From the NCBI GenBank assembly GCA_902781215.1, contig CACZIO010000020.1, positions 1 through 47,576 on the forward strand: DNA of 47,576 bases. The letters are read 5' to 3'. This stretch comes from an uncultured Lachnospiraceae bacterium (GTDB lineage: Bacteria; Bacillota; Clostridia; Lachnospirales; Lachnospiraceae). Each line of letters begins with the position of its first letter. Within the stretch, counting starts at the first letter, position 1. The notes beneath the pieces were generated by a model. The model made no database searches. It saw only the letters and a program-made list of their open reading frames with translations, and had not been told where the DNA came from. The translations under genes and the position numbers were made by a program. Of the stretch, positions 1-47,576 are shown one piece after another.

Positions 1-9
1 AAAAAATAA

Positions 10-48
10 CAGGGTTATGAGTGATTCTGTATAGCACTCATAACCCTG
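10..48 (-). terminator. rho-independent terminator
   Basis: A perfect 14-bp stem (10-23 pairing with 35-48) with an 11-nt loop is followed, on the minus strand, by TTATTTTTT (positions 9-1). It lies about 180 bp beyond the stop of the leftward decarboxylase gene and probably ends that transcript. Nothing else is visible in 49-228. Confidence 0.8.
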
Positions 49-228
49 AAAGAATCTAAGGATTTGCCTGGTTCAGTTTTTCTTCATGAAACAACCCTGC
101 CCGAGTCCTTTCCCGCCGCCCCTTCTTTTCCATCTGTCTCCAGACAAGATCAGCTCATGTTTGTTCTTTATCCGCTGTTTTTTCTGCTGATTTCCATGAA
201 AACTGAAAGCTCAAAACTGAAAGCTCAC

Positions 229-1758
229 TTATTCCCGCAGGCATCTGATCTCTGTATGCCCGGAGCCCCGGTACAGGCCTGCGCCTTCCTCCCCTGCGCA
301 CGTAAGCAGGTCCAGGTGGCTGCGTGTGATGACCTCTCCCGGAGCCAGAACAGGGATCCCCGGCGGGTAGAAGTAGAGGTACTCCGCACAGATCCGGCCC
401 GCCGCCCGGTTGAGGGGAACCATTTCCGATTCCTGACCGGCAGCCTCTGCCAGTGTGCAGCCGGCGGTCGGCTTCAGCCGCAGAAAGGCGGCATGGAAAT
501 CACCTGACACAGCTTCTTTTCCCTGATCCTCAGACCGGCCGCCATCTGCCGCAGTCCCCTGCTCTTTCCTTTTTCCCGCTGCCTGCCGGTCGATCTCCAG
601 CAGGGCCTGCGCCAGGCGGTCCAGGGCGTCCTCGTCGTCGCAGAGGCTGGTCATGGCCAGGACCAGGCTGCCCTGGTTCATTTCCGTCTCCATCCGCCAT
701 TCCTCTCGGAGGATCCTGGCCAGCTCCCTGCCGTCCATGCCGGCAGGGCCCGCATCGATCAGGATCTTGCCCGGGTCATAGAGGGAAAAAAGCGCGCCGG
801 CAGCGCCGGTCCTTTTTTCCTGCCGCCCGCCGGGCCCGTGATACAGCACCCGGAGCCTCTGCAGAGGACGGATGGCCGCCTCAAAGCGGCCCAGGCGCAG
901 GGCCCAGCGCTCAAAGAGATCTTCCCCCTGTGTCCGCAGGATGCCGGTGCAGCCGTCGAGCGACGCCATGAGGGGGTAGGAGGGTGAGCTGGTCTCAAAG
1001 ATATCCAGTTCCTCCTCGATCCGAACCGGATCCACCAGCTTTCCCTGCATGTGCAGGAGGGCCGTCTGGGTCAGGGAGGGCAGGGTCTTGTGGGGGCTCT
1101 GGACGACCAGGTCCGCGCCGCAGGCCAGGGCACCGACCGGAAATCCTGCCTTTTCCGACAGGGGGATGAGGTGGGCGCCGTGGGCCTCGTCGACCAGGAC
1201 CGGAATTCCCTTCGCATGCGCGGCCCGGCAGATTTCCTCCACCTCCGACAGGACTCCCTCGTAGGTGGGGCTGGTCAGGATCACCGCCTTCGCGGACGGA
1301 TGGCGGCGCAGGGCCGCTTTCACCTCAGATGCGCGGATCCCACCGCAGATTCCCCAGTCCGGATCTGTCTCCGGCATGATCCAGTGGATCCTGTATCCCG
1401 ACAGTTCAAGCGCGTGGTAGACCGCCTTGTGGCAGTTTCTGGCACACAGGACCTCACTGTCTCTGCGGGCGAGGGCCCGGATCCCCGCGAGCAGGCCGCA
1501 GGTGCTGCCGTTGACCAGGTACCAGGTCCGGTCGGCACCGCACAGGTCTGCCGTGCGCTCCATGGCCTGCCGCAGGATGCCTTCCGCATCGTGCAGGTCA
1601 TCCGTCCCCGGCACTTCCGTGACATCCCACCCGGCGGGAAGTCCGGGCGCCGGCTGCATGCGCCGCTTGTGGCCGGGCATGTGGAAGGGGTAGAGTCCCC
1701 GCGCCGCGTATGCCTCCAGCTGCATCTGCAGAATATTGGGGTCGCGCAGATCTGTCAT
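229..1758 (-). CDS. Orn/Lys/Arg decarboxylase family protein (PLP-dependent)
   Basis: Pyridoxal-phosphate enzyme of the Orn/Lys/Arg decarboxylase group I fold (the SpeA/CadA-like short Firmicute form), about 509 residues from the start chosen here. Visible hallmarks are the N-terminal FHMPGHKR motif, the segment VDEAHGAH, the PLP-lysine motif SPHKTLPSLTQTA and the C-terminal YPPGIPVLAPGE typical of this family. The ATG at 1758 is preferred over an upstream in-frame start because AGGAGAG lies just before it. The likely reaction is decarboxylation of arginine, lysine or ornithine to a polyamine or its precursor; substrate cannot be decided from sequence. The gene stands alone between two terminators. 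Confidence 0.88.
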   Translation of the reverse strand: MTDLRDPNILQMQLEAYAARGLYPFHMPGHKRRMQPAPGLPAGWDVTEVPGTDDLHDAEGILRQAMERTADLCGADRTWYLVNGSTCGLLAGIRALARRDSEVLCARNCHKAVYHALELSGYRIHWIMPETDPDWGICGGIRASEVKAALRRHPSAKAVILTSPTYEGVLSEVEEICRAAHAKGIPVLVDEAHGAHLIPLSEKAGFPVGALACGADLVVQSPHKTLPSLTQTALLHMQGKLVDPVRIEEELDIFETSSPSYPLMASLDGCTGILRTQGEDLFERWALRLGRFEAAIRPLQRLRVLYHGPGGRQEKRTGAAGALFSLYDPGKILIDAGPAGMDGRELARILREEWRMETEMNQGSLVLAMTSLCDDEDALDRLAQALLEIDRQAAGKRKEQGTAADGGRSEDQGKEAVSGDFHAAFLRLKPTAGCTLAEAAGQESEMVPLNRAAGRICAEYLYFYPPGIPVLAPGEVITRSHLDLLTCAGEEGAGLYRGSGHTEIRCLRE

Positions 1759-1958
1759 CTTCTCTCTCCTGTCCTCAGTTCTCATCCAAAACCTCATATA
1801 AGAATCTCATGTAAAGAACTCATGTGAAAATCCCTTGCAAAATACCATGTAAGAATATCATGCAAAAACACCCGGTTCGGCAGCAGCCTGTCTTCACCGC
1901 CGGGTCCGGGCCCCGTGCAGGGCTGGTCCGCAGCGCGTATTTTCCTCCAAAACACAAC

Positions 1959-1982
1959 AGGCGGAAGCTTTCGCCTCCGCCT
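1959..1982. terminator. hairpin terminator, probably bidirectional
   Basis: A 10-bp GC-rich stem with a TTTC loop, followed on the plus strand by GTCCGTTTTTT; the minus-strand side has a weaker T-rich tail. It sits between mscL and the decarboxylase, which both run leftwards, and likely ends the mscL transcript. Confidence 0.55.
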
Positions 1983-2072
1983 GTCCGTTTTTTCATTCGA
2001 TCCGACGATGCCGGAGCATGTCGGAGCACTGGCATCTGCAGCCTGCAGACATATCATGAACAAATGTCTGTA

Positions 2073-2519
2073 TTATGCCTCCAGAGCAGCCTTCTCCTCG
2101 TCGGAGAGCTCCAGCTCGGAACCGCAGTGTTTGCACTTGCAGGCGCCAAGGGGAACATCATCGCTCTTGCAGTAAGGGCACATCTTGGTGGTCGCGGGAG
2201 CTTCCTCCTGCTCCTTTTTCAGCTTGCCGGCAGCAGTGTTCATGGCCTTGATGATGGAGAACAGGATGAATGCCATGATCAGGAAGTTGATGACGGCATT
2301 GATGAAGTTACCGACCTTCAGGGAAGCCTCGCCGACGAGCGGGATCACGATGTTGCTGAAGTCCATACCGCCGAAGCAGCCCAGGATGGGGTTGATGACG
2401 TCCTCGACCAGGGAGGTGACGATCGCCGTGAATGCGCCGCCGATGATGATACCGACTGCCATGTCCATGACGTTGCCACGGCTGATAAACTCTTTAAACT
2501 CGTTCATAAAACCCTTCAT
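2073..2519 (-). CDS. mscL: Large-conductance mechanosensitive channel MscL
   Basis: Homopentameric membrane channel that opens under membrane tension to release solutes during hypo-osmotic shock. The protein begins MKGFMNEFKEFISRGNVMDM, the conserved amphipathic N-terminal helix, followed by the pore-lining TM1 (AVGIIIGGAFTAIV) and a second membrane helix around FLIMAFILFSII. At 148 residues the length is normal. The C-terminus carries two CxxC pairs (CPYCKSD and CKCKHCGSE), a zinc-ribbon-like tail that many Clostridia MscL proteins have and E. coli MscL lacks. An AGAGGT ribosome site precedes the ATG. It is monocistronic. Confidence 0.95.
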   Translation of the reverse strand: MKGFMNEFKEFISRGNVMDMAVGIIIGGAFTAIVTSLVEDVINPILGCFGGMDFSNIVIPLVGEASLKVGNFINAVINFLIMAFILFSIIKAMNTAAGKLKKEQEEAPATTKMCPYCKSDDVPLGACKCKHCGSELELSDEEKAALEA

Positions 2520-2640
2520 TTTCTATACCTCTTTTCTGTCAAAATATTTCTAATGCGAAACGCATCCAAGAACTATTGTAGCAGATTCTTTGGAAAGCTC
2601 AACGGGGGAATTTATATTTTTTTTACGCTTTTTTTATAAA

Positions 2641-2675
2641 CGCCCCCGGCGAGCAGTTTTATCTGCTCCGGGCGG
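2641..2675. terminator. GC-rich hairpin, possible terminator
   Basis: GAGCAG (2651-2656) and CTGCTC (2663-2668) pair around TTTTAT, with GC-rich flanks extending the stem; TTTTT follows on the plus strand only. It lies between the LCP gene and mscL. Because the T-run is on the wrong strand for the leftward LCP gene, its role is uncertain. Confidence 0.35.
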
Positions 2676-2755
2676 TGGTTTTTCAGTCCCTGTCCGCACT
2701 GCGAATTCTGCCCCGGATCGGGGTGCGCACAGAAGAGCTGTCAGCCTGTATACGG

Positions 2756-4231
2756 TCAATATGCCGGCCAGAAATTATTCTGCAGGTAGGTGTCCACTGA
2801 CGAGGCTTCATCAGAAAGCTGATAATCCTCCTGGTCGAAGAGGAATTCGTGGAGCCATTTGACATTATCCTCCAGGGTCAGCGGGAGAATAAAGGAACCG
2901 TCCTCATAGTTTTCGCCAAAGGCCCTGTATTCCTCGCGGGGGAGTCCGCCGGTATCCGCCAGCTCCAGGGAACCGGCCTTGAGGATCAGGCTCATGAGTT
3001 CCTTGGAGGAGAGGGAGGTCGCCATGTCGCCCATCACGTTGTTGGCGACATCCACCAGGGTTGTCGGGGAGGCCTGCTTGGCCTTCTGCAGGGTCTTCTC
3101 CAGGACGATCCGCTGGCGCTCGGCGCGCTTGAAGTCGTCGCCTGCAGTGTAGCGGATCCGGCTGTAGGCGGTCGCCTGAATGCCGGTCACCAGAACTGTC
3201 CCGGTCTCCTCGACCGGCGTATCGTCCGTTCCCAGCTCGACGCTCATGTCGTGCACATACATATTCAGGTATTCGCGCTCCTCCTCGTCGATCTCAAGCT
3301 CGATCCCTCCCAGGGCGTCGATCGTGTGGGCCAGGCCCTCGAAGCCGACGGTGACGAAGTCCACGATATTCATGTCAAAGCAGAGGTTGAGCATGTTGAT
3401 GGCGCGCTCCGGTCCCCCGAGCGCATAGGCGGTATTGGCCTTGGTGTAATAGTCGTCACCCACATTGAGCATGGTGTCGCGGTAGACGGAGACCAGGCGA
3501 ATCTCACCGGTCTCCTTGTTGATGGAGGCGATCATGATGGTGTCGCTCCGGTTGTCGCCATCCAGGAGGTCTCCGGACCGGGAATCCACGCCAAAGAGGG
3601 CGATATTGGTATATCCCTTCATGATCTCATCGTTTCTGACCTGCCAGGCGATGCCGGACTGGAGCTGGTCCTCCAGATCAACGGAATTGACACGCTGCAT
3701 CCGCAGCATATCCCGCATTCGAAAGGCCAGGATGCCGACGACGATCACGACCAGCAGGACCAGGATCAGCAGGAGCCGCAGGATGATTCCGAAAAAGCCC
3801 TTCTTTTTTTTCTTCTTTTTCTCAGGTCCGGGTGACGCCGTCCGGCCGCCCGCGCCTGTGGCGCTGCCGCCTCTGCGGGGATCGCTGCCTGCGCCTGTGG
3901 CGCCGCTGCCCCTGCGGGGATCGCCGGTTGAGCTCCCGGCCCTTGCCGGTCTGCTGTTCTGCGCGCCGCCCCTGTTTTGTGCACCCTGCCGGGCTGCCGG
4001 GCCCTGTGCGCGGTCACCCCTTGCTGCCGGCCTCCGGTTTCCGTACTTTTTGTCCCTCGCGCGGGCAAATTCCTCGTAGTCCTCCTCGTCCTCCCAGGAA
4101 TCATAGACCCGCTGCCGGCCTCTGCCATAACTGCCGTTCCCGGACTGTCTTCCGCTCTCTTCCCCGGCAAAATCGTCGAATTCATCGAATTCATCGTAAT
4201 AGTCATCACGGCCTGATCTTCTGTAAGCCAT
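2756..4231 (-). CDS. LytR-CpsA-Psr (LCP) family cell-wall glycopolymer ligase
   Basis: Membrane-anchored LCP enzymes transfer undecaprenyl-linked glycopolymers onto peptidoglycan outside the cell. The 491-residue protein has a long cytoplasmic disordered region (about residues 1-140, rich in Arg, Gly, Asp and Glu, with repeated GGSATGAG/RRGS segments), a poly-lysine stop, one membrane helix (GIILRLLLILVLLVVIVVGI) and then the LCP domain with the hallmarks NIALFGVDSR, RSDTIMIASI, VSVYRDTMLNV and the later RIRYTAGDDFKRAERQR. An AGGAG site lies before the ATG. The long low-complexity cytoplasmic head is unusual in length but common in type in Clostridia; it could be a regulatory or septal-targeting segment. 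Confidence 0.92.
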   Translation of the reverse strand: MAYRRSGRDDYYDEFDEFDDFAGEESGRQSGNGSYGRGRQRVYDSWEDEEDYEEFARARDKKYGNRRPAARGDRAQGPAARQGAQNRGGAQNSRPARAGSSTGDPRRGSGATGAGSDPRRGGSATGAGGRTASPGPEKKKKKKKGFFGIILRLLLILVLLVVIVVGILAFRMRDMLRMQRVNSVDLEDQLQSGIAWQVRNDEIMKGYTNIALFGVDSRSGDLLDGDNRSDTIMIASINKETGEIRLVSVYRDTMLNVGDDYYTKANTAYALGGPERAINMLNLCFDMNIVDFVTVGFEGLAHTIDALGGIELEIDEEEREYLNMYVHDMSVELGTDDTPVEETGTVLVTGIQATAYSRIRYTAGDDFKRAERQRIVLEKTLQKAKQASPTTLVDVANNVMGDMATSLSSKELMSLILKAGSLELADTGGLPREEYRAFGENYEDGSFILPLTLEDNVKWLHEFLFDQEDYQLSDEASSVDTYLQNNFWPAY

Positions 4232-4592
4232 CCTGTATTCTCCTGTTAAATATCCATTCTAAAATCCTGTATATCTATCTTCCTGTATATCTATATTCCT
4301 GTCGTCTTCTGATATTTCCTGAAAAACCGCCGGTGCGGCAGGTCCGGCCTTCCCGTCCCTGATCCCGCGCCTGTCTGTTCCCATCACGCGAAGACATCCG
4401 GTGCATTTCCGCGGGACTCTCCCGGCAGTTCTTCCATATTGCCTGAAATATCAGAATTATAGCCACTCAGCTCCTGATTCTCAAGCCGTAGCCGCAAAAG
4501 TTCACAAAAAAGTAAGAATGGCCCATATTGTACGGATTTACAGACACTTTTTAAAATTAAGACAGAATATTAACAAATTCCAAAAAATCCGG

Positions 4593-4622
4593 TTGACACA
4601 TCTCTGATCCGGTGTTTATAAT
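4593..4622 (+). promoter_or_regulatory. sigma-A type promoter for the symporter gene
   Basis: TTGACA (4593-4598) and TATAAT (4617-4622) separated by 18 bp, both perfect consensus hexamers. The only rightward gene nearby is the symporter at 4837, so the transcript would have an untranslated leader of about 200 nt. Confidence 0.8.
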
Positions 4623-4836
4623 ACGCTTCAGGACTTTAAAGCGTCTAAGCGTTTAAGCGCGAAAGTACTGCTTGTAAACGTTCGCCGTACAAAAGGGACA
4701 CAGGCGTGTGCCTGCGCAGACGACCGTGCACATTCCGCAGCTGTCCGCAGCAAGGCGCAAAGCACCGTGAGAAGTCCATCCGTTACGATCCACCATTTTT
4801 TATGCATCCTTATCAACATTTTAGGAGGAACCTGTT
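4623..4836 (+). other. long 5' leader of the symporter mRNA
   Basis: About 200 nt between the promoter and the ATG. It holds short repeated AAGCG motifs near 4638-4662 and several GC-rich inverted segments, ending in a strong AGGAGG site. I could not match it to a known riboswitch or T-box; no T-box specifier or terminator with a U-run is visible. It may carry regulation, but this is inference. The stretch 4232-4592 upstream shows no gene. Confidence 0.3.
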
Positions 4837-6378
4837 ATGTTTGCAAAAATCCTGCTGCTCCTGATCTTCTTCAGCGTGATGGTAGGCGTTGGCTTCTATA
4901 GTAGAAGCAAGGCCTCCAACGTGACAGATTACGTGCTGGGCGGCCGCGAGGTCGGGCCCTGGATCACGGCGTTCGCGTACGGCACTTCCTATTTCTCATC
5001 GGTCGTGTTCGTCGGCTACGCGGGACAGTTTGGATGGAAATACGGTCTGGCATCCACATGGATCGGTCTGGGGAACGCCTTCATCGGCTCCCTTCTGGCC
5101 TGGCTCATCCTGGGCCGCCGCACCCGCGTCATGACCCAGAAGCTGGACTCCCGCACCATGCCCGATTTCTTCGGCAAGCGCTTCCAGTCCAGGGCCCTTC
5201 AAATCACGGGCAGCACCATTGCCTTTATTTTCCTGATCCCCTACACGGCTTCGATCTACAACGGTCTCTCCCGCCTGTTCGGGATGGCCTTCAACATCCC
5301 CTACAGCGTCTGCCTGATAGTCATGGCAGTCCTGACAGGTGTCTATGTCATCGTCGGCGGCTACATGGCGACAGCTCTCAATGACTTCATCCAGGGCATC
5401 ATCATGCTCTTCGGCATCTGTGCCGTCATCCTGGCCGTGCTCAACAGCAACGGCGGTTTCCTGAACGCCATCCACGAGCTGTCCCTGATCCCGGCGGACG
5501 ACGTCGCCGTTCCTGCCCTCCAGGGCAGCCAGGGCCTGCTGACCAGCTTTTTCGGCCCCGATCCCATGAACCTGCTGGGCGTCGTCATCCTGACCTCCCT
5601 GGGTACCTGGGGCCTGCCCCAGATGGTCCACAAGTTCTATGCCATCAAGGACGAAAAGGCTGTGCAGACCGGCACGATCGTCTCCACCTTCTTCGCCGTG
5701 ATCGTCGCGGGCGGCTGCTACTTCCTGGGCGGCTTCGGACGTCTCTTTGACAGCCCCGCCATCTACAAGCCGGACGGCACCATCGCCTACGACTCCATCG
5801 TCCCCCAGATGCTCTCGACCCTGCCCGATCTGCTGATCGGCATCGTCATCGTCCTGGTGCTCTCCGCCTCCATGTCCACCCTGTCCTCCCTGGTCCTCAC
5901 CTCGAGCTCCACGCTGACACTGGACTTCCTCAAGGAGACCTTCGTCAAGGATATGTCCGAGAAGACCCAGCTCGTCGTCATGCGCGTCCTGGTCGCCTTC
6001 TTCATCATCCTGTCCGTCGTGATCGCCCTCAACCCGCCGACCTTCATCGCCCAGCTGATGGGTATCTCCTGGGGCGCCCTGGCAGGTGCCTTCCTGGCCC
6101 CCTTCATGTACGGCCTATACTGGAAACGCGTCAGCAAGGCCGCCGTATGGGCCAGCTACATCACCGGCGTCGGCATCACTGTGTCGAACATGTTCCTGCA
6201 CTTCATCAAGTCCCCCATCAACGCCGGTGCGGCCGCGATGATCGCAGGCCTGATCGTGGTCCCGGTCGTCAGCATCCTGACCCCCGCTCCTGACCGCGCT
6301 TTCCTCGACGACGTCTTCGCGTCCTACGAACAGAAGGTCCTGGTCAGAAAGTCCCACTCCCTGGAGGACGAGGACTGA
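4837..6378 (+). CDS. Sodium:solute symporter (SSS family)
   Basis: Polytopic inner-membrane transporter driving solute uptake with sodium. The 513-residue protein starts with a membrane helix and the family signature around SKASNVTDYVLGGREVGPWITAFAYGTS (only key parts: YVLGGREVG, TSYFSS), shows about 13 hydrophobic segments and has a short charged C-terminus. Length is normal for the family. AGGAGG lies before the ATG, the gene is monocistronic and is followed by a strong hairpin terminator. The substrate (proline, pantothenate, a carboxylate) cannot be deduced; no enzyme neighbour gives a hint. Confidence 0.9.
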   Translation: MFAKILLLLIFFSVMVGVGFYSRSKASNVTDYVLGGREVGPWITAFAYGTSYFSSVVFVGYAGQFGWKYGLASTWIGLGNAFIGSLLAWLILGRRTRVMTQKLDSRTMPDFFGKRFQSRALQITGSTIAFIFLIPYTASIYNGLSRLFGMAFNIPYSVCLIVMAVLTGVYVIVGGYMATALNDFIQGIIMLFGICAVILAVLNSNGGFLNAIHELSLIPADDVAVPALQGSQGLLTSFFGPDPMNLLGVVILTSLGTWGLPQMVHKFYAIKDEKAVQTGTIVSTFFAVIVAGGCYFLGGFGRLFDSPAIYKPDGTIAYDSIVPQMLSTLPDLLIGIVIVLVLSASMSTLSSLVLTSSSTLTLDFLKETFVKDMSEKTQLVVMRVLVAFFIILSVVIALNPPTFIAQLMGISWGALAGAFLAPFMYGLYWKRVSKAAVWASYITGVGITVSNMFLHFIKSPINAGAAAMIAGLIVVPVVSILTPAPDRAFLDDVFASYEQKVLVRKSHSLEDED

Positions 6379-6438
6379 TCTGCCGCAAAGGCCTGCTCCG
6401 CTGCAGGGATCCGGTCACCACTCCGTTGAAAACCAAAA

Positions 6439-6467
6439 CAGGACCGTGCGTACTCCGCACGGTCCTG
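6439..6467. terminator. bidirectional rho-independent terminator
   Basis: A 12-bp stem CAGGACCGTGCG/CGCACGGTCCTG with TTTTTT on the plus strand and TGTTTTGGTTTT on the minus strand. It serves the rightward symporter and the leftward ArsA pair, whose stops lie 61 and 13 bp away. Confidence 0.88.
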
Positions 6468-6479
6468 TTTTTTCAGTTC

Positions 6480-7682
6480 TCAACCCTTGTGATAGCTGTT
6501 TCCGAACCGGAGGGTGAGCGTCCCGTCCTCGAAGTCCCAGCCCAGCAGGTCGCGGCTGCCCATGAGGTCCGGCAGGCGCAGGCGCCGCACTTCATTCCGG
6601 ACGCGCAGGATCAGGTCCTCCTTCTCCTTCTCAGCCCGGATCTCCTCCTTCGCCGCATAGGGCAGACTGACCACGAGGCTGCGAAGGCCGCTTTTGGGGT
6701 CATATTCCGACCGGAAGGCGCTCTCGCGGCAGAAGATCTCCACAGGGTCGACTGCCTGTTCCGAGTCCTGTTTCCCATAGAGCTCGTCCGCGGCCCGCTC
6801 CAGCATATCCAGTCCGCGGATCTCCTCCTCCTGCAGCTCCAGGCGGAAGATCCTCCGCTCCGGGAAGCTCTGCTCCGCCAGCTCCAGGCTCTCCGCCTGC
6901 ATCCGCTCCCATCCGGAAAAATATCCCTTCATAGCCTCAGCAGGGTAGATCCGGTTGATGTAAACAGCGTCTGTCCCGAAATCATATTCGTTGACCCAGG
7001 TAAAGTTCCTGCGCGCCTCCTGCAGGACGATCCGCTCCGGTGTGGTCACGATCCGCATGCTGGTCACATCGCGGTCGCGCAGGATCTGCTGAAGCTGGTT
7101 GAGGCGCTTGACGAGGGCATCGAACTCGGCGAAGACCAGGTCCCGCGGCTTGGGGACAGAGGTCCTGCGCGAGATCAGGCCGCCGAATGCGCTGGTAAAG
7201 CTCCGCACCATGGGCAGGAGGCGGTCGGCCAGGACACTCAGGCGCTCCGGGTACCGCAGTAGGGCCAGCGTCTCCCCGGTCGGCGCGCAGTCCACGACGA
7301 TCACGTCATAGATCTTTTCCTCATAGATATCCAGGATCCGGATCAGGGCGCACAGCTCCTCCAGTCCCGGGAAGAGCAGGACCTCATCCGCCTCGATTCC
7401 CCCGTTGGCCTTCTCATCGATGATCTGGCGCAGGTATTCGCGCAGCGTCCCCCAGGCCTGCCGGGCCTCCTCGGCCGGGTCGATCTCCATGGCATCCAGC
7501 CCCGGGAAGATCTCCGCCGGCTCGGGACCCAGGCTCCTCTCAAAGGAATCCCCCAGGCTGTGCGCCTGGTCCGTGCTCATGATCACCACTTTTCTGCCGC
7601 TCCGGGCGATCCGCGCAGCCGTCGCCGCCGCGATGCTGGTCTTGCCCACACCGCCTTTTCCGGTATAAATCAGGATCCTCAC
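6480..7682 (-). CDS. ArsA/GET3-type ATPase (second gene of tandem pair)
   Basis: Soluble P-loop ATPase of the ArsA/Get3/MinD superfamily, about 400 residues from the GTG start at 7682, which places AGGTG upstream and puts the protein start (VRILIYTGKGGVGKT) directly at the first beta strand as in relatives. Deviant Walker A GKGGVGKTS, switch I region STDQAHSLGD and switch II VDCAPTGETL are intact. ArsA proteins usually carry two such halves in one chain; here two separate single-domain proteins are encoded side by side, so a heterodimer is likely. No arsenic-resistance genes lie nearby, so an arsenite role is not supported; a chaperone- or sorting-type role is an inference. Confidence 0.85.
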   Translation of the reverse strand: MRILIYTGKGGVGKTSIAAATAARIARSGRKVVIMSTDQAHSLGDSFERSLGPEPAEIFPGLDAMEIDPAEEARQAWGTLREYLRQIIDEKANGGIEADEVLLFPGLEELCALIRILDIYEEKIYDVIVVDCAPTGETLALLRYPERLSVLADRLLPMVRSFTSAFGGLISRRTSVPKPRDLVFAEFDALVKRLNQLQQILRDRDVTSMRIVTTPERIVLQEARRNFTWVNEYDFGTDAVYINRIYPAEAMKGYFSGWERMQAESLELAEQSFPERRIFRLELQEEEIRGLDMLERAADELYGKQDSEQAVDPVEIFCRESAFRSEYDPKSGLRSLVVSLPYAAKEEIRAEKEKEDLILRVRNEVRRLRLPDLMGSRDLLGWDFEDGTLTLRFGNSYHKG

Positions 7683-7811
7683 CGTCCTGCACCTGCCTTT
7701 CTCTGCCTCTCTGTTTCCGCAATAGCGCCTGTCTTGATCCAGGCAGCTCATGTGCTCCGTGAACGCCCATGTCCGGGCCACAACCTCACATCAGTATCAT
7801 CGTGCCAACTC

Positions 7812-9005
7812 TTATTTCTCTGTCTCGCGGTTTTCCCGCAGCCGGAAAGAAACCACCAACGCACCGTCACGGATCTGATGGTCCGTCATCTCCGCCCCCC
7901 GCAGCACGCCCGGCAGGGGGATGCTGCGCACATAATTGCGGATCCGGATATCCAGGTCCAGTTCATGCAGCGCGACCCGGACCTGCTCCTGCTCTGCCCC
8001 CGGGATCCGCACCGTCAGGCTGTATCCACCCTCGATCGGGGTGTAGAACTCATTGTCCTCCCGGACAGGGCGGTCAAAGAGGTCCGGATCGGAGAGGGCG
8101 CCGTCACACAGTTTCTCCACGGCCTCCATGCCCTGCACTTCCTCCGCAAACCAGGGGATCCTGGTAACCGGCAGGTCCGTAAAGACGCTTTCCAGCTCCG
8201 CGATATACTGCTGCTGGATCCTGCTCCAGCGGTCCATAAAGTCATTTCCGGTCTCCGCCGGCAGGACCCGGTTGATGAAGACGGAATCCACCGCATAGTG
8301 ATAGAGGTTCAGATACATGTAGCTGCGCCGTGTCTCCTCCACGACCATCCGCTCCGGCGTGCAGACCAGCCGCACACGGGTGATGTCCGGATCCTTGAGG
8401 ATCTCCTGGAGCTTGAGGAGCTTGCGGTAGGTCTGCCCGAATTCATCCATGGCCGCATTGTCCGGCAGCTCCATGTGGTAACGGAGCTTTGCCACCGGCG
8501 TCAGAGCTCTGGTCATGAAACGCCCGACGGGGGAGAATTTCTCCACATACCAGGACAGCAACTCCGGCAGCTTGAGGAGGGACAGGGTCTCTCCGGTCGG
8601 CGCGCAGTCCACGAAGATCCGCTCATACTTCCCGGACAGATAGAGGTCCCGGATCTTGAGCAGGGAAAAAAGGTTCTCCAGCCCCGGGATCATGAAGCTG
8701 TCCCCGATCCTTTCGATCCCCAGACCCGCGCTCCCGGACAGATTGCCGATCGTGCGGTTGATCTGCGGATACTCCTCCCGCATCAGGTCATAGGGGTCCA
8801 GCTCCAGGACAGACAGACAGGGGGCGATCTCCCGCACCTTTCCGTCCGCCTCCACCTGGAAGATGTCCCCCAGGTTGTGGGCCATATCCGCGCTCACCAG
8901 GAGGGTGTCCGCCCCCTCCCGCGCGCTCCTGACAGCGTGCGCCGCCGCGGTGCTGGTCTTGCCGACACCGCCCTTTCCGGTAAAAATAAAGATTCTGCTC
9001 TCCAT
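7812..9005 (-). CDS. ArsA/GET3-type ATPase (first gene of tandem pair)
   Basis: A 397-residue paralogue of the next gene downstream, with Walker A FTGKGGVGKTS, the switch segment SADMAHNLGDIF and VDCAPTGETLSLLK. The C-terminal parts of both proteins share the motif order ending in VRSIPLPGVLRGAE / VRRLRLPDLMGSRD, i.e. a small HSP20-like C-terminal region seen in ArsA_HSP20-type proteins. An AGGTG site precedes the ATG. A 130-bp gap separates it from its partner and both run leftward to a shared terminator. Function is inferred only from family membership. Confidence 0.85.
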   Translation of the reverse strand: MESRIFIFTGKGGVGKTSTAAAHAVRSAREGADTLLVSADMAHNLGDIFQVEADGKVREIAPCLSVLELDPYDLMREEYPQINRTIGNLSGSAGLGIERIGDSFMIPGLENLFSLLKIRDLYLSGKYERIFVDCAPTGETLSLLKLPELLSWYVEKFSPVGRFMTRALTPVAKLRYHMELPDNAAMDEFGQTYRKLLKLQEILKDPDITRVRLVCTPERMVVEETRRSYMYLNLYHYAVDSVFINRVLPAETGNDFMDRWSRIQQQYIAELESVFTDLPVTRIPWFAEEVQGMEAVEKLCDGALSDPDLFDRPVREDNEFYTPIEGGYSLTVRIPGAEQEQVRVALHELDLDIRIRNYVRSIPLPGVLRGAEMTDHQIRDGALVVSFRLRENRETEK

Positions 9006-9332
9006 ATATCTGCACCTCGATTTTCAGGAATCGGCCGGCTTCCCGGCGCCTCCCCGCATATGACCGCACATCTCCCGATCATGCCTGTGAAGTCAAACGA
9101 TTTACTGTGGCACAGTTCTGTCAGTTTGCAGGAGCACACCCTCCTGTCATCACACAGGAACGCGCCCTCCTGTCACCACAGTACATTATCAGTATTGTAC
9201 CAGACAATCGACAGTCACGCTGTCAGACTTTGGACAGCTTTTGTCCGGTTTTCTGCACAAAAGCCCGCTTCTGCGTCCCGTCCCCCTTGAGATTTTCGGC
9301 CGCTTCCTTTAAAGTAATAGTAAGCCCTTTTT

Positions 9333-10970
9333 ATGAAACACATCCACTATCCTTCTTTAATAAAAGCCCTATTCGGAGGCCGTCATGCATCACCAAGTTA
9401 CTACCCAAAAGTCTTACGAAATCACAAAAAAATCCTCAGTCTGCTGCTTTGTGTGGTCTTTCTGACCGGCATGCTGCAGGCGCTTGCCGTTCCGGCGGAA
9501 GCCGCCGTCAAGTGGCCTTCTTTCGGAGGGACCAAAAAGCCCATCCGGGTCTACACCCTTCAGAGCAAATCTTATCCCGTCTATGACAGCAAGCACAAAA
9601 AGAAAAAGAACCGCTCGCTGTCCGCCTCGGACGAGATCCTGATCACCAAGTTCAAGAGCGGCGGCTGGGTCAAGATCCAGTACCACTATGGCAAGAAGAC
9701 CAAGACCGGCTATGTGCCCCGGAGCACCTTCATGTCCGTCTCCGCTCCTTCGCGCAAGGATACGGCCAAAGCGTCCGCGACCGTCTACCGCCGCAGCGAC
9801 GGCGCCGCCAAAACCGGGACTGTGGGCAAGGGGAACACCGTCTACACCCTGACGTCGGCCGGCGGCATGGTACAGATCATGTACAGCTACACCTCCTCCG
9901 GCAAGAGCGCAGGCTGGAAAGTCGGCTGGGTCTCCAGTGCCGCCTACAGCGCGATCATCAACGGATCCAATGCCAGTACGCTCGCGATCAACAATCCCTC
10001 CAGACCGACCGCCCTCACGCAGGGTTCCTACTTCATCTGCACGGGCACCGTCACGTCCAACTATCCCATCCGGGAGGTCAGTGTCGTGATCCGGGACGCA
10101 AAGAACAATTTTGTCACAGGCCGCACCGTATACCCCAACACCAAGTCCTTCAACATCCGGAGCCTGGACGACTACATTCTCTTCAACACGGTCAGACCCG
10201 GCACCAACTATTACCGGATCACCGCCAGGGATGACAAGAAGACAGTCACCTTCAACGCTCCCTTCACCGTGCGGGGCGCCGCGGCGGGCAGCGGCTCACC
10301 CGGCGTCGTCGGCAGCAACGCCTCCTACTTCCTGGGCTACGCCACCTACAAGGGCCTGAATTATAAGACACAGACCTCTGACAAGCGCAGGATCGCGGCC
10401 CTCAACAAGGCAAAGAACATGGCAACCGTCATGTGGAAGGCTGCTTTCTCCTTCCCCACCTGGTATAACTCCGACGGGAAGTACAGCACCACCACCGCAA
10501 CGGACGGAACTTCTTCCAAGCAGTTCCTGAAGGGCAAGACCTACATCGGCATCCCTTTCTCCATGGTCAACCACTCTTACGACGACACGGCCTGGGCCAA
10601 CCTGGTCAAAAACGGGTATTCCTACAATTCCATCGCCGCGTCCTACTACTCGAATAAATACAAGACCACAGCCAAGGGATCTGACTGCTCCTATTTCGTC
10701 TACCTCTGCATGCTGGCGGGCGGCGCCAGGGTCTCCTACCAGACCACCTACATGATGTACAACGGCAAATACTACAAGAAGATCAACATGTCCTCGCTCA
10801 AGCCGGGTGACATCCTGCTGGCCAGAGACCATGTCCGTCTCTACGCCGGCAAGGTCAACGGCAAATACGCCGTATTCGAATCCACAGGGACCGGCTCCAA
10901 GACCCGATACGCCCTGTTTACTCCCAAGGACCTGATCGGCTACGGCGCCTACAGGTACAAGGGCTGGTAA
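9333..10970 (+). CDS. Secreted SH3-domain NlpC/P60-type cell-wall hydrolase
   Basis: Likely exported peptidoglycan peptidase. After a basic N-terminus, residues about 31-58 form a signal peptide (KKILSLLLCVVFLTGML...PAEAA). Two bacterial SH3-like segments follow (about 68-150 and 155-215), then a beta-rich domain (about 225-315) and a C-terminal NlpC/P60-like catalytic domain with Cys452 in GSDCSYF and His500 in ARDHVRLYAG, the expected catalytic pair. The catalytic domain is divergent and longer than usual before the Cys. No clear ribosome site lies before the ATG at 9333, so the true start could be slightly downstream. A hairpin terminator follows immediately. Confidence 0.8.
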   Translation: MKHIHYPSLIKALFGGRHASPSYYPKVLRNHKKILSLLLCVVFLTGMLQALAVPAEAAVKWPSFGGTKKPIRVYTLQSKSYPVYDSKHKKKKNRSLSASDEILITKFKSGGWVKIQYHYGKKTKTGYVPRSTFMSVSAPSRKDTAKASATVYRRSDGAAKTGTVGKGNTVYTLTSAGGMVQIMYSYTSSGKSAGWKVGWVSSAAYSAIINGSNASTLAINNPSRPTALTQGSYFICTGTVTSNYPIREVSVVIRDAKNNFVTGRTVYPNTKSFNIRSLDDYILFNTVRPGTNYYRITARDDKKTVTFNAPFTVRGAAAGSGSPGVVGSNASYFLGYATYKGLNYKTQTSDKRRIAALNKAKNMATVMWKAAFSFPTWYNSDGKYSTTTATDGTSSKQFLKGKTYIGIPFSMVNHSYDDTAWANLVKNGYSYNSIAASYYSNKYKTTAKGSDCSYFVYLCMLAGGARVSYQTTYMMYNGKYYKKINMSSLKPGDILLARDHVRLYAGKVNGKYAVFESTGTGSKTRYALFTPKDLIGYGAYRYKGW

Positions 10971-10998
10971 GCCTGCTCTTCTCATCCTGCAATCCTGC

Positions 10999-11030
10999 AC
11001 TGCCTCCGGTTGTCCCGGAGGCAGTTTTTT
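10999..11030 (+). terminator. rho-independent terminator
   Basis: An 11-bp stem ACTGCCTCCGG/CCGGAGGCAGT followed by TTTTTT, 28 bp after the stop of the NlpC/P60 gene. Confidence 0.9.
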
Positions 11031-11129
11031 AAGGACCACCCGGAACGGTTGTCCGGATTCATCCCTGTACAAGTGAAATAAACCCCTCGGGACGGTTCTC
11101 CCGCTGCAGGATTAAGAGATCAAACACAC

Positions 11130-11186
11130 AAAACCCCTGTGCGGGGCCGGCAGCCAATACTGCCGGAGCCCTCGCACAGGGGTTTT
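11130..11186. terminator. large bidirectional terminator
   Basis: A long, slightly interrupted inverted repeat (AAAACCCCTGTGCG at the left, its complement at the right, with an inner GGCAG/CTGCC stem) flanked by A- and T-runs. It ends the leftward lut-men-fix cluster. A short copy of the dispersed GGGACGGTTCTCCC repeat lies just left of it (about 11090-11103). Confidence 0.85.
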
Positions 11187-11267
11187 CTTATGTCTATATT
11201 TACCTCTCACCGGCCTGACGGGTCATACGCCGGACCGCAGGCCGGTCTTCAGGTCTTTTACAGATGA

Positions 11268-11552
11268 TCAGCCCTGACGGAACTGAACGCCTGCGCCGCC
11301 CATGGGATGATCCCAGCTCTTGACGACCTTGTCGATCGACAGGACGCGGCAGGTACCGCATTCCAGGCAGCCCTCGTGAGAGAAGGTGACCTTGCCGTTC
11401 TCATAGTGATACAGGCCTGCGGGGCAAGCAAGGAGGACCTTGTTGATCTCTTCCATGTTGTCATAATCTTCGTTCACGGTGATGTGCGGATTATGTTCGT
11501 CGGTATGGAACAGATCAAGTCCCAGTTTATCATCAACACTCATTTTAGCCAT
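11268..11552 (-). CDS. fixX: FixX-type ferredoxin-like protein
   Basis: Small iron-sulfur partner of FixC. The 94-residue protein (from ATG 11552, with AGAGGT upstream; an upstream in-frame start lacks support) carries the family pattern CPAGLYHYENGKV...CLECGTCRVL, i.e. one [4Fe-4S] site as in FixX and in the C-terminus of ETF:ubiquinone oxidoreductase. It is the last gene of the cluster and lies 142 bp after fixC. It would pass electrons between FixC flavin and the quinone or ETF. No fixA/fixB (ETF) genes are in the window. Confidence 0.9.
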   Translation of the reverse strand: MAKMSVDDKLGLDLFHTDEHNPHITVNEDYDNMEEINKVLLACPAGLYHYENGKVTFSHEGCLECGTCRVLSIDKVVKSWDHPMGGAGVQFRQG

Positions 11553-11694
11553 AATATTATACCTCTTTTGTACATCCGGCATGCGCGTCCATTTCGGACA
11601 GGCACACACCTAATCAATTATCTCAACCTGATCCCGCAGGAACTGCCTGCGGCAGCTCCGGGGATCCGTGACCATGCAGGCAAGGGAGCGCTTT

Positions 11695-12990
11695 TTAGAA
11701 AGCGTCCATGATGTCGCCTACCAGGCTTGTGAGCTGCGCGACACTCAGATGAGATGCGGCAGAATTGATCACGTACATGATGAAGTCCATGCTGGGCTTT
11801 CCGCTGACCGTGAATGCCTTCGTGCAGATGTCGTCCACCATCTCGGGGAGATCCTTGAAGACCTCTCTGCGGGACAGGATGGTCGGGAATCCCTTGAGGG
11901 CCTTCATATCCTTCATGATGAAGCTGTCTTCGAGCGCCTTCACATAAGAGGACAGCTGCTCCTTGCTGAAGTCGCCTGCCTCTTTGGCCGCGATGACTGC
12001 CTCGGCTGCCAGACGGCCGGACTCGACTGCGAAGTCCATGCCGCGGACGGTGAAGCCAAGGTTCACGACGAAGCCTGCCGCGTCGCCGGTCACGAGGACG
12101 CCGTCACGGACGAGCTCGGGGATCATGTGGATGCCTGCCTCGGGAACGAGGTGTGCGCTGTACTCGATGGTCTCGCCGCCTTCGATGTAAGGCTTGATGG
12201 CGGGATGCTCTTTGTAGCGGTCAAGCATATCCGGGATGGAGACATCGCTGTAGCCGATGTCAGCCAGGGTCGCAACGATACCGATGGAGACGGTATCCTT
12301 GTTGGTGTACAGAAGGCCGCCGCCGAAGCCGCCGACCGTCGCGTCACCTGCGGACAGCCATGCGACACCTTCATCGCCGCGTACGCCGAAGCGCTGGTTG
12401 ATGGTCTCTTCATCCAGCTTGATGACTTCCTTGACACCGACTGCGACTTCGTGAGGAGTGAGCTCCTTCTTCATGCCCAGTCTCTGTGCCAGCAGGGAGT
12501 TGACACCGTCCGCCAGGATGACGACATCCGAATACATGATCTCGCCGCCGGCGTCGATACCGACAACCTTGCCGTCCTCGACGACACAATTGTCAACGCG
12601 GATGCCGGGTACGAGCATGACGCCCGCCTCCTCGCACTTGTCCGCGAGCCATTTATCAAATTTGGAGTGCAGGATCGTGTAGGATGCACTCTCGGGATCC
12701 GCACCAAGTTTCTCAGAGCTGAAGCCGATGTCCAGGGAGCTCTTCTCTGTCATCAGGGAGATCTTCTCATGGGTGACTTTACGCTCGATGGGAGCCTCCT
12801 CGGCAAAGCCGGGGATGACCTTCTCCATGCTGTGCGCATAGAGACGTCCGCCGGTCACGTTCTTGGAGCCGCAGAAATCGCCGCGATCCGCCAGCAGAAC
12901 CTCCATCCCGGCATTGGCAAGAACATATGCCGCTGTAGCACCGGCCAGTCCTCCTCCTACGATTATGGCGTCAAATTTTTCTTCGCTCAT
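11695..12990 (-). CDS. fixC: FixC / electron-transfer flavoprotein:quinone oxidoreductase flavoprotein subunit
   Basis: FAD-dependent membrane-associated oxidoreductase that exchanges electrons between ETF and quinone. The 431-residue protein opens with the Rossmann FAD motif DAIIVGGGLAGATAAYVLANAG and has GGRLYAHSMEKVIPGF, typical of FixC, and the second FAD motif VLVTGDAAGFVVNLGFTVRGMDFAVESG. Length is typical. AGGAG precedes the ATG; 12 bp separate it from menG. Its presence beside menA and menG suggests menaquinone as electron acceptor, which is inference from context. Confidence 0.92.
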   Translation of the reverse strand: MSEEKFDAIIVGGGLAGATAAYVLANAGMEVLLADRGDFCGSKNVTGGRLYAHSMEKVIPGFAEEAPIERKVTHEKISLMTEKSSLDIGFSSEKLGADPESASYTILHSKFDKWLADKCEEAGVMLVPGIRVDNCVVEDGKVVGIDAGGEIMYSDVVILADGVNSLLAQRLGMKKELTPHEVAVGVKEVIKLDEETINQRFGVRGDEGVAWLSAGDATVGGFGGGLLYTNKDTVSIGIVATLADIGYSDVSIPDMLDRYKEHPAIKPYIEGGETIEYSAHLVPEAGIHMIPELVRDGVLVTGDAAGFVVNLGFTVRGMDFAVESGRLAAEAVIAAKEAGDFSKEQLSSYVKALEDSFIMKDMKALKGFPTILSRREVFKDLPEMVDDICTKAFTVSGKPSMDFIMYVINSAASHLSVAQLTSLVGDIMDAF

Positions 12991-13002
12991 AGTTTTCTCC
13001 TG

Positions 13003-13716
13003 TTATGTTCTCTCTTCCGGCTTTGTACCTTCGACGAGCACACAGGCCCCAAACATCCGGCTGCGGCTCTGCACCCGGACAAGACCTGTCCGCGCGAACT
13101 GCCGCATCAGTGCCTTCCGTCTGGGGAAGCGCTCCGTCGACTGATAAAGCCAGGTATATTGTTCATGAAACTTCCGTCCGCCGCCCAGGACCGGCATGAG
13201 GTGCCGGAAATACAGGCGGTAGGCCGGCAAAACGACCGGGTTGTCCGGGACAAAGGAGTCCAGGCAGTAGACCTTTCCTCCCGGGCGCACCACGCGCTTC
13301 ATCTCCCGCAGGACCCGCCGGTAATCCGGCGTGTTCCGAAGGCCGAAGGAAATGCAGACGGCCCCGAATGTCCCGTCCGGAAAAGGAAGCTGCATGGCAT
13401 CCCCCTGCACCCAGTGCAGGTCGGGGCGTCCCTCTCCCTTCTCTTTCGCGACTGCCAGCATGGCGGGGGAAAAATCGAGTCCGGTCACCCGGAGCCCCGC
13501 CTTCCCGTCCGCGAGGGCGATCGCGATATCGCCGGTGCCGCAGCAGACGTCCAACGCCTGCTCCCCGGCCCCGATCCCGGCCAGGAGTCTGTTCACCAGC
13601 AGTTTCTTCCAGCCCCGCTCAAGACCGAGGCTGATCCGGGCATTTGCCCTGTCATAGCGCGGCGCAAGTGTCTGAAAAATATCATATACCTTAGCGCGCT
13701 TTTGCTGATTATCCAT
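13003..13716 (-). CDS. menG: Demethylmenaquinone methyltransferase (UbiE/MenG)
   Basis: SAM-dependent methyltransferase that methylates demethylmenaquinone in the last step of menaquinone synthesis. The 237-residue protein has the N-terminal VYDIFQTLAPRYDRAN, SAM motif I ALDVCCGTGDIAIALAD and the UbiE signature SFGLRNTPDYRRVLREMKRVVRPGGKV. The length is normal. The ribosome site is weak (the gene starts 22 bp after menA stops, so coupling is possible). Closely related UbiE-like enzymes methylate other substrates, but the menA neighbour makes menaquinone most likely. Confidence 0.88.
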   Translation of the reverse strand: MDNQQKRAKVYDIFQTLAPRYDRANARISLGLERGWKKLLVNRLLAGIGAGEQALDVCCGTGDIAIALADGKAGLRVTGLDFSPAMLAVAKEKGEGRPDLHWVQGDAMQLPFPDGTFGAVCISFGLRNTPDYRRVLREMKRVVRPGGKVYCLDSFVPDNPVVLPAYRLYFRHLMPVLGGGRKFHEQYTWLYQSTERFPRRKALMRQFARTGLVRVQSRSRMFGACVLVEGTKPEERT

Positions 13717-13738
13717 ACATTTTTGTTTTACTGTGCGC

Positions 13739-14716
13739 TCACATGCCGCCGAGCAGCCAGGCCGCCGCGTAGGCAGCTGCCAGAAGACCGTTGCCGATCA
13801 GGTTGGCTGCCGTCACGCTCTTCATCTGGCGGATCCTGTCCGTTGGAAGAAGCTTCGCCCGGATCAGGAAACCGAAGGGCTTTCGTCCCAGGACCACTGT
13901 GAGCAGAAAGCTCACGGCCCCGACCGGAAAACCTGCGGCTCCGCGCAGACAGATCATCGGCTGGATGAGCAGAAGCCCGATCCACAGGCCCAGCATGCAC
14001 CGGTAGAGGACCAGGGATGCCTTCCGTCCGAGGACAGTCGGCAGGGTCCTGCGGCCGGCAGGTATATCCTTTTCGATATCACTGCCGTTGTTGCTGAGCA
14101 TGATCAGCGCAATTCCCAGAAACAGAGGCAGGCACTCCGGGATCATCTCCGGATGGAATTTCCCGTCGCCCACAGCCGCTATTCCAAGAGGGATCAGCAC
14201 ACCCATCACAAAACCGGAGATGACCTCCCCGAGGGGAAGCGCGGAGACCGGTATGGGGCTGACACTGTAGGCCAGCACCGTGCACCCGCCCGCCAGACCG
14301 ATCAGGTATGGCACAGGGCCGGAATGCAGGGCCGCCGCCACGCCGCAGATCCCTGCGGCCAGCAGATAACCGATCCCCAGCCGGAGGGCGTGTTTCGGGT
14401 CGATGTGGCTGTAGACCAGGACCGCATCGTTCACTTCCACGTTGTCGTCTTCACTGTCCGTTCCGCCGACATAATCCACGTAGTCGTTCAATGTGTTGAC
14501 TGACGACTGGGCCAGGATACAGGCCGCCGTCAGCAGTACACACTGGACCGGGCTGAGCGGGATGCCCCGCTGCAGGCACCAGAAGATCCCGAACACCGCC
14601 GGGCAGAAAGCCGCCGGCCATGTGTGGGCTGCCGCCAGCCGGAACGCCGCCACCGCGGTCATGCGTTCATAGCGCTGTCCGGCGGCGGCTCCGGGTTCCG
14701 GATGTAATGTTTCCAT
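13739..14716 (-). CDS. menA: UbiA-family prenyltransferase, probable MenA
   Basis: Integral membrane prenyltransferase; MenA attaches the polyprenyl tail to 1,4-dihydroxy-2-naphthoate. The 325-residue protein has about eight to nine membrane helices and both Asp-rich prenyl-diphosphate motifs: NTLNDYVDYVGGTDSEDD (first) and NNGSDIEKDIPAGRRTLP (second). The gene is followed directly by menG. No core menaquinone-ring genes (menB-F or the futalosine pathway) lie in the window. The start at 14716 has only a weak upstream purine run. Confidence 0.85.
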   Translation of the reverse strand: METLHPEPGAAAGQRYERMTAVAAFRLAAAHTWPAAFCPAVFGIFWCLQRGIPLSPVQCVLLTAACILAQSSVNTLNDYVDYVGGTDSEDDNVEVNDAVLVYSHIDPKHALRLGIGYLLAAGICGVAAALHSGPVPYLIGLAGGCTVLAYSVSPIPVSALPLGEVISGFVMGVLIPLGIAAVGDGKFHPEMIPECLPLFLGIALIMLSNNGSDIEKDIPAGRRTLPTVLGRKASLVLYRCMLGLWIGLLLIQPMICLRGAAGFPVGAVSFLLTVVLGRKPFGFLIRAKLLPTDRIRQMKSVTAANLIGNGLLAAAYAAAWLLGGM

Positions 14717-14796
14717 TTCAATTATTCTTTCTCGTCAAATGCTCACATCCGTCCATGCAAGCATGTCCGTCTGTTCGCATTTTCCTCGCTGTTATT

Positions 14797-16953
14797 TCAG
14801 ATGAGGCCGCGCTTCTCGGCGATGATGACAGCGGTGTGCTTGACTTCGATCGGAAGTTCGTGTGCGTCCATACCGCCGCGGATCTGCATCAGGCAGCCGG
14901 GGCAGTCGACAGCGACGAGCGAAGCGCCGGTATCCTGGATGTGCTGGATCTTCTTGGCAAGGATCGGAGCTGCAACCTCAGGCAGCTTGATGCTGTATGT
15001 GCCGCCGAAACCGCAGCAGACATCGGAGTCGACCATCTCGACGAGGTTGATGCCGTTGGTCTTGGTGAGGAGCTCTCTCTGCTCTTTGAAGACGCCCAGC
15101 TCTCTCTTGAGGTGGCAGGAATCATGATAGGTGATGGTGATAGGTGTATCATCACCGGACTCCTCAAGGCCGCCCAGGTCATAGAACAGCTTGCAGAAGT
15201 CAAAGGCCTTCTCGCCGAGCTCGACAGCCTTCTTGTACATGTCGGAGCCTTCCTCGAAGAACTGCTTGTACTCACGCAGCTGGTGTGTGCAGGTCGGGCA
15301 TGCGGAGACGATATAGTCGTACTGGTCCGCGTGCATGGCCTCGATATTGAGCTCTGCGGTCTTCTTCGCGTTCTCGCGGTCGCCCATGTAGGTGGCGGGA
15401 GCGCCGCAGCAGGACTGACCCATAGGCATGTCGACATAGTAGCCGATGGAGTTCAGGTCTGCGATGACAGCCTTTGCGATATCGACATAAGCGAAGTCGA
15501 GCAGGCAGCCGGTGAAGATGCCGATCGTGCCCTTCTTGTTCTCGACCTTCTGCTGGATGGTCGGGAAGATGTCGCGGAACGGAACGGGGGCGATGCTCAT
15601 CAGGCTGCGGCCCTCGGTCATGCCGGACAGGAACATAGGCAGGTGACGGATGAAGTTGGTTCCCTTGGTGAAGGGCTCCTGTGCCACGGATGCGATGCGG
15701 AGCATGGAGTGGAACAGCTTTCTGTCACTGACAGCGTCCAGAGCGAACTTGTAGACAGGGTTCGGGTTGGACTCGTAGCTGCGCTCACGGAGCTTCATGA
15801 TCATCTCCGGGATGTGCAGGCCGCCGCCGCAGACTTCTTTGCAGCGTCCGCACTGCAGGCAGATGTTCTGGATCTCGTCCGCTCTCTCCTCGGAGACGAG
15901 GAAGTGGGTCAGCAGAGTTCCGATACCGCCGGTGTAGACGTTGGAGCCGTAGACGTGGCCGCCGAGCAGTGCGAATGCGGGACATACGTCCAGACATGCG
16001 CCGCAGCGGATGCAGTTGTAGATCTCACGGAAATCAGGATCGCCCAGGATCGCGCGGCGGCCCGGATCGTCCAGGATAACTGCGTAGAATTCCTTCTTTT
16101 CCTTGGTGTCGGCATCCTTGTCGGAAACGACCTCGGTCGCGCCGGTGTACATGGAAATGTAGGAAGTGATTCTCTGGCCCGTGCCGTTGCGGGGAAGAGC
16201 CTTGAAGATGTAGCGGGCATCGGAGAGGCTCTTGACGAACTTCTCAATACCGAAGACATAGAGATGGATCTTCGGAAGGGTACCGACCATACGGCCGTTG
16301 CCTTCGTTGGTCATCGTGAAGACCGTGCCGGTCTCGGCGACTGCGACGTTGGCGCCGGAAACACCCATCTCAGCAGTCGTGAATTTCTCACGCATGACGC
16401 GGCGTGCGGTCTTGACCTCCTCCGCGATGATGGGCTCGTTCTTCTCATGTGTGTACTCTGTGAAGAAATCAGCGACCTGCTCTTTGTTCAGATGCAGAGC
16501 GGGCATGACCATGTGGACAGGGGTGTTGCCCTCGAGGGCGATGATGAACTCACCCAGGTCGGTCTCCTGGACCAGAACGCCGTCGCTGGCCAGGGTCTTG
16601 TTCATGTGGATTTCTTCAGATGCCATGGATTTGGACTTGACGATGGTCTTGACGCCCTTCTCTTTGACCAGATTGCGGATCCAATCCATCGCCTCTTCCG
16701 TGCTCTTTGCACGGAAGACATGGCCGCCGCGTGCGGTGCAGTTCTTGGTGAACTCATCGACCAGCTCATCGATGTGCTCTGCGGCATAGCTCTTGACTTC
16801 TTTGATACTGTTCCGGGTCGCCTCAAAATCGACGCCGGCATAAGATTTTTCTCTCTTTGCAGGATAGGTCGCACAGAAATTACCCAGTGTTCTGCTCAGG
16901 GTAGTATTCTTTAAAGCTTCCTGAATTTCCTGCTTCAGCTCCAGACTAGCCAT
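14797..16953 (-). CDS. lutBA: LutB-LutA fusion: lactate oxidation iron-sulfur protein
   Basis: A 718-residue protein joining two subunits of the LutABC lactate-utilisation complex. Residues about 1-300 form the LutB-type LUD domain (ARGGHVFRAKSTEEAMDWI, SMASEEIHMN). Two ferredoxin-type clusters follow near 315 (CIRCGACLDVCP) and 361 (CLQCGRCKEVCGG). The C-terminal third is LutA/GlpC-like with two CCG modules: FTGCLLDFAY...GQSCCGAP and YHDSCHLKRELG...VCCGFGGTYS, plus CPTC and CPGC pairs. Bacillus has these as separate genes; the fusion is seen in some anaerobes. AAAGGAG lies before the ATG. LutC is directly upstream, so the complex is complete. It oxidises L-lactate to pyruvate and passes electrons onward. 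Confidence 0.9.
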   Translation of the reverse strand: MASLELKQEIQEALKNTTLSRTLGNFCATYPAKREKSYAGVDFEATRNSIKEVKSYAAEHIDELVDEFTKNCTARGGHVFRAKSTEEAMDWIRNLVKEKGVKTIVKSKSMASEEIHMNKTLASDGVLVQETDLGEFIIALEGNTPVHMVMPALHLNKEQVADFFTEYTHEKNEPIIAEEVKTARRVMREKFTTAEMGVSGANVAVAETGTVFTMTNEGNGRMVGTLPKIHLYVFGIEKFVKSLSDARYIFKALPRNGTGQRITSYISMYTGATEVVSDKDADTKEKKEFYAVILDDPGRRAILGDPDFREIYNCIRCGACLDVCPAFALLGGHVYGSNVYTGGIGTLLTHFLVSEERADEIQNICLQCGRCKEVCGGGLHIPEMIMKLRERSYESNPNPVYKFALDAVSDRKLFHSMLRIASVAQEPFTKGTNFIRHLPMFLSGMTEGRSLMSIAPVPFRDIFPTIQQKVENKKGTIGIFTGCLLDFAYVDIAKAVIADLNSIGYYVDMPMGQSCCGAPATYMGDRENAKKTAELNIEAMHADQYDYIVSACPTCTHQLREYKQFFEEGSDMYKKAVELGEKAFDFCKLFYDLGGLEESGDDTPITITYHDSCHLKRELGVFKEQRELLTKTNGINLVEMVDSDVCCGFGGTYSIKLPEVAAPILAKKIQHIQDTGASLVAVDCPGCLMQIRGGMDAHELPIEVKHTAVIIAEKRGLI

Positions 16954-17022
16954 GTTTGTTTTCTCCTTTCCTTAAGCCGGTACAGACCGGTGCTCAGGCT
17001 GCCGTGTTACGTCCCTGTCTGA

Positions 17023-17571
17023 TCAGGCGTCCTGCACAACGACAACATAGAGCCTGAGGGGACCATGCACACCGACCGTGCTGACGCACTCGATATCTGC
17101 AGTTCTGCTGGGTCCGGTGACGAATCCGACGAAGTTCGGAATCTCAGGCATCTCGCAGAGCGTGTCAAACATGGCGTCATAGTCATCGACGATCGTGGAC
17201 TCTCTGACGATGCCGATGTAGTCCTCGGACATGGTCGCCACGATCCTTGCGTCGACCTCATCGCCGATCTGCATGATGCTGCCGAGATCGGCAATACCAT
17301 ACTGTGCCTCGGAAATGCCGCCCTGGGCAGTCTCGGCATGAAGACGGATGTGGTCGGTAAAGACCTCAACACCTGCATCCTTGAGTGCGGGGACAATGCC
17401 CAGCTCTTTCAGGAAGTCTGTCTCAGCGACGCAGGTTGTCTTGAGGCCCTTCTCCTTGAAGAGGTCTGCGACAACCTTTGCGGCGTCTGCCTTGGCTGCC
17501 AATGAACATTCTCCGTTGACCGCTTCGAGGTTCGCCTTGAAACGTTCATACAGCGCATCTGTTGTACTCAT
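17023..17571 (-). CDS. lutC: LutC, LUD-domain lactate utilisation protein
   Basis: The third component of the LutABC complex, 182 residues from the ATG at 17571, which has AAGGAG upstream (a longer in-frame extension lacks a site). The LUD (DUF162) fold is shown by AQYGIADLGSIMQIGDEVDARIVATMSEDYIGIV and the C-terminal FVTGPSRTADIECVSTVGVHGPLRLYVVVV, a hallmark of LutC. It is the first gene of the lut-men-fix cluster, with a promoter just upstream, and lies 69 bp before the LutBA fusion. Confidence 0.93.
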   Translation of the reverse strand: MSTTDALYERFKANLEAVNGECSLAAKADAAKVVADLFKEKGLKTTCVAETDFLKELGIVPALKDAGVEVFTDHIRLHAETAQGGISEAQYGIADLGSIMQIGDEVDARIVATMSEDYIGIVRESTIVDDYDAMFDTLCEMPEIPNFVGFVTGPSRTADIECVSTVGVHGPLRLYVVVVQDA

Positions 17572-17665
17572 ACAACTCACTCCTTTCTGCTTGTTACACG
17601 GAGTCCCGGTGCCGCCTCGGCACCGCCGGGCTCCACTGGTTCCCACATCATAAATAGATAAAATG

Positions 17666-17694
17666 AGTATAAAATATTTTCACAATTACTTCAA
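17666..17694 (-). promoter_or_regulatory. promoter of the lutC-lutBA-menA-menG-fixC-fixX cluster
   Basis: On the minus strand TTGAAG (17694-17689) and TATACT (17671-17666) are 17 bp apart in an AT-rich tract, about 95 bp before the lutC start. No clear palindromic operator is visible next to it. Confidence 0.65.
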
Positions 17695-17859
17695 TTGTTC
17701 GCATGCTAAATATATGTACTTTTACCACACACATTTCTTTCTTTTACGGAATGTCCCCAAAAACGAGCAATTTCTCGCCATTAGTTTTGGCTAACTTGTA
17801 CAAAACTGACAACGGCGCCGTGGTTGATTTTACGCTCCACATCATACATAATAAAAAAG

Positions 17860-17874
17860 CCGGCCAGAGGCCGG
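17860..17874 (-). terminator. hairpin with T-run, terminator-like
   Basis: CCGGCC and GGCCGG pair around three bases, followed on the minus strand by CTTTTTTATTATG. No leftward gene ends here, so it may insulate the lut promoter from antisense reading, or belong to the structured GC-rich stretch 17875-17965 (GGCTCCGGC at 17885 can pair with GCCGGAGC near 17955). Confidence 0.4.
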
Positions 17875-17992
17875 AAAAGAAGGCTCCGGCAGACATGACA
17901 GCACAGGAGCCGGGACGGCAGGGCGGACACCTGCGGACATAACAGACCCGGCAGGCCGGAGCTGTTCAATGTCAGGCATCATCGAGTACCAG

Positions 17993-18009
17993 TTCGAATA
18001 TTATTCGAA
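17993..18009. promoter_or_regulatory. perfect palindrome, candidate operator
   Basis: TTCGAATATTATTCGAA reads the same on both strands around a single central base. It lies 34 bp before the methyltransferase-like gene, in the position of an operator. The binding protein is unknown. Confidence 0.4.
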
Positions 18010-18042
18010 TAGTATTAAAAGAAAGGACATTTTTATATCGAT

Positions 18043-19029
18043 ATGGCAGCACAAAACATTCCCGATAACAATCTCTGTGAAAAAACCAATCACTGGATCG
18101 ACCAGAACCGGACAGCCATCGGACAGAAGATCCTCTGCGCCGGCCTTCCGGATGGCGCCGTGGACCACCTGACCCATCTCTTTCCCGGGGCCGCGATCGT
18201 CTGTCTGAAAAAAGAAAAGGCGCCCGCAGATTCCCCGGAATCCGCAGGCAGATCCTCCTCTGTCCTCACGATCGCCTCGGACCTGGGCAGCTACGAGGGC
18301 GGCCTTTTTGACACCGTGATCTGCGCCGACAGCGCGCCGCTCTGTCCCGAGACACCGGCGGAGGATTTTCCGCAGTGGGAACAGGGCACCTTCTACCTGC
18401 GGCGGGCCACCCTGCTGATGGAATACTACGAGGCAAAAGCCCACGCCATGCGCCGCCACCTGCGCCCGGGCGGAACCCTCCTGGCGCTCGTGCGCGCTGA
18501 CCACGACGAGTACCTTCTGGGCTTCTGCTTCGCCCTTGCGGCCGAGGAGATGCAGCTGGATCCCGCATCCCTGCGCCAGATCCTCTGCCGGGAAAACGGC
18601 GGGCGGGTGACCCTGCAGGGCATCGCCGCACAGGCCGGCGCCCGCTCCGACATCGGGAGCCTGGTCGCGGAAAACCTCAACTTCTCCCTGGACCGGATGA
18701 ACACTGCCGCGGAGCAGATGCAGGGCCGCGAGGCCGAGATCTTCATCCAGGCGGACGCCGCCGACCTGCGGCGCGGCTACCACCTCTACCGGGACGGGCA
18801 GCTCATGGGCAAGCTGGCTCTCTACAACTCCGTCCAGCGCCCCGATGTCATCTACTACTTCACGGATGTGGCCGGCGACGGCCCCTACCTGCGCCGCTTC
18901 CACGAACAGGACGCCCAGAAGGTCCTCCGCCACCTGGTCGGAGAGCTGCACCGCCAGAAGGCCACCGACAAATCCATCACCTGGAAGGAGCTGGAGATGC
19001 AGGACAGCTGGCAGGAGATTGAAAAATAA
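18043..19029 (+). CDS. Putative SAM-dependent methyltransferase-like protein
   Basis: A 328-residue soluble protein I do not recognise with certainty. The middle holds FDTVICADSAPL and RHLRPGGTLLALVRADHDEYLLGF, which resemble motifs IV and V of class I methyltransferases, but the usual glycine-rich motif I (GxGxG) is not visible, so it could be a degenerate or non-catalytic member. The last ~120 residues look like a separate alpha/beta domain. The region before the ATG has a rather distant AAGGA. It is monocistronic, preceded by a perfect palindrome and followed by a strong terminator. Confidence 0.55.
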   Translation: MAAQNIPDNNLCEKTNHWIDQNRTAIGQKILCAGLPDGAVDHLTHLFPGAAIVCLKKEKAPADSPESAGRSSSVLTIASDLGSYEGGLFDTVICADSAPLCPETPAEDFPQWEQGTFYLRRATLLMEYYEAKAHAMRRHLRPGGTLLALVRADHDEYLLGFCFALAAEEMQLDPASLRQILCRENGGRVTLQGIAAQAGARSDIGSLVAENLNFSLDRMNTAAEQMQGREAEIFIQADAADLRRGYHLYRDGQLMGKLALYNSVQRPDVIYYFTDVAGDGPYLRRFHEQDAQKVLRHLVGELHRQKATDKSITWKELEMQDSWQEIEK

Positions 19030-19096
19030 AAAGCACTTCCTTCTGGAGGCTGCCGTAAACCCGAAAAATATATTGAGCATACTGAGATAAACGCCA

Positions 19097-19137
19097 AAGA
19101 ACCCGCAGGCAGTCCGTGAACTGTCTGCGGGTTCTTT
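19097..19137 (+). terminator. rho-independent terminator
   Basis: AAGAACCCGCAG and its complement CTGCGGGTTCTT form the stem, with an inner AGT/ACT pair, then TTTTCCCC. It ends the methyltransferase-like gene. The GC-rich stretch 19140-19322 beyond it shows inverted CCGGCC motifs but no gene. Confidence 0.85.
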
Positions 19138-19322
19138 TCCCCCTTTATTTCATGAAACACAGCAGCGGGCTGCCATGATTTCACCGTATAACAGCGCGTG
19201 CCGGCCGCCATTTTCCCCTGGCCGGCCGCGGGACCGGCGGACCGGCCAGGCCGCCCCGGCTTTGCCGCCCTGCTTTATATCAGCCGCGGTCATTTTACAC
19301 ACCGCGCACCCGTCTGAACAGA

Positions 19323-19755
19323 TCAGGCGACGGGCTGTTTTTTCAGGTATCCTGAAATCTCACCGATATTGGTGAGCTTGCGGTAGGAATCCTCCTCCGG
19401 CATCAGCAGGGTCGGTGCCTGGATGATGCTGTGGTGCTCCGCGAAGGAGGCGCCTTCTTTTTCATCCGCATAGACGACTCTGTAGTCAATGCCGGCCTTC
19501 TCCAGCATCTTCTTCGCCGCGCCGCAGTTGGGGCAGGTGTGGGTCGCGACCAAGATGGCCTGCTGACCGTCTGCACCGTTCTTCGCTGCGGGAGCAGTCT
19601 GCGCGGTCTGGCCCGCCTGATCTGCGGGGGCTGCCTGCAGGGTGGGCATTTCGGAGGCGCCTGCGCCGGCTGCGCTCACAAAAGCCTGTGCCATCTGCTT
19701 CTGCTGTACCGCCCAGGCTGCGCCGGCGGTGCCGGCCGTTCCGCGGATCGGCTTG
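19323..19755 (-). pseudogene. nrdD: displaced native 3' end of nrdD (thioredoxin-like domain)
   Basis: This is the host's own end of nrdD, cut off by the transposon. Read leftward from the target duplication it encodes the linker KPIRGTAGTAG..., an Ala/Gln-rich stretch and a thioredoxin-like domain with VATHTCPNCGAAKKML and QAPTLLMPEEDSYRKLTNIGEIS. It matches the transposon-encoded tail of the intact nrdD at about 46 of 73 positions. Joining position 19750 to 32206 gives the frame ...YAEKKMGKPIRGTAG... without a break, proving where it came from. The reading frame also stays open into the left transposon end up to an ATG at 19841 with GGGGA upstream, so a free-standing thioredoxin-like protein of 172 residues might be made. 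Confidence 0.88.
19751..19755. repeat. nrdD: target-site duplication, left copy (GCTTG)
   Basis: GCTTG immediately outside the left transposon end. The same five bases lie outside the right end at 32206-32210. Five-base duplications are characteristic of Tn7-like transposition. Confidence 0.88.
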
Positions 19756-19889
19756 TGTTTCCCTACAATTATAAATGAAACAAGATTGCCTATTTCCCCG
19801 AAGATTTTCGATATTTCTACAATTATAAACGAAATATGCATTTTGTATCCCCGGGATTTGTTATCGTTTTTCTACAATTATAAATGAAA
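19756..19889. repeat. left transposon end with three TnsB-site-like repeats
   Basis: Three copies of CTACAATTATAAAYGAAA at 19763-19780, 19817-19834 and 19872-19889, spaced 54 and 55 bp. The first starts 7 bp inside the terminus, exactly as at the right end. The complement TTTCRTTTATAATTGTAG matches the right-end repeat TTACGTTTTAAATTGTTG at about 14 of 18 positions. Confidence 0.88.
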
Positions 19890-19999
19890 CATGTTGTGGA
19901 ACAGCGTGTATACTACCATATGAAGGCCAACATGCTTCTATACTATACCACATCTTCCTTCGCATAACAAAGGGGATGCCTTCATAAAGCACAAAAAGA

Positions 20000-20018
20000 G
20001 CGCCGATATTCTCGGCGC
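20000..20018 (-). terminator. terminator of the transposon cargo operon
   Basis: GCGCCGA and TCGGCGC pair around five bases; on the minus strand CTCTTTTTG follows. It lies about 125 bp after the ribbon-helix-helix gene and before the left end repeats. Confidence 0.75.
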
Positions 20019-20142
20019 CCATTTTGTGTCTTCCCGACACAGCTTCGTCCGTATATGGAACACGGCATGCATCTCCATATTTGTAAATTCTCTGTACATG
20101 CAGAGATCCAAACAGATAGTTTTATATTCTTCTGAGTCAAAC

Positions 20143-20328
20143 TTACCCGAACGGGCTGCGTTCTTCTTCCGGCTTATCGAAATATTCCTTGAAAAATTTT
20201 TCCATTATCTTCTCAGTCGCTGCCGTCTTATTAAGGCCCGTCTCCTTACAGAACCGGTCAAGCTGGTCATATATATAAGAAGAAAGTTTTATGTTCAGGT
20301 ACCGGGCGTCCTTCTTTTCCCTGGGCAT
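20143..20328 (-). CDS. Ribbon-helix-helix (Arc/MetJ/CopG-like) small DNA-binding protein
   Basis: A 61-residue basic protein starting MPREKKDARYLNIKLSSYIY at the ATG 20328, with AGGAGAAG upstream; a longer in-frame reading overlaps the previous gene and has no site. The pattern YLNIKLSSYIYDQLDRFCKETGLNKTAATEKIMEKFF fits a short beta strand followed by two helices (RHH fold). The gene starts 11 bp after the restriction-modification gene stops and is surely cotranscribed. It may regulate that operon or the transposon; a lone antitoxin or conjugal regulator is possible. The function is inferred from fold only. Confidence 0.7.
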   Translation of the reverse strand: MPREKKDARYLNIKLSSYIYDQLDRFCKETGLNKTAATEKIMEKFFKEYFDKPEEERSPFG

Positions 20329-20339
20329 ATTTCTTCTCC

Positions 20340-23099
20340 TTATTTGCTGGTTGCTTGTACTTTTTCCTGATACAGTCGCATCAGCCACGCAACGCACGCC
20401 GCCTCATTCGTCTCTTTGATCGGCATGCCATAGGCCTGCATGACAGCTATGTCGTTGGCCTGGTGAGCTTTCCGCAGCTCCGGAGGCATCGTCAGAGGGT
20501 CGTAAAGGTCCGCCAACGAGCTATCAGGGTAGATAGAACGAGCATCGAGGATCCCCTGGGCGGTCTGCTCGATTCTCTGTTTTTGCTCCCTTGATGGCTC
20601 CGGCCACGGAAAGTTATTGTAAACAATATCCTTGCTATATCTATAATCTCCTTTCAAACGACCGCAAACAGCTCGCATCCATGACATGTGGACATTAGAT
20701 GTCAAGACGCCAAAATGATAAATGCTTGCATCCGGCACAATCTGTACCTGGTTCGTCGGTATTGTACTCCCGTCATAATACGCCATAGGTATGTATCGTC
20801 TACGCTCGCCTGACACGATTGGCATCGCAATGAACCTGCTCGGATTATTCGTGTCACGGAAGGTTGTTGGGGTATCTGCAAGTTTTTGTGTGCTTTTATC
20901 CTTCATTGCAAGACGGTTTTGCCGACAAAGTTCGACGCGCTCCATTATCCGCTTATCAGCCTTGATATCGGCAGGCGTCGCATCCACGAGCCAAAGCACA
21001 TAGCGCTTTTTGTTGTAAAGCATTTCAGACCCGCCAATCAGCTTTTTGACAAATCGGCATGATGCAAACTTCGGATAGTCGGCCTCCTCTATCTTCAAGG
21101 CATCGCCGTCCAAAGGAACATTTCCATTCCGCATCTTTGGTACATCACATATAGGCCTGGAATGGTTGGTAACGAATACATTAGGCGCATCAATAAGATA
21201 TCCGTTGATTCGGGTCACCTGATGTGGCTCACCTGTATCATCAAAGATAATCTTCGTAGAAACGTCTTGGTAGGAAAACCCAACAATGACACAATACACA
21301 TGTGCTTTGGCACTTGCTTCGCTGTCCCATATAAAGGTACGGTATGCAAAAATAATTTTGACTCCCAAAGGTAACAACTTCCTCCAGATGGCGGGGACCT
21401 GTTCTCCCTGACAAATGCTGTTTGTTGAGACGAACGCTGTTTTGATGTTCGTTCCTTCCATCAGCCTTGCAGCGAGGACGTACCAACAGGCGACATAATC
21501 CACATCTTTATAATCAAAAAATCTTGTTATATCCTGTTGTTGCTCTTTTGTCCTGTACCTGCGTCCTACGAAAGGTGGATTTCCGATGATGTAAGACAAC
21601 CTTTCGACAGGCACGTAATCTTTCCACTCCACTTTTAGCGCATTTTTTTCAGCAATCCCTTGATAATCCCTTAGCGGGAAGAAATCCATCTGCGTATGAA
21701 TGACATCCTCTGTTTCCCGCATCATCTGGCTTTCAGCAATCCAGAGCGCTGTTTTTGCGACTGCGACAGCAAAATCATTGATTTCAATTCCATAGAATTG
21801 ATGGATTGTTACTTTGATTGGGCTGTCTTCCTCAAATCCGAATGAAATCTGCCCGTCTGTCAGCTTACGATCAGCCGCTACTTTTAAGCGTAAGACTTCG
21901 TTTTCCAGTCGTCTCAAACATAGATATGTCTCCGTCAAAAAATTTCCGCTTCCACATGCCGGATCGAAAAACACCAGAGATGCTAACTTTCTCTGGAAAG
22001 AGTTCAAGCGCCTTTTTTGTGTTGCAAGGACAGAAATTCCGCGGATCTCCCGCATTTCTGCCTTCAGGTCATCTAAAAAAAGAGGATCAATCAGTTTGTG
22101 TATATTCTCGAGACTGGTATAATGCATGCCACCGGATCTGCGCGTCTCCGGATTAAGCGTTGACTCAAAAACTGCCCCAAAGATTGTGGGAGATATTTTG
22201 CTCCAATCGAAACGTGCAGCCTCCGCCAGCGTGTCCTTTAAGTCTTGGGTGATTTTAGGAATAATAATGTTTTCATCGGAAAAAAGCCCGCCATTGACAT
22301 AAGGAAAAGCCGCCAAATCATCATCTAGATACAGATCCGCTCGATTATCCAATGGAGTATCCAGTACCCGAAACATCTCCAAGAGCTTTCCTCTGATATC
22401 TCCTGGTCGATAACGCAGGATATATTTACTGAAAGAATCCTTAGATCCGAAAAGACCGGCATCCTCCGCATAAAAACAGAAGACTAAACGAACACACAAG
22501 ATATTGAGGGATTTTTGTGTGCGAGAGGCCAGCGGATCATTATATTGCTCAAGAAACCTATCACGTATTTTGCCAACGAGCTCTCCTGCAGCCTTTGATA
22601 ATTCGACTTCTTCTGTAATCTTGTTCTGTTTTTTGTTGACCAGGAAGTCCAATAAGTGATACTTCGTCTGCAGATCTGCCAAAGTCAACTTTACGGGCTC
22701 TGGCTGCATGACCGACATGTCATAAATCCAAACCTCGGCGAAATTGGATGTGATGATCCAGCGAGCTTTTTCTGCGTATGGGAGCAAGTTATCGTATTCC
22801 TTTGCTTGCTCATAAGGAGTCTTGTTGTCGTGCCCAGGCTGTGGCTTGTCCAATGGAATTCCAAGGCTTTTCTGCTCAATCACTACGTGCGTCTCGGGGA
22901 TATAGACATCGATCCGCTTCTTTGACTTTTCCCCGGCGACCTTCTTCTCAAACTCCACGCGCTCCGTCACACGTTCAACACCAAAAACATCCGAAAGCAG
23001 CTCGATCCAGTAAGACCTGGCATGCTCATCTTCTTTTCCCTTGCCGTTCCATCTATAGAAAAACTGCCGTGCAGCCTCTCTCTGCTGAGAATCTGTCAT
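20340..23099 (-). CDS. MmeI-like type IIL restriction-modification enzyme
   Basis: A single-chain enzyme that both methylates and cuts DNA, here probably anti-phage cargo. It has 919 residues, the usual MmeI size. The N-terminal nuclease motif is D64-X10-E75-Q-K77 (RIDVYIPETHVVIEQKS). A helical spacer follows, then the adenine-methyltransferase core with motif I DPACGSGNFL at D379 and motif IV NPPF at N507, and a C-terminal target-recognition region. GAGGAT lies before the ATG. The nearest alternatives (BREX PglX, DISARM methylase) lack this compact nuclease-methylase layout and their partner genes are absent. Base composition is like the rest of the transposon. Confidence 0.85.
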   Translation of the reverse strand: MTDSQQREAARQFFYRWNGKGKEDEHARSYWIELLSDVFGVERVTERVEFEKKVAGEKSKKRIDVYIPETHVVIEQKSLGIPLDKPQPGHDNKTPYEQAKEYDNLLPYAEKARWIITSNFAEVWIYDMSVMQPEPVKLTLADLQTKYHLLDFLVNKKQNKITEEVELSKAAGELVGKIRDRFLEQYNDPLASRTQKSLNILCVRLVFCFYAEDAGLFGSKDSFSKYILRYRPGDIRGKLLEMFRVLDTPLDNRADLYLDDDLAAFPYVNGGLFSDENIIIPKITQDLKDTLAEAARFDWSKISPTIFGAVFESTLNPETRRSGGMHYTSLENIHKLIDPLFLDDLKAEMREIRGISVLATQKRRLNSFQRKLASLVFFDPACGSGNFLTETYLCLRRLENEVLRLKVAADRKLTDGQISFGFEEDSPIKVTIHQFYGIEINDFAVAVAKTALWIAESQMMRETEDVIHTQMDFFPLRDYQGIAEKNALKVEWKDYVPVERLSYIIGNPPFVGRRYRTKEQQQDITRFFDYKDVDYVACWYVLAARLMEGTNIKTAFVSTNSICQGEQVPAIWRKLLPLGVKIIFAYRTFIWDSEASAKAHVYCVIVGFSYQDVSTKIIFDDTGEPHQVTRINGYLIDAPNVFVTNHSRPICDVPKMRNGNVPLDGDALKIEEADYPKFASCRFVKKLIGGSEMLYNKKRYVLWLVDATPADIKADKRIMERVELCRQNRLAMKDKSTQKLADTPTTFRDTNNPSRFIAMPIVSGERRRYIPMAYYDGSTIPTNQVQIVPDASIYHFGVLTSNVHMSWMRAVCGRLKGDYRYSKDIVYNNFPWPEPSREQKQRIEQTAQGILDARSIYPDSSLADLYDPLTMPPELRKAHQANDIAVMQAYGMPIKETNEAACVAWLMRLYQEKVQATSK

Positions 23100-23402
23100 A
23101 GTTTATCCTCGTTACTGTCCTTCTTAGCCCTTTGTCAGCCCTGCTATACTCATCTCTTCTTGCATGCGAAAGCAGACTGCAGAACCATTTCGTCGGACTT
23201 CCAGGCTCTTGCTGATAAGGGCTTATAGAAAGTAGGGGCCAAACCAGCAAGATACAGCATTTTGACCTGGTTACCTTCTACTCATTTGCCCGTATCGTCA
23301 ACACGTTTCAACAATATATTACACTTTATTCGAACATTTGTCCACTGTAAAGAAATATCTCCAGCATATTCTTTCTTTTCAATATGTTAATATGCATATC
23401 CG
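23100..23402. other. intergenic stretch between tnsC and cargo
   Basis: About 300 bp without a gene. On the minus strand it must hold the promoter of the restriction-modification gene; a TTGACG-like hexamer is visible near 23297, but no convincing -10 at the right spacing. It marks the border between the transposition module and the cargo module. Confidence 0.35.
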
Positions 23403-25037
23403 TCATTCATTATCTTCCAGGAATGATAATATTTCCGCAGGTGAGGCCTTTTTCTTCTTAGGTGCCTTTCTCTTATCTGTTTTCCCTGCGTTTTGAAGTT
23501 TTTTGAATGTCATCCTCATGATGGCTATATCATCATTGGACTTTTCTTTTCCCTCCTTGGAACCAAGTACCTTATCGACCATATTTTCTATCGTAGAAGC
23601 ATTGAACCTGTCGTCAATCTCCATGATCCTGCTCACAACGAACTGCTTCAGTTCTATGATCCGTTCCGCGTCTGGTGCCTTGTTGGCGTTCAGCGCCGCT
23701 TTCTCAGCGGCCTTTCTTTTCTCTTCCTGCGCGATCTGCTGCATATCATCATTGGCTTGTTTCGCGAGCTTCGCTCTTTCAGCTTCGACCTTCGGGTCTT
23801 TCAGGTTCGACAAAAGATCCATCACCCCCGGGTAATGCCGTTCCATCGTTCTCTGGACATAATCCGCATTGACCTTTGGCTTCCTCTGCGCTCGTACATA
23901 ATCTATGTTCATGTACATGTAAAGTCCTATAAGCTGATCAATGATCCCTTTTGTACAGTCGTACAGCTTATCGATGAGCTCCTCATCCGGTTCGACAAGT
24001 TTGTTAAACCACTGGTATTTAAACAATTGCTTCACATTATAATCAAACAGCACTCTGTTCTGGCAGTATACATCTGCGTGTATCTCCGCTCCCAGTCGCC
24101 TTGACTGCCGGAGGTTCCCCGAAAAGATCTTTCCATATGAGTCCTCAGTACCGACAACACCGAAGGCAACTTTTGTCTTATTGGACAGTTCGAGGATGCT
24201 CTCAAAAGAGTTTTCCAGCGTGGCATCAAAGTGTATGTGCTGGATCTCGTCAAAGATAATGATCCCAATGGCAAACTTCTCTATTAGTTGCCGCACCCTG
24301 TCAGTATAGACAGACAGAGTCCCCCGTTCTCCGGCGTCCAGTTCATTCTCATATACTGGCTTTACATTTCCAAGAGCACGGTCTATAGCAACGCCTATGT
24401 TCTTGTACAGGCCTCTGAAATTAGAATGCGGCGGGCACTGGACAACAAGATATACGATCTGCGGGTAGGTGGTCATCCCTTTCCCTTTGTGTATGATGTA
24501 CTGCGGATAGTTGCGGAACAATGTTTCAAGCGCTGATGACTTTCCGCACCCGGAATAGCCGAGCATCGTTATGCCGGCATTCGTTGCGGAAGCATCATTT
24601 CCAATAAGAACGCCGTCCGCTTGATGTTTTTGATTATGGGCTTCATATCCCAGACTTATGTCGCCGCCCTCGTCACGGAACATCGCTCGTGCCCGATAAG
24701 ACAGGACCAGCGCATTAAACACTTCATCTTCAAGTTCATAATTTAATGGCAGAGGGAACCGTACGTCCCTCAGTTTCAATATAGATAATATCTTTTCGTG
24801 TGGCTCCTTCTTTTTTTCTTCTTCGTACCTGTATCCGGGAATACCTCTCCGGCAGGCAATATCAAGTTCGCTCTGTATTCTTGGCTTTGGAAGCGCTTCT
24901 ATATACGGGTTTCCCGTATCCGTGCTGTAACTAACGTACCTTGCCTTTACTCCTCTCATTGATAGATAATCAACTGCATCATACTGTCTGCTGCCATTTT
25001 CCAGTTTTTCGTACTCATATTCTATAAATGAAGACAT
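23403..25037 (-). CDS. tnsC: TnsC-like AAA+ ATPase, transposition regulator
   Basis: ATP-dependent regulator that links target-bound TniQ/TnsD to the TnsAB transposase. The 544-residue protein has Walker A GYSGCGKSS (residues 160-168) and Walker B IIIFDEIQHI (D263-E264), the TnsC/TniB-type IQH after the acidic pair, within an AAA_22-like domain. Before the ATPase lies a ~140-residue N-terminal extension, and after it a charged Ala/Lys-rich region (about 440-475) and a lysine-rich C-terminus. GGGAGG precedes the ATG. It is the last gene of the tniQ-tnsA-tnsB-tnsC operon, 81 bp after tnsB. Confidence 0.92.
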   Translation of the reverse strand: MSSFIEYEYEKLENGSRQYDAVDYLSMRGVKARYVSYSTDTGNPYIEALPKPRIQSELDIACRRGIPGYRYEEEKKKEPHEKILSILKLRDVRFPLPLNYELEDEVFNALVLSYRARAMFRDEGGDISLGYEAHNQKHQADGVLIGNDASATNAGITMLGYSGCGKSSALETLFRNYPQYIIHKGKGMTTYPQIVYLVVQCPPHSNFRGLYKNIGVAIDRALGNVKPVYENELDAGERGTLSVYTDRVRQLIEKFAIGIIIFDEIQHIHFDATLENSFESILELSNKTKVAFGVVGTEDSYGKIFSGNLRQSRRLGAEIHADVYCQNRVLFDYNVKQLFKYQWFNKLVEPDEELIDKLYDCTKGIIDQLIGLYMYMNIDYVRAQRKPKVNADYVQRTMERHYPGVMDLLSNLKDPKVEAERAKLAKQANDDMQQIAQEEKRKAAEKAALNANKAPDAERIIELKQFVVSRIMEIDDRFNASTIENMVDKVLGSKEGKEKSNDDIAIMRMTFKKLQNAGKTDKRKAPKKKKASPAEILSFLEDNE

Positions 25038-25118
25038 TGTCTTCCTCCCTTGCCCCGTTGTCCGTATTTGTTAATATTTCCATAAAGCAGTACGTTATTT
25101 AGTTTTTTTGACGTGTGG

Positions 25119-27296
25119 TCAGCTGTCCTCCTCTTCGTATTCTCCTTCATAGTCGTAGAAATTACCGACCATATTGAGATATTCTTTTTCTGTCAGTTCC
25201 TGCCTTGGTTCCGTGGCTTCAGACGGTCCCGGCAAACCGATATCAATTATCTTTGTGCTGTCGGAACCTTCCCCGATAGCTTTCCCTTCTTCCTTAGCGA
25301 TCCTGTCGGTGATAGAGTCCATTCTGTTGATCAGCTGTTTTTCCTGCTCTCTCACCTTTTTCATGTTTGCAGTCTCTGCATATGTAGGGCTGTTAGCCTT
25401 GGCAGATTCAACAATATTTTCCACAAGGTCCGCCCGCATAGCGTCGATCTCCTCATTCCTTTGACGCGCTTCTTTGTTTTTGACTGCTATCATTTTGAAG
25501 TAATCTCTTGTTTCTTTGAATGTCAGTCCTTTAATATCCCCTTGCCAGCCGACCCCTTCATTCAGTTCCGCGTAGACCATGTTTCCAACAGAATCCGTGT
25601 AATAAATCCTGCTGTTATCCCTTGGGTCATATCTGACGCTTAGAGCATACTTTTTATTCTGGGCCCTGTACATACGGCCAAGGAGGTCCTCATCATCATA
25701 GTTTATATACGTGAGTCCTTTGAAATGGATGCCCTTCTTGTCGATCTTCCCCTGTTTTGGTATGAGCAGTTTATATAAATAATCTGTTCTGTCTGTGATC
25801 GGACGGGGAGCGCCTTTTGTTTTGCAGTAGTACTCCCACAGCACAGAAGGGGTAGAATCTATCCCGTCCTTTATCTCACAGGCACGAGGCTTATAGTTGT
25901 CCATATGTTTTTGGTTGTAGGACAGGATACAGATCAACAGCATCTTTGTGAAATCATGCACCGTAAGAACAGCCTGCTTGTGATGCTGGGAGTCATGCCT
26001 TTTCTGGATCTGCCCGGCACCCTCTGTGTAAGGATTGACCATCGTGTGGATCTGATGGAACCACTGTTCTATCATGCCTTTCATGCTTCCTGAACCCCCG
26101 GTGACAATGTGTCTGTTGATCCCGAGGGCATTACACAGCTTTTCGGCCGGATCGGATTTGTAATCAGAGCCCCGGTCAGAATAGAAATCCAAAGGCAGGA
26201 AATTGGAAGGGAAGAGCCGTTCGTCATTAAGATCGATGTCATATTTTGCACAAAACTCTTTTTTGTCCTCTCCAAGGTTCAGGAACAGGTTTGTATATCC
26301 GAGAAAACTGTTATTCTCCAAACTCACAGAGACCGCGACGACCGCATGTGTCAGCACATCCCTCATGCAGTAAACGATAGGCCTTCCGATAGTCTGGTTC
26401 GTTACGCTATTGAATAACGAGATCAGGGAAAGGTCTACTTCAAGAGAATCAGCTTCTACTTTTTCGCCCGGTGCTTCCACATTTGCGACATCCTCCGACA
26501 GAAGAAGCCTCTTGTTGTTGCGCTGTTCCATCTTTGATGTCTTGATCGCGTCATACTCTTCCCTGGGCAGGTTTTTATGGCAATAATAGTAGAACTGCCT
26601 GAATGTCGGCCTTTCATCGATCGGCAGCAGCCTGCTCTGTATTTTCCCTCCTACTACAACATCATGAAAAAAATATCTGTTGTTCATGGTGTCGTACGCT
26701 GCCTTGAAGCTCTTCGCTCTGCCTGATTTGTAAAAGCTAAGGCCATACTTGAACGCTTCTATGACTTCGGGAGTAAGGGGGCACCCGGCCGCGATCCCGA
26801 GATCTCCTTTTGATCCGCGTTTTTTACCCGCTTCACTGTCTCCGGTCTTGGGACGTTTCTTGCGAAGGAGCGATGACTCTTTCATCCCTGATTGGAGATA
26901 AGTTCGGCAAATACGCCAAAATCTCGGTCTTGTTAAGTTGTATTTGATCAGGATATCGTCTATTTCCTGTCTATGGAGTTTTCCATTTAGGCTCAAATAT
27001 GATGGAGCATATGTCGCATTTATATCCTTTATTATGTTTTTCCTTAATTCAAATGCCCTTTTTTCTGCTTCAGACAGCGTCGCTGTATCAACCACCGCCG
27101 CTTCAACATCTTTAATCACTCTTATATCTTCATTTAAAACACCAGTTCTGATTGCTTGAAGATCGTGTTCCCCAATGTTTATTTTGGGAGTATTCATCTG
27201 ACACAGTACGATGGACGGTGATGAAATATAAATAATCCTGTATATGCTTTTATCAATCTGCAGGATATCCCCGACCTGTATAACTACTTCGTTCAT
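25119..27296 (-). CDS. tnsB: TnsB-like DDE transposase
   Basis: The strand-transfer transposase, which binds the end repeats and joins 3' ends to the target. The 725-residue protein has an N-terminal DNA-binding part with helix-turn-helix character (about 90-260) and a retroviral-integrase-type core with D283 (EADSLEVDL), D374 (FYSDRGSDYKSD) and E410 (GSMKGMIEQWF), giving the D-35-E spacing expected. A Mu-type beta barrel and an acidic tail ending YEGEYEEEDS follow. Its ATG abuts the tnsA stop (TAAATG), so translation is coupled. Confidence 0.95.
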   Translation of the reverse strand: MNEVVIQVGDILQIDKSIYRIIYISSPSIVLCQMNTPKINIGEHDLQAIRTGVLNEDIRVIKDVEAAVVDTATLSEAEKRAFELRKNIIKDINATYAPSYLSLNGKLHRQEIDDILIKYNLTRPRFWRICRTYLQSGMKESSLLRKKRPKTGDSEAGKKRGSKGDLGIAAGCPLTPEVIEAFKYGLSFYKSGRAKSFKAAYDTMNNRYFFHDVVVGGKIQSRLLPIDERPTFRQFYYYCHKNLPREEYDAIKTSKMEQRNNKRLLLSEDVANVEAPGEKVEADSLEVDLSLISLFNSVTNQTIGRPIVYCMRDVLTHAVVAVSVSLENNSFLGYTNLFLNLGEDKKEFCAKYDIDLNDERLFPSNFLPLDFYSDRGSDYKSDPAEKLCNALGINRHIVTGGSGSMKGMIEQWFHQIHTMVNPYTEGAGQIQKRHDSQHHKQAVLTVHDFTKMLLICILSYNQKHMDNYKPRACEIKDGIDSTPSVLWEYYCKTKGAPRPITDRTDYLYKLLIPKQGKIDKKGIHFKGLTYINYDDEDLLGRMYRAQNKKYALSVRYDPRDNSRIYYTDSVGNMVYAELNEGVGWQGDIKGLTFKETRDYFKMIAVKNKEARQRNEEIDAMRADLVENIVESAKANSPTYAETANMKKVREQEKQLINRMDSITDRIAKEEGKAIGEGSDSTKIIDIGLPGPSEATEPRQELTEKEYLNMVGNFYDYEGEYEEEDS

Positions 27297-27986
27297 TTAG
27301 CCTCCCAATCTTAAGTGCTCTGTGACAAGTTCTCTGTAATCGATTGGCTTAAACAGGTCCACTGTTATTTGTTTTGTCGCGATCAGGTGTTTGACCCTTG
27401 AAATGTCATCGTGGACTTTGTTCTCGTCATAATAAACTACGATTCGACGGATATTGTTCACATATTGCGGGTCAAGGTCTTCCTTATAAAGGAGTTTCCA
27501 GGTGATCCCCTTCTCTGCCCAGTACTTCTTCTCGATAAGGAGTTTCTCAGCTGTCCGCATGGCCTGATTCATCTCGTACTCAGTTTTCGCGAGCTTATAA
27601 TCCACGTCCTTGCGGCTATCCTTGATCGAGAAAGCTTCCTGGTGCCCGTCGGCATAATCGACGAGCATATCCGTTGTCATGGTTGTATTTCTATCCTTGG
27701 GATGTCTAAAACCAAAAGCATCAGCGATCCTGACTGTATCTTCGGGTTCAAACAGCGGGAACTGCTCCCGTATATCGGTTACATTGTCATCCCACCTCAG
27801 AACATAATAATACCATTCTTCGCCCTGTGACAGGAGCTGTGTCGTTCTTCCGTGTTTCCAGTCTACGACATTGGCCGTGGTCCCGGCGCTGTTGAATTCC
27901 CTTATCTTTATCCAGGGCTTGTAGTTTGCACCATGCCCCTTTCCACGCCCTTCCCTGCGCTTGCCTGCTTCAGTTATCCTTGGCAT
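27297..27986 (-). CDS. tnsA: TnsA-like endonuclease
   Basis: Restriction-endonuclease-fold subunit that cleaves the 5' strands at transposon ends, making cut-and-paste movement possible. The 229-residue protein begins MPRITEAGKRREGRGKGHGANYKPW; the ATG at 27986 has GGAGG five bases upstream, better than the GTG two codons earlier. The catalytic layout is visible: E in SQGEEWYYYVLRWD, D in TTDMLVDYADG and the lysine in EAFSIKD. The typical C-terminal winged-helix part ends in TVDLFKPIDYRELV. The gene overlaps the end of tniQ by 17 bp. Confidence 0.92.
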   Translation of the reverse strand: MPRITEAGKRREGRGKGHGANYKPWIKIREFNSAGTTANVVDWKHGRTTQLLSQGEEWYYYVLRWDDNVTDIREQFPLFEPEDTVRIADAFGFRHPKDRNTTMTTDMLVDYADGHQEAFSIKDSRKDVDYKLAKTEYEMNQAMRTAEKLLIEKKYWAEKGITWKLLYKEDLDPQYVNNIRRIVVYYDENKVHDDISRVKHLIATKQITVDLFKPIDYRELVTEHLRLGG

Positions 27987-30435
27987 TTTCACCTCCTTCC
28001 ATATACAGCATATCTATGAGCCTCGTCATCATGGTCCTTATATTGGCTGTTCTGTATCCGTTGATAAGTTCGTCGAACTGTTTTCTTTCCGGAAGTTTTC
28101 CGCCGTTTTCCTCTATCAAATGCCGCCGGACTGCTGTTATCACCTCATCAACAGGAAGGGTTGTACACTGTTTGTACTGGACGAGGAAATCGACCGCCTC
28201 CAGAACAATGTAATTCTTATCGGTAATCTCAACCGGCATTCCTTTAATATGGATATCTTTCCCAAGAAAGCTTGTTTTTCTGTTTGCTGTTTTAAAAGAC
28301 TCCTTATTTGTAGCGATATGCCATGCTGTTGGCTTGTCAGCGAGCCCAAGCATGCCAGCATAACTTGCGCCCCTTAAAAAACCTATCCTGTGCCCATATC
28401 TCTTGAGGTAACGAGCAACAATAAGGTCATCATCGCTGAATGTCTTTTCGGATATGGTATAGATTCCCGTTGCATGGCGCCGGAGATGGTTTCCTTTCAC
28501 TAGACCTGATAGAACATCGTACAGCGCATCCCCCTGCAGTTCTTTGTATTGTATGTCTTCAGCAAATATGAGCTCATCCCCGAAATGTTCTGCAAGATAT
28601 GACAAAAGTCCTTCTGACTTTCGTTTGTTCCGCACAGGCTCTGGATCACCTTTGCCGTCTAATGGAAGCAGTGGAGAAGGCGTTGGCCGGGACAGCTCCT
28701 GCAGGGCCTTTGCTTTCAGCATCTCCCTGTTTTCGCCTGTTACATTATCATGTATCCTGTACATGTTTCTCGTTGGCCGCCCTGTAACCTCATAACGCCC
28801 AAGTGAATACTGCTTTACATACTCTGAAAATTCACGTTCTGTGAGAATCTTCCTGCATTTTCTGCACCTTTGTCCATCAAGGAAACGATGGGGCATATAC
28901 TCCTGTACGGTTTTACAGATATTGTGCCTTATCTTTACGGGAGTCCTTGCGCCTTCGTATGTGTCGAGCAGAGTATATTCGTTGCCTGTCAGGTCAGATA
29001 TGTCTTTTACCAGGTCGTTTGTTGTCCGAATATCGAGATGCCCCTGCCTCTGGCACACCCTGCATCTGGGTGATTCCAAAAATTTTTCATAGTGGATACT
29101 GAATTCACCACCGCATTTGTGACGGATCTTTACAGGTTTATCCGCACTTATGAATTCAACGAGGGAAAAACCTTCGTAATTTTCTATCTTTTCTTTCGCA
29201 ACGTCATAATCAACACGGTATCGGCAATCACACCTCACCCCTTCATACAGGAATGCTCTCGCTTTTAACGAGAGTTCTTTCCCACACCTTTGATGCAGAA
29301 GGGATACCTTCCTGTCCATACTGGTAAAAGGGCTCAATGGAGTATATTCTCCATCTCCTATGTTTTTGATGAGTTCCTCATATTGTTCCTGTAATGTCAG
29401 GTTTTTGCTGCATGATGGGCATTTCCATCCTGAGAGGAATCCGTAAGGCGACGTGCAGAATGTCTCTCCACACTTGTCATGCCTGAGCGTTACTATATCA
29501 TTTCGGTACCTGCTTACAAGAGAATACTCTCCTGCTCCCAGCTTCCGGAAGAACTCCTCCCGAACACGAGGGTCAACTTTTTCCTGAAGCGCTTTGGCTA
29601 CGGCTCTGGCATCCCCGTCGAATAAATACATCAAAACAGCCATGACAGATGAAGCTGAGAGATACCTGCTCCGCAGCTGTGCAGTAAAAAAAGTATCCAG
29701 CCTGTCAACTATGGCTGAATAGCCTGCCTGGGCCATTAGGCTTGCTGTTTCGTTCGTTTTTTTCTCAAGGATCAGGCTGACGACCTCTTTTTGGCTGCAA
29801 TCAGGCTTCTCGTCCATGAAATCCTTTGCAAAAACAGCATACTTATGTGCCAGTGACGGATCCGTCACATTGAGGCCTGTATATTTAGGGACTTTGTCAG
29901 GACATAAGTTTAAATATTTGTCCGTTATCTTTCCCAGGGCGCACCTATGCTTGTGGCACATCGTTACGCCGGGAAGATGATGAGCTCTGTGAAGAGTAAA
30001 ATACCCCTTATCCTGCAGTTCCCCGGCAACACATTCAGGGCATATATACAAACCGTCAATTGTCCCGTGGGGAACAGGAAAAAGGGCTTCCATCCGTTTA
30101 TCTGTATAAAATGCCTGGTTGATATACCTTTGGCGCTGTTCCTCCGGCATGAAGGGCGAAGTTCCAGTAAACGTAGATGTCCTTATGAACAGCTCTGACT
30201 CATCTGTTTCCTCGTGAACGCACTCAAGCGCCTTCCAAAAGAGTTCAAATGGGATCCGGTGGTCCATTTGAGGAAATGTTTTTCGGGTGCCGGGCTCGTT
30301 GGGATATATGAACGCCAATATGAATGATCTTGTATCTGAGATGACATTTTCCTTTGCCAGGCGGATGATCCACGAGGCAAATGTTTCATCCTCATCAGGC
30401 TCGATGATACGTGGTATTCTGATTATCTTGAACAC
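27970..30435 (-). CDS. tnsD: TniQ/TnsD-family target selector with tandem zinc-ribbon modules and DUF6088-like tail
   Basis: Target-site selector. Residues 1-175 are a TniQ domain with DETFASWIIRLAKEN and the zinc signature C132, C135, C160, H163 (YICPEC...HHLPGVTMCHKH). Then come four similar ~55-residue modules (about 300-345, 362-405, 420-465, 485-530), each a strand pair 'EYSL..' followed by H-x2-C and CxxC or CxC (RHDKCG...CPSC, LHQRCG...CDC, RHKCGG...CRVC, RHNIC...CRKC), and a fifth Cys-less module (546-580). Residues about 608-755 resemble the winged-helix plus DUF6088/AbiEi antitoxin-type domain (HATGIYTISEKTF, SYAGMLGLADKPTAWHIAT). The only in-frame start is a GTG lying inside the AGGAGGTG site; an ATA three codons later is better spaced, so the exact start is uncertain. 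First gene of the tns operon. Confidence 0.9.
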   Translation of the reverse strand: MFKIIRIPRIIEPDEDETFASWIIRLAKENVISDTRSFILAFIYPNEPGTRKTFPQMDHRIPFELFWKALECVHEETDESELFIRTSTFTGTSPFMPEEQRQRYINQAFYTDKRMEALFPVPHGTIDGLYICPECVAGELQDKGYFTLHRAHHLPGVTMCHKHRCALGKITDKYLNLCPDKVPKYTGLNVTDPSLAHKYAVFAKDFMDEKPDCSQKEVVSLILEKKTNETASLMAQAGYSAIVDRLDTFFTAQLRSRYLSASSVMAVLMYLFDGDARAVAKALQEKVDPRVREEFFRKLGAGEYSLVSRYRNDIVTLRHDKCGETFCTSPYGFLSGWKCPSCSKNLTLQEQYEELIKNIGDGEYTPLSPFTSMDRKVSLLHQRCGKELSLKARAFLYEGVRCDCRYRVDYDVAKEKIENYEGFSLVEFISADKPVKIRHKCGGEFSIHYEKFLESPRCRVCQRQGHLDIRTTNDLVKDISDLTGNEYTLLDTYEGARTPVKIRHNICKTVQEYMPHRFLDGQRCRKCRKILTEREFSEYVKQYSLGRYEVTGRPTRNMYRIHDNVTGENREMLKAKALQELSRPTPSPLLPLDGKGDPEPVRNKRKSEGLLSYLAEHFGDELIFAEDIQYKELQGDALYDVLSGLVKGNHLRRHATGIYTISEKTFSDDDLIVARYLKRYGHRIGFLRGASYAGMLGLADKPTAWHIATNKESFKTANRKTSFLGKDIHIKGMPVEITDKNYIVLEAVDFLVQYKQCTTLPVDEVITAVRRHLIEENGGKLPERKQFDELINGYRTANIRTMMTRLIDMLYMEGGENAKDN

Positions 30436-30549
30436 CTCCTTCGATTGTTATCTACTATTCGTTATGAGCATCTATATTATATTTTATTTTGTCTTAACGC
30501 TCAATATATTATATTTTATAATGTATTTTTTTAGTGTTATATTACTTTA

Positions 30550-30567
30550 TTACGTTTTAAATTGTAT
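30550..30567 (+). repeat. internal copy of the transposon end repeat
   Basis: TTACGTTTTAAATTGTAT, matching the right-end repeat at 32181-32198 at 16 of 18 positions, in the same orientation. It lies 115 bp upstream of tniQ, in the probable promoter region of the tns operon, about 1.6 kb from the right terminus. A partial copy (TTACGTTTT) follows at 30592. It could be a TnsB autoregulatory site or a relic of an older end. Confidence 0.65.
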
Positions 30568-30609
30568 TTTTCGTAGTTTTTAATCGCAATGTTACGTTTT
30601 CCCACAACA

Positions 30610-30639
30610 AAAAGGCACCTCCTCGTGGAGATGCCTTTT
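30610..30639. terminator. hairpin terminator upstream of the tns operon
   Basis: AAAAGGCACCTCC and GGAGATGCCTTTT pair with one mismatch around TCGT, with A- and T-runs on both sides. It would stop leftward transcription coming from nrdD or the small hypothetical gene before the tns promoter. Confidence 0.7.
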
Positions 30640-30720
30640 GTGTTATTTCATATAGTAGCGTTTGGCGGAGTTACTCGGAGTTCTCTCAGGACTCCGGATT
30701 CTCCCTTTCATTCAAGGGTC

Positions 30721-30989
30721 GTTACCTTGGACATCGGCAAAATCCACAAAGTGGAGTTTGCCAACGTTAAAGGTAACATACTGCTCCTTTTAGCGGTATT
30801 TTGTAAGCTGTTTTTGCCTTCTAAAAAGGTAACTATTGGAATTATTACGGGGTGGTATTATTTCCATCATATCGTAAATACCCTTTCCGCTTTTGCCAAC
30901 TTTTTTCTTCCAACATAACAGTAACGCTATTAAGAAGAACTTTTCCTCCATAAAGGTAACACATTATTTTTTGCCAATATATAGTAAAC
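30721..30989. repeat. left array of a second repeat family (GCCAACATAAAGGTAAC type)
   Basis: About five degenerate copies in one orientation: 30757-30777 (TTTGCCAACGTTAAAGGTAAC is the clearest, 21 bases, key parts GCCAAC and GGTAAC), 30811-30833, 30910-30925, 30944-30960 and 30967-30989. One copy in the opposite orientation at 30721 makes a 27-bp imperfect hairpin with the first (30721-30777). They mirror the array at 31566-31729. Confidence 0.7.
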
Positions 30990-31010
30990 ATGCTTGCCAA
31001 TAATTATGAG

Positions 31011-31388
31011 TCACTTTTTGCTGCGATTCATGAGCGCATGAATACGGTCAACAGGAAAACGATCCGGTATTTCCTGGATCCGGTATTTGCTTGGGGGGAG
31101 TTCTTTCAGCCCTGTCAATGACTTATATACTTCAACCGCCCTGCTGTCGATCGTGATAGTGCCTCCTCCCGCCCAGTGCCTGTCCTCTCCGTTTTTCTTC
31201 ACTCCGGAGATCCAGTACTCGTCCTGGGTTTCCACATCGATATAGTTACTGTATTCCCCGCTGTGTCTCCGGAAGGCATGGTCATTAAAATATACCATCC
31301 TTCCCGAACGGGATTCTTTTACAAACCCAATCCATGCCGGGCCGTTATCATTCCATCCGGTTTTCAGTTCAATATATTTTAGTTCCAT
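31011..31388 (-). CDS. Conserved hypothetical protein between inverted repeat arrays
   Basis: A 125-residue soluble protein. The core IELKTGWNDNGPAWIGFVKESRSGRMVYFND...YIDVETQDEYWISGVKKNGEDRHWAGGG is a widespread small-protein family that databases sometimes label, wrongly, as 1-deoxy-xylulose-5-phosphate synthase; I know of no proven function. The ribosome site is weak (GAGAG). It lies alone inside the transposon, flanked on both sides by arrays of the second repeat family, and does not resemble a transposition protein. Confidence 0.75.
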   Translation of the reverse strand: MELKYIELKTGWNDNGPAWIGFVKESRSGRMVYFNDHAFRRHSGEYSNYIDVETQDEYWISGVKKNGEDRHWAGGGTITIDSRAVEVYKSLTGLKELPPSKYRIQEIPDRFPVDRIHALMNRSKK

Positions 31389-31488
31389 TGGTCTATTCTC
31401 TCACTATTTTTACATTATAGGATATTTCCGTTTAAGATAGCACAAACAACGAGAGTATGCCTCGTCTCTCACAAAAAAAGACCGGAAA

Positions 31489-31504
31489 GCCTGTTTAAAC
31501 AGGC
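31489..31504 (-). terminator. palindromic hairpin, possible nrdD terminator
   Basis: GCCTGTTTAAACAGGC is a perfect palindrome followed on the minus strand by a CTTTTTTTG run (31479-31472). It lies 240 bp beyond the nrdD stop and could end that transcript before the small hypothetical gene. Confidence 0.5.
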
Positions 31505-31565
31505 CTCGATCCTGTATATTTCGTTCGTAAAGTGTCAGCCTCTTCATAATAAAACGCGTATTTTC

Positions 31566-31729
31566 GTTACCTATATGTTGGCAAAAAAATGGCGATTTTA
31601 TGGCAATATTTCGGTTACCATAAAATCACCATTACCTTTATGTTAGCACGCCAAAATGGAACCATTTTGGCAATTTTGGATAGTCGTTACCTTTATGTTG
31701 GAGTCGTTACCTTTTACGTTGGCAAAAAC
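31566..31729. repeat. right array of the second repeat family (GTTACCTTTATGTTGGC type)
   Basis: Four copies in the orientation opposite to the left array: 31566-31588, 31631-31648, 31686-31701 and 31706-31729. The last two form a 20-bp tandem repeat beginning AGTCGTTACCTTT. The array ends 16 bp before the nrdD stop codon. Together with 30721-30989 it frames a ~1.0-kb segment in the manner of multi-site transposon ends. Confidence 0.72.
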
Positions 31730-31744
31730 AACAAAGCAAAGCGG

Positions 31745-34318
31745 TCATGCGGTGACAGACGCCTTGGTGAACTTTGATATTTCACTTACATTTGTGAACT
31801 TCTTATACCCGTCTTCTGCCGGGACAAGAAGTGTCGGTGCCTGGACAATGTCGTTTTCCTTGGCGATTGCGGCACCATTTTTATCGTCCGCGTAGACGAC
31901 CTTATAAGTAAAGCCTGCCTTATCGAGCATCTTTTTGGCCGCGGCGCAGTTCGGGCATGTCTTTGTTACGACAAGGACGGCCCAAGGTTCTGCAGCTTTG
32001 CGGTTTGCCACATCTGCAACTGCTGCATCGACGATGTCACGATCCCCCTTGTAATCTGCAACGCCAGTCTGCTGGGAACTGTAGTTACCTTCATGATCCT
32101 CAAAGGACATCATATTACGTTTTGAATTGTCGTTTCCATCCTGGTGCTCCGAAGCGTATATTACGCTATTAATTGTCATATTACGTTTTAAATTGTTGCG
32201 TAATAGCTTGCCCATCTTCTTCTCCGCGTAGGTGCGGCGGTTCTTGAATTCAGAGACTTTGCCGTCGTTCCAGTTGCGGACCGGGCGGTAGTAGCCGGTG
32301 ATGCGGGAGTAGACCTCCGCATCCCTGCCGCAGTAAGGGCACTCGAAGTGCTTGCCGGAAATGTAGCCGTGGTCCACGCAGACCGAATAGGTCGGGGACA
32401 GGGTGTAATAAGGCAGGCGGAAGTTTTCGGCGATCTTGCGGACCAGGGTGCCGGCTGCCTTCCAGTCAGGCAGCTCCTGTCCCAGGAACCCGTGGAAGAC
32501 GGTGCCGGAGGTGTACATGGTCTGCATGTCGTCCTCCATCTCCAGCGCATCGAAGATGTCGTCCGTGTAGCCGACCGGCAGGTGGGTGCTGTTGGTGTAA
32601 TAGGGCGCGCCGCCGTTCTTCTCGGCGGTGATGATGTCCGGGAACTCCTCCGTGTCGTGCTTGGCGAAGCGGTAGGTCGTGGACTCTGCGGGTGTCGCCT
32701 CCAGGTTGTAGAGGTCGCCGTATTTCTCCTGATAGTCGGAGAGGCGGTCACGCATATGCTGCAGGACCTCCATGGCGAAGGCGTGGCCCAGGCGGCCGGT
32801 GATATCGCCGGGCAGCCATGCCGCGTTCTCGATCGCCTCGTTCATGCCCACGATGCCGATCGTGGAGAAGTGGTTGGTGAAGGTGCCCAGGTAGCGTCTC
32901 GTGTAGGGATAGAGGCCCTCATTCATGAGACGGGTGATGACCTGGCGCTTGACGCGCAGGGAGCGGGCCGCGATGTCCATGTAGCGGTCCAGCATGTTGT
33001 AGAACTCATCCGCGTTCTTTGCGATGTAGGCCATGCGGGGCAGGTTGAGCGTCACGACGCCGATGGAACCCGTGCTCTCGCCGGAGCCGAAATATCCGCC
33101 GCCCTTTTTGCGCAGCTCGCGCAGGTCAAGGCGGAGGCGGCAGCACATGGAGCGGACATCGGAGGGCTCCATGTCGGAGTTGACATAGTTGGAGAAATAG
33201 GGCGTGCCGTATTTGGCGGTCATCTCAAAGAGCAGGCGGTTGTTCTCGGTATCGCTCCAGTCAAAGTCCTTGGTAATGGAATATGTAGGAATGGGATACT
33301 GGAAGCCGCGGCCGTTGGCATCGCCCTGGATCATGGTCTCGATAAAAGCCTTGTTGACCATGTCCATTTCCTTCTTGCAGTCGCCGTAGGTGAAATCCTG
33401 GGGCTGGCCGCCGACGATGGCGGGCATGTCCTTCATGTCCGCGGGGACGGTCCAGTCGAGGGTCACGTTGGTAAAGGGCGCCTGGGTGCCCCAGCGGGAA
33501 GGCGTGTTCACGCCGTAGATAAAGGACTGGACGCACTGCAGGACATCCTGATAGGACAGGTTGTCGATCTTGACGAAGGGCGCCAGATAGGTATCGAAGG
33601 AGGAGAAGGCCTGCGCGCCTGCCCACTCATTCTGCATGATGCCCAGGAAGTTGACCATCTGGTTGCAGAGGGTGGAGAGGTGCTTGGCCGGCGCAGAGGT
33701 GATCCTGCCGGGCACGCCGCCAAGACCCTCCTGGATCAGCTGCTTGAGGCTCCAGCCCGCGCAGTAGCCGGTCAGCATGGAAAGGTCGTGCAGATGGATG
33801 AAACACTTGCGGTGGGCCTGGGCAATCTCATCGTCGTAGACCTCGGTCAGCCAGTAGTTGGCCGTGATGGCACCGGAATTGGACAGGATCAGGCCGCCGA
33901 CGCTCAGGGTGACCGTGGAATTCTCCTTGACGCGCCAGTCCTTCTCGGCACCGATATAGCCGTCGACCAGCTTCTTGTAGTCGAGCAGGGTCTGCTTGGT
34001 GTCGCGCACCTTCTGGTGCTGGCTGCGGTAGAGGATATAGCTCTTGGCTGTCCTGGGATAGCCCGCCTTCATCAGGACGCTCTCTACGTGGTCCTGGATC
34101 TCCTCGACCTCGGGCACCTTGACCTCTCCGGTCTGTCCCGCCGCGCCGTCGTGCATGCCGGTCATCAGCAACAGGCCCATGGCCCTCGAAACAGAGGACA
34201 CGTCCCTCGCGTCCACCTCTCCGGATGCGATAAATGCCTTGGCGATCGCATTCTCGATTTTCGTAATATCAAAGTCGACGATCCGTCCGTCGCGCTTCCT
34301 GATCTGTGTGATTCCCAT
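31745..34318 (-). CDS. nrdD: Anaerobic (class III) ribonucleoside-triphosphate reductase, host-transposon chimera
   Basis: Glycyl-radical enzyme that reduces ribonucleotides for DNA synthesis without oxygen. The 857-residue protein starts at ATG 34318 (MGITQIRKRDGRIVDFD), the start of an ATP-cone domain (about 1-95); the long catalytic domain follows with the Cys660-x2-Cys663 zinc pair and the glycyl-radical region RITGYYRPVRNWNDGK (Gly about 675). Residues 1-704 are host sequence. From residue 705 the coding sequence is the transposon's right end, an Asn/Asp-rich linker LLRNNLKRNMTINS..., then a thioredoxin-like domain with C788-PN-C791 and VQAPTLLVPAEDGYKKFTNVSEIS. Such a redoxin tail is normal in Clostridia NrdD and probably supplies electrons. 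No nrdG lies in the window. Confidence 0.93.
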   Translation of the reverse strand: MGITQIRKRDGRIVDFDITKIENAIAKAFIASGEVDARDVSSVSRAMGLLLMTGMHDGAAGQTGEVKVPEVEEIQDHVESVLMKAGYPRTAKSYILYRSQHQKVRDTKQTLLDYKKLVDGYIGAEKDWRVKENSTVTLSVGGLILSNSGAITANYWLTEVYDDEIAQAHRKCFIHLHDLSMLTGYCAGWSLKQLIQEGLGGVPGRITSAPAKHLSTLCNQMVNFLGIMQNEWAGAQAFSSFDTYLAPFVKIDNLSYQDVLQCVQSFIYGVNTPSRWGTQAPFTNVTLDWTVPADMKDMPAIVGGQPQDFTYGDCKKEMDMVNKAFIETMIQGDANGRGFQYPIPTYSITKDFDWSDTENNRLLFEMTAKYGTPYFSNYVNSDMEPSDVRSMCCRLRLDLRELRKKGGGYFGSGESTGSIGVVTLNLPRMAYIAKNADEFYNMLDRYMDIAARSLRVKRQVITRLMNEGLYPYTRRYLGTFTNHFSTIGIVGMNEAIENAAWLPGDITGRLGHAFAMEVLQHMRDRLSDYQEKYGDLYNLEATPAESTTYRFAKHDTEEFPDIITAEKNGGAPYYTNSTHLPVGYTDDIFDALEMEDDMQTMYTSGTVFHGFLGQELPDWKAAGTLVRKIAENFRLPYYTLSPTYSVCVDHGYISGKHFECPYCGRDAEVYSRITGYYRPVRNWNDGKVSEFKNRRTYAEKKMGKLLRNNLKRNMTINSVIYASEHQDGNDNSKRNMMSFEDHEGNYSSQQTGVADYKGDRDIVDAAVADVANRKAAEPWAVLVVTKTCPNCAAAKKMLDKAGFTYKVVYADDKNGAAIAKENDIVQAPTLLVPAEDGYKKFTNVSEISKFTKASVTA
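32115..32205. repeat. right transposon end with three TnsB-site-like repeats, inside nrdD coding sequence
   Basis: Repeats at 32115-32132 (TTACGTTTTGAATTGTCG), 32161-32178 (TTACGCTATTAATTGTCA) and 32181-32198 (TTACGTTTTAAATTGTTG). The last is 7 bp from the terminus. The last two are directly adjacent (20-bp period), a denser packing than at the left end, which is also the rule for Tn7 right ends. All three are translated in frame as the linker of the chimeric NrdD. Confidence 0.88.
32206..32210. repeat. nrdD: target-site duplication, right copy (GCTTG)
   Basis: Matches 19751-19755. On the coding strand it is CAAGC, spanning the Lys704 codon of nrdD, 129 bp after the codons of the CxxC zinc pair. 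Confidence 0.88.
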
Positions 34319-34424
34319 CTCCGTTCTCACCCCTTCTCTTGCTCTTATTGTTATTCCGTTCAGCCATGATCGTTTATAGCCAAATGGTCCGCCAGCCGGA
34401 TTTTCCGTCAGAGCGTGTATTACT

Positions 34425-34453
34425 AATATACCTATATTTTGTTCCGATTTCAA
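34425..34453 (-). promoter_or_regulatory. nrdD promoter
   Basis: On the minus strand TTGAAA (34453-34448) and TATATT (34430-34425) with 17 bp between them, about 107 bp before the nrdD ATG. The -10 region overlaps one NrdR-like box. Confidence 0.65.
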
Positions 34454-34476
34454 CAACAAATTACAACATCTTGTGT
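34429..34476. promoter_or_regulatory. paired NrdR-box-like sites
   Basis: TTACAACATCTTGTGT (34461-34476) agrees with the NrdR consensus ACACWATATCTWGTGT at about 13 of 16 positions; TACCTATATTTTGTTC (34429-34444) is a weaker partner. Their starts are 32 bp apart, the three-helical-turn spacing typical of NrdR box pairs, and they overlap the promoter. NrdR represses ribonucleotide reductase genes when dATP is plentiful. Confidence 0.6.
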
Positions 34477-34562
34477 ATATTTTATTTTATCCTGTCCCCG
34501 CTTTTTTGTGCAAAAAAGCAAAAGCAGGTCTCCGTCCAGGTCCGGCATGCAGACGAATGCCC

Positions 34563-34712
34563 GTCTCCGCTCCCTGCGCGCCGGGAATACATGGGCGATG
34601 TTACCGCAGGATGACACCTCTTTGTCTCCGCTCCCGGTGCGCCGGGAATACAGCCCACAACGAAGGCCACGAACTCCATGCGATAACTCCGCTCCCTGCG
34701 CGCCGGGAATAC
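34563..34712 (-). CRISPR. minimal CRISPR-like array, three repeats and two spacers
   Basis: Three 28-nt repeats start at 34563, 34624 and 34685, a strict 61-bp period, with two unrelated 33-nt spacers. Read on the minus strand each repeat begins GTATTCCCGGCGC and the middle one contains the palindrome TCCCGG-CGCA-CCGGGA, like type I-E repeats. The third copy (34685) differs at its last two bases and the middle one at three inner positions. No cas genes are in the window and no longer array is seen at the next 61-bp steps; a short GTCTCCGCT echo occurs at 34765. An orphan or decayed array is the best reading. Confidence 0.6.
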
Positions 34713-34806
34713 AGGGGCGGCCGGGTCTGTCCTTCCGGGCAAAAAAGAGACAGGGGCCTGCCCTGTCTCCGCTGCTGTCATCCATATATAGTATCCGGAT
34801 CACGGA

Positions 34807-35595
34807 TCATTCGCCAAGTGCGATCCCGGTGATCTTCTCCCGGAGGCGGTCCGAGGCATGCGCAGCCTGATCCATCAGGCCGCTGCCCAGCCTGTCCAGT
34901 CTCTCCGCCACAGAGGAACCCTGCTCCATCAGTTCCTCGACATCCGGTGCCTTGCCATACTCATTATAGGGGGTCCAGCCCGTTCCGCCGCTGACGCCCT
35001 GCAGGGCGTCGGCGTCGAGCGGATTCAGACCGGACGCCTTCCCGGCCTCCGCGGTTCCGGCCCGGAGGATCCCCTCCGTGCCCTGCCGGCCGGCCAGATC
35101 CGGCTGATCATGTCCGTTAAGATCTGCTCTCATTGTCTCCTCCTGCTCCCGCATATTCCGGCGCGATCCACAGGCCTGCTGCAGCTCCCTGCACAGGAGC
35201 TCGTAGCGCAGGCGCTTTTCTTCTTTGGCAAAATGAACCTCGCGGAACTGCTCCGGGTTGCCTTCATAACACAGCTTCTCGTCCCCGAACTGCTCGCTGG
35301 TCAGGTCAAAGACATGACCGTCCACATCATTGTAACAGTGGTAATTGCCGCCCGGCCGCAGGATCCCGTAGACCCTGCCCCCGAAAATGTCCTGCACCAG
35401 GAAGGCCGTGATGGAACACTGGCCCAGCGTCCGGTTCTCCGGGCTCCACTCGTCCCGCATCCTCGGCGCACAGGTCTGCGCGCACCAGATCCCGGACAGG
35501 GCCTCATACAGGTCCTTCGGCGTGCGGATCCCCAGATACAGGTCATTGACCGCTGTCACATCCGCCTTTTCATGTCCATAAAAGCCGTACTTCAT
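34807..35595 (-). CDS. YunG-like protein with C-terminal extension
   Basis: A 262-residue protein from the ATG at 35595 (AGGGG upstream; an upstream in-frame reading runs into GC-rich repeats and is unlikely). Residues about 15-125 match the YunG pattern: SPENRTLGQCSITAFLVQDIFGGRVYGILRPGGNYHCYNDVDGHVFDLTSEQFG, with conserved Cys and His residues that could act catalytically, though no function is proven. The C-terminal half is low-complexity and not recognised. It runs leftward toward the CRISPR-like array and nrdD. Confidence 0.65.
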   Translation of the reverse strand: MKYGFYGHEKADVTAVNDLYLGIRTPKDLYEALSGIWCAQTCAPRMRDEWSPENRTLGQCSITAFLVQDIFGGRVYGILRPGGNYHCYNDVDGHVFDLTSEQFGDEKLCYEGNPEQFREVHFAKEEKRLRYELLCRELQQACGSRRNMREQEETMRADLNGHDQPDLAGRQGTEGILRAGTAEAGKASGLNPLDADALQGVSGGTGWTPYNEYGKAPDVEELMEQGSSVAERLDRLGSGLMDQAAHASDRLREKITGIALGE

Positions 35596-35619
35596 ATGTC
35601 TATCCCCTGTTTTCGCTGA

Positions 35620-35822
35620 TGCCTGTACCGTCCGGGACGGTTCTCCCGGTTCTTTTGTACCTCCCGGATCGGTTCTCCCGGTTCTTTCGTGTATCACCCA
35701 GCTGGTTTGTACTGCCCCGGATCCGACGACGGCAGTTATGTACCGCCCGGATCCGTCCCTGACGGGTTTCCCCAGAGGTTTGTACCGCCCGGATCCGTCC
35801 CGGGCGGTCCTCCGGGCGGTTC
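35620..35822. repeat. cluster of dispersed GGGACGGTTCTCCC-type repeats
   Basis: This intergenic stretch is built of short GC-rich units: ACGGTTCTCCCGGTTCTTT-type copies near 35636-35688 and GTACCGCCCGGATCCGTCCC-type copies near 35738-35800. Related copies occur at 11090, 38729 and 38880-38995. No gene is visible in it. Confidence 0.65.
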
Positions 35823-35823
35823 C

Positions 35824-36441
35824 TCAGCGGATAAAGTGGGTCGGCTGCCACTCTTCTGTCTCGGGCATGCCGTATTTTTCTTTTGCAAGCGAGATGCCCT
35901 TCATGAGAAAGGCCATATTCCTGGCCAGGACGCGCATAGTCTGCAGTCCTTCGGCGTCCTGTGCGGCCTGTCCCGGCTCGCGGCCGTGGACGCTGTTCCA
36001 GTACTGGCTGGAGGCAACGGGCATATTGCTGATGAGGAAATATTTGTTGAGCTCGTCAAATGTCGCGGACAGTCCGCCCCTTCTGGCCACCACCACGCTG
36101 GCGCCCACCTTCATGGTCTTGTCAAAGGATGTGCTGTAGAAAAGGCGGTCAAGACATGCGATCAGGGTCGCATTGGCCGATCCGTAGTAGACAGGGGACG
36201 CGATCACGAGGCCGTCCGCCGCCTCGAACTTCGGGGCCAGCTCGTTGACCACATCGTCAAACACACACTTGCCCTTCTCCGCGCAGGTCCCGCAGGCGAT
36301 GCAGCCGCGCACGGTCTTGTTCCCGACCTGCACGACCTCAGCCTCAATGCCGTCCGCCTCAAAGATTCTGACCATCTCATCCAGCGCGATCGACGTGTTG
36401 CCGCCCTTCCTGGGGCTTCCGTTTAAAATAAGAACTTTCAT
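35824..36441 (-). CDS. Flavodoxin-family NAD(P)H-dependent oxidoreductase
   Basis: FMN-binding flavodoxin-fold reductase of 205 residues. The FMN phosphate loop is MKVLILNGSPRKGGNTS at the N-terminus; a Cys-rich stretch CIACGTCAEKGKC (about residues 47-59) resembles that of iron-sulfur flavoproteins but is compact, so it may instead be redox-active cysteines. ASPVYYGSANATLIACLDR is the usual flavin-side motif. AGGAGG precedes the ATG. Substrate unknown; it stands alone and diverges from the phosphatase gene. Confidence 0.85.
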   Translation of the reverse strand: MKVLILNGSPRKGGNTSIALDEMVRIFEADGIEAEVVQVGNKTVRGCIACGTCAEKGKCVFDDVVNELAPKFEAADGLVIASPVYYGSANATLIACLDRLFYSTSFDKTMKVGASVVVARRGGLSATFDELNKYFLISNMPVASSQYWNSVHGREPGQAAQDAEGLQTMRVLARNMAFLMKGISLAKEKYGMPETEEWQPTHFIR

Positions 36442-36600
36442 AGCTTTTGATATATCCTCCTGTGTTTTCCATTAATTTCCTGCTATCATATTAATGTAGA
36501 AAAAAAGAAGACGTCAAGAGGACAAACGGTAACTGTTCAGATCACCTCGAGTTCGTGGCGGTCTGAACCAGCATTGTTTTCCATGAGCAAGGAGTCCTAT

Positions 36601-37197
36601 ATGAAAATCTGGATCGCCCGCCACGGGCAGACCGACCTCAACCGCAACAGGCGCATGCAGGGACTGACCGACTGCCCCCTCAACGAAAAGGGGATCCGGC
36701 AGGCCCGGGAGTCCCGCCAGAACATCGGCGATGTCCATTTCGATGCCGTCTACGCCAGTCCCCTGCAGCGGGCGCAGCTGACCGGCTCCATCATCGGCGG
36801 TGTGGAGCTGTCCGACATCATTGTGGACAGACGCCTGATCGAAGTGGACTTCGGCAGATATGAAAAGCGCAAATACTACCTGATGGGTCCCGCCATGACC
36901 GCCTACTGGGCATTTCCGAAGCTCTTTCCACCCCCGTCCGGCGTTGAGACCCTCGACTCCATGAGAGAGCGGGCGTCCTCTTTTCTGCGGGATCTCGAGG
37001 CGACAGGCAGTGAAAAAAACTATGAAAACGTCCTGGTCGCCTGCCACGGCGGCATCATGCGGGCCCTGTGCGGCTATCTCGACGAGGCGCCGGACGGCCT
37101 GCACTGGGAGCGGGCCAAAAACTGCGAGATTCGTGTCTACGAATACGCAGACGGAAAGCACAGCTTCCTGCGCTCCTATAGCCTGGCAAAAAAATAA
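36601..37197 (+). CDS. Histidine phosphatase family protein (phosphoglycerate-mutase-like)
   Basis: A cytosolic phosphatase of the histidine-phosphatase superfamily with 198 residues. The catalytic RHG triad is in MKIWIARHGQTDLNRNRRMQG, the acid in DRRLIEVDFGRYE, and the second histidine in LVACHGGIMRALCGYL. ATG 36601 has AAGGAG six bases upstream; the earlier in-frame ATG has none. The substrate cannot be assigned (sugar phosphates, phosphoglycerate or nucleotides are possible). Confidence 0.88.
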   Translation: MKIWIARHGQTDLNRNRRMQGLTDCPLNEKGIRQARESRQNIGDVHFDAVYASPLQRAQLTGSIIGGVELSDIIVDRRLIEVDFGRYEKRKYYLMGPAMTAYWAFPKLFPPPSGVETLDSMRERASSFLRDLEATGSEKNYENVLVACHGGIMRALCGYLDEAPDGLHWERAKNCEIRVYEYADGKHSFLRSYSLAKK

Positions 37198-37263
37198 TCA
37201 TCAGAAATATTAAAAAACAAGCAAAAATGAAACGGCATCCATCAAAACTGCTACAATATACAT

Positions 37264-37401
37264 GTGGATTTCCATTCCCGTAGCAGTTTTTCACTACAGG
37301 GTGGACTCCCATTAACGGAGTCGCAGCGGCTCCCTATTAACAGAGTCGTTTTCCGCCACAGGAGCGGCTTCCCATTACCGGAATGGTTTTCCACCGCAGA
37401 A
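37264..37401 (+). repeat. degenerate ~37-bp tandem repeat upstream of the VanY-like gene
   Basis: Four imperfect units start at about 37264, 37301, 37326 and 37364; each begins GYGG, holds CCCATTAACGGAGTCG-like text and ends near CCRCAGR (the second is shortened). They occupy almost the entire leader of the next gene. Confidence 0.55.
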
Positions 37402-37421
37402 ACCAGAAGAAAGGAGAATCT

Positions 37422-38711
37422 ATGAGACATCATTGGAAAAGACTATCATCGATCCTGATTGCCGCCTGTATGGCCGCCTCGCTCGCCGCCTGCAGCGGAA
37501 GTGCAGCCCCCGCAGACAACAAGGAGGCTGTATCTGAGAATGCAGCAGGCGCTGACACCGGCGCCGGCGATGAAGCAGCCCCTGCAGAGGCCAGTGCGGC
37601 CCCCTCGCAGGAAGCTGCAGCTCCCGCAGGAGAAACCGCTGCCGCTGCCGTGGAGGAGGCTGCCGCCGCCGGAACCGGACAGGCTGCCGCAGATGATGCC
37701 GCGGGTGATGCCGCTGCCGACGCCGCCACTACAGCTGCTGTGGTTGCTGACGAGGGTGAACCCATCGATCACGTCGACTACCAGGTCCTGGTCAACAAGC
37801 TTCACCCCCTGCCCAAGGGTTGGGAAGACGTCATCGAGACCGTCCACATGACCAACTCCATCGGGGACGATGTCGAGGTCGAGAAGACGGCCTATGAAGC
37901 CTACCAGCAGCTCAAGGCAGATCTGGAGGCAGATGGCATCTACGTCGATCTGGATTCCGCCTACAGAAGCGTCGAGGAGCAGCAGCGGATCTGGGACGAC
38001 TTCACCCAGAAATACGGCGATGACTACACCAGGAAGACAGTCGCCGTCCCCGGCTACTCCGAACACCACACCGGGCTTGCGCTGGACCTCTATCTCATTG
38101 TAGACGGTAAAGATATCGTCGAAAATGAAGACCTGATCACATATCCGGAGATCTGGGAAAAGATCCATGAGAAACTGGCGAACTACGGTTTCATTCTCCG
38201 TTATACGCCCGGTGCCGAATACATCACCGGCTACGCATATGAGCCCTGGCACATCCGCTACGTCGGCATGAACGAGGATTATTCCACCAATGTCGCCATG
38301 CTGATCTCCGCTTCCGGCAAGACCCTGGAGGAATACCTGCATGCCGTCCCGGTCGCGGATGACGTGACCATCGACTATGGCACCTCCTCTGTTTTCAGCG
38401 AGGATGAGCGAAAGGATGCCGCCGTTCAGGTCGAGTGCGCCTTCGCCTCCTTCGAAGGCTGCGAGCTCCACAGCCTGCGCTACGCCGGCGACGAGGCCTG
38501 CACGAACGAAAACCTCGAGTGGATCAATTCTATCAGCGAAGATACCGGCACCAAATATACAAAGGTCGCGGAATTCCTGACGGATTTCCACTCCCCTGTC
38601 CATGAGGAGATCCAGGCCGCCTGGAACCCTGACCAGGAGTACAAGGATTACCAGTGGTGGCTGGGACAGACCGAGGACGGCGGCTGGGATGTCGTCTCCT
38701 TCGGCTACTAA
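37422..38711 (+). CDS. VanY-like D-alanyl-D-alanine carboxypeptidase lipoprotein
   Basis: Extracellular zinc peptidase trimming peptidoglycan stem peptides. ATG 37422 has AAGGAG upstream. A lipoprotein signal peptide ends in LAACSG (lipobox), then an Ala/Glu/Pro-rich flexible linker (about residues 25-110), then the peptidase M15 (VanY/DacB) domain with YVDLDSAYRSVEEQQRIW, the zinc motif SEHHTGLALDLYLI and EPWHIRYVG. A C-terminal ~140-residue extension with DYQWWLGQTEDGGWDVVSFGY resembles domains of unknown role in Clostridia M15 proteins. It is monocistronic. Confidence 0.9.
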   Translation: MRHHWKRLSSILIAACMAASLAACSGSAAPADNKEAVSENAAGADTGAGDEAAPAEASAAPSQEAAAPAGETAAAAVEEAAAAGTGQAAADDAAGDAAADAATTAAVVADEGEPIDHVDYQVLVNKLHPLPKGWEDVIETVHMTNSIGDDVEVEKTAYEAYQQLKADLEADGIYVDLDSAYRSVEEQQRIWDDFTQKYGDDYTRKTVAVPGYSEHHTGLALDLYLIVDGKDIVENEDLITYPEIWEKIHEKLANYGFILRYTPGAEYITGYAYEPWHIRYVGMNEDYSTNVAMLISASGKTLEEYLHAVPVADDVTIDYGTSSVFSEDERKDAAVQVECAFASFEGCELHSLRYAGDEACTNENLEWINSISEDTGTKYTKVAEFLTDFHSPVHEEIQAAWNPDQEYKDYQWWLGQTEDGGWDVVSFGY

Positions 38712-38824
38712 GCCATCAGGTGAACCACCAGGGACGGTTCTCCCGGTTCTTTTTAGAACCATCCGCATCCATGCCCCGGAGGGGGCAGCCCTCAACCGGC
38801 GTCCCGCTCATAAAACGACAAACA

Positions 38825-38872
38825 AAAAACCTGCCTGCCAGTCCTTTCATACAGACTGGCAGGCAGGTTTTT
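38825..38872. terminator. bidirectional rho-independent terminator
   Basis: A perfect 19-bp stem (38825-38843 with 38854-38872) bounded by AAAAA and TTTTT. It ends the VanY-like gene and possibly the leftward transcript of the opposite side. Confidence 0.92.
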
Positions 38873-38875
38873 ACG

Positions 38876-39001
38876 TCAATGTACCACTTGGATCCGTCCC
38901 GGACGGTTCAGTCCCGGACGGCTCACGTCCCGGACGGCTCAGGCTGACCAGGCGGCTCACCGGTATGATGTACCACTTAGAACCGTCCCCAATGGTTCCC
39001 C
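38876..39001. repeat. dispersed GTCCCGGACGGTTC repeats
   Basis: Tandem variants of GTCCCGGACGGYTCA (near 38895, 38911, 38927) flanked by two copies of ATGTACCACTT (38878 and 38970). They belong to the same family as 35620-35822 and 38729-38745. Confidence 0.6.
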
Positions 39002-39781
39002 TCAATCTCTCTTCTGAATGAGAGCCTCCATAGCTGCCGGGTCAAGGGTAAGGGTGTTGCCCGCGAAGACCACCTTCACGAGCCAGACCATGAAGACAAA
39101 AACCAGCAGGGGGATCACGCAGGCGGTCACGATCATGACAGCCAGGGATTCGAGCAGGTGGTCTGCGTAAGAGGTGATCTTGTCGAAGGTGTCCGTCGTG
39201 ATGCTGGTGATCTCATTCACCAGTCCGCCGTCGGCATCGTCCTCAATGTCCAGGTCTTCGTAGGCCTCGATCGTCTCATCCACCTTTGATTTCTGCAGGC
39301 TGTAAACCATGTCCGACAGCCGGACACTGGCAGGAACGATCAGGAAAATAACGATCCCGATCACAGAGATCCTGGCGGCCGTCCGGGCGTGGCTCCTTCT
39401 CCCGGAGACCACAGCGATGCCCAGGAGCACACATGCCAGGGGAATCAGAACGGAAAAGGTGATATAGCCCGAGAGACTGATGAGGTATTTTTCCAGATAG
39501 AGGGCGCTCAGGATCAGGAGAAAATACTTGGCCAGTTCCGCGAGCTCATTCGCCATGGGCGTACCCATATCTCCGGGCAGAATGGAGAGCGTCACCGAGG
39601 CTGCCGCCGCACCCCCGGAGAGCGCGATGACCTTCTCGATCTTGTCGTCGGTCTGCTGGATGGAGTGCCTGTGGCTCTCCGGGTCACCCGCCCGGGGGGC
39701 GATGAGCGTGATGGAGACGGCCGTCACCAGGACCAGAAGCGCGATGACCATGATTTTCTTTGCATTCATATTGCCGTTCAT
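39002..39781 (-). CDS. Hypothetical multi-pass membrane protein
   Basis: A 259-residue integral membrane protein of unknown function. Hydrophobic segments lie at about 9-28, 85-105, 106-128, 137-158 and 213-243, with a predicted non-membrane acidic stretch (EAYEDLDIEDDADGG) between the fourth and fifth. The C-terminus is basic-acidic and short. GGGAGG precedes the ATG. It starts 24 bp after the DUF4230 gene, so the two are probably cotranscribed and may work together at the membrane. Confidence 0.75.
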   Translation of the reverse strand: MNGNMNAKKIMVIALLVLVTAVSITLIAPRAGDPESHRHSIQQTDDKIEKVIALSGGAAAASVTLSILPGDMGTPMANELAELAKYFLLILSALYLEKYLISLSGYITFSVLIPLACVLLGIAVVSGRRSHARTAARISVIGIVIFLIVPASVRLSDMVYSLQKSKVDETIEAYEDLDIEDDADGGLVNEITSITTDTFDKITSYADHLLESLAVMIVTACVIPLLVFVFMVWLVKVVFAGNTLTLDPAAMEALIQKRD

Positions 39782-39805
39782 AGAACCTCCCGTCTTATAT
39801 GAGGA

Positions 39806-40471
39806 TCACTCAAACTCAACCGTATATCCCGCTGCACTGGGCAGGCTGAGTATGAACTGGCGGACAAGGGTCTGCGCCTGGGCGTCCGACCGCTCCAGGA
39901 TCCCGCTTGCCAGCGCCTTCTCCTTCGCGGCGTTTTCAAACTCTGCCAGAGAGATGTTGTAGTCCTCCAGCTTCAGAGGATTCCACAGGGAATCCTTCTC
40001 CGAATAGATCTTGAAGGTATCCCTGTCGATGGTGACCGTCTGGATCTCCGACGCGGGCATATCCACCACAATGGCTCTCCTGTCCTCGTCGGTCCTGACC
40101 GCGATTTTGGAAAAGTCCACACCGGCCAGGACCGTCCCGTCATAGCTGTAGGTGAAACCCGAGGATGAGGGGATGATGACAAAGATGGTCTTCTCCTTGG
40201 TATAAGTCTCCACCTGGGTAAAATAATACTCCTGCGTGACCAGAAAGCCCATGTCGGCCAGCCCCTCGCGGATCACCTCCGTGCCAATGGAGATCCGGAC
40301 CTTGTCCTTTTTCTCCTTTTCCGTCTTCGTCGTGACCGTCCGGGCCGCCTCCTGCTCCTGCGTCCGCCAGCTGATCCCGTAGCTCACGAGCAGAATGGCA
40401 GCCAGGACCAGAGCAGCCGCTGTGATCACCAGATAAACACGATTGGGATGATTTTTATCTGACTTCATCAT
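39806..40471 (-). CDS. DUF4230 family membrane-anchored protein
   Basis: A 221-residue protein with one N-terminal membrane anchor (VYLVITAAALVLAAILLVSYGI) and an extracytoplasmic domain fitting DUF4230: MGFLVTQEYYFTQVETY, YSYDGTVLAGVDFSKI and the C-terminal AAKEKALASGILERSDAQAQTLVRQFI. GAGGAG lies before ATGATG. The family has no known biochemical role. It precedes a membrane protein gene and is likely its partner. Confidence 0.8.
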   Translation of the reverse strand: MMKSDKNHPNRVYLVITAAALVLAAILLVSYGISWRTQEQEAARTVTTKTEKEKKDKVRISIGTEVIREGLADMGFLVTQEYYFTQVETYTKEKTIFVIIPSSSGFTYSYDGTVLAGVDFSKIAVRTDEDRRAIVVDMPASEIQTVTIDRDTFKIYSEKDSLWNPLKLEDYNISLAEFENAAKEKALASGILERSDAQAQTLVRQFILSLPSAAGYTVEFE

Positions 40472-40665
40472 TTCTCCTCACCCAGGCCTGTGGCTATGAC
40501 CTGCGCCCGATCTCTGTTCACAGAATCATATAAAAAACGATGCTATGTCGATTATACAATACAATTGGACAGCATACAGATTTTTCCTGCTGTCCAGCCT
40601 TTCCCGCTTTCCTGATCAGCTGCCGCTCAACCGCCAGCCGGTTCCGATGCGATACTGATCGAACG

Positions 40666-40759
40666 GGCTCCATGGCCTCCGGAAACCAGCTCCCGTCTGA
40701 TCTGATCGATCAGGCTCCATGGCCCTCGGAAACCAGTTCCCGTCTGATCTGATCGATCA
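40666..40759. repeat. 47-bp tandem duplication over the 3' end of the Nudix gene
   Basis: Two units (40666-40712 and 40713-40759) differ at only a few positions, beginning GGCTCCATGGCC and ending GATCTGATCGATCA. The second holds the last codons of the Nudix gene; its stop (40710-40712) lies at the end of the first. A truncated third start (GGCTCC) follows at 40760. The remaining gap 40472-40665 shows no gene. Confidence 0.75.
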
Positions 40760-41117
40760 GGCTCCGGTCCGCGGGCAGCCAGTTCACACTGTCGATGGTA
40801 TCAGCCGTCAGCCAGCGGGCCGCCTCTGCCTCCCGCAGTGTCAGATGTCCCTCCCGGATCGTGCACCAGAAGCAGTCCATGGACAGGTGAAAGGCGGGAT
40901 AGTCATATTCGATCGTGTCGATCAGGTCCCCGACCCGGACCTCCGTGTCCAGCTCCTCGCGGATCTCCCGCACAAGGGCTTCCTGCGGCGTCTCGCCGGA
41001 TTCGATCTTGCCGCCGGGGAACTCCCAGCCGCCCTTATAGTCGCCGTATCCGCGCGCCGTGGCAAAGATCCGGTCCCTGTCCCTGATCACAGCCGCAACA
41101 ACTCTGATGGTTTTCAT
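40710..41117 (-). CDS. Nudix hydrolase, MutT/8-oxo-dGTP diphosphatase-like
   Basis: Nucleotide-pool-cleaning pyrophosphohydrolase of about 135 residues. The Nudix box is complete: GGKIESGETPQEALVREIREELDTEV. The N-terminus MKTIRVVAAVIRDRDRIFATARGYGDYKGGWEFPGGK is typical of the short MutT subgroup. The ATG at 41117 is preferred because AGAGAGG lies in front of it. It follows the CapA-like gene by 11 bp, so both are in one leftward operon. Substrate is inferred from subgroup only. Confidence 0.88.
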   Translation of the reverse strand: MKTIRVVAAVIRDRDRIFATARGYGDYKGGWEFPGGKIESGETPQEALVREIREELDTEVRVGDLIDTIEYDYPAFHLSMDCFWCTIREGHLTLREAEAARWLTADTIDSVNWLPADRSLIDQIRRELVSEGHGA

Positions 41118-41128
41118 GTCTGCCTCTC

Positions 41129-42457
41129 TCACTGGTCATCGGGATGGACCACGCCGTCTTCGTCAATGTTCACGTTTACGGAGATGTTCTCCAGGTCTCC
41201 CAGGACCCGTGACTTCCACTCCTCCGTATCCGCCAGTCCGGTATAGACACCCGTCTGGGTACCCGGATAGAGTTTGAGCTCAATCTCCGCGTCCTTCAGC
41301 GGTGAATCCTCCCGGGCTGCGTCCTCCGCAGATCCATTACCCGCAGATGCAGTTTCCGGAGATGCATCCTCCTGAGTTGCGCCCTTCGAAGCGGCTTCCT
41401 TCGCAGAAGTAGTGCTATTCGCTCTTTTTCCCTTGATATGGAGCTCGGCGACCAGGGTATCGATGTCATAATCGTCAAACCAGAAGTTGCCAAGACTGTA
41501 CATGATCGGTTTGCCCTTATAATATTCGATTCCCTGCAGGATATGGGGGTGGGCTCCGATCACGGCGTCGGCGCCGGCATCAATGCAGGCATGGGCCCCG
41601 CGAATCTGCTCATCCTCCAGCTCTGTGCTGTGCTCTACGCCCCAGTGGGGGAGGGCAATGACGTAATCCGCATTCGCCGCCGCCTTCTCGATGGACTTGA
41701 GGAAACGGTCATAATCGTAGCACCAGAGGATCCCTGGCTCCGTATCCGTCGCCTCCGGTGTGTAGATGGTATATTCGGCGCGGGACGCGGCGACATAGGC
41801 GATCCTGAAACCGTCGGCTTCCAGATAGACGGGCTCACTGGCCTGTGCCAGGTTGCGGCCGGCACCGACATAGGGGATCTGCGCATCCTCCAGGGTCTCC
41901 AGCGTATCCAGGAAGGAGACCTCCCCGAAATCAAAGGTGTGGTTGTTGGCGAGGCCCACGATATCCACCCCCAGATCCTTCAGATAGGAGACATTGTCCG
42001 GATCACCGCAGAAGGTCCAGGCCTTGCCGGGCAGGGGCTCGCCGCGCCGGCTGTAGACAAATTCATTGTTGATCCACATCAGGTCCATGCCCCGCATGAT
42101 CTCGATAAAACGGGGATCGATACCGTCCGAGATGTCCTCGGAGCCGAGCGCCGCCAGATGCTGCATGGGGATATAATTGTCCCCCAGACAGATGTCACCG
42201 GCAAAGCCCAGTGTAAAATCGTAGCTGCGCGCCTCTTCCTCCGCCTTCTTCGCGGCCTGGACCTCTTCCAATGCATTGGAAGTCAGCTTCTGCAGTCCGG
42301 AGGCGATCTGCTCCTCCACCGTGTCGGCTGCAACGACGGTTCCTGCAGCGGTTCCTGCAGATCCGACGACCATAAGTCCTGCGATCAGCAGACCCAGATA
42401 CCGGAATCTCTTTTTCTCTGAAGTCCTGCGCCCGTTATTCAAACATTCTTTTATCAA
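41129..42457 (-). CDS. CapA-like (PGA_cap) metallophosphoesterase, membrane-anchored
   Basis: A 442-residue protein whose start is a TTG at 42457 with AGGAGG ten bases upstream. After a membrane segment (YLGLLIAGLMVVGSAG) comes the CapA/PgsA-type phosphoesterase domain with GFAGDICLGD, VGLANNHTFDFG and VIGAHPHILQGIEYYKGKPIMYSLGNFWFDD, the metal-site motifs. Residues about 365-405 form a Ala/Ser/Glu-rich linker, then a C-terminal strand-rich piece. True capsule genes (capB, capC) are absent, so a poly-glutamate role is not supported; most lone family members are of unknown substrate. Confidence 0.88.
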   Translation of the reverse strand: MIKECLNNGRRTSEKKRFRYLGLLIAGLMVVGSAGTAAGTVVAADTVEEQIASGLQKLTSNALEEVQAAKKAEEEARSYDFTLGFAGDICLGDNYIPMQHLAALGSEDISDGIDPRFIEIMRGMDLMWINNEFVYSRRGEPLPGKAWTFCGDPDNVSYLKDLGVDIVGLANNHTFDFGEVSFLDTLETLEDAQIPYVGAGRNLAQASEPVYLEADGFRIAYVAASRAEYTIYTPEATDTEPGILWCYDYDRFLKSIEKAAANADYVIALPHWGVEHSTELEDEQIRGAHACIDAGADAVIGAHPHILQGIEYYKGKPIMYSLGNFWFDDYDIDTLVAELHIKGKRANSTTSAKEAASKGATQEDASPETASAGNGSAEDAAREDSPLKDAEIELKLYPGTQTGVYTGLADTEEWKSRVLGDLENISVNVNIDEDGVVHPDDQ

Positions 42458-42543
42458 AATGTATTTTCCTCCTGCTGCCCTCCGGCCCCTGGATCCGGAA
42501 AGGCCTTCACTCCAATGATGGTCTGATGTATGGACGGAAAAAC

Positions 42544-42555
42544 CCCCGCGCGGGG
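42544..42555 (-). terminator. rho-independent terminator of the BspA-type gene
   Basis: CCCCGCGCGGGG followed on the minus strand by GTTTTTCC (42543-42536). It lies about 90 bp after the stop of the leucine-rich repeat gene. Confidence 0.7.
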
Positions 42556-42643
42556 ATTAGAATCTTTCCGCACGAGGGTAGTATATCACATTATCAGAAA
42601 AGTACGCAGAGGTTTTGCCGGCTGTGTATCTACTCCATCCCTG

Positions 42644-43150
42644 TTATCCCTGCCTCACTGCGCCCGGGTTGATCCCGGCATCTGCACTGATCTCAACATC
42701 ATTTGCGCAGATCAGTTCCTCCAGGCCCGTGCAGCCGGTAAATGCGCCCCCGTATATTTTATTCAGCCCGGACCCGCACACGACCCTCCGCAGATTTTTG
42801 CATTCCTTGAAGGCATAAGGCGGGATCGCAGTGATGCCGTCCGGAAGGACGATCTCCTCCGCGGCACATCTGGCAAATGTCTGTCCCCAGAGATATTTCA
42901 GGGCGGCCGGAAGCTCAATATGCCTGAGGCCGGTGCATCCATCGAAGACAAATTCCCCGAGGTCCGTGATCGAATCCGGCAAATGCAGTGTTGTGATCTC
43001 TGTGTGTCCGGCAAAGAGCCTGTCATACAGGATCGTGACCGGTTTGGCACAATATAGGTCCGGTACTATGACGTGCCGGTCGTCCCCCTCGTAGGTCATC
43101 ACTGTAAAGGACTGTCCGTCATCATTGGCTTTATATGTATAGGTCTGCAT
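42644..43150 (-). CDS. BspA-type leucine-rich repeat protein (short)
   Basis: A 168-residue protein without signal peptide. It contains about four BspA/LRR_5 units, visible as LHLPDSITDLGEFVFDGCTGLRHIELPAALKYLWGQTFARCAAEEIVLPDGITAIPPYAFKECKNLRRV and a last unit. BspA repeats usually mediate binding at the cell surface, yet this copy is short and looks cytosolic. GGGAGG lies before the ATG. The 285-bp gap to the next gene (43151-43434) shows nothing recognisable. Confidence 0.82.
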   Translation of the reverse strand: MQTYTYKANDDGQSFTVMTYEGDDRHVIVPDLYCAKPVTILYDRLFAGHTEITTLHLPDSITDLGEFVFDGCTGLRHIELPAALKYLWGQTFARCAAEEIVLPDGITAIPPYAFKECKNLRRVVCGSGLNKIYGGAFTGCTGLEELICANDVEISADAGINPGAVRQG

Positions 43151-43434
43151 GATCGTTTCCTCCCGGCAAAACGGGCTGTGAGGACCGCCATCAGCAAGAA
43201 AATGACGATCGCCAGGGCTCGTTTCTACTTCGTCTTAATAAGCTTTATAAGCCCCCATCACTTGTTTTTGGTCAGCTTGATCAGATACGAGCACTTTTGC
43301 TTTCTTATTCTCCGGCCGCTCCTCGCAGCCATAATCATCTTCCTGAATTTTCTTTACTCTCCAGTTCATCATTCACAACAATCCCCCTGTTCCCTCATGC
43401 CGGCGCTGTCATCCTTCCAGCCTAATACAATTCT

Positions 43435-43863
43435 CTATTCGATCCGGGTGAATTTCCTGTTCAGGAGCCAGTGTGACCAGCAGTTCACGCCGCAATAACC
43501 GGCCAGGATCAGCAGGAGCACACGGATCGGGAATGTCAGTTCCTTTACCAGAAGCGACTCCGCCAGCAGAGCGGCTGTCAGAACCGCAAACAGAATCGTA
43601 AACATTCTCGTTCTCTTCCGCATTTTATCATGGCAGCGGTTGACAGCCTCTTTCCACCTGGCCTGCTGCTCCGGTGTGCACTCCAGAAAGTGCCCGATAA
43701 ATTCTGTGACGAGCCAGGGTTCATACTCCCTGAGCAGTTCCTGCCAGGATGTGTTTTTGAGGGCTTCTTCATCCTTCAGTTTTTTTTCGATCTGTGAAAA
43801 ATCAAAACCGGAGTTCGTAAGCTCTGTCTTTTCTTCTGCTCTCTCATTCACTGTCATATCCAT
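43435..43863 (-). CDS. Hypothetical small membrane protein
   Basis: A 142-residue protein with a charged N-terminal half (SQIEKKLKDEEALKNTSWQELLREYEPWLVTEFIGHF) and two membrane helices (MFTILFAVLTAALLAESLL and FPIRVLLLILAGYCGVNCW). AAGGAG precedes the ATG. It follows the asparaginase gene by 27 bp, so cotranscription is likely. I do not recognise the family. Confidence 0.65.
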   Translation of the reverse strand: MDMTVNERAEEKTELTNSGFDFSQIEKKLKDEEALKNTSWQELLREYEPWLVTEFIGHFLECTPEQQARWKEAVNRCHDKMRKRTRMFTILFAVLTAALLAESLLVKELTFPIRVLLLILAGYCGVNCWSHWLLNRKFTRIE

Positions 43864-43890
43864 TCATCTCCTTAAAATGCAGTTCTTCCT

Positions 43891-44907
43891 CTATCCTTTC
43901 CCCTGAGGGATCGTGACCTCCCCACACAGATTCAACTGGAAATATTCTCTGATTTCCACAGGGTCTTGTGTCTGGCCAAGCACCCACATGAGCTTGGTCA
44001 CCGCCGCCTCCGCTGTCATATCATAGGCTTGAAGGACTCCTGCCTCCAGTGCCCGCCTGCCGGTTTCATATACTTCCAGGCTGCTCCCCTCGAACCGGCA
44101 CTGCGTACCAACCAGAACCGTGATCCCCTGTTCTGTCAGCCTGCTGATCCCGCTGATGAAATCATGCCGCAGAAAAGGCATGCCTCCCAGACCAAAGGCC
44201 TCGATAAAAAATGCCCTGCATCCGTGGTCGACATACATCTGGAGCACTTCACTGCGGATGCCGGGAAAAAGCTTGATCACAGACACATCCGGACAATAAC
44301 GATCCTGCAAGCGGAAAATGCCGTTTCTCTTTGGCAGCATTCGTTCATTGATCTTCATCCCAATCGAGCTGATCTCCGCGACATTCTCACAGTTAATGCT
44401 GTCAAAGGCGTCGAAGCTCAGAGACCGCACTTTAGAAGACCGGCACCCTAACATCACCTTTCTGTTAAATGCGACAAAAACGCCCGGGCAACCGCTCTGA
44501 GCCATGAAGATTGCGCAGCGCAGATTTTCCATCGCATCGGCAACCGGGTTGGAAATTGACAACTGACTGCCGGTGATCACAACCGGAATATGGATATTCT
44601 GCAGCATAAAGGACAGCATGGATGAGGTATAAGCCAGGGTATCCGTGCCGTGGATCACAACGATCCCGTCGTACTCATCCCTCTGCTGACTGATTGCCTG
44701 CGCAAGCCGCACCCAGTCCTCCGGAAAAATATTGGCGCTGTCCAGTGACGAAAATTCCTGTGTGATCAGCTCTGCCTCTCCCGCCACCACATGAAGCTCA
44801 CGAAGCATGGAGTCCGTCGTAAGCCCCGGAGTAAGCCCATGCTCTTTCGCAACCGAAGACAGCGTGCCTCCTGTATTAATGATCAAAACCTTTTTATTCA
44901 CAATCAA
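43891..44907 (-). CDS. L-asparaginase
   Basis: Hydrolyses asparagine to aspartate and ammonia. About 338 residues from a TTG at 44907, five bases after AGGAG; a GTG two codons later is the alternative. A longer in-frame reading upstream is not supported. Catalytic motifs are VLIINTGGTLSS (first threonine) and VVIHGTDTLAYTSS (second threonine). No signal peptide, so it is the cytoplasmic type. The C-terminal part with FFIEAFGLGGMPFLRHD is typical. Confidence 0.9.
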   Translation of the reverse strand: MIVNKKVLIINTGGTLSSVAKEHGLTPGLTTDSMLRELHVVAGEAELITQEFSSLDSANIFPEDWVRLAQAISQQRDEYDGIVVIHGTDTLAYTSSMLSFMLQNIHIPVVITGSQLSISNPVADAMENLRCAIFMAQSGCPGVFVAFNRKVMLGCRSSKVRSLSFDAFDSINCENVAEISSIGMKINERMLPKRNGIFRLQDRYCPDVSVIKLFPGIRSEVLQMYVDHGCRAFFIEAFGLGGMPFLRHDFISGISRLTEQGITVLVGTQCRFEGSSLEVYETGRRALEAGVLQAYDMTAEAAVTKLMWVLGQTQDPVEIREYFQLNLCGEVTIPQGKG

Positions 44908-45309
44908 TACAACTCCTGTAGTCTGTTCCCAAAAGCTTCTTTCCAAATTTGTCAGCGAAACAGATTCTTTTAAGCCCAAGAAGCTGTGACGCTCCGGCGG
45001 CGGAAATCATCTTCCTGAATCCTCTTTACTGTCCAGCTCATCCTTCACCAATGTCCTATATCTACACATTTAACTTTGTATCAGCTGAGGAACGCGGAAT
45101 CGTCCCTCTTTTCACATTTCATGATACCAGTAAAGCCCGACATTCTGCAATGAATGCTTGAATGATTCACTGCTCATAAGATCCCATATCGAGAGGAGCA
45201 AGACTCCTGAGCCTGTATAGATTCTATAGCCTTTGGCATCGAAAGTGGTCGCGCAAAAAAAGACATTTCCCGGTTTCAGGCGGCTGCCGCAGCGGCTGGC
45301 CACGGCGAT

Positions 45310-45357
45310 TTACAATATATCACCAGGGTGATATAATACTCATATCACTTCAGTGGT
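45310..45357 (+). promoter_or_regulatory. promoter with palindromic operator for the DUF3990/HTH pair
   Basis: TTACAA (45310-45315) and TATAAT (45332-45337) are 16 bp apart. The perfect inverted repeat ATATCACC-AG-GGTGATAT (45317-45334) fills the spacer and reaches the -10. A second imperfect copy, ATATCAC-TTCA-GTGGTA (45342-45357), lies over the expected transcript start. This is the layout of a self-repressed toxin-antitoxin promoter. The rest of 44908-45309 shows no gene. Confidence 0.7.
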
Positions 45358-45374
45358 AGATGGCGGAGGTATCT

Positions 45375-46055
45375 ATGAGTACTCTGACTTTATGGCATGG
45401 ATCTGTAAGGATAATCGAAAGACCTGTATACGGCGCAGGAAAAACCTATAATGACTATGGCAAAGGATTTTACTGTACGGAACATGAAGAGCTGGCAAAG
45501 GAATGGGCATGTGCTGAAAAGAACGGCGGATATGCCAACCGGTATAAGGTAGATGCAGCCGGATTAAAAACTCTGGATCTTCAGGATCCTCCGTTTACAA
45601 TTCTGCATTGGCTGGCTGTTTTATCCGCAAACAGAAGGTTTCAGCCGGAAACTGCGTTGGCTGCACAGGGACTTGCCTATCTTCGGGAGTATTTCCTGCC
45701 GAATCTGGACCAGTATGACCTGATTCGCGGTTACCGGGCGGATGATTCATATTTTTCTTTTGCAAGAGCTTTTGTGGGAAATGCGATTTCCCTGGACCAG
45801 TTATCGAAAGCACTGTATTTGGGGGAATTGGGCGAGCAAATCGTATTGCGCAGCAAAACAGCGTTTGAGAGGATCCGGTTTGACGGGTACGAACCAGCGG
45901 ACGGAAGCATCTATTATCTGAAAAGAAAGCAGAGAGATGAAGCCGCGCGGTCGCAATACAGGCAGCTTGCAATGCAGATGGATCTCGACGGAATTTTTAT
46001 GAGGGATATACTGCGGGACCGGCTGCGTCCGGAGGATATCGTTCTGAGGGTATGA
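45375..46055 (+). CDS. DUF3990 protein, probable ADP-ribosyltransferase-like toxin
   Basis: A 226-residue protein starting MSTLTLWHGS at the ATG 45375, with GGAGG six bases upstream (the in-frame ATG at 45360 has no site). LWHGSVRIIERPVYGAGKTYNDYGKGFYCTEHEELAKEWA is the DUF3990 hallmark, whose fold resembles ADP-ribosyltransferases. The middle and C-terminal parts are helical. It overlaps the HTH gene by four bases and shares its regulated promoter, so it is likely the toxin of a pair. Toxicity is inferred from family and context, not shown. Confidence 0.78.
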   Translation: MSTLTLWHGSVRIIERPVYGAGKTYNDYGKGFYCTEHEELAKEWACAEKNGGYANRYKVDAAGLKTLDLQDPPFTILHWLAVLSANRRFQPETALAAQGLAYLREYFLPNLDQYDLIRGYRADDSYFSFARAFVGNAISLDQLSKALYLGELGEQIVLRSKTAFERIRFDGYEPADGSIYYLKRKQRDEAARSQYRQLAMQMDLDGIFMRDILRDRLRPEDIVLRV

Positions 46056-46696
46056 TGATGAAGTCTTATAATGAACTGTATTTATCCGATGGGATGAAAA
46101 ACCTTGGCGGAATGCTGGATTATGCTGTCAATGACTGTGGATTTGCGGCAGATGAAATCCTGAATATGTTCATCATTTCCGGCAAGGCAGATCTGTTCGG
46201 GACAGGTGATCCTGCCCTTGTCACAGGTATGTCGGGAGAAGAACTGGCAGTTTCCCTTATACGGGAAAGCGGACTGATCAGAGAAATCCCGCCTTCGTCA
46301 TTCCGGGCGGAAAGGACGAAAGAATACTGGTGCGGCTGGATCCTTGCATATCTGCAATGGGAAACCGCATGGTCTTTCAGATGGATCTGCAGTAGTTGTC
46401 CGGCAGAGGAAATTTTGGCTCTGTATCCGATTCTTCATGAGGCATCTGAGCAAAAAGCGTCTTCAGTTCTCCGGAATCGAATCGAAAATGCGCGAAAACA
46501 GACGCAGCTGCAAAGAATGCGGCTTTATGCCGGGATGACGCAGGCTGCGCTTGCGCAAAAGGCAGAAGTCTCACTCCGCTCGGTTCAGATGTACGAACAG
46601 CGGCGGAAAGATATTAACAAGGCACAGGCAGAAACCCTTTTCCGGCTCGCGGCTGTACTCGGCTGCAGGGAAAAGGATTTACTGGAGTGCAAATAA
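46052..46696 (+). CDS. HTH-domain protein, probable antitoxin/repressor
   Basis: A 214-residue protein overlapping the DUF3990 gene (stop and start share bases in GTATGATGATG). Residues 1-135 form a domain with LSDGMKNLGGMLDYAVNDCGF and KEYWCGWILAYLQWETAWSF, seen next to DUF3990 genes; the C-terminal part (about 145-214) is an XRE-type helix-turn-helix, RLYAGMTQAALAQKAEVSLRSVQMYEQRRKDINKA. It probably binds the 45317-45357 palindromes and neutralises the neighbouring protein. Confidence 0.8.
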   Translation: MMMKSYNELYLSDGMKNLGGMLDYAVNDCGFAADEILNMFIISGKADLFGTGDPALVTGMSGEELAVSLIRESGLIREIPPSSFRAERTKEYWCGWILAYLQWETAWSFRWICSSCPAEEILALYPILHEASEQKASSVLRNRIENARKQTQLQRMRLYAGMTQAALAQKAEVSLRSVQMYEQRRKDINKAQAETLFRLAAVLGCREKDLLECK

Positions 46697-46701
46697 GGAG
46701 A

Positions 46702-46875
46702 TCAAAAGGCGTCGCAGGTGCCCGCATCCTTTAAAAAGGGGACCAGGTCCTCCTGCCTGAATGTAAAGAAACGATCATTCAGTTTTCTCCGGAAGGAGTT
46801 GTAGAGTCCGTTTATGTAGTCCCCAATCATGACGACAGGATCTTTGCTCCGATAGGTGTTGATGCTGTACTTCAT
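46702..46875 (-). CDS. small hypothetical ORF
   Basis: A 57-residue frame beginning MKYSINTYRSKDPVVMIGDY and ending in KDAGTCDAF. The ribosome site is weak. It starts 15 bp after the broken flavoenzyme fragment, so it may itself be a remnant. I do not recognise it. Confidence 0.35.
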   Translation of the reverse strand: MKYSINTYRSKDPVVMIGDYINGLYNSFRRKLNDRFFTFRQEDLVPFLKDAGTCDAF

Positions 46876-46890
46876 ATATTATTCTTCGTC

Positions 46891-47050
46891 TCATCCCCAG
46901 CACGGATCCTTCATGAGTTCGCGCCCCACACCGATCAGGTCTGCGGCGCCGTTCGTAAGGAGATCCTCCGCGTCACTCAGGGTTTTCACTCCGCCTGTCA
47001 GAAGGACAGGGATGGAGACTGCCGCCCTGCCAGCTATCTCCCGTTCTTTT
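46891..47050 (-). pseudogene. 3' fragment of an old-yellow-enzyme (NADH:flavin oxidoreductase) gene
   Basis: The minus strand encodes IAGRAAVSIPVLLTGGVKT, LSDAEDLLTNGAADLIGVGR and ELMKDPCWG followed by a stop, the FMN-phosphate-binding C-terminal piece of the OYE family (normally 350 residues or more). The upstream part is missing and is replaced by the 3' end of another gene, whose stop lies inside this fragment. A deletion remnant. Confidence 0.75.
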
Positions 47051-47336
47051 CCATCACAGTGAGCTCCTCAAGAAACAGCTCATAATAATCATCCTCGCCC
47101 ACAAGCAGGGGCGAGTTCTCTCCACCGCCGTTGGTGGACCGCCGCATGGCGGCATAATAATCCTCCCCTGCAGATAAAATGTCCATCTCATAGAGCTCTA
47201 CACCGGCCTGCGTGCTGATCCTGCAGAACTCCGCCAGCGGCGTCCGGCTGTGTCTGGTCTCCAGAAGGCTTTTCCTCAAAGCCGGATCCCGGGCAGCCTT
47301 GTCCCGGAGTAATGTCAGTGCTTCGTATACTTCCAT
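47034..47336 (-). CDS. Conserved hypothetical small protein
   Basis: A 100-residue protein from the ATG 47336 with AGGAGG before it. The text MEVYEALTLLRDKAARDPALRKSLLETR and RRSTNGGGENSPLL resembles a small soluble family frequent in Clostridia. The N-terminal half is vaguely like Nif11-type leader peptides, but this is weak. Its stop overlaps the flavoenzyme remnant. Confidence 0.6.
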   Translation of the reverse strand: MEVYEALTLLRDKAARDPALRKSLLETRHSRTPLAEFCRISTQAGVELYEMDILSAGEDYYAAMRRSTNGGGENSPLLVGEDDYYELFLEELTVMEKNGR

Positions 47337-47430
47337 TTTGGCCTCCTGTTCATTGGTAACGTTTCTTGAGCACAGGCTTTCCGACACCCGCAAATGTCAA
47401 GGTGCTGACTGTCGAGTGATACTAATGCTT

Positions 47431-47576
47431 TTAATAGTGGGGAAACAGCATATATACATACGGTTTCTTACTCTTATCGATGGTCAAATATCCCTCGTTT
47501 GCCAGCTTGTTTAAGGCATCCCTGCTTCTTCTTTCAGGTAGCCCTGTTATTTCCATCGCTTTCTTAACTGTGATTT
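47431..47576 (-). CDS. C-terminal part of a winged-helix protein (cut by window edge)
   Basis: An open frame entering from the right edge: ITVKKAMEITGLPERRSRD, then ALNKLANEGYLTIDKSKKPYVYMLFPHY and a stop at 47431. It fits a winged-helix segment at the C-terminus of a larger protein, for example an AlbA_2/AAA_4-type ATPase or a Fic protein. Only about 48 residues are visible, so the family is undecided. Confidence 0.5.
   Translation of the reverse strand, partial: ITVKKAMEITGLPERRSRDALNKLANEGYLTIDKSKKPYVYMLFPHY

Follow-up and report, generated by a model that had tools for sequence, protein, structure and literature searches.

The window, meaning the whole stretch of DNA analyzed (47,576 nucleotides), contains a Tn7-like element of 12,450 bp (positions 19756 to 32205) located inside a redoxin-tailed nrdD gene of a Lachnospiraceae-related genome. 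The features of the locus are as follows.

19323 to 19750, minus strand: displaced native 3' end of nrdD with its redoxin domain
19751 to 19755: left copy of the target-site duplication, GCTTG (CAAGC in the nrdD sense)
19756 to 19900: left end, tip TGTTTCCC, TnsB-like repeats at 19757-19782, 19811-19836, and 19866-19891 (spacing 54-55)
20340 to 23099, minus strand: MmeI-type restriction-modification enzyme, cargo, with five MmeI Pfam domains
23403 to 25037, minus strand: tnsC (Pfam; best solved relative Tn7 TnsC, E 9e-15)
25119 to 27296, minus strand: tnsB (Pfam; best solved relative Tn7 TnsB, E 2.4e-35)
27297 to 27992, minus strand: tnsA (Pfam; best solved relative Tn7 TnsA, E 3.1e-29)
27970 to 30435, minus strand: tniQ, TnsD-like target selector of 821 aa (Pfam TniQ)
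31011 to 31388, minus strand: 125-aa ORF, no family found, also present in locus L012 (see below)
31745 to 34459, minus strand: nrdD as now read (ORF with the mechanical start), encoding an ATP cone and an NRDD core (PRK08270 type), then the element-borne linker and redoxin
31751 to 31981, minus strand: element-borne redoxin domain, tail residues 75-151, motif TCPNC
31991 to 32203, minus strand: element-borne linker, tail residues 1-71, predicted to be disordered except for a short helix
32110 to 32205: right end, TnsB-like repeats at 32176-32196, 32156-32176, and 32110-32130, translated in the nrdD frame
32206 to 32210: right copy of the target-site duplication, GCTTG (counterpart in L012, CAAAC on both sides)
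32233 to 32272, minus strand: WNDGKVSEFKNRR, nrdD codons proposed to be read and putatively bound by TniQ, the Asn codon lying 64 nt from the right tip

TnsA, TnsB, TnsC, and TniQ/TnsD occur together in one element, and the Tn7-like identity assigned by an earlier sequence-only reading was borne out by the Pfam matches and by the Tn7 proteins found as best solved relatives. No solved relative of TniQ was found at an E value of 0.1, and the Pfam matches of the ORFs submitted included no cas family. The GCTTG copies reported at both ends were confirmed, and a 5-bp target duplication and several TnsB-type repeats per end are features of Tn7-like elements. Each end carries three ACAATT-core repeats, inward-facing throughout, at tip offsets of 10, 30, and 76 (right) and of 10, 64, and 119 (left). 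The two tips align without gaps over 26 positions, as had been claimed, with 17 identities, a value reached by none of 20,000 random 26-mer pairs drawn from the element interior.

Joining the flanks produced one open nrdD frame, in which KKMGK is followed by PIRGTAG and which continues to the native redoxin tail. In the interrupted gene, nrdD reads through the right end of the element into a 152-residue tail carried by the element, the three TnsB-like repeats doubling as a linker in this reading. Both observations agree with the sequence-only reading, as does the identity of the element tail to the displaced tail (46/73 residues, 63.0%). The gene as now read encodes a class III ribonucleotide reductase with a C-terminal redoxin, the NRDD core being followed by a CxxC thioredoxin-fold domain. 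Structure prediction gave high confidence for tail residues 75-151 and mostly disorder for residues 1-71. A fold search with the tail model returned seven PDB matches at E ≤0.001, with thioredoxin-like folds and a PDI-like b' domain as the top match; disorder in roughly half of the model keeps the query-normalized TM scores low (0.35-0.44). The Glutaredoxin Pfam score of the element tail (22.5) is just below the cut-off of 22.9, and the tail keeps the CPNC motif and the cis-Pro region, which are invariant in 25/25 aligned redoxin rows. In the redoxin-domain tree, where branches are long and well-supported forks are few, the element tail is not firmly placed.

Over 156 nt of the right end, stops number 0 in the nrdD frame and 4 and 7 in the other frames. 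Dinucleotide shuffling of the right end likewise left the nrdD frame open in 159 of 5,000 trials (3.2%), so its openness by chance is only moderately unlikely. This result, together with the near identity of all known elements, speaks for a chance fusion, in which a free redoxin gene close to the right end landed in frame once and the tail is cargo without a role in targeting. We regard such a fusion as very unlikely, because the tail is a homolog of nrdD tails, with identities reaching 67.5%, and needs no start of its own, and because a second host shows the same in-frame join, located at the identical codon and flanked by a different duplication.

The second host was found in a TniQ search of genome contigs, which identified two loci, L012 and L013. 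L012 (RUG12263), which provides the strongest evidence, is a second insertion at the same nrdD codon with its own duplication, CAAAC versus CAAGC in the window. The tail travels with the element: the right end and tail are identical at 459/461 bp between the window and L012, and tniQ, tnsA, and tnsB are 99.4%, 99.3%, and 98.8% identical. For the host nrdD core just outside the element, identity is 1808/2069 bp (87.4%), synonymous differences extending right up to the duplication, and for the displaced tails it is 269/393 (68.4%). L013 is a half-assembled third copy, in which the left tip and CAAAC fall at this codon as well. Its displaced tail is 97.0% similar to that of L012 and its duplication half is the same; L012 and L013 may therefore represent one insertion event. 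The sequence-only reading had proposed that elements with a homologous tniQ be inspected for the same codon, a 5-bp duplication, and a redoxin tail of their own; L012 displays all three, and L013 agrees at its left half. A single ancestral insertion, inherited vertically and followed by duplication or replacement of the native end, would be compatible with the assignment of the window and L012 hosts to one genus and with the similarity of L012 and L013. It is nonetheless highly improbable, given an element identical at ~99% (tniQ, tnsA, tnsB, and tail) next to an nrdD identical at 87.4%, the different duplications in the window and L012, and the existence of related species with uninterrupted genes. 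Since the complete insertions number two, belong to a single genus, and involve almost identical elements, selection on the tail is not measurable.

Uninterrupted redoxin-type nrdD genes were read to their ends, and the CPNC redoxin was in frame in 20/20. None had the element-type tail, whose presence would have counted against the sequence-only reading, and the K-P-I/V-R-G junction of the displaced pieces was also present in 6 of the 20. At the sequence level, these native-type tails, L012, and the left half of L013 support the proposal that the element has adopted an attachment site within the nrdD frame and brings its own gene end. Homologous elements at other sites, the second finding expected to weaken that proposal, do occur, but only as far relatives (G117, G205, and G993; TniQ ~25-31%). 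No nrdD was found in the stretches fetched around these elements (G117:C5:3000-40000, G205:C6:42001-80000, and G993:C1:298001-378000), and they were rejected as further nrdD cases. In the family sample, TniQ matched 8/299 genomes at E 1e-10, window included; G025 was the only other strong near-full-length match, and four matched the C-terminal part only. TniQ matches were limited to the window in the order search (1/392), and numbered 2/391 in the class search and 2/388 in the phylum search, the other phylum match being C-terminal only. A genus search by TnsB gave 8/62 matches, two at 99-100% (G000 and G308) and six at 25-30%. TniQ matched no viral contig; matches to 12 plasmid and 228 phage records were obtained, none covering 80% of the query.

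G025 carries a distant relative of the element (TniQ, 32%; TnsA, 46%; TnsB, 37%; TnsC, 39%) in the same orientation. Unlike the window element, it lacks an nrdD end and is located 15 bp past the stop codon of an nrdD of the PRK09263 type that has no tail. Its presumed duplication matches at 4/5 bases (AATAT/AAAAT). The distance from a conserved Asn codon to the tip is 63 nt in G025 and 64 nt in both the window and L012, and in the codons that TniQ is proposed to read, the G025 DNA is identical at only 21/45 positions. The positions in G025 and in the window and L012 would be explained by a selector that acts at a fixed distance and encountered a longer gene.

The genome contains two NRDD places in total, the second being an uninterrupted NrdD of the PRK09263 type. 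The description of the target gene as essential was therefore not upheld, and the interrupted nrdD was rejected as the only ribonucleotide reductase of the cell. No match to class I/II ribonucleotide reductase (PF02867) was obtained in the one genome searched. In the second intact nrdD, a similar WNxGR segment is present and uninterrupted. The existence of this second gene lowers the need for repair and is the argument for a further explanation, namely, that the interrupted nrdD is dead or dispensable, that the second NrdD does the work, and that the fused tail is free of selection. We consider this explanation unlikely, since the interrupted gene has an unbroken frame from end to end and matches the NRDD and ATP-cone families in full (Pfam), and its tail retains the residues invariant among the aligned redoxins.

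Together, the data make it highly probable that the element homes to nrdD at a fixed distance and supplies the redoxin tail. As a Tn7-like cut-and-paste element, it would use TniQ/TnsD to select the 3' part of the nrdD catalytic core and would insert at a fixed distance downstream of the codons read, right end toward the target gene, as in Tn7. In an nrdD ending soon after the glycyl-radical segment, the insertion point would fall past the stop codon, as in G025. Because nrdD of this host lineage extends further, through a linker to a redoxin, the same distance would hit the linker and sever the redoxin. The right end, open in the nrdD frame, would compensate for this loss, its TnsB sites being read as a flexible linker with a complete redoxin behind. 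Every insertion would exchange the host redoxin for that of the element, and the fused NrdD protein would be expressed, active, and functional, with selection presumably acting on the tail. The tail itself was probably captured from the nrdD end of an earlier host. With less confidence, we favor the view of a "prosthetic" Tn7 lineage whose nrdD selector shifted from tail-less to redoxin-tailed genes and whose right end became a coding linker with a captured redoxin, each move being a domain swap that generates a chimeric ribonucleotide reductase. The displaced redoxin may then stay translated from an in-frame ATG supplied by the left end (position 19841), for which one promoter-like site was found (shuffle mean of 1.2, thus not above shuffles).

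The accepted view of Tn7-like elements is that they occupy safe sites next to genes. In contrast to Tn7-type homing outside the target frame, the insertion lies in linker codons of nrdD, and carrying the repair along would widen the set of usable attachment sites. Tyrosine-integrase islands that rebuild tRNA or protein genes at their 3' ends likewise bring the lost gene end. These islands rely on a site-specific recombinase using host identity, whereas the nrdD element combines a DDE transposase with a 5-bp duplication, and its tail is diverged. Tn7 itself (TnsABC+D, attTn7 at glmS) shares TnsA, TnsB, TnsC, the TniQ-type selector, the 5-bp duplication, and the orientation of the right end. In Tn7, TnsD recognizes active-site codons that are conserved at the glmS end, and insertion occurs ~25 bp further, ~20 bp past the stop codon, so that glmS stays whole (PMC2918618), whereas the nrdD element sits within the frame and provides the gene end. 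Tn6022/AbaR elements also lie within a reading frame, although two reports describe comM as inactivated, not completed (PMC11406308, PMC10293859). Engineered right ends of CAST systems, as presented in PMC10201428, form a stop-free, translated linker that joins the target protein to a carried domain; they are man-made, whereas the nrdD element would be a natural counterpart in which the carried domain substitutes for the severed one. Our literature search of open-licence papers is consistent with the claim that this strategy was undescribed for Tn7-like elements. Transposon ends can, by this reading, evolve into translated sequence and offer a route for exchanging a domain of a host enzyme. 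End surveys restricted to intergenic DNA would miss such elements; one large survey left out coding sequence in end finding (PMC8649781).

The tips of Tn7-like elements are expected to be TGT...ACA. TGT is present at the left tip and at the right tip of L012 (TGTTACG), and TAT at the right tip of the window (TATTACG), the codon specifying Leu in both. With TA in place of TG at its right tip, the window copy may no longer be mobile.

The window is contig C20 of an assembly of 3.33 Mb, for which the closest named relatives are Lachnospiraceae genomes. Its Tn7-like element and the gene that receives it are placed as follows.

19756..32205, Tn7-like element of 12,450 bp, flanked by two GCTTG copies
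34459..31745, minus strand, nrdD, continuing across the right end of the element

Removal on paper of the element and of one GCTTG copy left a single open frame through MGK|PIRG to the native redoxin tail, confirming the GCTTG flanks and the restored nrdD frame of the sequence-only reading. The tniQ, tnsA, tnsB, and tnsC genes are all on the minus strand, the best matches to TnsA, TnsB, and TnsC among solved structures are the Tn7 proteins, and the element further encodes an MmeI-type enzyme and an ORF of 125 residues without known family. The tips are identical at 17 of 26 bases, which none of 20,000 random within-element pairs equaled. Each end contains three ACAATT-core repeats, at offsets 10, 30, and 76 (right) and 10, 64, and 119 (left). 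All right-end repeats lie within the nrdD frame and are translated as LRNNLKRNMTINSVIYASEHQDGNDNSKRNM. Over 156 nt of the right end, stops are absent from the nrdD frame and number 4 and 7 in the other frames; the stop-free frame alone is modest evidence, since 159 of 5,000 shuffles were equally stop-free. The left end of the element and both ends of a related element in G025 (same family, different genus) contain stops in all frames. In the window, the right tip is missing its usual G, which may compromise its function. One report describes right ends engineered so that they are translated as linkers (PMC10201428), and a cargo survey describes the exclusion of coding sequence in locating ends (PMC8649781).

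The element-borne tail, which would form a predicted fusion protein with NrdD, comprises 152 residues. In the predicted model (mean pLDDT of 67.6 overall), residues 1 to 71 were mostly of very low confidence and residues 75 to 151 formed a confident thioredoxin-like domain; a fold search with the tail retrieved thioredoxin-fold chains. CPNC was conserved in 25 of 25 aligned tails. The nearest among the tails compared were native tails from the same genus, at 67.5% identity or less. Since the tail is homologous to nrdD tails, its simplest origin would be capture by the element of the nrdD end of an earlier host.

A search for nrdD gave matches in 30 of 61 related genomes. Thirty loci were kept, 26 of them readable to the 3′ end (L039, L040, L042, and L043 fell short), and the addition of L012 and L045 gave 28 rows. 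Three contained the element (the window, L015, and L012), L012 (RUG12263) being taken as the same contig as G308:C39 and L015 because the coordinates are identical. Uninterrupted nrdD with an in-frame CPNC redoxin tail accounted for 20 rows; five lacked this tail (L032, L034, L035, L037, and L045). Of these 20 uninterrupted tailed genes, 6 (L016, L017, L018, L019, L036, and L041) share the KP(I/V)RG junction with the displaced pieces. The alternative that uninterrupted nrdD already ends in an element-type tail was checked through the linker, which was found in none of these 20 genes.

Insertion at the same codon, with a 5-bp duplication and an element-borne redoxin tail, was seen as anticipated in a second host: the L012 element has the duplication CAAAC and the right tip TGTTACG. 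The window and L012 are identical at 459/461 positions in the right end plus tail, 394/395 in the left end, 2450/2466 in tniQ, 691/696 in tnsA, 2151/2178 in tnsB, 1526/1635 (93.3%) in tnsC, and 1684/2724 (61.8% DNA identity) in the MmeI gene. Outside the element, identity is 1808/2069 in the nrdD core and 269/393 in the displaced tail, the divergence starting at the duplication. This is the pattern expected if one mobile unit had inserted twice independently and brought the tail along each time. The element is real and probably mobile. In L013 (UBA3821), a half-assembled third copy, only the left part of the element is present and CAAAC follows the tip. The displaced tails of L013 and L012 are 97.0% identical, so these two copies may represent one shared insertion. 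The tnsC gene (93.3%) and L013 tnsB (about 85%) look mosaic. The MmeI-type cargo is strongly divergent among copies though core genes are about 99% identical.

20340-23099 of the window, MmeI-type cargo
L012:15070-17859, MmeI-type cargo
L013:5490-8291, MmeI-type cargo

L012 also carries, at 3561-5441 and 5628-6347, genes for a second TniQ-domain protein (626 residues) and a DNA-binding protein resembling excisionases, the latter match falling slightly short of its cut-off; both genes are located between the tail and the 125-residue ORF and are absent from the window copy.

The displaced native piece is still open, the left end contributing an in-frame ATG at 19841 (minus strand) in the window; L012 and L013 have an in-frame ATG at the corresponding position. 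Promoter evidence for this piece was at chance level. The genome also encodes a second, uninterrupted NrdD (G000:C46:4914-6731, L070; ORF of 796 residues), which is PRK09263-like, as judged from 54.8% identity to the G025 protein, and by family resemblance of the formate type. No match to a class I or II ribonucleotide reductase large subunit was found in this genome. The proposal of a repairing insertion stands; with an uninterrupted second NrdD in the genome, the description of its target as essential is not supported.

The G025 element is related to that of the window (TniQ 32%, TnsA 46%, TnsB 37%, and TnsC 39% identical) and is situated 3′ of an nrdD of the PRK09263 type, which stops directly after the glycyl-radical segment; its five flanking bases are identical at four positions between sides.

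G025 right tip, TGTAAATC, 15 bp past the TAA of nrdD
G025 left tip, TGTTAATC, at L044:1312

From the first base of the WNxGK Asn codon to the right tip, the distance is 63 nt in G025 and 64 nt in the window and L012. Only 21 of 45 bases of the WNxGK segment are identical between the window and G025, indicating that position and protein motif, rather more than the DNA itself, are what the targets have in common. The TnsD site of Tn7 is described as 36 bp of codons for a conserved active site, and Tn7 inserts about 25 bp beyond it (PMC2918618); similarly, the WNxGKxxE codons of nrdD lie within TnsD-site range of the insertion point, and we infer that TniQ reads them. The G025 gene is tail-less, so that no tail is needed, whereas the window gene is tailed and the element lies inside the frame. 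A fixed-reach selector meeting an nrdD with an added domain would place the insertion point inside the frame, and the domain thereby cut off would be the one that the element brings along. Homologous elements elsewhere without an nrdD piece were limited to far TniQ relatives (G117, G205, and G993), no nrdD being found beside them in the stretches fetched; the near copy, L012, is at nrdD. Elements of this kind were rare among the samples searched. G366, from the same genus, gave five TnsB matches at 26 to 27% (L054, L058, L060, L061, and L062), four with equal score, which suggests a multi-copy transposase family.

Some tyrosine-integrase islands restore gene ends; a search of the open-licence literature gave no papers on such islands. 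A search of that literature found no Tn7-like element tied to nrdD or anaerobic ribonucleoside-triphosphate reductase and, in titles and abstracts, none completing its own target gene. A review table of Tn7-like sites includes glmS, yhiN, comM, parE, and tRNA (PMC11406308), and Tn7-like target selectors are treated in PMC10293859. The element is a new variation on Tn7-type homing.

The middle of TniQ (residues about 250 to 570; 28726-29688, minus strand) is a zinc-ribbon-like repeat array with the pattern GEYxLxSxY...H..CG...FL.G..CP.C. It aligns with phage proteins that carry an HNH endonuclease annotation, one of which (L073) matches the Pfam CapR and DUF4379 treble-clef domains; the array may be a DNA-reading module common to transposon and phage homing proteins. 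The C-terminal part (residues about 610 to 753; 27973-28638, minus strand) resembles stand-alone proteins in G051, G077, G182, G198, and G1092, as well as a plasmid protein annotated as DUF6088.
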